From: Bdellovibrionota bacterium
GTDB lineage: Bacteria > Bdellovibrionota_G > JALEGL01 > DATDPG01
Length of the DNA: 32,929 nucleotides
Reading direction: 5' to 3'
Assembly: GCA_035292885.1 (NCBI GenBank)
Contig: DATDPG010000031.1
Location: 1-32,929, forward strand
In this document: positions 1 through 32,929 of the stretch, piece after piece
Layout of the letters: each line of letters opens with the position of its first letter
Position numbering within the stretch: the first letter of the stretch is position 1
Notes under the pieces: generated by a model
What the model was told of the DNA's origin: nothing
Database searches by the model: none
Seen by the model: only the letters and a program-made list of their open reading frames with translations
Translations under genes and position numbers: made by a program

Positions 1-22
1 GGTCCGCGTTCCGGCCGGTAGC

Positions 23-676
23 ATGTTCGCAAGAGGAGGATGGGGTGGACCGGTCGTCGCGTTTCTATTCATGTTGACTTACGCAAACGACGTGGGTGCC
101 GCCGACGATGGAATTCGGCGCCACAGCGCCGCCGAGGCCGATCTTGCGGATCATCTGACAGAAACGACATCGGTCGACGACTATTTCGGCCAGCTCCACA
201 GGACGTACGTCGCTCTCCCACCCGAAGAACGGAACGAATATGTCTCCAGATTAGCCGCCTTTTTGAACGGGCCGTACGTTGAACCGGTCGTGCGTCTCCA
301 CGCCGGACCCATCGGAATCTACAACGGTTCCGTGATCAAATATGTCAGCTGTGAATTCTTGACGGATCGATACGATGAATTAAACGCCAAAGTGTCCCAA
401 GGTTTCTTGGATGGAGATCAAGTGGGTGAACTAGTCGCACTAGAACGTCTCTTGAAGAGGGAAAGCGATCTCCGAAAAACTGAATACACGTTCGAGGCCA
501 ACGGGAAACTCTACTACGACGGAAATGCCTGGATGAATTCACCGATTTCGCCAAAGACGGCGCTCCTTCCGGAAGTGGACCTGTCCTGGTGCTCCGATTA
601 CTTGGAGGGCGGATATCTCCAAGATGCTCGAAGATTCCCGGCCCGCCCATCGAGTCTACCGTTCGAGACGCGCTAA
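23..676 (+). CDS. Secreted protein of unknown function
   Basis: 217 residues. I do not recognise the family. The N-terminus reads as a Sec signal peptide: a short Arg-containing start, a hydrophobic stretch at about residues 10-21 (VVAFLFMLTY) and a likely cut after V-G-A near residue 27. The rest is soluble, acidic to neutral, with two Cys (near residues 109 and 191) that could pair in the periplasm. The ATG at 23 has no clear Shine-Dalgarno sequence. The next in-frame ATG, at 71, would destroy the signal peptide, so 23 is preferred. The gene converges on the methyltransferase gene and overlaps its 3' end by 21 bases. Function cannot be inferred from the neighbours because they are on the other strand. 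Confidence 0.7.
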   Translation: MFARGGWGGPVVAFLFMLTYANDVGAADDGIRRHSAAEADLADHLTETTSVDDYFGQLHRTYVALPPEERNEYVSRLAAFLNGPYVEPVVRLHAGPIGIYNGSVIKYVSCEFLTDRYDELNAKVSQGFLDGDQVGELVALERLLKRESDLRKTEYTFEANGKLYYDGNAWMNSPISPKTALLPEVDLSWCSDYLEGGYLQDARRFPARPSSLPFETR

Positions 677-1417
677 ACCCACGTAGCCGAGAATTCGAGA
701 CCCGCTGAATCTAAATTCCAGTTCATCGGAAACACTGCCGGTACGCAGTAGATCGAAAAAGGCCTTTGTGAATATTTTAGGGCGCGTCCCCCGGAACTCT
801 TGAATTCGGAGGCCATATCGCCCGCACAACCGCACGAGTTCGTTCGGCCGAATGAACAGGTGATACAGGTGCAGTCGTTTGGGCGTATTAGCGACTACCC
901 ATTCGACTCCTTTGATGACGATCAGCCAACTCATCCAGTTTCGGTTAAAGGCGTGGAAGAAAAAGATCCCTTCCGGACGAAGAATGCGCCGCACCTCGGA
1001 AATAATTTTTTCCGGATCCTCCACATGTTCGAGAAAATCCATGGCGCAGACGACATCGAAGCTCTTCGGTCGAAAGGGGAGGTAGTAAGCATCCGCGCAT
1101 CCGAATTCGACCCGGCGGGTTTTATCATGTTGCCTCGCGACGAGTAGGCTTTCTTTGGAAACATCCACAGCTTTCACGCGGTGGCCGGCTTTGGCCAACG
1201 CGTTAGAAACGAATCCGCCACCGCATCCGATATCGAGAACGTCGCACGATTTTTCACCGTACGTTCGGCCGATCTCTTCAAGCACCCAAGGGTTCCGGAG
1301 CCGCGTTTCGGCGCGCAGCAGCGCCACGGGGTCGTCCTGTGCTGTGTACCAACGGTCGCCGAGCTGGTTGTAGATCTCCAGGTCTATTTTTTCGGTGTTT
1401 GAACCGTGCCGCGCCAT
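656..1417 (-). CDS. SAM-dependent methyltransferase, UbiG/UbiE-like
   Basis: 253 residues from the ATG at 1417, a class I Rossmann-fold methyltransferase. The SAM-binding motif I is DVLDIGCGGGFVSNAL at about residues 62-77, the acidic end of strand 2 is in VKAVDVS, and the motif 'VVCAMDFLEHVEDPEKII' is typical of UbiG/UbiE O- or C-methyltransferases. The frame is open upstream to 1636, but residues encoded there are Arg/Ser-rich antisense of the upstream gene; homology-like sequence begins with 'GSNTEKIDLEIYNQLGDRWY'. The gene overlaps the upstream membrane-protein gene by 34 bases and is last in the operon with the type III PKS, so a methylation of the polyketide product is likely (inference). 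A ubiquinone role is less likely because no other ubi gene is near. Confidence 0.85.
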   Translation of the reverse strand: MARHGSNTEKIDLEIYNQLGDRWYTAQDDPVALLRAETRLRNPWVLEEIGRTYGEKSCDVLDIGCGGGFVSNALAKAGHRVKAVDVSKESLLVARQHDKTRRVEFGCADAYYLPFRPKSFDVVCAMDFLEHVEDPEKIISEVRRILRPEGIFFFHAFNRNWMSWLIVIKGVEWVVANTPKRLHLYHLFIRPNELVRLCGRYGLRIQEFRGTRPKIFTKAFFDLLRTGSVSDELEFRFSGSRILGYVGLARLER

Positions 1418-1890
1418 ATCCAGTTCCAATAAATGGTTTGATAAAGACCGTACATGACAAGAAACCCTAAAAGCCCGCGCAAAAAGAAAGCGTAAAACGG
1501 AACGTGGGGAACCCAAGCCGATGGAAGATGCGCTTCTCCCATATGAAGAGCCGGCCAGAGAGCGACCGGAAGGACGAGGACGATCGGGTGAATCAAGAAA
1601 AGAAGCGCATGAACCCACTGTTCGCCAGGGGCGCAATGGTCGGAGTGAACGAATTCATCTTTCGTCACGAAAAGGGATGAGACGACCACGCACGCCCCGT
1701 ATAGGATGAGATTCACTGGGCTCGGTGGAATTCGAAAAAGAAAAACGAAACAGCCGATCACCGTAAGCGTATCGAGCGGATGGCCGATTTTTTCCCAACG
1801 CGGCAGGCCGCGCCGGTAATGAAAATAAAACTCATCGACGAACATCAATAGGGCCTGAAAAGCGTACGGAAGGAATACGACCCACCACAT
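1384..1890 (-). CDS. Small integral membrane protein in the PKS operon
   Basis: 168 residues with about four to five hydrophobic segments, near residues 1-17, 40-54, 58-75, 90-112 and 130-150. Family not recognised with certainty. A motif with charged and His residues, 'DEFYFHYRRGLPRWEKIGHPLD', lies between the first two segments and could form a membrane-surface active or binding site. The ATG at 1890 follows the PKS stop codon by only three bases, which points to co-transcription and probably translational coupling. Its 3' end overlaps the methyltransferase start. Placed between a type III PKS and a methyltransferase, it may modify or handle a lipid-like product in the membrane (inference only). 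Confidence 0.75.
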   Translation of the reverse strand: MWWVVFLPYAFQALLMFVDEFYFHYRRGLPRWEKIGHPLDTLTVIGCFVFLFRIPPSPVNLILYGACVVVSSLFVTKDEFVHSDHCAPGEQWVHALLFLIHPIVLVLPVALWPALHMGEAHLPSAWVPHVPFYAFFLRGLLGFLVMYGLYQTIYWNWIWRGTVQTPKK

Positions 1891-1893
1891 GGC

Positions 1894-3048
1894 TTACCGT
1901 TTTTCCAAGAGACACCCTCCAGCCGTCAGCCCCGGGCCGAACGTTACACTCGCGATCAACGATCCCGCCAAGACCGCGGGATCTTCGGCCATCTGCCTCC
2001 ATATATAAGGAAGCGTGGCGGAGGACATGTTGCCGTAAGAACGAAGGACGGACCGGCTATGGGCGATCTGATCTTCCCTTAGGCGGAGCGTGTCCAAAAC
2101 GCGGTCGAGAATGGCCGGACCTCCCGGATGAAGCGCGATCAAGATTCGATCGCGTTTTTTCTGGAAATCCATTTCAGCCTCAGCAAAAAGGCGTTCCAAA
2201 AAATGCTCGATCGCGCGGGCCGTCAGGATCGGGACATCGCGCGAGAGCGTCATCGTGAAACCCCAGTCCGAGCAGAGCCACGTCATTGCATCTGTTGAAT
2301 CGGGCAAGAGCTCTTCTCGAACCGCCAGCAATACAAAACTTGGAGACGGGTTCGCGGCGTTCTCGATCTTTCGCTCCAAGGAATACCGGATATGGCCGTC
2401 GGCGAAGAGGCTTTGGACGACAAACTGATCCGGTGTGTGGAGGGAAGGATTGAGATGAAGTGTACAGAGTTCCGTGTGTGCGATGTCGGCTCTGCCCCGC
2501 CCGCTCTGAAGAAATCCGCGGGCGATGCGAAGCGCGGGGATCGTTCCGTAACATCCCATGTGATAGGCGTGCGTAACGGTCGTCCGTTCCCCCCACCCAT
2601 TTTGAGCGACGACTTCTTGCGCCGCGCTCGGGGAGACATATCCGGTGCATGAGACATGAATAAGATCGTCGGGAGGCGCACTGTCCGCCGGATACCATCT
2701 TTCAAATAAATCCGAGACACGTTCACGGAAAAAACGCATTCGCGCCTCGAGACCCAGTCCTTCCGGTCGGTCGAGTAAGCGAAAAATTTTCATTTCCGGC
2801 CAATTCGTATGTTGAAAATCGGAAAGTTCATGCCGACGGGTCAAAATTTGGCCGACGTTACAGCCGTAACGGTCGACGAGAGTTCTCATTTTTTCTCGAA
2901 TTGTGTCGACCGCTTGACCCGACGCCCGAAGTTTTGTGGCTTCGGCCTGCGTATGGGCCTCGGCCAACCACCGACCCGCAACTTCTTGTTTGATCTCGTA
3001 CGGCGGGAGAAGCGGTTGGAAGTTCGTTAAGACGATGGGGTCCGACAT
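1894..3048 (-). CDS. Type III polyketide synthase (chalcone/stilbene synthase family)
   Basis: 384 residues, the usual length for a type III PKS with a thiolase fold. The Cys-His-Asn triad can be placed: Cys166 in 'HMGCYGTIPALRIA', His307 in 'IALHPGGPAILD' and Asn340 in 'SYGNMSSATLPYIW'. The C-terminal 'FGPGLTAGGCLLEKR' matches the glycine-rich end of the family. Members condense malonyl-CoA units onto an acyl-CoA starter; bacterial ones commonly make alkylresorcinols, alkylpyrones or tetrahydroxynaphthalene, and which applies here cannot be read from sequence. It opens a three-gene minus-strand operon with a membrane protein and a methyltransferase. Only 29 bases separate its start from the divergent ABC ATPase gene, so promoters for the two must overlap or lie inside coding sequence. 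Confidence 0.88.
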   Translation of the reverse strand: MSDPIVLTNFQPLLPPYEIKQEVAGRWLAEAHTQAEATKLRASGQAVDTIREKMRTLVDRYGCNVGQILTRRHELSDFQHTNWPEMKIFRLLDRPEGLGLEARMRFFRERVSDLFERWYPADSAPPDDLIHVSCTGYVSPSAAQEVVAQNGWGERTTVTHAYHMGCYGTIPALRIARGFLQSGRGRADIAHTELCTLHLNPSLHTPDQFVVQSLFADGHIRYSLERKIENAANPSPSFVLLAVREELLPDSTDAMTWLCSDWGFTMTLSRDVPILTARAIEHFLERLFAEAEMDFQKKRDRILIALHPGGPAILDRVLDTLRLREDQIAHSRSVLRSYGNMSSATLPYIWRQMAEDPAVLAGSLIASVTFGPGLTAGGCLLEKR

Positions 3049-3077
3049 CGGCCGGTTGTACCAAAGGGTTTCCTAAC

Positions 3078-4088
3078 TTGAAAGGGGTCAGGCCGTCCGA
3101 TACGTTGAACGAACACGTGCAATCGACGCTTCTGGACGTTCGGAGTCTCTCCATCGGGTTCCGGGCGGGGAAAAAATTTCATCGAGCGGTCGACCAGATT
3201 TCGTTTCATCTGGAACGGGGGGAAACATTTTCCCTCGTCGGAGAATCCGGCTGCGGTAAAACGGTCACGGCTCTTTCGCTTCTTCGCCTGATTACGTATC
3301 CCCCCGGAAAAATCGAGTCGGGGGAGATCCGCTATGACGGCCGGGATCTCTTGCAAATTCCCCTCGGCCAGATGCGCCGCATTCGTGGAAAAGAAATCGC
3401 GATGATTTTTCAGGAGCCGATGACGTCCCTCAATCCGGTGTTCACCGTCGGAGACCAAATTGCCGAAGCGATCGAAGTTCACCAACGGGTCGGATCCCAC
3501 GAAGCCAAGGCAAGAGCGTGCGAGGCCATGCATCGAGTCGGGTTTCCGGCTCCCAAAGAGCGGTACGACGATTATCCGCACCAAATGAGCGGCGGGATGC
3601 GCCAGAGGATCATGATCGCGATGGCGCTCTCCTGTAATCCGAAAGTTTTGGTCGCGGACGAACCGACGACGGCTTTGGACGTGACGATTCAGGCGCAGAT
3701 CTTGGCGCTTATCGACCAGCTTCAAGAGGAGACTCAAATGGGCGTGCTTCTCATTACGCACGACCTCGGCGTCGTCGCTGAAGTGGCCGATCGTGTCGCC
3801 GTTATGTACGCAGGCGTCATCGTCGAATTGGCGAATGTGAAGAATCTTTTTGCTCACCCTCGGCACCCTTATACCCAAGCGCTCTATCGATCGATTCCGA
3901 GGCCCGGCGCGCATAGTTCCAAGGAAAAACTGGAGGTGATTCCGGGTCGCGTCCCCCCGCTGGGCGCGGTCCCGCCGTATTGCCGCTTTTACGATCGGTG
4001 TCCTCTCGCCGCGGCGGAGTGTAAAGAGCGCGAACCGGATTTACGGGAAGTCAGTCCGGGCCATTTTGTCCGTTGCATAAAAGCATGA
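3078..4088 (+). CDS. oppD: Oligopeptide/dipeptide ABC transporter ATPase, OppD/DppD type
   Basis: 336 residues. Walker A is GESGCGKT at residues 55-62, the Q-loop is in '[20 protein letters not shown]', the ABC signature is 'MSGGMRQRI' and Walker B with catalytic Glu is '[12 protein letters not shown]'. The C-terminal oligopeptide-type extension holds four Cys ('[15 protein letters not shown]' and a final C), the pattern linked to an Fe-S cluster in some DppD proteins. The start is uncertain: TTG at 3078 has AAAGGG about nine bases upstream; GTG at 3117 is an alternative closer to the first conserved residues. It overlaps the next ATPase gene by ATGA. No permease or substrate-binding protein gene lies nearby, so the ATPases must work with partners encoded elsewhere. 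Confidence 0.9.
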
Positions 4089-5047
4089 CGCCGCTTTTGG
4101 AAGTTCAGCGGCTCCGAAAATGGTTTCCGATCCGGGCCGGTCTTTTGCGCCGACCGAAAGGGAATGTTCACGCCGTGGAGAACATTTCTCTGGAAGTAAA
4201 CGAAGGCGAAACCGTAGGTCTGGTCGGAGAATCGGGCTGTGGAAAGACGACGTTGGGGCGCATGATCCTGCGGCTGGTGGAGCCGACGGCAGGGAGTGTC
4301 CGGTTTGAGGGAGAAGACGTCACCGCCATGGCCGAGGACCAACTCCGAGCCTGGCGGCGAAAAGCGCAGATGATTTTTCAGGACCCGTACGGATCGCTCA
4401 ATCCTCGGATGAAGATTCAAGACATCGTCGGCGAGGCGCTGGTGATTCATCGTCTGGCGCCGCACAAGGAAATTCCCGATCGTGTGGCCGCTCTCCTGGA
4501 AACGGTCGGTCTTTCGTCGGACACGCTTTACAAATTTCCCCATGAGTTCAGCGGCGGGCAGCGCCAGAGAATCGGAATCGCCCGGGCGCTGGCCGTTCAA
4601 CCGAAATTCATTGTCGCCGATGAGCCGGTTTCCGCGCTCGACGTTTCCATACAGGCGCAGATCATGAATCTCCTTTTGGACCTCCGAAAAAAATTCAAGC
4701 TCTCCTACCTCTTCATCTCCCACGATTTGCGCGTGGTGGAGTTCATCTCGGATCGCGTCGCCGTGATGTATCTCGGGCGCCTGATGGAGCTGCTGCCGGG
4801 CTTAGGTCTTTCGCAAGCGGCCAAGCATCCGTACACGAAGGCACTCTTGGCATCTGTGCCGATTCCGGATCCATCCAGGCGGCGAACGCGAATCGTTTTG
4901 GGAGGTGACGTTCCGAATCCTGCGAGTCCTCCTTCGGGATGTGTCTTTCATCCAAGATGCCCGATCGCCGAGAGCCGGTGCAAAACGGAAGTGCCTGTGT
5001 TAAGGCAGATTGCGCCCGGCCATACCGTGGCCTGTCATTTCGTATGA
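4085..5047 (+). CDS. oppF: Oligopeptide/dipeptide ABC transporter ATPase, OppF/DppF type
   Basis: 320 residues from the ATG at 4085, which overlaps the stop of the preceding gene (ATGA). An in-frame TTG four codons earlier is possible but less likely. Walker A is GESGCGKT, the Q-loop is '[16 protein letters not shown]', the signature is '[15 protein letters not shown]', Walker B is '[12 protein letters not shown]', and the H-loop is '[12 protein letters not shown]'. The Cys-containing C-terminal extension ('[14 protein letters not shown]') is again of the oligopeptide type. OppD and OppF normally form the asymmetric ATPase dimer of a peptide importer. The stop codon overlaps the RNase J start by ATGA, so three functionally different proteins share one tightly coupled operon. 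Confidence 0.9.
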
Positions 5048-6702
5048 AAAAAACGCTCAAAATCCTTCCGATCGGAGGTCTGGGAGAGATCGGAATGAAC
5101 CTGATGGTCGTTCAGTACGGCTCCGAGGCGATCGTCGTCGATTGCGGCATCATGTTCTCCGACCACCATTTGCCGGGAATCGACCTGATCGTCCCGGACT
5201 TCAGCTATCTTTTGGAACCCCAAATCAATTTTAGCGCGATCGTTCTAACCCACGGGCACGAGGACCACATCGGCGCCGTCCCGTTTCTCCTTCGGGAGCG
5301 GAATGTCCCGATCTACGGCTCCCGCTTTACGCTGGCGTTGGTCAAGGAAAAACTTCGGGAACATGAGCTCCTGCGCGATGCCGAATTGGAGCTCGTGAAA
5401 GACGGAGATCAGGTCACGATCGGGCCGTTTCGGATCGAGTTCGTCCGGATGAGCCATTCCATCGCGGATGCGATGGGGCTCGCGATCGAAACGCCCGAGG
5501 GGACGATTTTTCATACGGGCGATTTCAAAATTGATCCCAAACCGGCCGACGGGAGGACCACCGATCTGGAAAGAATCGGCGTGCTGGGGAAAAAGGGAGT
5601 CCTGCTTCTTCTATCGGACAGCACGAACGTGGATGTGCCGGGGACGAGCCTTTCCGAAAGTTCGGTTCGCCAAGATCTCGAAAAATTGATCGGCGACGCG
5701 CCCGGCTGGGTGATCGTCGCCTGCTTTGCTTCGCACATCCCGAGGCTCAAGCAGGTCACCGAGATCGCTTTGGCGTCCGACAAGAAGGTCCTTCTGGCGG
5801 GGCGATCGATGATTCAAAACGTCGGGATCGGTCGCGAGCTTGGCTACCTGCGTTTTCCCGACGATTTGTTGATCGACATCTCCGATGTGGGGCGGTTGCC
5901 GCGCGACCGGGTCGTTATCGTGGCTACCGGGACGCAGGGGGAGCCGCGATCCGCTCTTGCGCGAATGGCGATCGATCAGCACAAGGAGCTCAAAGTGCTT
6001 CCGGGGGACCGGGTGGTGCTTTCGTCGCGTTTCATTCCGGGGAACGAGCGGGCGATTTTTTCCATCGTAAACCACATGTATCGCCGGGGGGCGGAAGTCT
6101 TCACGAACCGAGGTTCGGATATCCATGTATCGGGGCATGCGTACCGGGAAGACCTGAAGACCATGCTGAAGACAGTCCGGCCGCAATATTTCGTGCCGGT
6201 GCACGGGGAATTTCGGCATTTGGTGGAGCATGTGAAACTAGCGCACGAGACCGGAATGCCGAAGGAGAGGGCCTTTCTGCTCGAAGACGGCATGGGGGTT
6301 ACATTTTCCGGCGGGGTTGCCAAGCGCCTTCCGCCGCTCGATCTGCGCCGGTCTGTATTGGACGGTCGCGAACTGGGAGACATCGGAAGCGCGGTCCTGC
6401 GCGACCGCCGCCAATTGGCGGAAACCGGGATGGTGGTGGTGGTGGCGATTTTGGACGCGCATTCCGGCGAACTGGTTCGCGGACCCGAACTCTTCGCCAG
6501 AGGCGTGGCGTTTGAGGAAGTGGCCGAGGATCTCATGGCGGAAGCCAAGGAGGTCGTTCGCGACACATTGGAGGATTTTGGCCCCGAGGCGCGCACGGAG
6601 AACGTCGCCGTGCAGGAGGAGATCCGCCTGGCCCTCCGCCGATTCTTCAAAAACGCCCTCGACCGCAAGCCGGTCGTTATTCCGATCGTCCTCGAGGTTT
6701 GA
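5044..6702 (+). CDS. rnj: Ribonuclease J
   Basis: 552 residues, a standard RNase J length. It is a metallo-beta-lactamase/beta-CASP nuclease that acts as a 5'-3' exonuclease and endonuclease in RNA turnover. The zinc-binding motif HGHEDH is at residues 70-75, further ligands lie in 'FHTGDFKID' and 'PVHGEFRH', and the beta-CASP region has 'HVSGHA'. The C-terminal domain follows ('[22 protein letters not shown]'). The frame is open from 4939, but ATG 5044 is chosen because it overlaps the ABC gene stop by ATGA and begins with the typical '[14 protein letters not shown]'. A weak terminator follows. A decayed copy of the part encoding the C-terminal domain is found at 7966-8150. The rnj-ftsK-lolA order seems to be the ancestral backbone here. 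Confidence 0.96.
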
Positions 6703-6713
6703 CAGACAGCGGC

Positions 6714-6737
6714 GGCGTCGCCACGCCTCAGTTTTTT
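6714..6737 (+). terminator. Candidate intrinsic terminator after rnj
   Basis: A five-pair GC stem, GGCGT (6714-6718) with ACGCC (6723-6727), and a four-base loop are followed after four bases by a run of six T at 6732-6737. The stem is short, so it may be weak, but it lies 11 bases after the rnj stop and ends the ABC-rnj operon in the right place. Confidence 0.5.
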
Positions 6738-6816
6738 AAAGTTTGCACGGCGCGCTGCATCAGAGTATAGCCCGTTCGAAGTGCTCTCCCACTCCCAACC
6801 TGATGTGAGGTGATTT

Positions 6817-7965
6817 GTGCGAAATATAAAGTTCCTTTTAACAGTTTCGGTAACCCTGATGCTCGGCGGTCTGGTCAGACCGACGGCGACTTTGGGAGCT
6901 CCCTGTGTCCCCGATGACGGCGACCGGATCTTTGGGGGTAGCGTCGATCCTTCGGGAGTGGCAGTGGATACCGCCGGGAATCTTTATGTGGCAGATTACG
7001 CAGGCGACCAGGTACTCGGATACAACAGCCCCCTTACGGACCAGACCGCTGACCGGATGCTTGTGGGCCTCAATGATCCCAAAGGCATCGCGTTCGGCCC
7101 TGACGGCAACCTATATGTCGTGGATACTAAAAACAAGCAGGTTGTCAGGTACAATAGCCCTTCTTTCTCGGGTCCCTTCTCCGTACTTGGATCTACAACC
7201 CATCTCTATTGGTTGGCGATCGACTCCCTCGGCAAATTCTATGTCTCGGATCTGAAACGCGTGTTTATCTTCGACTTTGGCAGTGGGGTGACCACCATCA
7301 ATGTTCCCTTCGCGATAGGGGGGCTGGCCGTGGACGGTGCGGGCAATCTCTTTGTCTCGGATCCGAAGGGTGGCCGTGTGTTTGAGTATGACAGTCCCCA
7401 CGTAACAAACCAGGCACCGAACAGGACGATTACAGGATTAAATACTCCTATAGGTTTGACCTACGCCGGCGGCAAGCTCTATGTTGCGGACAACGGTGAC
7501 AACCAGATCGTGGTTTATGATAACCCGACCACGAACCTGACTCCAGACGGGTTCATCGGGGCTGGAGAACTCCATAGTCCTGACGGTGTGGCAGTAGATG
7601 GGTCCGGCAATGTCTTTGTGATGGAGGAGTACAGCAATCGCGTCCTGGAGTTCGACGCTAACCATGTTACGGGAGCATCGAATATTCAGCTCGTTAGCGG
7701 TTCCCCAATGGGGGGGAACAGCGCGACCCTGTCGTGGGCGACGACGGCTGAAACCGACCTCGAAGGCTTTAACGTCGCAGCGTGTGACAATAAGGGCACC
7801 CGCGTTCAGCTGAATCCGAGCCTGATCCGGTGCGAGCAGTGTATTACCGGACTGGGAAGCTCGTATTCGTTCATCGTCCCCGACAAGCCGGCCGGGAGCA
7901 CGGACGTCTTCATTGAAGTGGTGCACCAGAATACCACGGTGGAAACCTTCGGCCCGGCTCAGTAA
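6817..7965 (+). CDS. Secreted NHL-repeat beta-propeller protein
   Basis: 382 residues from a GTG start with a good ribosome-binding site (GAGGTGA just upstream). The signal peptide is at residues 1-27 (hydrophobic core VSVTLMLGGLV, cut near TLGA). Six NHL-type repeats of the form 'GVAVD..GNLYVADY..DQVLGYNSP' span about residues 40-285 and would fold as a six-bladed propeller. About 95 C-terminal residues ('SATLSWATTAETDLEGFNV...') look like a fibronectin-III-like beta-sandwich with three Cys. NHL propellers usually bind protein, peptide or carbohydrate; the ligand here is unknown. Its codon use looks less GC-biased than that of rnj. It sits between intact rnj and a decayed rnj copy, so it is likely an insertion into an older locus. 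Confidence 0.85.
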   Translation: MRNIKFLLTVSVTLMLGGLVRPTATLGAPCVPDDGDRIFGGSVDPSGVAVDTAGNLYVADYAGDQVLGYNSPLTDQTADRMLVGLNDPKGIAFGPDGNLYVVDTKNKQVVRYNSPSFSGPFSVLGSTTHLYWLAIDSLGKFYVSDLKRVFIFDFGSGVTTINVPFAIGGLAVDGAGNLFVSDPKGGRVFEYDSPHVTNQAPNRTITGLNTPIGLTYAGGKLYVADNGDNQIVVYDNPTTNLTPDGFIGAGELHSPDGVAVDGSGNVFVMEEYSNRVLEFDANHVTGASNIQLVSGSPMGGNSATLSWATTAETDLEGFNVAACDNKGTRVQLNPSLIRCEQCITGLGSSYSFIVPDKPAGSTDVFIEVVHQNTTVETFGPAQ

Positions 7966-8150
7966 AACGGTATGGACTGGATACGCGGCTCCGCCCTCTG
8001 AGGACAGCGTTCGGGAGTTTTTACCGGGATGGTCGGTCTGATCGCGATTCTGGACGCTCACTCGGGGCAACTGGTTCGCGGCCCCGAACTCTTCGCCAGG
8101 GGTCTGGCATTTGAAGAGACGGCTGAGGACCTTTCAGAAAGCCTTTCGCG
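7966..8150 (+). pseudogene. Decayed copy of the RNase J C-terminal coding region
   Basis: Reading from directly after the NHL gene stop, the frame gives a sequence that aligns with RNase J residues from about 440: 'IRGSAL' then an in-frame TGA, then '[16 protein letters not shown]' and '[21 protein letters not shown]'. The intact gene has 'IGSAVL...[16 protein letters not shown]' and '[21 protein letters not shown]'. Identity is about 75-80% over the best 35 residues and many DNA differences fall at third codon positions, so this is an old coding copy and not recent duplication. Similarity fades after about 8140. An ATG-initiated frame from 8029 to 8253 exists, but its second half runs into AT-rich DNA and it is not considered a gene. 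It may be a remnant of a second rnj or a displaced 3' end. Confidence 0.8.
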
Positions 8151-8248
8151 CGTTACCAGGGTTGCGGCAAGGAGTGCTCGGAGACCTCAGAAATCGAACG
8201 CTATTTTTTTATTTTTAATGGACATCTATTTGTTATTATTGTTTATTT

Positions 8249-8277
8249 TATAATAATTGTAAACACGTTAAAAGTGT
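8249..8277 (+). promoter_or_regulatory. Candidate promoter and operator of the VapBC-type pair
   Basis: The 80 bases before the antitoxin start are strikingly AT-rich. A perfect -10 box TATAAT lies at 8249-8254; no convincing -35 box is seen. Downstream, ACAC (8263-8266) and GTGT (8274-8277) form a small inverted repeat between the -10 box and the start codon, a usual place for autoregulation by a VapB dimer. The operator role is inference. Confidence 0.4.
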
Positions 8278-8292
8278 GCTACACATAAAGCC

Positions 8293-8556
8293 GTGCAAGA
8301 TAAGACGCAATCTGGAAAGGATAAGAAGCGAAATCTCACGCTCCGCTTGGACGCAAACTTGATCCGAAAAGCGCGTGTTTTGGCCGCTCAGCGGGGGGCA
8401 TCCATCAGTCGATTGCTCTCAAAACAGATCGAACTGCTCGTTCGCGACGAAGATCGGTACAACGTCGCCAAACGGAAATCACTTGAATGGATAAGACAGG
8501 GCTTTCATTTGGGAGGAAAGATCACAGCGACGCGGGATGAATGGCATGAACGATGA
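8293..8556 (+). CDS. VapB-type antitoxin
   Basis: 87 residues from a GTG start. The sequence 'KKRNLTLRLDANLIRKARVLAAQRGASISRLLSKQIELLV' is a ribbon-helix-helix-type DNA-binding segment (strand, then two helices) of the kind seen in DUF6364-like antitoxins paired with PIN toxins. The C-terminal part ('WIRQGFHLGGKITATRDEWHER') would wrap the toxin active site. It overlaps the toxin gene by 20 bases, the typical organisation of a type II module. It is expected to neutralise the PIN nuclease and repress its own promoter. Located in the rnj-ftsK accessory insert with AT-rich flanking DNA, which fits horizontal gain. Confidence 0.82.
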   Translation: MQDKTQSGKDKKRNLTLRLDANLIRKARVLAAQRGASISRLLSKQIELLVRDEDRYNVAKRKSLEWIRQGFHLGGKITATRDEWHER

Positions 8557-8968
8557 CACGTTTGTGGATACGAATGTACTCATTTATGCCCACGATTTAG
8601 ACGCGGGCCGAAAGCATGAGATTGCTGCCGATCTTCTCGAGAAACTCTGGACAAACCGGCGCGGCGTCCTGAGCACGCAAGTGCTTCAGGAATTTTATGT
8701 GAATGTTACGCGCAAGATTTCTCACCCGATTTCCAAGTCAACAGCGCGCGAAATTGTGTCGGGATACACGGCGTGGAAGGTGGAAAATGTAACGAGCGAC
8801 CACGTTCTGCGAGCCTCCGAGTTGGAGGAACGTCACCAACTTTCCTTTTGGGATGCGCTTATCGTTTCCGCCGCCCTTTCGGCCGGGGCCGAACGGGTTC
8901 TTTCGGAGGATATGAGCCACCAACAGGGGATTCTTGGACTGCGGATTGAAAATCCGTTCGTGCCCTAG
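8537..8968 (+). CDS. vapC: PIN-domain ribonuclease toxin, VapC family
   Basis: 143 residues if the ATG at 8537 is used; the ATG at 8546 is an equally good start. The four acidic residues of the PIN fold can be placed: Asp11 in 'FVDTNVLIYAHD', Glu52 in 'VLQEFYVNV', Asp106 in 'SFWDALIVSAAL' and Asp125 in 'VLSEDMSH'. VapC toxins are Mg-dependent endoribonucleases, usually cutting tRNA or rRNA; the target is unknown here. All catalytic acids are intact, so the toxin looks functional. The 20-base overlap with the antitoxin gene supports coupled translation. Confidence 0.9.
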   Translation: MNGMNDDTFVDTNVLIYAHDLDAGRKHEIAADLLEKLWTNRRGVLSTQVLQEFYVNVTRKISHPISKSTAREIVSGYTAWKVENVTSDHVLRASELEERHQLSFWDALIVSAALSAGAERVLSEDMSHQQGILGLRIENPFVP

Positions 8969-9068
8969 TCGGCCCCTGCGGTCTCCGCTTTACTGTGTTC
9001 CGAGCCGCCGATCGGACGGCGTCCCGCGGAATCAAAGACTCTCCATCATTCTCACCTTCATCGACACG

Positions 9069-9096
9069 TTGCGCCTAGACGCGCCTCGGATATAAT
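9069..9096 (+). promoter_or_regulatory. Candidate sigma-70 promoter of ftsK
   Basis: TTGCGC (9069-9074) and a perfect TATAAT (9091-9096) are 16 bases apart and lie 24 bases before the ftsK ATG. Only the first three bases of the -35 box match consensus. This would free ftsK from the toxin-antitoxin module upstream. Confidence 0.55.
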
Positions 9097-9120
9097 TTCT
9101 GGAATCGTTGGGCGTTGCGG

Positions 9121-11517
9121 ATGGCTAAAGAAAAAGAAGATTTATCGACCCCACTTCGCGATCTGGCGGGATTTCTTTTATTGGCGTTCGCGATTTTTCT
9201 TTTCCTTTCCCTGATCAGTTACAGCCCCCTCGACCCCTCGCTCAATACAAAAGTGGCGGGATCTCCGTCCGCCGTGCACAACTGGTGCGGGATCGGCGGG
9301 AGTTACGCGTCCGACATTTTCATGCAGCTTTTTGGGTTTGCGTCGTTTTTCGTCCCGTTCGCTTTGGTGGGCGTGGCTTGGGCGGTCGTCTTTCGGAAAA
9401 GCTGGCAAGGGGCTTCGGCCCAAGCTTCGGGCTTTATTCTCCTGGTTCTGGCGGCCACGCTCTTCTTGGCCTTGGCCGCGGGCGACGCGGCTCGGTTCCC
9501 CCCATGGGGAGGGGTGACCGGGTTTCTGCTCCGGAAACTCTGCCTCGCGTATGTCGGAACCATCGGCGCACTGCTGGCCGGCCTAACCGCTCTGGCCGTG
9601 GCGTTGGTTCTTTCCGTTCGGCTGACGTTTGAAGCGTTCGTCGGAAAGCTCTCGTTCCTGGGTGATGCTTTCCTCCATTCCCGGGAGATCCTTGCAAGAG
9701 CGTGGCAGCGTGTGAACCGATCCGCAGCACGTTTCCTGGAGCTGGAGGAAAAGAAGATTGAGAAGGGGATGGCCAAGATCCGCGCCGATGTGGGCGAGCC
9801 GTCGATCTCGGTTTCGGACAGCATCAAAGTCGCCGGAGAGGTGGTGACGGAAAACGTACTTATGGATGATTTTTCGATCGAGGCTCCGGCGAAAGAAATC
9901 CCCATCGTTTTTCCCAAGGCCAGCGACCGGCGTTCGATGCCCCAGTTCCATACGATGGAAGAGGAACCGGAAGAGGCCAAAGCGCACAAAGATAAGCGGG
10001 ACATCCGAACCTACAAGCTCCCCGACATTTCGCTCTTGGACGCTCCGGAAGAACAGTCGATCGCGATCGATCGCGAGGAGCTCTTCCGAAACGCCCAGAC
10101 GTTGGAACAGAAGCTCAAGGACTTTGGTGTCTTCGGGAAGGTGGTGGAAGTTCAGCCCGGCCCGGTGATCACGATGTACGAGTTTGAGCCGGCACCCGGC
10201 ATCAAAGTCACGCACGTCACACGATTGAACGACGATCTGGCGCTCGCCCTCAAAGCCATGTCCGTTCGCATCACTCCTCTGCCCGGGAAAGCGGTGATCG
10301 GAATCGAAGTCGCCAACCGCCAACGCCAGGTGGTTTATCTCAAGGACGTCATCGCCGACGACGTCTTCAAACAGGGTTCGTCCCGCCTGACGTTCGCTCT
10401 GGGCAAAGATATCTCCGGCACGCCTTTTGTGACCGATCTCCGAAAAATGCCGCATCTTTTGGTGGCGGGCGCCACAGGCTCCGGAAAGTCGGTTTCGGTC
10501 AACAGCATGATTCTCTCGGTGCTTTACAAATCGACGCCGGACGAAGTGCGGATGATTCTCGTCGATCCGAAGATGTTGGAATTGTCTTTTTACGACAACA
10601 TCCCGCACCTGTTGCTTCCCGTGGTGACCGACCCGAGGAAAGCCTCGGCGGCGCTCCGGTGGGCCGTACTCGAAATGGAGCATCGGTACCGGTTTATGGC
10701 CGACATCGGCGTACGGAACATCGAAGGTTACAACAAGAAGGTGCCCAAAATTCTGGACGGGAAGGTGTCGCCGGAGGAAGCGAAGAAAAGCGCCCAAGAT
10801 CTTTCCCTTCCCGAAGATCTCTTGGCGTCCGGAGAGAAAGTGAAACCCGAAGAACACACGGGTCCGATGCCGTACATCATGATCGTCATCGACGAGCTGG
10901 CCGACCTCATGATGATTTCCAGCCGGGAGGTCGAGGAATCGATCATTCGTCTTTCTCAAATGGCTCGCGCGGCCGGGATCCACCTTCTTCTGGCGACGCA
11001 AAGACCGTCCGTGGATGTCATCACGGGCGTCATCAAGGCCAATATGCCCGCGCGAATTTCGTTTCAGGTTTCGTCCAAGATCGATTCCCGGACGATTCTC
11101 GACGCCAACGGCGCGGAACTTCTCTTGGGCGCCGGCGACATGCTCTTCCTGCCGCCGGGGACGTCCAAGCTGGAGCGAATTCACGGCGCTTTCGTCACCG
11201 ACAACGAAGTAAAACGGGTGACCGACTTCTGGAAGGAACAGGGTTCGCCCGACTACGATCATGAGATATTGCGCGTACAGCAGGAAGAGATGGAGCGGGA
11301 AGCCTCGGGGGAGGGCGAGGACAACGAGATGTACCAACAGGCGCTCAACATCATCCGTCTTCACCGAGTGGCGTCCATCTCCATGATCCAGCGGAAACTT
11401 CGGATCGGTTACAACCGGGCGGCGCGGATCGTGGAGAGGATGGACGACGAGGGGTGGCTGGCGCCGGGCGAAGTGGGCAAGCCGCGCGAAGTCCGCATGA
11501 GTCGATTTGAAGTTTGA
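9121..11517 (+). CDS. ftsK: DNA translocase FtsK/SpoIIIE
   Basis: 798 residues from the ATG at 9121 (an in-frame TTG two codons earlier is ignored). The N-terminal membrane domain has four hydrophobic segments within residues 15-170. A moderately charged linker (about 175-300) leads to the alpha/beta/gamma motor. Walker A is GATGSGKS at about residues 450-457, Walker B is 'IMIVIDELADLMM', and the C-terminal winged-helix gamma domain follows from about residue 735 ('ALNIIRLHRVASISMIQRKLRIGYNRAARIVERMDDEGW'), which reads KOPS-type polar sequences. FtsK pumps DNA through the division septum and activates XerCD at dif. The linker is short, as in many non-enteric bacteria. A large inverted repeat follows the stop. 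Confidence 0.97.
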   Translation: MAKEKEDLSTPLRDLAGFLLLAFAIFLFLSLISYSPLDPSLNTKVAGSPSAVHNWCGIGGSYASDIFMQLFGFASFFVPFALVGVAWAVVFRKSWQGASAQASGFILLVLAATLFLALAAGDAARFPPWGGVTGFLLRKLCLAYVGTIGALLAGLTALAVALVLSVRLTFEAFVGKLSFLGDAFLHSREILARAWQRVNRSAARFLELEEKKIEKGMAKIRADVGEPSISVSDSIKVAGEVVTENVLMDDFSIEAPAKEIPIVFPKASDRRSMPQFHTMEEEPEEAKAHKDKRDIRTYKLPDISLLDAPEEQSIAIDREELFRNAQTLEQKLKDFGVFGKVVEVQPGPVITMYEFEPAPGIKVTHVTRLNDDLALALKAMSVRITPLPGKAVIGIEVANRQRQVVYLKDVIADDVFKQGSSRLTFALGKDISGTPFVTDLRKMPHLLVAGATGSGKSVSVNSMILSVLYKSTPDEVRMILVDPKMLELSFYDNIPHLLLPVVTDPRKASAALRWAVLEMEHRYRFMADIGVRNIEGYNKKVPKILDGKVSPEEAKKSAQDLSLPEDLLASGEKVKPEEHTGPMPYIMIVIDELADLMMISSREVEESIIRLSQMARAAGIHLLLATQRPSVDVITGVIKANMPARISFQVSSKIDSRTILDANGAELLLGAGDMLFLPPGTSKLERIHGAFVTDNEVKRVTDFWKEQGSPDYDHEILRVQQEEMEREASGEGEDNEMYQQALNIIRLHRVASISMIQRKLRIGYNRAARIVERMDDEGWLAPGEVGKPREVRMSRFEV

Positions 11518-11537
11518 TTCACAACATCGAGGAACAG

Positions 11538-11639
11538 AAAACGACGATTGGGCTCCGGTCCCGACGGGAGCCCCCAAGTCCATGCTCATGCTTGCGCGTG
11601 GACTTGGGGATCCCCGTCGGGCCACCCAATCGTCGTTTT
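11538..11639. repeat. 102-bp imperfect inverted repeat after ftsK
   Basis: Three perfect stem blocks are nested: AAAACGACGATTGGG (11538-11552) with 11625-11639, CCCGACGGG (11560-11568) with 11613-11621, and CCCCAAGTCCA (11572-11582) with 11599-11609, giving 35 pairs around a 16-base loop at 11583-11598. Asymmetric internal loops separate the blocks. Its ends, A-run on the left and T-run on the right, would suit a bidirectional terminator; size and perfect 15-base terminal repeats would also suit a MITE- or REP-like element. No clear target duplication is seen. It lies 20 bases after the ftsK stop and 7 before the next gene. Confidence 0.85.
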
Positions 11640-11646
11640 AACCGCG

Positions 11647-12621
11647 ATGATCTGGTTCCATATTCGCCAAATTGCTCGACCGACCTCGCCGCATCTCGTT
11701 TTCTTCGCTGTGCTTTGTTTAATAAGTGGTCAGAGCGTCGCGCGGGAAGATCTGGTTGTTTTATATACGGGAAATACGAGGGGGGAGGTGGGGCCGTGCG
11801 GGTGCGCGACGGAGAATTTGGGCGGGTTGGCCCGCCGGGCCGCGTTCGTGCGCGGCGAAAGAGGACGCGGCGTTCCCCTTCTCCTGGTCGATTCGGGGGA
11901 CGACCTTTCGTACGCTCCCATCGCCACGTTGCCGGTCCATTTACGGAAGGAAGCCGATCGAAGCGCTCAGCTGATTTCCCGCATTTACGAGTCCCTGCAG
12001 TACGACGCCATCTTGCGCGGGGAGGCCGATATTTTCGACGGCCGCGGTTTCGGGTCTCCCGAATTCGATCGTTCGCCGGCGCTCCGGATCGTGGAAAGGT
12101 CGGGATGGCGTGTCGCCATTTTCGGTTTCGGATCCCCAAACCTTTTTCCCCGGTTCGACGAGAATTGGAGAGCCGAAATTGCGAAGATTCGGCCGAAAGT
12201 CGACCTAGTTCTCGTTCTCGCGCATATCGCCGAGACGGAGATTTCCGGCATCGCGAAGGTCCTCAAGCGCGGAGACATCGTGATCCTCGGGCATACGGGG
12301 AAACACCTAGACGATCCAATCCTTCGGAAGGATGTTCTTTTTTTCGAAGCGGACTATCGCGGGCAATTTGTCGGCAAACTCCAGCTGCATCTGGAAAGCG
12401 ATAAGCTGTCGACAAAAAATCAGATCGATCGATTGCGGCTGGAAGACGATCTCCGCTTTTCGGAAGAACCCGCAGCCCGGAAGCAAATCGAGGAGCGAAT
12501 TAAATCCCTGGGCCCCCGCCCCAAAAGCTGGTACGCGAATGAGCTTGTTCCCTTAAGCGAACGAGTTTCGCCGGACCGCGAAATTCTGAAACAGGTTGAA
12601 TCGGTGACGAGGAAAAACTAG
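11647..12621 (+). CDS. Exported UshA-like metallophosphatase-type protein
   Basis: 324 residues from the ATG at 11647; the frame is open upstream but that part is the inverted repeat. A signal peptide ends near residue 32 (hydrophobic VFFAVLCLI, then SGQSVA). The mature start 'VVLYTGNTRGEVGPCGCATENLGGLARR' is the first motif of the UshA/5'-nucleotidase-like calcineurin superfamily, with a PCGC at residues 50-53 that replaces the usual metal-binding sequence context. Later motifs are partly kept: 'LVDSGDDLS' for GD, 'GEADIF' in place of GNHE, 'LVLAHIAETE', and 'GHTGKH' for GHxH. The missing GNHE Asn-His makes normal phosphatase activity doubtful. It is between ftsK and lolA and shares the lolA transcription unit (10-base gap). 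Confidence 0.75.
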   Translation: MIWFHIRQIARPTSPHLVFFAVLCLISGQSVAREDLVVLYTGNTRGEVGPCGCATENLGGLARRAAFVRGERGRGVPLLLVDSGDDLSYAPIATLPVHLRKEADRSAQLISRIYESLQYDAILRGEADIFDGRGFGSPEFDRSPALRIVERSGWRVAIFGFGSPNLFPRFDENWRAEIAKIRPKVDLVLVLAHIAETEISGIAKVLKRGDIVILGHTGKHLDDPILRKDVLFFEADYRGQFVGKLQLHLESDKLSTKNQIDRLRLEDDLRFSEEPAARKQIEERIKSLGPRPKSWYANELVPLSERVSPDREILKQVESVTRKN

Positions 12622-12631
12622 TCTGCATCGC

Positions 12632-13300
12632 ATGTTCAAGAAAATAATTCCGGCAGCGTGCCTTCTGACTTGGGCGGTGTCCGCAAACGGCGCCGAGGTT
12701 CAGGGAGTCGTCGATCAACTCCAAAAGAGCTACGACCATATTCAATCGATCGAAGCGAATTTCGAGCAAACGTATCGCTCCAAGCGATTCGACGAAAAGA
12801 TAAATCGAGGGAAGCTGGCGATCGTAAAACCGGGCAAGATGCGATGGGACTACCGTGAACCCAAAGGAAAGGTTCTGGTGTCCAACGGCAAGGAAATTCT
12901 CTTATACGACCCCGAAGATCACCAGGCGCTGGTCACGCCTCAGCCGGCGCAAAGCGACCTTCCGGTGGCGTTGGCGTTCTTGTGGGGTGGCGCCAAATTG
13001 ACCGACAAATTCACGGTCTCGCTGAAGGGCGAAAAAAAAACAGAAGATAAACAGGAAACGACGCTTCGTTGTCTCCCGAAGGAGCCGATTCCGAACGTGA
13101 AGGAAGTTTTCCTGACCGTTCGGTCGGGCGAGCCGATGCTGGTGGTCGCATCCCGCGTGATCGACTCGTTGGAGGGAGAAAGTGAAATCCGCTTTACGGA
13201 TATTCGCGTGAACCCTTCGATCGAGAACCGGCGCTTCGAATTCAAACCTCCTAAAAATACGCCGATCGTCTCTATGCCAAGCTTGAACGTGAAGCCGTAA
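12632..13300 (+). CDS. lolA: Outer-membrane lipoprotein carrier protein LolA
   Basis: 222 residues with a signal peptide at 1-20 (cut near ANGA). The mature part has the family features: 'LQKSYDHIQSIEANFEQTYRS' helix, 'GKLAIVKPGKMRWDYREPKGKVLVSNGKEILLYDPEDHQ' strands, and 'LPVALAFLWGG'. LolA shuttles lipoproteins from the LolCDE inner-membrane release complex to the outer membrane, so the organism is diderm. The C-terminus carries an extra tail, 'PPKNTPIVSMPSLNVKP', beyond the usual family end 'NRRFEFKP'. That tail and the bases just past the stop recur in decayed form at 15437-15480. The ftsK-lolA neighbourhood is common in proteobacteria. Confidence 0.93.
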   Translation: MFKKIIPAACLLTWAVSANGAEVQGVVDQLQKSYDHIQSIEANFEQTYRSKRFDEKINRGKLAIVKPGKMRWDYREPKGKVLVSNGKEILLYDPEDHQALVTPQPAQSDLPVALAFLWGGAKLTDKFTVSLKGEKKTEDKQETTLRCLPKEPIPNVKEVFLTVRSGEPMLVVASRVIDSLEGESEIRFTDIRVNPSIENRRFEFKPPKNTPIVSMPSLNVKP

Positions 13301-13348
13301 AATCTCACGCTCTAGTCCGAGTTCCGGAATTCGAGGAAGCTGAATTGT

Positions 13349-15184
13349 TTACTTTGCGGGCCCTTTGACAATCAGCCGCGCGAATTCCTTGGCTCTCGCG
13401 GCTGTCGCCTTGTCCTTCTCGTTCTCGCTTCGCCACTCGGTGATGTCGAGCGCGGTTTCCCCCTTGTCATTTTCGACCGTCCGGTCCACGTTGGCGTCGA
13501 TCAGAAGTTTCGCGACATCCACCGACAAACTCTTGTCCGCGGCGAGCTGAAGAGCCGTGTCCCCCCGGCTCGTCAGCGCGTTCACATTCGCGCTCTTGCC
13601 GAGAAGCGCTTTCACGGCATCTTTGTTCCCCTCCCGGGCGGCAAGATGGAGGGGAGTTGCGTTCGTTTCCTCCGCCTGAGCCTCGATTTTGGCGCCGTTC
13701 TCCAACAACAGTGCAATGAGTTCAGCGGAGCCGGCTGCCGCCGCCCGATGAAGCGGCAATAAAGCCGACGGAGCCGAGGGATCGGCTCCCTTCGAAAGCA
13801 AATACCGGACGGCTTCGGTGCGCCCTAAGAGCGACGCGTAGTGGATCGGCGCCTGCCCCAGCGCATCCTTCGTCCCCGCGAGGCTCGCGTCTTTTTCCAG
13901 GATCCGGCGAAGTGCTTCGGTGTCACCTTTAAACGCGGCCTCGTGAACCGGGACGGAAAGGGCGGCCCCCTTCTCGACGAGCAATGAAGCGCATGCCCCG
14001 CATCCTCCGTAGACCATCCACTCGAGGGGAGTCGCCCCTTTCCGATCTTTCGCATTCGGCGCGGCACCCGCTTTGAGGAGGATCTCGATAATGCCGGGGT
14101 CGAGGGCGTGGCTGAGCGGTGTTCTCTCTCCGCGATCTTTCGAGTCGACCGATCCGCCGGTGGAAACGAGTTTCTGTGTCAAAAGAGTTACGAGGGTTGG
14201 CTTCCCATTTTTCACAACGAGATGCAGCGCCGTTTCACCTTTTCGGTTCAGGTGGTCAACCCGGGTCTTCTTCTCGATGAGTAGGGCTGCCACTTTCATC
14301 GACCCGAGGAGGCAGCACTCCTGCAACGGGGTGTTCCCCACGCCGTTCATCGTGTTCGGATCCGCTCCGTTCCGGAGAAGAAGTTGCGCGAGATCGGTCC
14401 GATCCCCCATGCAGGAGAAATGCAGCGGCCGGTTCCCTCGTCCTCCTTCGGCATTCGCCAGCGCACGCTGCTTTTTAAGGAGCTTCTGGACGAGGGCGAT
14501 CTTTCCGTCCGCCACGGCGTCGTGAATTTCCCCGTCGTATACTGGCTCCTGGCCTTTATTCCTAAGGAACTCGAAGATCTCCATCGATCCCTCGTCGCCG
14601 GCCAGTTCCACCGGCTTCCGACCGACGCGATCCCGGACGGAAAGGTCGGCTCCAGCCGAGACCAGCGTTTTCACGACGTCCGGTTTTGCGGACCGGATTC
14701 CCGCTAGCAGCGCTGTTTCGCCCTCGGCGTCGTCGGCGCGGATATCCGCTCCCTTTTTCAGGAGAAGCTTCACAACCTCGTTATTCCCTTTCAGTGCGGC
14801 GGTGGTGAGGAGGGAGTTTCCTTTCGTGTCGAGAGTCTTGATGTCGGCGCCCGATTCGATCAGGAGGATCGCGTTCGGCGTATGGCCCGCTTTGATCGCC
14901 ACCTGTAACGGCGTAATGCCGCCGCCGTCCGGCTCGTTCGGCCCGGCGCCGCCTTTAAGAAGCGTCTCGAGGACGGTCCGGTTGCCGATCCCCGCGGCCA
15001 GCGTGAGGGGCGTGAACCCCTCCCGGTTCCGGGCATGCAGGAGGGCGGGTTCTTTCTTAACGATGCGCTGAACGTTGTCGAGCCGCTGCGCCTTGATCGC
15101 CGTGAAGAGATCAGGCGCCGTCGGCTTTCCGCACGCGGTGAGGACCACCAGCGCCAGAACCATCTTCCGAATCCGCAGCCTCAT
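13349..15184 (-). CDS. Ankyrin-repeat lipoprotein
   Basis: 611 residues from the ATG at 15184. The start is chosen because it gives a lipoprotein signal peptide, 'MRLRIRKMVLALVVLTAC' with lipobox L-T-A-C and Cys18; the open frame upstream to 15280 would spoil it. The rest is a nearly continuous solenoid of about 16-17 ankyrin repeats of the type 'G.TPLHLAA..G....V..LL..GA.'. Ankyrin arrays bind proteins. Here the lipid anchor puts the array in the periplasm or on the outer membrane surface. The gene is on the opposite strand to lolA, ends 48 bases from it and lies between intact lolA and a decayed copy of the lolA end, so it looks like an insertion. Confidence 0.92.
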   Translation of the reverse strand: MRLRIRKMVLALVVLTACGKPTAPDLFTAIKAQRLDNVQRIVKKEPALLHARNREGFTPLTLAAGIGNRTVLETLLKGGAGPNEPDGGGITPLQVAIKAGHTPNAILLIESGADIKTLDTKGNSLLTTAALKGNNEVVKLLLKKGADIRADDAEGETALLAGIRSAKPDVVKTLVSAGADLSVRDRVGRKPVELAGDEGSMEIFEFLRNKGQEPVYDGEIHDAVADGKIALVQKLLKKQRALANAEGGRGNRPLHFSCMGDRTDLAQLLLRNGADPNTMNGVGNTPLQECCLLGSMKVAALLIEKKTRVDHLNRKGETALHLVVKNGKPTLVTLLTQKLVSTGGSVDSKDRGERTPLSHALDPGIIEILLKAGAAPNAKDRKGATPLEWMVYGGCGACASLLVEKGAALSVPVHEAAFKGDTEALRRILEKDASLAGTKDALGQAPIHYASLLGRTEAVRYLLSKGADPSAPSALLPLHRAAAAGSAELIALLLENGAKIEAQAEETNATPLHLAAREGNKDAVKALLGKSANVNALTSRGDTALQLAADKSLSVDVAKLLIDANVDRTVENDKGETALDITEWRSENEKDKATAARAKEFARLIVKGPAK

Positions 15185-15537
15185 GATTTTTCGTCGTACG
15201 TTTTTCGTTTCGTCGGGTTCTTGAGCGTCATGTAAGTCTCCACCATCCGTTTTCAGCGACCGGCTGTTCGTCGAAGTCAATCGATTCGAAGGAGTTTATT
15301 ACCCACTGTCGCTTATACGCCCTTTCTATGAGGCAGCAGCGCAAGGTGTCAAGGTTGATTCATCGCCCTCAGCGGACGTTCGGTGAGACCGGACGAACAC
15401 CGACCGGTCGAGACAGAGAAGTACGTTGCCAGGATTCCTATTGTTTCGATGCCGAACTCCGATGTGAAGCCGCAAAATCTGGCGACAAGAAAAGATTTCT
15501 TTTCGTGGAGATGCTCGTGAGGTAACAGGAAAAGAGC
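15185..15537. other. Intergenic region between ankyrin and hybrid kinase genes
   Basis: 353 bases with no gene. It should hold the promoter of the minus-strand ankyrin gene and of the plus-strand kinase, but no strong -35/-10 pair stands out. Its recognisable content is the lolA-like remnant at 15437-15480 and, at 15527-15533, AGGAAAA as ribosome-binding site of the kinase gene. A short open frame from 15328 looks random. Confidence 0.6.
15437..15480 (+). pseudogene. Decayed copy of the lolA 3' end
   Basis: In one frame this stretch reads 'PIVSMPNSDVKP' followed by Gln in place of the stop, against 'PIVSMPSLNVKP' plus stop at the end of LolA (13261-13300). The DNA match continues past the lolA stop (AAAATCT in both). 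By hand count about 33 of 44 bases agree, and most differences in the coding part fall at third positions. Upstream of 15437 similarity is marginal. It is either a remnant of a second lolA or a displaced 3' end; chance similarity is not excluded because the match is short. Confidence 0.55.
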
Positions 15538-17355
15538 ATGGGGCAGGTTCGAGAAAGATCGGTTATTTGGTTCTTGTTTGTTTTGGCTGCCGCAGTCTTT
15601 CTGGTTGAGTTTTCCGTGATGTTCATACTCCCGAGTGCCTTGCTCTATTTCCCCATTCATTCTCTCTGGGGCGAGGCAGCCGCAGACGGCGGTATTTTGC
15701 TCGTGGTGATCATGCCGATCATTTACGCCTGGGTATTACGCCCGTTGGTCCAAGCCAGGCGGAAGGCTGAGGAAGCCTCCATGGCCAAAGGGCGGTTCTT
15801 AGCCAATATGAGTCATGAAATCCGCACGCCGATGAACGGGATCATCGGAATGACGGACCTTGCACTTGAGACGGACCTGACAAAGGAACAACGGGAATAT
15901 CTGGAGGCCGTGAGTGAATCGGCGGATCGCTTATTGGAGCTTATCAATGAGATTCTCGATTTTTCGAAAATTGAGGCCAAGCATTTGGAACTTACGTTGT
16001 TTGAGTTCAGCCTTCGCGATTGTATCCGGGATTGTCTGAGATTGTTGGCGTTGGTCGCGGGTAAGAAGGGTTTGGAACTCGTCTGTGACATTTCGCCGGA
16101 TGTGCCCGATGGCGTGGTGGGGGACGCCGGCAGACTTCGCCAAGTGATCCTTAATTTGATTGGTAATTCGATTAAATTCACGCATGACGGTGAATTGGGT
16201 CTTCGCGTGACATGCCTGTCGCAGACTGAAGCGGAAGCTCAGCTCCACTTCGAAGTCTTCGACACGGGGATCGGAATTCCGGAAGAAAAGCAACAGACCA
16301 TTTTTGAGGCTTTCTCGCAGGGGGATGCTTCAACTACCCGCAAATATGGTGGAACAGGGCTTGGCCTCACGATTTCGTCGCACCTGGTCCAACTGATGGG
16401 AGGGGAAATCGAACTGGAATCGAAACCCGGGAAAGGCAGCCGGTTTCACTTTACGGCTCGTCTCGGACTCCACGGAAAATCCGCCGTGGCTCGCGCTTCA
16501 TTGAAGGAGGATGATCTCACGGGGGTTCGTGCGCTCGTTGTGGACGATAATGCGACGAACCGCCAGGTGCTCGCAAAACTACTCGCTGCCTGGCAAATAG
16601 GCCCGACGGTCGTTGAGAGTGGCGAGGCGGCTCTAGCCGCGCTCGAACAAGCTAACCGATCGAATACGCTGTTTCAATTGGTGCTCACGGATTGCCATAT
16701 GCCGGGAATGGACGGCTTCGAACTTTCTCGAAGAATCAGGCAGATCCCCGTGTTTTCGAAAGCTCCTATTCTTATGATGCTTACGTCAGGAGGACAACGG
16801 GGAGATGCGGCGCGCTGCCGGGAAATCGGAATCGCCGCGTACTTGACGAAGCCGGTCATTCCGTCTGAGTTGTTGGATGCGATCCGGATTTGTCTTGGAA
16901 ACGTGGCGGGTGCGACGGATCGAAGCCCTCCTGTAACGCGGCATTCCCTGCGAAGGGACCGAGGCGTTCTGAAAATTCTTCTGGCCGAGGACAACCCTGT
17001 GAATCAAAAGGTGGTTTCATCTTTGTTAAGGAAGGCCGGGCACGAAGTCTCGGTGGTCGAGAATGGGATCGAGGCTCTCACAGCTGTCGGGAGGGGAAAC
17101 GTTGACCTGGTTTTCATGGATATGGAGATGCCGGAAATGGATGGAATGGAAGCCACGAGACGCATCCGGGAGTCGGAGAAGGAAATGAGCAGGCATCTTC
17201 CGATCATTGCGCTGACAGCACACGCCATGGAGGGAGACCGCGAAAGAATCATGAATGCCGGGATGGACGCCTACGTGTCAAAACCCGTGCGATTGGAGGC
17301 ATTGCTTCAAGCGATCGAAGACGCAAACAGGCCGGCTGGAAAGGACGATGGGTAG
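15538..17355 (+). CDS. Membrane hybrid histidine kinase with two receivers
   Basis: 605 residues. Two hydrophobic segments (about 9-33 and 50-68) anchor it with almost no periplasmic loop, and no sensor domain is visible. HisKA follows with phospho-His93 in '[19 protein letters not shown]', then HATPase_c with N-box Asn210, G1 'DTGIGIP' and G2 'GGTGLGL'. Receiver 1 has Asp385 ('[12 protein letters not shown]') and Lys438; receiver 2 has Asp528 ('[12 protein letters not shown]') and Lys582. No Hpt domain is present, so a separate Hpt protein is required for relay; Hpt domains are found in the proteins at 21503 and 23053. ATG 15538 has AGGA upstream. This is the closest paralogue in the window of the kinase at 23053. 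Confidence 0.95.
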
Positions 17356-17379
17356 GCATCTCACCGGTACCGCAGCCGA

Positions 17380-17398
17380 TAGCCCACCCTTAGGGCTA
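17380..17398. terminator. Hairpin between convergent kinase and receiver genes
   Basis: TAGCCC (17380-17385) pairs with GGGCTA (17393-17398) around a seven-base loop. It lies between the convergent genes ending at 17355 and 17428. No T-run follows on either strand, so it is only a possible terminator. Confidence 0.3.
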
Positions 17399-17427
17399 CA
17401 GACGCATGAACAAATCAAGGCTCTGAA

Positions 17428-17814
17428 TTAGTGCGGCAATGGGCGAGTCTTTGTATCGAGTGCGTCGCGGATCGTCCATAGAAGATCGTCCAGCGGGACG
17501 GGTTTGGTGAACACGCGGACCGGATGAAGCGGCAAGAGCTCGTTGGATACGCGTTCAGCGAAACCGGATTGAACGATGACGGGAAGCTTGGCAAACCTCG
17601 AATCGCTTCGGAGCTTGCGAAGAAGCTCGAGTCCGTTTGAAGTCGGAATCGCCAGATCGAGGAGGAGGAGATCCACGTGTGTTCGCTCCAAGGTTTCCAT
17701 CGCTTGCTCGGTCGTAAGGGCGGAAATCACCTGGAATCCTTGATTCTTCAATACTCGCGCGTAGGCGTTGATGACCGGCTGCTCGTCGTCGGCAATCAAA
17801 ATCGTTTTCGGCAT
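17428..17814 (-). CDS. Single-domain response regulator
   Basis: 128 residues from the ATG at 17814; an open frame upstream to 17970 adds only non-receiver sequence. It is one receiver domain: acidic pair in 'ILIADDEQPV', phosphoacceptor Asp in 'LLLLDLAIPTSNG' (about residue 53), and Lys in 'VFTKPVPLDD'. There is no output domain, so it should act by protein contact or as phosphate relay. It is monocistronic, converging with the hybrid kinase at 15538 and divergent from the metzincin gene. Confidence 0.9.
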   Translation of the reverse strand: MPKTILIADDEQPVINAYARVLKNQGFQVISALTTEQAMETLERTHVDLLLLDLAIPTSNGLELLRKLRSDSRFAKLPVIVQSGFAERVSNELLPLHPVRVFTKPVPLDDLLWTIRDALDTKTRPLPH

Positions 17815-17899
17815 GGCTCGATCATACCGAACCGACGCGCTCGATGAAACGGAATGTTTGTTCCCATTTTGGGATGCAGGGGTGGAATATACTTTCCGT

Positions 17900-17914
17900 G
17901 GGTGAGCTTCACCC
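17900..17914. repeat. Short perfect inverted repeat in a divergent intergenic region
   Basis: GGGTGA (17900-17905) and TCACCC (17909-17914) flank a three-base centre. It lies in the 285-base gap between the divergent receiver (start 17814) and metzincin (start 18100) genes and could be a regulator site. The remainder of that gap shows no gene and no clear promoter. Confidence 0.3.
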
Positions 17915-18099
17915 GGACCTCTCCGCCCGATTTCATTCGAGAACCGGTTTGATGGCGCGGTCGAGATCACCTCGACGGCGAAGGTCGGGAATAAAAAACG
18001 GCCTTAGCCAAACACCGTACCCATGCCTGAGACACGGGGGTTTTCGAAAATGCGCGCGCCGAAACCGCCTGTGGCCCGGACTTTGTACTGCTCCCGGTT

Positions 18100-18801
18100 A
18101 TGCGTTTCAAATTTGCAATTGTTCGATCGGTTGAAATTTTTATCGGCATTACGATGATGGTTTTCGGGGGATGCGGCTTCGACCACTCGAGGGGAACGGC
18201 CTCTTCAGATACGAACTCGGCCGGCGCGGAGAACGATACGGACGTTGTCCGCTACCGCGAGCTTCCGGTCCATTACAAGATCGCTTCAACGATTCCCGCC
18301 GAATTTCACGCCGACATTCGTGCGGGATTTTCAAGCTGGAACGAGGCGACCGGCGTCGAAATCTTCGTGTACGACGGTATAAAATCGCTGCAAGACGACC
18401 AACTGGCCCCGGATTTCACCGTCAACGAAAACGTCGTTTTACAGACGAATCGCAGCGGTCAATTGGCCGCCGACGCGGCCCAAGGGTCGGATGGGGGGCC
18501 GGGACCATTGGCGCGGACGTATCTGAAGGGCGCGACCAAGATCATGGATGCGGATGTTTACCTTTTTGAATTCGATACCTATTTTGTAAACGGCCGGCCC
18601 GATACGGGGGACATCTATTCCCTCGAGTCGGTTGTGGCCCACGAGGCAGGCCACATTTTGTTTGGATCCGATCACTCCTCGGACGAAGAAAGCATTATGA
18701 CGGCGGTGCTCTACCCGAAGGACAACCCAAAGGAGAAACTTGGGCCGAGCCAGAGCGACGCCGACCGATTTGAGGCGGTTTACGCCGACCTAATTGAATA
18801 A
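18100..18801 (+). CDS. Metzincin-type zinc metalloprotease, exported
   Basis: 233 residues. The zinc site is complete: HEAGHILFGSDH at residues 181-192 is the HExxHxxGxxH motif, and Met200 in 'SIMTAVLYP' is the Met-turn. The length and fold order fit a matrixin-like peptidase. The N-terminus is a signal sequence with hydrophobic segment at about 11-23 and Cys25 in 'VFGGC', an imperfect lipobox (Phe at -3), so lipoprotein anchoring is probable and not certain. No Cys-switch propeptide is visible. The substrate is unknown. It stands alone between signalling genes; the next gene, the sigma-54 activator, starts 78 bases later on the same strand. Confidence 0.85.
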   Translation: MRFKFAIVRSVEIFIGITMMVFGGCGFDHSRGTASSDTNSAGAENDTDVVRYRELPVHYKIASTIPAEFHADIRAGFSSWNEATGVEIFVYDGIKSLQDDQLAPDFTVNENVVLQTNRSGQLAADAAQGSDGGPGPLARTYLKGATKIMDADVYLFEFDTYFVNGRPDTGDIYSLESVVAHEAGHILFGSDHSSDEESIMTAVLYPKDNPKEKLGPSQSDADRFEAVYADLIE

Positions 18802-18879
18802 CCTCCGATATTTTCGATCTGGGGTTCTCCCTCGGCGGACAATTGTTTTTCTCGCCGCCCCGCCGTACCATACGGCTCG

Positions 18880-20307
18880 ATGAAAGACCCGCCGAGCAAG
18901 GCTGCTCCCTTGGGGCGTGTCGCCGTCATTGACGACGACACGGTCCTATTATCCGCCCTCGAGAGATATCTCTCCCAGTCGGGATATTCCGTGCTCGCCT
19001 TCGGCGACCCGCGAAAAGCCGTCGCCTCCTTGGAGTCGCAGGAAGTGGACCTCGTCCTGACGGATGTTTGCATGCCCGACGTGAGCGGAATCGATCTTTG
19101 CCGCGAGATCAAGCAACGCAAGCCCGACATTGACGTGGTCGTCATGACGGGTGCGGGGTCCATCGCGATGGCGGTGGATGCGATGAAGGCGGGCGCCTAT
19201 GATTTTCTGACCAAACCGTTTGACAGCATGGAAGTGGTCGTCATTTCGCTCACGAGGGCCATGGAGCGAAGGAGGCTTCTCCGCCGGACGGACTATCTCG
19301 AGCGGCAAGTCGAATTGACCAGCCGCTTCGAGAATATCGTCGGCGTGAGCGCGAAAATGAAGACGGTCTTCCGTCTGATCGAACGCGTCTCACCCTCGGA
19401 ATCGACGATCTTGATCACGGGAGAGAGCGGCACGGGGAAAGAATTGGTTGCGAAGGCCGTCTTCGAGCGAGGATCCCGTGCGGCGCGTCCGTTCCTCGCG
19501 ATCAACTGTTCCGCGTTCAGCGAAACGCTGCTCGAGAGCGAACTGTTTGGGCATGTCAAAGGCGCGTTCACCGGCGCCACCGCCCGGCGAATCGGCCTGG
19601 TGGAGGCCGCTCATGGAGGCACCCTGTTCTTGGACGAGATCGGAGATATGTCCCTGGCCACGCAGGTGAAGTTTCTGCGTGTCCTTCAGGAGGGGGAGGT
19701 TCGGTCGGTGGGCTCGAACGAGGTGCGGAAAATCGACGTGCGGTTCATTGCGGCGACAAATGTCGACCTTCCCTCGGCGGTCAAATCGGGACGATTCCGG
19801 GAAGATCTTTTTTATCGTTTGAACGTCATCAATATTCCGATCCCGCCGCTTCGAGAACGCACGGAGGATATTCCGCTGCTCGTTCATCACTTCATCCGCA
19901 AACACGCGCAGCGCACAAAAAAGATTCTCGAGGGAATCGAGCCGGAAGCGCTGGCTCTTCTTTGCCGGCATCGATGGCCGGGCAACGTCCGCGAGCTGGA
20001 AAACATCATCGAACGGGCCGTGGTCTTGAGCCGAAGCAACGTCATCCGTATCGAGGACTTGCCGAGTGAGCTGGCCGCAAAGGAGAATGATTCGGCCGCT
20101 ATCTCCTCCAAACTAATGGACGTGCCGTATCCGCAGGCGCGCGACCAGGTCGTGGACACGTTCACCCGACGATACCTTCAGGACGTCCTGGCGCGGGCCG
20201 GAGGCGTGATCGCGGAGGCGGCACGTATCGCGGGGATGGACCGGAGCAATTTCCGAAGGCTGTTGGGCCAACACTCGATCGACGCCGCGCTGTTCCACCA
20301 CGAGTGA
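18880..20307 (+). CDS. NtrC-family sigma-54-dependent response regulator
   Basis: 475 residues with receiver (phospho-Asp62 in 'LVLTDVCMPDVSG', Lys112), AAA+ domain and a Fis-type helix-turn-helix. Walker A is GESGTGKE at 181-188, the sigma-54-contacting GAFTGA loop is at 229-234, Walker B is 'GTLFLDE', and the arginine-finger region 'FREDLFYRLNV' is intact. The HTH is at about 436-465 ('AGGVIAEAARIAGMDRSNFRRLL'). All parts needed to activate sigma-54 RNA polymerase are present. No kinase is fused or adjacent upstream. The next operon starts 195 bases downstream and has a strong sigma-54 promoter match, making it the obvious target (inference). Confidence 0.96.
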   Translation: MKDPPSKAAPLGRVAVIDDDTVLLSALERYLSQSGYSVLAFGDPRKAVASLESQEVDLVLTDVCMPDVSGIDLCREIKQRKPDIDVVVMTGAGSIAMAVDAMKAGAYDFLTKPFDSMEVVVISLTRAMERRRLLRRTDYLERQVELTSRFENIVGVSAKMKTVFRLIERVSPSESTILITGESGTGKELVAKAVFERGSRAARPFLAINCSAFSETLLESELFGHVKGAFTGATARRIGLVEAAHGGTLFLDEIGDMSLATQVKFLRVLQEGEVRSVGSNEVRKIDVRFIAATNVDLPSAVKSGRFREDLFYRLNVINIPIPPLRERTEDIPLLVHHFIRKHAQRTKKILEGIEPEALALLCRHRWPGNVRELENIIERAVVLSRSNVIRIEDLPSELAAKENDSAAISSKLMDVPYPQARDQVVDTFTRRYLQDVLARAGGVIAEAARIAGMDRSNFRRLLGQHSIDAALFHHE

Positions 20308-20388
20308 CGGAGTAGAATTGACCTGAATCGGGGCCGTTTGACCCTGTCTGCCTTCTCCCATCCTCTTAAAATGATTTGGTATTTCCAC

Positions 20389-20400
20389 AACCCGTGGGTT
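20389..20400. promoter_or_regulatory. Candidate enhancer palindrome for the sigma-54 activator
   Basis: AACCCGTGGGTT is a palindrome with five-base arms and a two-base centre, about 75 bases upstream of the sigma-54 -24 element. NtrC-type activators bind such dyads at about this distance. A second, more widely spaced dyad, AAATGATTT (20369-20377) with AAATCATTT (20439-20447), brackets it. Assignment to the neighbouring regulator is inference. Confidence 0.35.
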
Positions 20401-20472
20401 CGCTCGACCTGGGACTCCAAGGCAGCTAAATAAATTATAAATCATTTCAGCTGGTTGATACGCCGTGGCGCC

Positions 20473-20488
20473 TGGCACGCGACCTGCT
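20473..20488 (+). promoter_or_regulatory. Sigma-54 (-24/-12) promoter of the phosphorelay operon
   Basis: TGGCACG (20473-20479), four bases, then CTGC (20484-20487), against consensus TGGCACG-N4-TTGC. The GG and GC doublets are exactly ten bases apart, as required. The single mismatch is C for T. Transcription would begin near 20499, only about four bases before ATG 20503, so the first gene would have almost no leader. Confidence 0.65.
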
Positions 20489-20502
20489 CTTCCTTTGGCT
20501 CG

Positions 20503-21102
20503 ATGCATACTCAACCCAACCAAGACTACACAACAATCGCGCGGTTTCTCACGCGAACGATTCAATTTTCAACGTTCCGAAACAGCTATGAGAGGAGCCT
20601 CGCGCTGGTCACTGACTACCTCGCGCGAACCTTTCATGTCGGAAAGGACGAAGTGGCGCTTCTCGTCCTGGACCGGGTCGGCCAGGAGTTGCGGTTCGTC
20701 GCTCCGGACTACTTGGCCAGGCTGTCCGCTACCATCCCGTTCGGCCGACGGCAATCGCAGGCGGCGATCTGTTTGTGGGATCAAAAGGCGCGGATTGAAA
20801 ATCGTTTTGCCGCCGTCAATCACCTCGCCTACTTCGAGAAAGTCCGCCGAGACAACCCTCATCCGCATACGATCGAAAAGCTTCTGACGTATCCGGTCGT
20901 GTCGGGTTCTTCGCCGATCGGCGTCGTACAGATTTCAAGGAAACGAACCCTCAATCAAGCTACGCTTCCTGATTTTCACGTGGATGACATTCGGATCCTG
21001 GAAGCCATTCAGGCGCCGCTTCGCGCGCTTCTTCAGGGAATTCGATCCGCCTCATCGGAATCAACGCCGGCTCCCGAACTCAGAAAAGGAGGCACCCAAT
21101 GA
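20503..21102 (+). CDS. GAF-like domain protein heading the phosphorelay operon
   Basis: 199 residues from the ATG at 20503. An upstream in-frame TTG at 20455 is rejected because it would lie before the predicted sigma-54 start site. The pattern 'FSTFRNSYERSLALVTDYLARTFHVGKDEVALLVLD' through 'LLTYPVVSGSSPIGVVQISRK' and 'DDIRILEAIQAPLRALLQGI' fits a GAF domain: helix, six-stranded sheet and closing helix. GAF domains bind small molecules or act as dimer modules; no Cys suitable for a bilin is evident, and the ligand is unknown. No output domain is present. The stop overlaps the next start by ATGA, so it is probably a sensor or adaptor for the downstream receivers. Confidence 0.75.
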   Translation: MHTQPNQDYTTIARFLTRTIQFSTFRNSYERSLALVTDYLARTFHVGKDEVALLVLDRVGQELRFVAPDYLARLSATIPFGRRQSQAAICLWDQKARIENRFAAVNHLAYFEKVRRDNPHPHTIEKLLTYPVVSGSSPIGVVQISRKRTLNQATLPDFHVDDIRILEAIQAPLRALLQGIRSASSESTPAPELRKGGTQ

Positions 21103-21506
21103 GTCAGCGCTCCGTAATCCTGGTCGTGGACGACGATCCCATGATGCTGGCGTTGGAACGCATGGTGCTGGAGCAAATCGGCGGCTATGACGTCATCTCC
21201 ACTCAAGACCCCGCCGAAGCGATCGATTTGGCGTCGTCCCAACATGCATCCGCGATCGTCCTCGATGTTTCGCTGGGCCCAAACCAGAACGGAATCGACC
21301 TTTCCAAGAAAATCAAGAATGACGAGCGGTCCAAATCCGTCCCGATCCTTCTGGCCACGGCGCACGGAGAGGCGGACAAGGGCAAGGAGATTTTGTTTCA
21401 AAGCGGCGCTGACGCATACATCGCAAAACCCTTTTCATCTCTCCAAGACCTCGTCGGCAAAGTCCGGGCGCTCCTCGCCCGCCGGCTCGCGGAGGTAAGC
21501 GTATGA
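21099..21506 (+). CDS. Single-domain response regulator
   Basis: 135 residues, one receiver. Acidic residues are in 'ILVVDDDPMM', phosphoacceptor Asp56 in 'AIVLDVSLGPNQNGIDL', Thr in 'LLATAHG' and Lys in 'AYIAKPFSS'. The Shine-Dalgarno AAAGGAGG sits inside the end of the GAF gene. ATGA overlaps join it to both neighbours. With no output domain it is a CheY- or Spo0F-like carrier; the Hpt domain in the next protein is a likely phosphate partner (inference). Confidence 0.93.
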   Translation: MSQRSVILVVDDDPMMLALERMVLEQIGGYDVISTQDPAEAIDLASSQHASAIVLDVSLGPNQNGIDLSKKIKNDERSKSVPILLATAHGEADKGKEILFQSGADAYIAKPFSSLQDLVGKVRALLARRLAEVSV

Positions 21507-23056
21507 CCGATGCCGTGAAAAAAAGAATACTCGTCGTCGACGATGATTTATCGATTCTCGACTTGATTCGAGCCGGCTTGGATCCGGCACAGTACGAAGT
21601 GGTCGGCACGACAAAAGGTCGGGAAGGCATTGAGCTGGTCGAGAAGGAGCGCTTCGACCTTGCCGTGGTCGATGCGCTTCTCCCCGACCTTCGCGGAGAC
21701 TTTGTCACGAAAGCGATTCGCGAGCGGTATGGACCCGACCAGCTGCCGGTCATTGTCCTTTCCGCTTTTTTCCGGCGCAATCGCGGCTCCAAAGAAGTCT
21801 TGGCGCGTTGGCAGGCCAACGCATTCATCCCGAAACCGTTTGCCATCGTTCAGCTGCAAAAGGAGATCGATCGTCTCTTGGCCGTGGAATCGCGAGACAG
21901 CCTCGGAAGCGATGCGCTCCAGACATTGCGGGACAACTACGTTCAAAACCTCGTTCGAACGGTCGGCGATCTTCACAAAGCGATGGCGCTCAATCTTTCG
22001 ATTCCGATGATTCGTGCGGTTTGTCACCAGATCGTCGGCTCGGCAGGTTCGTACGGCTATCCCGAAATCAGCGAACATGCCAAAGCGCTGGAACATTTCT
22101 CCGCTTCACTCCACGAAGACTTCGGCCTCTCGATGTTCGAGCAAAATCGCATGAATCTACTGTTCGACCGGTTGGAACGGGCCGTCGGTCACGCCAAAGC
22201 CGTGACTTGCGCGAACTCCACGAACCCCGCGGAAGAAACATCCGTCATCTGTGTCAGTGCGGATAACGAAACACGAAAGCAGCTGGAAAAAGAAGCCCAT
22301 AATTTTTCCTTCACGATTCGAGGAACGCCCTCGTTGGACGACGCCGTGCGCCTCGTTCGGAGTCAATTCGTACATGGAATCATCATCGACCTCGATTCCG
22401 TACCGCCGAATCAATTCGGAGCGCTTTCCACGCTGCGATCGTTATCCCAATCGAAAAAGGTCTGGATCGTAGGCTTCGGATCCAACGACGGCACGGCCGC
22501 GCAATCCCAGGCCGCCCGGGCGGGTGTCGACCGCTTGGTGTCGAAATCCGCGGGAACGCGCGCCCTGCTGAACGTCGTACGGAACGGAATTCAACCGAAA
22601 ACCGAATCCGCGGAAACGCTGCTCGTTGTCGACGACGATCGTGAGGTATTTCGTTTTCTCAAGATGGCCCTGGCGAGCATCGGCTTCCGGATTGAGTTTG
22701 AAAGCAACGTCAATGCCGTCCTCGAACGGGCACGGGAGCTAAAGCCCAGTTCGGTTCTGATGGATTTCGAAATGCCGGGAATCCGCGGGCACGAGATCTG
22801 CCGCGCTTTTAAGGTCGATCCGGAACTCTGCCGAATTCCCGTGATTATCTACACGTCCTTCAACGACGAGGATCACCGAATGCGGGCGTTACGGGCCGGG
22901 GCCGTGGAAGTTCTTCACAAGGGATCCAGCATCGACGAACTTAAGCTCCGGCTCCAAAACCTGGTGAATCTCTATGGGATGTCGCGTGCCGCAAAACCAG
23001 TAAATGCGACCTCCCCTTCCAACGGGGCCCTCGCGCCACGAGCTGAAGCGAGATGA
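21503..23056 (+). CDS. Multi-receiver protein REC-Hpt-REC-REC
   Basis: 517 residues and no kinase core. Receiver 1 (about 8-125) has Asp57 in '[13 protein letters not shown]' and Lys111. An Hpt domain (about 140-230) has His175 in '[26 protein letters not shown]', the expected phospho-His with small residues after it. A degenerate receiver (about 246-362) keeps Asp296 and Lys348 but lacks the N-terminal acidic pair ('VICVSADNE'). Receiver 3 (about 370-490) has 'LLVVDDDRE', Asp421 in '[12 protein letters not shown]' and Lys473. It resembles the multi-domain relay proteins seen in deltaproteobacteria, and may pass phosphate among kinases and receivers of the operon. Both ends are ATGA overlaps. 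Confidence 0.92.
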
Positions 23057-25533
23057 ATCGAGAAGCCATGAGAACCGTACTGTCCAATCTCGGCATGCGC
23101 AAAAAACTCTTGCTGATCGCGATGGCTGCAGCGGTCCCGACCCTGCTTCTCGCTTCCGTCGGCATGATCGCCTACGAGGTCGTCGCATTTCGCGACAAAC
23201 TGAGAGGCGAAGTAACGTTGGTTTCGAACGTCGTCGGTTCGAACAGTGCGGCCGCGCTGCTCTTTGAGGATTCGGCGGCGGCCAAGCGTGTCTTGTCGGC
23301 GCTCATCTGGCAACCGCACGTTATGATAGGCACGCTCTATACGAAAGACGGCCACGTATTTGCCGCGTATGCGCGCGACGGGAACGAGTCCGTGCGTTCG
23401 GGCCAAAATCCGTTTGCGCGGACGGGCCACTGGACGGAAAAAGGGAATCTCCATTTTGTTTCCGACGTTCGTTACCGGGATGAGGTTGTGGGAAAGCTCT
23501 ATCTTCGGGCGGATGCCCGGGAACTCTACAAGAAAATGTGGTGGGACGCGTTGTTGACGCTTCTCTTCCTGGCGGGCACGGCTTCGGTGGCCTATGTCGT
23601 ATCCTCGAAGATTCAAGGAATCATTTCTTCTCCCATCGAGCGTCTCTTCACGACGATGCAGGACGTCGCGGAGCGCCAGGATTTTTCGATTCGGATCCCC
23701 GAACTCTCCAAGGACGAAATCGGAGGGCTCAGCCGGGGATTCAATGCCATGTTGGGGGAGATCGAACGGCGGAACGAGGAACTTCAAAAGCATCGGACAC
23801 ATCTCGAGGATCTCGTCCAAAGCCGCACGAAGGAATTGATCGAGACCAATCGCCGTTTGGAGCTGGACATCGCGGAACGAACACGCGTCGAGGCCGAGCT
23901 CGTCGAAGCCAAAAGCGTTGCGGAAGACGCCAACCGGATGAAAGGCGAATTCCTGGCGAATATGAGCCATGAGATTCGGACTCCGATGAACGGGATCATC
24001 GGGATGACGGAGTTAACTTTGGAAACGGCTCTGGCCTCCGACCAACGGGAATACCTGGAAGCGATTCGGGCATCCGCGGATACGCTTCTCAATATCATCA
24101 ACGACCTGCTCGATTTTTCGAAGGTGGAATCAGGAAAAGTGGAATTGGACCCCGTGGAATTTCGCTTGCGCGAAATGCTGGACGAGACGACGAAGGTCAT
24201 GTCGGTGCGGGCCGCGAAGAAGCGCTTGGAATTGACGTACGACGTAGCCCCCCAACTGCCCGATTCTTGGATCGGGGACGCGACGCGATTCAAGCAGGTG
24301 TTGTTCAATCTTGTCGGCAACGCCATCAAGTTCAGCGAGCGTGGAGAAGTAGCGGTTCGCGTTGATGTGGCGCGACAAGAAGAGAAGACATCGCTTCTGC
24401 ATGTCCGCGTGGTGGATACGGGAGTCGGAATACCGTCCCAGAAGCTGCGGACGATCTTCGAACCGTTCGTCCAAGCGGACGCCTCCACGACACGAAAATT
24501 CGGTGGAACAGGTTTGGGGCTGGCGATTTCTACGCGGTTGGTGCGATTGATGGGGGGCGAGATTTGGGTGGAGAGCGAAGTCGGGAAGGGAAGCACATTT
24601 CATTTCACCGTACGCATGATGCAGTCGTCCCTGGACCTCGCGGGGGACCTGGCCCGGTGCCGCGGCCTGGGATTTTCTTGTCATCTTCAAAAACGGATCA
24701 AACAGGCGGATTTGCGCCGGGCCGTCGAAGATGCGATGCGGGCGCCCGGAAAACCGGCGCCGGCCATGGCGGGCGCGTCGGCGCGCAACATTCTTTTGAC
24801 GGAAGACAATCCGATCAACCAAATGTTGGCGAAAAGAATCTTGGAGAAAGCCGGCCACCGGGTCATCGTGGCCCAAAATGGAGCGGAGGCGCTGGAAGCG
24901 CTGGCTCGAGAGGAATTCGATCTCATTGTAATGGATGTCCAAATGCCGGTCATGGACGGGCTTCAGACGGTCGCGGCGATCCGCAAGCAAGAGAAGAGAA
25001 CGGGGAAACACACTCCGATTCTGGCGATGACGGCGCACGCCATGAAAGGCGACCGGGAGAAATGCCTCGGAGCCGGCATGGATGCTTATTTGTCCAAACC
25101 GATCCGTGGAAAGGAACTGGTCGATATGGTGAATCAATTCGCGTTGCGTAGATGTCACGGTATGGCGGGTTCTCCCCGAGAGCAAGCGCCGGAATTCGAT
25201 ATCAGCCACCTGAAGTCCGTCGTGGGAGGGGACCGCGCGCTCATGGGCGAAATCGTCCAACTTTTTCTGGCGCATTCGCCCAATATGGTTTTGGCCATGG
25301 AACAAGCCATGGAGCAAGCCGATCGGGAGACCCTGGCCAGGTCGGCGCACACCATTAAGGGAGCGATTGGGAATTTTTCGAAGGGAGCCGCGTATCAAAT
25401 GGCCATCGAGGTCGAAGACGCGGCCCAAAAGGGCGATCTAGCACATGTGACTCCAATCGTGGCCACGCTGCGAAAGGAACTCGATAAAATGCGGTCCGCG
25501 TTGGCGATGTATGGGGAGGGAGGCTTTCGATGA
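23053..25533 (+). CDS. Hybrid histidine kinase with periplasmic sensor, receiver and Hpt
   Basis: 826 residues. Transmembrane segments at about 18-42 and 166-186 enclose a periplasmic sensor of about 120 residues (CHASE8-like: '[25 protein letters not shown]'). HAMP (about 187-240) and coiled coil lead to HisKA with His306 ('[19 protein letters not shown]') and HATPase_c (Asn423; 'DTGVGIP'; 'GGTGLGL'). A 32-residue remnant of a receiver end ('[21 protein letters not shown]') follows directly, then a complete receiver with Asp628 and Lys682, and an Hpt domain with His766 in '[16 protein letters not shown]'. The relay His306-Asp628-His766 is intact and could hand phosphate to the receivers of the same operon. 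Coupled at both ends by ATGA. Confidence 0.95.
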
Positions 25534-26129
25534 GAGTCTTGGTGGCCGATGACGATCTGACGTTTCGTACGCTCCTGGAAAAAACGCTTCAGCGGGAAGG
25601 CTATACGGTCCTCCTCGCAAAGGACGGCCGGGAGGCTCTCCAGGCGCTCACGGCTCCATCGGCGCCGCCGTTGGCGATTCTCAATTGGGTCATGCCGGGT
25701 CTCGACGGAATCGAGGTCTGCCAAAAAGTTCGCGCCGTGCCGACGCAAATGCCGCCTTATATCCTCCTCCTGACCTCACGGGACCGAACGAAAGACGTGG
25801 TTCTCGGGCTGGAATCCGGCGCCGATGATTACCTCACCAAGCCGTTTCATCCGGCCGAGTTGGGGGCTAGGCTGCGCGTCGGCCAGCGGATCATCGAACT
25901 TCAGCGAAAGCTCTCGGATCGCATTGCCGAGTTGGAACGAGCTCTCGCTCAAGTGCATACGCTACGCGGACTCCTGCCGATCTGCAGCTATTGCAAGAAG
26001 ATCCGCGACGATCATAACTATTGGCGGCAGATCGAATCTTACATCTGCGAGCACTCACAAGCGTCGTTCACGCATAGCATCTGTCCGGGGTGCGAATCGC
26101 GATTGTTCGCGCCGGGATCGGATTCCTAA
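25530..26129 (+). CDS. Atypical response regulator with Asn at the phospho site and Cys-rich tail
   Basis: 199 residues. The receiver has the acidic triad start '[10 protein letters not shown]' and Lys104 in 'YLTKPFHP', but the phosphoacceptor position is Asn52 ('[13 protein letters not shown]', codon AAT), where relatives have Asp. A coiled-coil linker (about 118-146) joins to a C-terminal module, '[14 protein letters not shown]' to 'SICPGC', with Cys at 152, 155, 173, 185 and 188. This tail is widespread on receivers in deltaproteobacteria and looks metal-binding, function not established. Asn52 predicts that the protein cannot be phosphorylated normally. The stop overlaps that of the convergent toxin gene by four bases. 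Confidence 0.9.
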
Positions 26130-26398
26130 TGGGTGCCCAGTCGGTAAAGAGTCAGGACGGAGTCGTTTTCAATCCGGTAAATGAGAACCAGATCTCCTCG
26201 AACATGGCAGTCCCGATGATTTTTGAATATCCCCTTCAGCGGATGATCCCGATACTCGGGAGGGAGCGGCTCCCCGGAAGCCAAAAGCCTTACGACCTCT
26301 TCAATTTCGGATCGGATCTTTGGACGACTCTCAAGAAGTTTCTCGTAATCCTTTTTGAAGCGGCGAGACCACTCAATCTTGTGTCGCGGAGGAATCAA
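26126..26398 (-). CDS. yafQ: YafQ-type mRNA interferase toxin
   Basis: 90 residues of the RelE/YafQ superfamily. Conserved features are basic N-terminal helices ('WSRRFKKDYEKLL'), 'YRDHPLKG' with His52, 'RDCHVRGDLVLIYRI' with Asp63 and His65, and a C-terminal 'LYRLGTH' with His90, matching the His/Asp set used by YafQ for ribosome-dependent mRNA cleavage. It lacks the few residues that normally follow the final His, ending right at it. It overlaps the antitoxin gene by ATGA. Its last four bases overlap the stop codon of the opposing response regulator gene. Confidence 0.9.
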   Translation of the reverse strand: MIPPRHKIEWSRRFKKDYEKLLESRPKIRSEIEEVVRLLASGEPLPPEYRDHPLKGIFKNHRDCHVRGDLVLIYRIENDSVLTLYRLGTH

Positions 26399-26691
26399 CC
26401 CTTCCGGCCACGTTCAAGATCGTCGAAAAGCTCTTTCGCTGAATCGAAGGTCTTCACTCGACCTGCCTCGCGGTCCTCTTCATGCTCTCGGATAGCGCCC
26501 ATCAAGGCTTTTTCTCCTTCGAGGGTGAAGCCACTTTCCATGCGAAACGGGATCGTTCTTGTACGAACAACCTGACGAAGAAACATCCGCAGAGCCGCAC
26601 TTAAATCGAGTCCCATGGAGCGTACAATGGCAGCGGCTTTCCGCCGGATTTCTGGATCTTCACGAAAGGCGATTTGAATATCTTTGGCCAT
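26395..26691 (-). CDS. dinJ: DinJ/RelB-type antitoxin
   Basis: 98 residues. The N-terminal ribbon-helix-helix is clear: 'MAKDIQIAFREDPEIRRKAAAIVRSMGLDLSAALRMFLRQVV', followed by the family's 'RTRTIPF'. The rest is a charged helix that would cover the toxin. A strong ribosome-binding site AGGAGG lies seven bases upstream (26699-26704, complement), fitting the need for excess antitoxin. Antitoxin first, toxin second with ATGA coupling is the classical order. A dimer of this protein should repress the promoter at 26720-26749. Confidence 0.92.
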   Translation of the reverse strand: MAKDIQIAFREDPEIRRKAAAIVRSMGLDLSAALRMFLRQVVRTRTIPFRMESGFTLEGEKALMGAIREHEEDREAGRVKTFDSAKELFDDLERGRKG

Positions 26692-26698
26692 GAACGAA

Positions 26699-26749
26699 CC
26701 TCCTGTTTTCCGATAATCGAGTGTATCTCTGATCGTTATACATTGTCAA
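26699..26749 (-). promoter_or_regulatory. Promoter and ribosome-binding site of dinJ-yafQ
   Basis: On the minus strand TTGACA (complement of 26744-26749) is a perfect -35 box and TACACT (complement of 26720-26725) a -10 box, 18 bases apart. AGGAGG follows at 26699-26704. ATTGTCAA (26742-26749) and TTGACAAT (26766-26773) form an eight-base inverted repeat around the -35 region, a possible operator for the antitoxin. Confidence 0.55.
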
Positions 26750-26780
26750 TACATCTCCGCCTAAGTTTGACAATATATGT

Positions 26781-26921
26781 ATGGCAGCCCACATCGAAAA
26801 CCTTTCGACTAAGCGGACTTCGGTGGAAGAACGAAATTCCGTGATTGAATTGGGCGGGGATCTCCTTCAAGGGTATCTCTTCGCCAAACCGAACCGGGAA
26901 CTTGCGACGCTTGCTGGGTAG
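26781..26921 (+). pseudogene. C-terminal remnant of an EAL-domain (c-di-GMP phosphodiesterase) gene
   Basis: The 46-residue frame from ATG 26781 to TAG 26919-26921 includes 'IELGGDLLQGYLFAKPNREL'. 'G-D-x-x-Q-G-Y-L-F-x-x-P' is the signature end of EAL domains. Only the last about 35 residues of such a domain are present; the catalytic EAL, Asn and DDFGTG motifs are absent, and upstream sequence is the toxin-antitoxin promoter. No ribosome-binding site is visible, so expression is doubtful. The remnant lies after the plus-strand phosphorelay operon, suggesting that an EAL gene once closed it or the neighbouring operon and was cut when the toxin-antitoxin module came in. Confidence 0.7.
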
Positions 26922-26928
26922 GCCCGTT

Positions 26929-29900
26929 TCAGAGACGATCGCTCACAATCGAACGTAAATTCTTGGGGTCGAACGGCTTTTCCACGCGTTGGTTGTTCAC
27001 CCGAACCAAGAAATCGCGCGCACGGGGTGTGAATGCGCCTCCCGTGAGAAAAATCATCCGGTCGGCCTGATCCTTCGAAAATCGGAGAACCTCCTCGTAG
27101 AGCTCCATCCCGGTCATTTTCGGCATCATGAGATCGCAAAGGATCACGTCGAAGCGTTCCCCCGCTGAAATCTGGTCCAAGGCTTCCTGGGCCGTCTGCA
27201 CCGTCTCGACGATATGATCCACGGCGAGCGTGCGCTCCACGGCCGAACAGACGATCTTCTCATCGTCGATGACTAAAATGCGCCCACGCCGGGAGATGGA
27301 AGCCGCGTCCGAAGCAATCGGCGGAAGGGTCGCCTCCAGACGTGCCGGCGGGAACACTACTTGAAACGTCGTTCCCCGAGTCGGTTGGCTTTCAAACGAA
27401 ATTGTTCCTCCATAACTGGTGACGATCCGGTGACAAATCGAAAGCCCGAGCCCCGTCCCGACGCCCACCGGTTTGGTCGTGAAAAACGGATCGAAAATCT
27501 GTTTCGCGATTTCCGGTGGGATGCCTGAGCCGGTGTCACGGACGCGGACCACCGTGTTTCCTTCATCGTCGGTCACCGTGCTTATGCGGATTTCGTTTTG
27601 GTCCGCCTGGCCTTCGGGGATCGCTTGAGCCGCGTTGATGATGAGATTGAGAAAGACCTGGCCGATCCGGGCGTCATTTCCGTCCACGAACGGCGCGGGT
27701 CCGTAATCCTTGACCAACCGCGCGCGGTGCCGTACTTCGTTCCATGCCATCCGGGCCACGGAATCGAGAACCCGGCGCACATCAAGGGGCCCTCTCGATT
27801 CTTCGTCCGGCCTCGAGAAAATCTTGAGATCCTTCACGGTCGTCCGAATCCGTTCGGCGGCCTCGAGCGTTTCCTCCAACGGATCGAGAAGCGAGACGAT
27901 ATCCGATTGTACGGGCGCGAGGTCCGCGTGCAACCGCACGAGGAGGTCCGACTCCCGTATGTCTCCGATTTTTTTCTTCAGAAATTCCGTGTTCGCGAGA
28001 ACGGCGGCCAGCGGATTGTTGATCTCATGCGCCACGCCCGCGGCCAGGGTCCCGACGGATACCATTCGGTCCGAAATAAGAAGTTGGGAGTGAAGTTTTT
28101 TCCGTTCCGTGATGTCCCGTGCGACTCCAACGGCCATCACGACTCGGCCTTGCTGGTCGACGATGGGAGAAATCACGGTGTGAAACAGGTGCATTTCTCC
28201 GTCCTGCCGCGGCACCGCCTCTTCGGGAATGTCCAGCGATTTTCCCGTTTCAAAAACAAACGTGTCGTCGGGAAGGGTTTGCATACCGCGCCCTCTCGAT
28301 GCCCATCGCGCGCCGTCCTGAACGTCGTCGATCGTAACGCCGTAATAGTCCCGGAAGGCTTTATTCCCCCACAGCAGGCGCGAATCCGCCCCCTTCACGA
28401 AAACCAAATCGGCGATGGCATCCAAAATCTGTTTTTGGCGTTCCTCGCTTTCGTGAAGTTTCGCCGTGCTCGTTCTGCGCTCAACGGCGTCCGCGAGAAT
28501 ATTGGCGGCGGATTCAAGAAAGTGAATGTCGTTTCTTCCAAACACCCGGTCCGTTCGGGTGAACGCCTCCAGGACGCCGAAGGGGCGATCCTTTCCATGA
28601 ATCACCACGCTCAGTCCCGCCCGCAAGCCCTTTTTCGACAAAAATAGGTGATCGGCAAAACGCTCTTCTTTCGAGAAATCCTCGATCACCACGGAAGATT
28701 CCGATAGCAAATTGAATCGGGCGCGGGATTCGGCTTTCGCTCGGCGGATGGACTCGCCCGACCAAGATTCACCCGACCGGAGCACGAATTTGGGGCCATC
28801 CGGCGGAAGCTCCAGGATATGAGCCCATTCGACCTCCAGGCCCCTTTTCACTCCCTCGACCGATTCGTGGAAGAATTCGTCCAACCCGGTGGAAGCCAGG
28901 GCGGAGGCGCTCAGACGGGCGATTTCCTCCTGCTGGCGCACGCGGGTTTCCAATTCTCGGGCGATGCGCTCCTTTTCTGTCACATCGCGCGCGATCGCGA
29001 GCACCACCTTTTCTTGAGCGATGTCCACGGCCGAAAGCGCGAGATCCGTGATGACCACCCTCCCATCCGACCGTTTCAGGCGAATTCCATCGACTTGCCT
29101 CGGCTTTCGATCCAAGAGACGGGGGTATTCCCGGACCAGACGCTCTCCCCCGTCTCCTTCCATGAATTCCCAAGCCACGCGGCCTACGATTCGGTCCTTG
29201 CTCAAACCCAAGAGCTGCTGCGCCCGAAGATTGGCCTCGAGAATCGCCCCCTTAGAACCGAGGACGAAGACCGCGTCGTTGGCGTTCTCCATGAGGTTGC
29301 GGTACCGCTCCTCGGAATCTTTGATGAGGCGGTAGGAACGGTTGATCACCAAGGCCTGGCCGAGCTGGGCCGCCACGATTTGGGCGAACGAGAGCCAATC
29401 GGCGCTGGAAAGATCGCGCTTCTGGGACACCATAAGGAGCACGCCCAATACGTCCTCGGCGAACAGGATCGGCACGAGAAGCGCCGCCGTGGCATTTCCC
29501 GTCCGTGTCAAAAATTCTTTCGAGACGGTTTCGGTTATGTCGGCCGATGGAAAAACCACGGAGCGCCCTTTTGTCACGACCCGAACGAACAGTTCGCGGT
29601 GTCCGAAGAACTCTTTGGCTTGGGAGCCGGACGAGAAACCGACTTCCGCCTGCAGGACCAAACGGTTTTCCGAATCCATCAAGTAGAGCGCTCCCCGCGA
29701 CAGACCGGAAGCGTCCAAACAGTGCTGAAGGGAAAGATCCAACGCCTCTTCAATCGCCTCTTGTCCCGCCAAAGCCCCCGAAGTGGCGCCGAGAACCGAC
29801 AACGCCGCCGATTGAATGAGGCAACGTTCGGTCAAACCGGCGTTGATGGCCGCCTGGCGTTCGAGCTGCAACATGGCCCGTTCCATGTGCTCGCCTTCCA

Positions 29901-30702
29901 ACTGGGTGGTATCCAGCCGGGGGGACGGGGAGCTTTTTCTCTTGAGGCTGACGTCGATCGCCGAAATCACGTCGTCCATGGAAGGCGACCGGTTGACAAA
30001 GGCGTCCGCGCCGACCTTGACCCCAAATTCACGATCTATTTCGTCCAGGTAGTGGGAACTGACGAGGACGACCGGGATTTTCTGAAGTTCCGGATCCCGA
30101 CGAACCGCCAGGCAGAATTGGAAACCGTCGAATCGGGGCATCAAGACGTCGGAGACGATTCCATCCGGCTTGAACTCATGCGCGACGCGGAGGGCTTCCT
30201 GGCCATCGGTCGATGCAGCCGTTTCGAAGCCGAGGATCCGGAGCCGCGTGGCTAACAGTTTCAATTGAACCGGATCGTCGTCGACGATCAATATGCGGCG
30301 GCCGGCCCCTTTCACGGCGCCTTCTCGGCCCCCGATGGGAACGTAGGCCTTCACCGTCTTAATGAGGCGCGACGGTTCCACCGGCTTCACCAGGATATCG
30401 TCAAACGTCGAAGTCCCGACGCGCAACTCCTCCGCCTGGGTTAAAAATCCCGTGAAGCCGAGAATAGGGATTTCCTTCGCACCGGGCAGAGCGCGAATCT
30501 GCCGGGCCAGGTCGCACCCATCCACGTCCGGAAGGCGGAAATCCTGCAAAATCAGGTCGGGCAGGCGGTCCTGAATGGACAAAATCGCCGTTCGGCCGTC
30601 GCCCGCCTCGACGGTTTCGTACCCTTCTTGTTTGAGCGCGACGCGGACCATTTTACGCGTGATCGGATTGTCATCGATGACCAGGACGACGGGGACTTTC
30701 AT
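26929..30702 (-). CDS. Large hybrid sensor kinase REC-REC-GAF-PAS-GAF-PAS-HK-REC
   Basis: 1257 residues from the ATG at 30702, which overlaps the stop of the upstream receiver gene (ATGA). The open frame continues to 30783, but ATG 30702 begins the receiver properly. Domains: receiver 1 (4-125, Asp54 in 'LILQDFRLPDVDG'), receiver 2 (135-255, Asp185; the usual Lys is replaced in 'AFVNRSPS'), GAF (about 290-455), PAS (460-580), GAF (585-740), PAS (750-870), HisKA with His892 in 'AAGVAHEINNPLAAV', HATPase_c ('DTGSGIP', 'GVGTGLGLSICH'), and receiver 3 (1140-1255, Asp1190 in 'ILCDLMMPKMTG'). No membrane segment: a cytoplasmic integrator. N-terminal receivers suggest control by other kinases, for example the product encoded two genes upstream. 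Confidence 0.95.
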   Translation of the reverse strand: MKVPVVLVIDDNPITRKMVRVALKQEGYETVEAGDGRTAILSIQDRLPDLILQDFRLPDVDGCDLARQIRALPGAKEIPILGFTGFLTQAEELRVGTSTFDDILVKPVEPSRLIKTVKAYVPIGGREGAVKGAGRRILIVDDDPVQLKLLATRLRILGFETAASTDGQEALRVAHEFKPDGIVSDVLMPRFDGFQFCLAVRRDPELQKIPVVLVSSHYLDEIDREFGVKVGADAFVNRSPSMDDVISAIDVSLKRKSSPSPRLDTTQLEGEHMERAMLQLERQAAINAGLTERCLIQSAALSVLGATSGALAGQEAIEEALDLSLQHCLDASGLSRGALYLMDSENRLVLQAEVGFSSGSQAKEFFGHRELFVRVVTKGRSVVFPSADITETVSKEFLTRTGNATAALLVPILFAEDVLGVLLMVSQKRDLSSADWLSFAQIVAAQLGQALVINRSYRLIKDSEERYRNLMENANDAVFVLGSKGAILEANLRAQQLLGLSKDRIVGRVAWEFMEGDGGERLVREYPRLLDRKPRQVDGIRLKRSDGRVVITDLALSAVDIAQEKVVLAIARDVTEKERIARELETRVRQQEEIARLSASALASTGLDEFFHESVEGVKRGLEVEWAHILELPPDGPKFVLRSGESWSGESIRRAKAESRARFNLLSESSVVIEDFSKEERFADHLFLSKKGLRAGLSVVIHGKDRPFGVLEAFTRTDRVFGRNDIHFLESAANILADAVERRTSTAKLHESEERQKQILDAIADLVFVKGADSRLLWGNKAFRDYYGVTIDDVQDGARWASRGRGMQTLPDDTFVFETGKSLDIPEEAVPRQDGEMHLFHTVISPIVDQQGRVVMAVGVARDITERKKLHSQLLISDRMVSVGTLAAGVAHEINNPLAAVLANTEFLKKKIGDIRESDLLVRLHADLAPVQSDIVSLLDPLEETLEAAERIRTTVKDLKIFSRPDEESRGPLDVRRVLDSVARMAWNEVRHRARLVKDYGPAPFVDGNDARIGQVFLNLIINAAQAIPEGQADQNEIRISTVTDDEGNTVVRVRDTGSGIPPEIAKQIFDPFFTTKPVGVGTGLGLSICHRIVTSYGGTISFESQPTRGTTFQVVFPPARLEATLPPIASDAASISRRGRILVIDDEKIVCSAVERTLAVDHIVETVQTAQEALDQISAGERFDVILCDLMMPKMTGMELYEEVLRFSKDQADRMIFLTGGAFTPRARDFLVRVNNQRVEKPFDPKNLRSIVSDRL

Positions 30703-31079
30703 CGCTCCGCACCGTCCAAGTAACCTCGGAGGATCGAGGGGAGCCGGCGTGTATCGATAGGCTTGGCGATATAACCGTCGCAACCGGAAGAAAGAATCCG
30801 TTCCTCGTCCCCCTTCATCGCGTATGACGTGACCGCTACGATTCTGACGTTCAAGAACCTTGGATTCTCTTTGATCCGACGGGTCAGCTCCAGGCCGTCG
30901 ACAACCGGGAGCTGAATATCCATAAGAACGAGTCGCGGCCGGAAAGATTCGAGTTTGCTCAAAGCATCGGCCGCATCGACGGCGGTTTCCACTTGGTAGC
31001 CTTCCGCAACCAGCACCGTCCGCATCAACTTCAGATTGGCGAGATTGTCGTCCACGACGAGAATCGCTTCAGACGGCAC
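30699..31079 (-). CDS. Single-domain response regulator, DivK-like
   Basis: 126 residues from a GTG start at 31079. One receiver: 'ILVVDDNLANLKLM', phosphoacceptor Asp54 in 'LVLMDIQLPVVDGLEL', 'IVAVTSYAMKGDEERIL' and Lys in 'GYIAKPIDTRRLP'. This sequence type is that of DivK/PleD-like receivers, which work by contacting kinases. It overlaps the end of the hybrid kinase gene upstream by 11 bases and the large kinase gene downstream by ATGA, so the three products are made together. Confidence 0.93.
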   Translation of the reverse strand: MPSEAILVVDDNLANLKLMRTVLVAEGYQVETAVDAADALSKLESFRPRLVLMDIQLPVVDGLELTRRIKENPRFLNVRIVAVTSYAMKGDEERILSSGCDGYIAKPIDTRRLPSILRGYLDGAER

Positions 31080-32929
31080 CGTCGACCTCCATTCTGGAAT
31101 GGATCTGCGCTTTGAGTTGCGACAGGAGGGAAGCTCGATCGCCCTCTCCCTTTCGAATGATCGCCTGCGCGGATACCGTGAGCTTGGAAAGCTCTTCCGG
31201 GCTGAGATCTTTCATCGTCCATACGATCACCGGAATCGATTTTCCGTTCGGGGCCCGGCGAAGCCGCTGAACGAACTCGAATCCGTCGGGGTCCGGCATC
31301 ATCAGATCGAGAATCACGGCGGCGGGCGGTGAGGAAAGCGCCATATCCAGTGCAACCTGGGAACTGGCTTGGCAGTTGGCGATATAACCGGCTCTCGTAA
31401 GGAGTGTGCTCAACATTTTTAGTGCTGCGGGGTCATCGTCCACGACCAGGATCTCGCGGTTTTCCTGCGGCCGAAGACCGGCTTTTTCCAAGGAAGCGAG
31501 CAACTCCTCGGCTCGAATCGGTTTGGTGAGAACGTCATGGACGGGGAATCCGGCCACCGCTTCTTTGTTCGCGACGATTGTGACAACAACGATCGGCGCT
31601 TGTTGGTTCAATCCGCGCGCGCGAATCTGGCGCAATACGTCCAGGCCGCTGACGTCGGGGAGGAGGAGGTCCAACGTAATGGCATCAAATTGTTTGTCGG
31701 CGCAACGGCTCGTGGCTTCGCGCCCGGTGGCCGCCGTCTCCACCAAATACCCTCCTTCAAGGAGCGTCTGGACCAGCCAGTCCCGGTCTTTGGCGTCGTC
31801 CTCCACGACCAAAATCAACGGGGCATCGGGAGCGGGTGAGATTTTCGCTCGGCCCGTGGAACCCGTGGACATTGGGCCCGCGGCTCGGGCCTCTTTTGGC
31901 AATACGGCGTAAAAAAGGCTCCCCTTTCCCGGAGTGCTCTTCGCTCCCACGTGTCCGCCCTGGGCTTGGACGATTTTTTTCGTCAAGGCCAGGCCGAGGC
32001 CCGTCCCCTGATATTTTTTCCCAATTCCCGAGTCGATCTGCTGAAACTCCAAGAAGAGTTTCCTCTGATTGTCTTGGGAAATCCCGATTCCGTCGTCCTC
32101 CACTTCGATTCGAAACGATGGATCGTCTTGGGGAAGGACACGAACGGTGATGGTCCCCCCTTCCGGAGTGAACTTGATGGCGTTCGATAGAAAGTTGTAA
32201 AGCACTTGCTTGAGCTTGCCCGCATCCACGACCACTTCCTGAACCGTCTTCGATACATCGCTCTTGACTTTGAGCCGTTTTCCGGCGCTCTGGGCCCGGA
32301 GAACGTCCAAGACCTCCAAGACAATCGTTCGCACGTCGATCCGCGTGGGATGAAATTCGAGCTTTCCCGATTCCACTTTCGCGAGGTCGAGGACATCGTT
32401 GATGAGCGTCAAGAGATGCCGGCCGCTGACGAGGATGTCTCCCAAGTATTCGGCCTGTTCCGGCGTCATGGCGCCCACCTTTCCGTCGTGAAGGATCTCC
32501 GCGAAACCGATCACGGAGTTGAGCGGCGTGCGGAGTTCGTGCGACATGTTCGCGAGGAACTCGCTCTTGAGTCGGTTGGCCTCCTGAATCAACCGGTTCT
32601 GTTCGATGAGTTCCATGCTGCGGCGTTCAACGGCTTCCTGCCGTTTTCGATCCGAAATATCTCGAAGGATCACGGTAAACAAACGTTCTCCTTCCGTTTG
32701 AACTTGAGAAATGGACGCCTCGGCGGGGAACTCCTCTCCGTCGCCGCGGAGGCCGAAGATGTCCCCCAGCACTCCCATGCGCCGGCTCGTGACGCCGGTG
32801 TCACCGAACCGGCGAACATGATCGTGATGAACGCTCCGAAACCGTTCCGGGATTAAGACGTCGAGCGACTGTCCGATGACGGAGGATGCCGGCCGAGCAA
32901 AAACAGCACTCCCAATCCCACGACGATCC
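31069..32929 (-). CDS. PAS-containing hybrid histidine kinase with two receivers (5' end outside window)
   Basis: Partial: the frame stays open to the window edge. The translation before the ATG at 32778 is still PAS-like ('VIGQSLDVLIPERFRSVHHD', 'HVRRFGDTGVTSRRMG'), so that ATG is not the start. After the PAS end come HisKA (phospho-His codon at 32539-32541, '[19 protein letters not shown]'), HATPase_c (Asn in 'NFLSNAIKF', 'DDGIGI', 'GTGLGLALTKK'), receiver 1 (Asp in 'AITLDLLLPDVSG') and receiver 2 (Asp in 'AVILDLMMPDPDG', Lys in 'AIIRKGEGD'). About 620 codons are visible. It heads the minus-strand operon, at least within the window, and its receivers could feed the downstream receiver protein. 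Confidence 0.94.
   Translation of the reverse strand, partial: DRRGIGSAVFARPASSVIGQSLDVLIPERFRSVHHDHVRRFGDTGVTSRRMGVLGDIFGLRGDGEEFPAEASISQVQTEGERLFTVILRDISDRKRQEAVERRSMELIEQNRLIQEANRLKSEFLANMSHELRTPLNSVIGFAEILHDGKVGAMTPEQAEYLGDILVSGRHLLTLINDVLDLAKVESGKLEFHPTRIDVRTIVLEVLDVLRAQSAGKRLKVKSDVSKTVQEVVVDAGKLKQVLYNFLSNAIKFTPEGGTITVRVLPQDDPSFRIEVEDDGIGISQDNQRKLFLEFQQIDSGIGKKYQGTGLGLALTKKIVQAQGGHVGAKSTPGKGSLFYAVLPKEARAAGPMSTGSTGRAKISPAPDAPLILVVEDDAKDRDWLVQTLLEGGYLVETAATGREATSRCADKQFDAITLDLLLPDVSGLDVLRQIRARGLNQQAPIVVVTIVANKEAVAGFPVHDVLTKPIRAEELLASLEKAGLRPQENREILVVDDDPAALKMLSTLLTRAGYIANCQASSQVALDMALSSPPAAVILDLMMPDPDGFEFVQRLRRAPNGKSIPVIVWTMKDLSPEELSKLTVSAQAIIRKGEGDRASLLSQLKAQIHSRMEVDGAV

Follow-up and report, generated by a model that had tools for sequence, protein, structure and literature searches.

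A 110-bp fragment (8023–8132, plus strand) in the gap between rnj and ftsK of a Bdellovibrionota genome is very probably a gene remnant of a second copy of rnj. Within the 32,929-nt stretch of DNA that we analyzed (hereafter, the window), it follows the intact rnj at a distance of 1.3 kb and on the same strand. The intact gene (5044–6702, plus strand) encodes an RNase J of 552 aa with Pfam b-CASP, RMMBL, and RNase_J_C domains. The fragment's pattern of substitutions indicates that most of its divergence took place while it was a functioning RNase J sequence under selection at the protein level, and that it was cut down later and comparatively recently. These analyses narrow its origin, with displacement of a once-working rnj allele by recombination slightly favored over the loss of a tandem paralogue.

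Comparison of rnj with the rnj–ftsK gap gave a single blastn block, in which 8023–8132 matched 6424–6533 (plus strand; rnj codons 461–497) without gaps at 87 of 110 positions (79%; E = 2e-22 in the search of the locus, 9.5e-20 genome-wide), a score reached by none of 1000 shuffles. No other portion of window positions 1–6720 was found to be duplicated anywhere in the 3.1-Mb genome. The initial annotation, which placed a duplicate of the RNase J C-terminal region beyond an NHL-repeat gene, was thus correct about its existence, but the extent that it gave, 7966–8150, was not confirmed: homology to rnj breaks off sharply at both edges of the block. The remnant was also said to begin right at the NHL stop codon (7963–7965), yet the intervening 57 bp (7966–8022) aligned to rnj no better than shuffled sequence (p = 0.6–0.75 for DNA, p = 0.08 for in-frame protein) and gave p = 0.26–1.0 when an extension into rnj was anchored at the edge of the block. 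The right flank (8133–8292) was similarly indistinguishable from shuffles (p = 0.07–0.33), and its edge-anchored extensions gave p = 0.05–1.0, the strongest (p = 0.053) under one scoring scheme; a few further degraded rnj codons on this side are possible. Aligning the end of rnj with the region past the NHL gene, as had been proposed, recovered one significant block and nothing significant outside it.

The frame is open throughout the 110-bp core, with neither a stop nor a frameshift, and runs on as a 74-codon open reading frame (ORF) from an ATG (8029–8253). The TGA that had been read as an in-frame stop and a sign of decay (7999–8001) sits in the unaligned left flank. On its own, the fragment scored above the curated cut-off of the Pfam RNase_J_C profile (PF17770; 27.5 versus 23.8 bits), with 26.4 bits in a search of the genome. 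The domain is incomplete: 12–58 of the 102 profile positions were matched when 8005–8181 was the query, and positions 12–66 were covered in the genome search. Like other remnants and pseudogenes, the fragment duplicates part of a gene whose full-length copy survives in the same genome. Such sequences are also marked by loosened constraint or by disabling mutations; neither was seen within the region of homology, and what disables the fragment is truncation at both ends. A search for conserved RNA structure in the fragment found nothing unusual (folding z-scores of −1.19 and 0.09).

The differences between the fragment and rnj are concentrated at third codon positions, as had been noted previously: 15 of the 23 fall there, with six at first and two at second positions. 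Estimates by NG86 and YN00 gave dN of 0.09–0.10 and dS of 0.97–0.99 (over 36 codons, so that a dS near 1 is imprecise). We simulated divergence with the fragment branch neutral throughout and could reject this history at p = 0.001–0.005, or at p = 0.014–0.05 under a conservative split (36 codons in each case). Amino-acid changes as few as those observed arose in 0–0.1% of matched neutral runs with equal branches and in 1.4–1.7% of neutral runs that placed 70% of the time on the intact branch, while simulations with constrained branches fit the observed pattern. A duplicate decaying neutrally since its birth is rejected by these simulations, with the caveat that they rest on 36 codons. The aligned core shows purifying selection (dN/dS of about 0.1) rather than decay, and the description "decayed" holds only in that the sequence is truncated at both ends. 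Together, the bias in codon position and the rejection of a neutral branch indicate that the fragment accumulated most of its differences while still functioning as protein-coding sequence.

The fragment is closer to this rnj than to any other. The two share 30 of 37 core residues (81%), whereas about 104 other RNase J sequences share at most 17 of 37 (≤46%) with this rnj over the same segment, and the nearest sequence from the same order shares 10 of 37. A tree of the segment placed the fragment and this rnj as sisters with 94% support; the closest relatives in a long genome scan were only 42–47% identical. Measured against the diversity of the order, the fragment's split from rnj is therefore recent, unlike the old divergence of J1/J2-type paralogues. 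In J1/J2 pairs, both rnj genes are full-length and diverged long ago; this genome has one full rnj, and searches of it returned the intact gene and the fragment only. Of the two origins first proposed, a tandem (J1/J2-like) rnj paralogue or a displaced 3' end, what stands is the remnant of a second rnj copy; the J1/J2-like age is disfavored.

We compared the locus with three genomes of the same order (G001, G002, and G003), all from other families and with RNase J proteins 45–53% identical to this one. Neither a second rnj nor an rnj remnant was present in any of the three, rnj–ftsK gaps included, so the second copy is known from this genome alone among those compared. The two arrangements that had been proposed as telling, a full second rnj or a direct rnj–ftsK junction, were both absent from these order-mates. 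Synteny was rearranged in G001; G002 and G003 keep rnj followed by ftsK on one strand with unrelated genes between them (a 233-aa gene in one, weakly radical-SAM-like and DUF4130 genes in the other), and in G002 the ABC gene also precedes this pair and lolA follows it. Synteny on either side of 6400–9200 in the window speaks against an assembly join in that region. The unrelated genes in these gaps indicate that the rnj–ftsK gap collects such genes. Across the order (L118–L120), different families hold different unrelated genes there, and the gap looks like a tolerant insertion site.

In the window, rnj is followed by a terminator-like stem and T-run just past its stop (6714–6735, plus strand; a consensus match only, from a pattern scan), so that rnj appears to keep its whole 3' end. 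Next come the NHL-repeat beta-propeller gene (6817–7965, plus strand; Pfam NHL), the fragment, AT-rich DNA (8181–8292, within the right flank), an antitoxin-like and PIN-domain pair, a dispersed repeat, and ftsK. The pair (8293–8968, plus strand) is VapBC-like: a gene for a small protein of the DUF6364/CopG type overlaps a PIN-domain, toxin-like gene, and the DNA upstream has a GC content of 27%. The repeat between the vapC-like gene and ftsK (9007–9053) has a conserved GATCGGACGGCGTCCCGCGG core and six copies in the genome (in the window and on contigs C19, C55, C60, C154, and C164 of this assembly, G000). Several other copies have about 17 bp between two CCGATCGG boxes; these bases are missing from the window copy, as though recombination between the boxes had removed them. 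A second dispersed repeat (11538–11639), partly self-complementary and REP- or MITE-like, lies between ftsK and the next gene and recurs at about nine other places in the genome (77–94% identity), some of them matched on both strands.

Composition did not separate the two rnj sequences: by GC3, neither the fragment nor rnj was set apart as foreign, and no marked difference was found between the copies. The C-terminus of the intact RNase J was 24–28% identical to its order-mates versus a median of 35% to outsiders, and the order-mates' own C-termini are degenerate. Among the RNases J sampled, it was the closest or joint-closest C-terminal relative of two of the three order-mates, whose C-termini were each 28% identical to it versus a maximum of 27–28% to outsiders. 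A foreign C-terminus, considered as a sign that the intact gene had been replaced, found no clear support, as the low identity reflects the order-mates' degenerate C-termini. Separately, we observed that the C-terminal domain is strongly diverged in the three order-mate RNases J (L009, L013, and L015, of G001–G003; median 17–22% identity to other phyla, compared with 36–43% for their N-terminal parts), while the RNase J of this genome keeps a canonical C-terminal domain (35%).

The origin to which we lean, at somewhat less than an even chance, is that the fragment is the non-functional leftover of another rnj allele, one that used to work and was displaced by recombination at the rnj locus. 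DNA from a related strain or species, with a full rnj and perhaps also the NHL gene that follows, would have recombined at this locus; its 5' side would have joined by homology and its other side illegitimately, inside the 3' end of the resident rnj. The old 3' end would then have been left stranded behind the new downstream DNA, and later deletions, together with the arrival of the PIN toxin–antitoxin-like pair and AT-rich DNA, may have trimmed it to 110 bp. Homologous exchange at one end with illegitimate joining at the other is known as homology-facilitated illegitimate recombination (PMC3240628), and an excess of pseudogenes in prokaryotes has been put down to horizontal transfers that failed (PMC522871). 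Since the fragment lies on the same strand as rnj and 1.3 kb from it, a local recombination event is more probable than chance insertion at this site. The NHL gene, single-copy and absent from the order-mates in own-genome and phylum searches, also counts in favor of displacement, as does the finding that the other window genes within 1–6720 or 9100–15300 have no comparable scraps in the genome. Counted against it are the GC3 values, which are not foreign-looking in either sequence, and an intact C-terminus with no clear sign of foreign replacement. The main competing account, which is only slightly less probable and explains the adjacency, shared strand, sharp edges, and constrained divergence almost as well as displacement does, holds that rnj was duplicated within the lineage, that both copies worked until dS reached about 1, and that deletion and insertion then removed all but 110 bp of the second. 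Adjacency on the same strand, divergence under constraint, and the similar composition of the copies all agree with such a stub of a tandem paralogue. It requires, however, a duplication, long retention without gene conversion, and then two deletions, its age is not J1/J2-like, and neither a second rnj nor a remnant occurs in the three order-mates, whose distance nevertheless leaves room for a duplication after they split off.

The sharp edges of the fragment, with nothing recognizable as rnj beyond 110 bp, would also suit a short piece of rnj that was captured and pasted in by end-joining or template switching, with no full second gene ever present in the genome. We regard this as improbable: had the piece been copied from the resident rnj, it would have had to diverge neutrally, which the simulations reject, and had it come from elsewhere, its position beside the cognate gene would be a coincidence. 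The open frame from an ATG and the low dN/dS might instead point to a working small gene (8029–8253; 74 aa) that joins an RNase J C-terminal strand-helix to a hydrophobic tail. This is very improbable, since about half of the RNase_J_C profile is missing (12–58 of 102 matched), making it unlikely to fold as that domain, and its tail derives from AT-rich DNA. Nor was a relative of it found on plasmids, in viral contigs, or in the order-mates; the plasmid search with this ORF was a weak test, as was the search of viral contigs with the intact C-terminus, which likewise found no relatives. Still more remote is selection on the ORF for modulation of the neighboring RNase J, either by an RNase J-derived peptide or by an RNA acting on the rnj mRNA. 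On present sequence evidence, any function of the fragment is unlikely.

The fragment is genomic debris of an ordinary sort, smaller than first described, and it leaves general understanding unchanged. It is a short scrap of a gene that can still be read, its codon-position bias telling of divergence as a working gene followed by trimming, contrary to the common view that duplicates begin to decay as soon as they arise. It also documents that, in several families of the order, unrelated genes enter the rnj–ftsK gap. Among known systems, it resembles the gene remnants and truncated pseudogenes of bacteria (PMC522871) in being a partial, intergenic copy of a housekeeping gene beside lineage-specific genes, but it is very short (110 bp), with an uninterrupted core and a clear signature of purifying selection. 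With the RNase J1/J2 pairs of Firmicutes it shares the presence of two rnj-derived sequences in one genome, although the second here comprises only 37 codons, adjacent to the first and its recent sister. The products of homology-facilitated illegitimate recombination (PMC3240628) would likewise have one homologous and one illegitimate join and a partial duplication, although the event proposed here is read from present sequence.

Follow-up and report, generated by a model that had tools for sequence, protein, structure and literature searches.

A diverged copy of the lolA 3' end beyond an ankyrin-repeat gene: a possible trace of insertion in a Bdellovibrionota genome

Why should the last codons of lolA recur further along the same strand, on the far side of a gene for an ankyrin-repeat protein? 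We addressed this question in a window of 32,929 nucleotides, the whole stretch of DNA analysed, from a Bdellovibrionota bacterium. A preliminary description had placed the recurrence at 15437-15480, with about three quarters of 44 bases matching, and both the coordinates and the proportion proved correct: the ungapped local alignment of the two copies scores 22 at +1/-1 for its 33 identities. The copies have a spacing of 2175 bp, and the ankyrin gene is the one gene between them (Table 1). The recurrence itself is confirmed. As to its origin, we tentatively favor an ancient insertion at the 3' end of lolA, with copy 2 as the decayed, far-side lolA tail that remained, a reading to which we would give slightly less than an even chance. 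Copy 2 is most likely a scar of insertion rather than a working element.

Table 1. Features of the lolA locus and of the two parallel loci (window coordinates unless a contig is named).
Feature	Coordinates	Strand	Description
RNase J gene segment recurring downstream	6424-6533	+	within RNase J gene 4939-6702
NHL-repeat protein gene	6817-7965	+	Pfam NHL; between RNase J gene and its fragment
Orphan RNase J fragment	8023-8132	+	87/110; E 1.4e-20
lolA	12632-13300	+	222 aa; Pfam LolA E 2.4e-23; NCBIfam TIGR00547 above cut-off; sole LolA match in assembly
Copy 1	13262-13305	+	lolA 3' end: 12 codons, stop, 5 nt
Ankyrin-repeat protein gene	13349-15184	-	ATG at 15184; Pfam Ank_2 E 4.5e-80; between the copies
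Truncated J-domain gene tail	15181-15252	-	23 codons + TGA; 49/66 to G000:C110:11168-11233
Stretch between the two fragments	15253-15436		no family above cut-off in frames scanned
Copy 2	15437-15480	+	orphan copy of lolA 3' end; 33/44 to copy 1
Hybrid histidine kinase	15538-17355	+	Pfam; first gene of two-component cluster
GGDEF tail copy	C187 2180-2243		58/64; 28 bp behind DUF6036-like nucleotidyltransferase frame
GGDEF tail copy	C187 2919-2990		65/72; 12 bp behind DUF6036-like nucleotidyltransferase frame

In the reading frame of lolA, copy 1 gives PIVSMPSLNVKP and a stop, and copy 2 gives PIVSMPNSDVKPQ. The DNA agreement had also been said to run past the lolA stop codon. This stands for five bases (AATCT), but the stop itself, TAA, is CAA in copy 2, and thereafter the similarity is lost: beyond both ends of the match, identity is at background, with 1-4 matches per ten-base block. 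The longest exact run is 9 bp. Copy 2 sits in an antisense frame, and its own frame of 53 aa has no Pfam match and does not reach the conserved LolA domain, identity being at background upstream of 15437. A recognizable protein carrying copy 2 is thus ruled out by the lack of a Pfam family match, and a second lolA gene by the single LolA match in this assembly. Nor is the tail a multicopy motif scattered over many unrelated loci, since two of its sub-patterns have exact matches at copy 1 and copy 2 only in the 3.1 Mb assembly. The motif PIVSMP is absent from the LolA tails of the other genomes compared.

The ankyrin protein begins with a lipoprotein-like signal, MRLRIRKMVLALVVLTAC, as read by eye. 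A DNA search of 58 genomes gave one useful match for its surroundings and nothing significant for 15253-15436. The useful match joins 15187-15252 to a J-domain gene at G000:C110 (E 8.3e-5), with a score of 32 against a shuffle maximum of 23 (0/3000). Read on the minus strand, the segment gives KRMVETYMTLKNPTKRKTYDEKS and a stop, shares 17 of 22 amino acids with the C110 protein, and aligns to the end of the Pfam DnaJ profile (positions 44-63, E 0.037, below the cut-off). By DNA similarity, the C-terminal helix of a J-domain is present; an in-frame TGA lies directly upstream, the minus frames examined hold no HPD, and the full J-domain is absent. By its sequence, then, 15181-15252 is a fragment of a J-domain gene. 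Its own TGA overlaps the ankyrin ATG as ATGA, so the ankyrin gene probably once stood behind a gene whose last part coded for a J-domain.

In all three relatives of the same order (G001, G002 and G003), rimO lies directly behind lolA on the same strand, without an ankyrin gene; the RimO model TIGR01125 (NCBIfam) scores above cut-off for these three proteins and for the protein of the present genome. Here, however, rimO is found on contig C141 behind a YfiR-like gene, not behind lolA. G004 belongs to a different order of the phylum, and there the frame listed after lolA is not rimO. Upstream, ftsK directly precedes lolA in G001, G002 and G004, but not in G003. It appears that the lolA-rimO order was broken in this lineage whatever the origin of copy 2, and the locus would still mark that lineage-specific break if the insertion reading were false. 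The arrangement of lolA, ankyrin gene and remnant is absent from the four other genomes of the phylum, in which the ankyrin protein has no match either. The suggestion that the two copies flank the ankyrin gene as a remnant gains from the J-domain tail, the broken lolA-rimO order and, most of all, two parallel loci, but not from relatives. A separate observation is a 357-aa frame at 11548-12621 (+), between ftsK and lolA, which is missing there in G001, G002 and G004 and has no Pfam match.

The two parallel loci lie in the same genome, and all three loci have one order in common: a parent gene, another gene or genes and, beyond these, a stray copy of the 3' part of the parent. At the first, the copied RNase J segment lies 57 bp downstream of an NHL gene and ahead of a DUF6364-like frame and a PIN-domain gene, with no third place in the genome at E <= 0.01. 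This is a stronger match than the lolA copy. The matched segment stops 169 bp short of the end of the RNase J gene; it is an internal piece of the 3' region, and the gene end does not follow. The DUF6364-like frame and PIN-domain gene (8272-8969, +) are likely a toxin-antitoxin pair and stand before ftsK. At the second, a GAF-GGDEF gene on contig C187 (L153) ends at 819, and its last ~65 bp (parent stretch 747-818) recur twice on that contig, about 90% alike, neither copy ending more than 2 bp from the stop. The first of the DUF6036-like frames there is slightly under the Pfam cut-off, and the first interval also holds minus-strand DUF5615 and DUF433 genes.

A phase-aware scan for orphan copies covered 34 stretches (514,383 bases, ~17% of the assembly) and returned 48 rows, with both strands listed, from which the GGDEF, RNase J and lolA loci were kept by eye. 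Rows in L149, L152, L155, L156, L192 and L196 were dropped, by judgement, as repeat proteins or paralogues; the short-spaced rows of L192 were shown by a test to be 6-bp arrays.

If an insertion is the answer, a DNA segment, now reduced to the ankyrin gene and the cut J-domain tail, would have entered at the end of lolA, and its entry would have duplicated or replaced the gene tail so as to leave a lolA tail on both sides. lolA would have stayed intact, with its own end either kept or replaced. Copy 2 is followed by a two-component cluster and not by rimO, which requires at least one further event; the loss of rimO behind lolA and the arrival of the kinase cluster would together be that separate event. 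An insertion that duplicated or replaced the tail would explain the gene order and the intact parents at three loci, and it was because the RNase J and GGDEF loci were found in the same genome that we raised this reading and lowered both chance and a rearrangement joint. The two copies would then bound a single insertion, the tail perhaps having arrived on the incoming DNA, and the genes between the repeats at all three loci would likewise have been inserted.

Further findings point to insertion: both lolA copies lie on one strand around a single gene, copy 2 also ends near the stop (5 nt past it), as the GGDEF copies do, and synteny breaks immediately after lolA. Mismatches lean toward third positions of the parent codons in lolA (7/11, P 0.014), RNase J (15/23, P 0.0003) and one GGDEF copy (5/6), but not in the second GGDEF copy (3/7). 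This lean would fit tails whose divergence took place in other hosts, where they were still coding ends; it is weak evidence because a bias of this kind would to some extent also arise if one copy simply decayed. Against insertion, the RNase J copy, internal and without the gene end, does not fit simple target duplication, the second GGDEF copy lacks the third-position lean, and the match at lolA is both short and less strong than those at RNase J and GGDEF, with chance pairs of equal score present in real DNA. No recombinase was found among the 23 window proteins or the 6 C187 proteins scanned, and no empty site was seen in the genomes searched, which include no member of the same family.

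A wider proposal would be that this genome is peppered by small cargo modules that entered at gene 3' ends, carrying or copying the tail of the host gene, while the genes at the landing sites (lolA, RNase J) stayed intact; the tails, having come from other hosts, would have diverged mostly at synonymous positions. Candidate modules are the ankyrin, NHL, nucleotidyltransferase and toxin-antitoxin-like genes. We consider the proposal unlikely. If tail-bounded insertion were recurrent in this little-sampled phylum, the entry points of foreign genes could be read without a recombinase or terminal repeat, and, if true, it would show how genes can enter next to important ones and leave these unharmed. 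An orphan gene tail found singly is readily written off as debris.

The strongest rival is a rearrangement joint, in which short-homology or illegitimate recombination joined incoming DNA, with a lolA tail abutting the kinase cluster, beside lolA, the ankyrin gene and the J-domain gene, and in doing so cut the last of these; the tail would then be the edge of the incoming DNA rather than a repeat produced by insertion. The truncated J-domain tail does face copy 2, the lolA-rimO order is broken with rimO on another contig, and the differences between lolA and copy 2 are mainly synonymous, all of which suit a joint. However, a joint alone leaves the GGDEF and RNase J loci unexplained, no genome was seen with lolA beside this kinase, and a search with the N-terminus of the kinase found nothing in the other four genomes of the phylum. 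We hold this explanation to be possible but unlikely.

Chance similarity of 44 bases seems to us improbable, although the controls do not all speak with one voice. In the ungapped comparisons the alignment stands clear of shuffled sequence: 0/3000 shuffles of the two regions reach the ungapped score of 22, and 0/30 dinucleotide shuffles of the whole window do so (maximum 20), yet with a gapped 5/-4 scheme 1/3000 shuffles ties the real score. When the window was compared with 232.8 kb of the same genome, 8 and 6 diagonals on the two strands scored at least 22, and 2 of these 14 look unrelated by eye, which amounts to ~2 in 24 window-equivalents, or ~0.08 per window self-scan. A reversed-sequence control gave 5 diagonals at 18-20 and none at 22 in 12 window-equivalents; it was set aside in favor of real DNA because reversal destroys dinucleotide order. 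Background identity at both match ends also suits chance. On the other side stand the third-position lean of the lolA mismatches and two much stronger matches with the same gene order, both within the 17% of the genome sampled and one of them in this window. Within the window, every other pair scoring at least 22 was assigned, by profile search and eye, to kinases, receivers, ABC ATPases, NHL repeats or the RNase J pair. When the gene end was sought downstream of 85 lolA loci (up to 5 kb each, some with less, and G001 counted twice), this window had the highest self-match, 22, and the other 84 reached at most 20.

A functional element common to the two genes, such as an RNA structure, promoter or binding site, is very improbable: copy 2 does have a weak sigma-70-like match (15468-15440, minus strand), but no such match is listed for copy 1, the assembly holds no third copy, on neither strand does the folding of copy 1 or copy 2 clearly exceed that of shuffled sequence (z -0.03, -0.79, 0.99, 0.42), and the window has no Rfam match at gathering scores, the last two results ruling out a structured RNA.

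At the level of titles, we noticed nothing in the literature on this lolA-ankyrin locus, but several known systems bear comparison with an insertion bounded by gene tails. Insertion with long target duplication was reportedly described for restriction-modification genes by Nobusato et al. in 2000, as cited in PMC3031569 and PMC1643837; the inserted genes are bounded by variable-length direct repeats of host sequence. The present loci resemble these in having direct host-sequence repeats on both sides of the intervening genes (lolA 33/44, GGDEF 65/72 and 58/64, and RNase J 87/110, internal) and in the toxin-antitoxin-like genes of the C187 interval. They differ in that the repeats are gene 3' parts, diverged (75-91%) and in the case of RNase J internal, and in that neither the ankyrin gene nor the NHL gene is of the restriction-modification kind.

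A second comparison is with integrative elements that replace the tail of the gene at whose 3' end they lie. As with such elements, a gene tail stands here on both sides, and differences between copies can resemble diverged coding ends; unlike them, the lolA pair has no identical core, its longest run being 9 bp, and the 23 window proteins scanned include no recombinase. Homology-facilitated illegitimate recombination, as set out in excerpts from PMC6382021, could create abrupt joints beside homologous sequence. The Wolbachia ankyrin genes, in the excerpted account of PMC3563639, offer a likeness in the combination of ankyrin gene, repeats and recombination; there, however, the duplicated or deleted segments lie inside the ankyrin genes themselves and are bordered by direct repeats that are identical.

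Elsewhere in the window, 15538-32778 forms a dense two-component cluster of hybrid kinases, receivers and a sigma-54 activator, within which 18100-18801 (+) encodes a Matrixin-like (Peptidase_M10) protein. Near the other end, a chalcone/stilbene-synthase-like gene at 1894-3048 (-) lies close to a methyltransferase.
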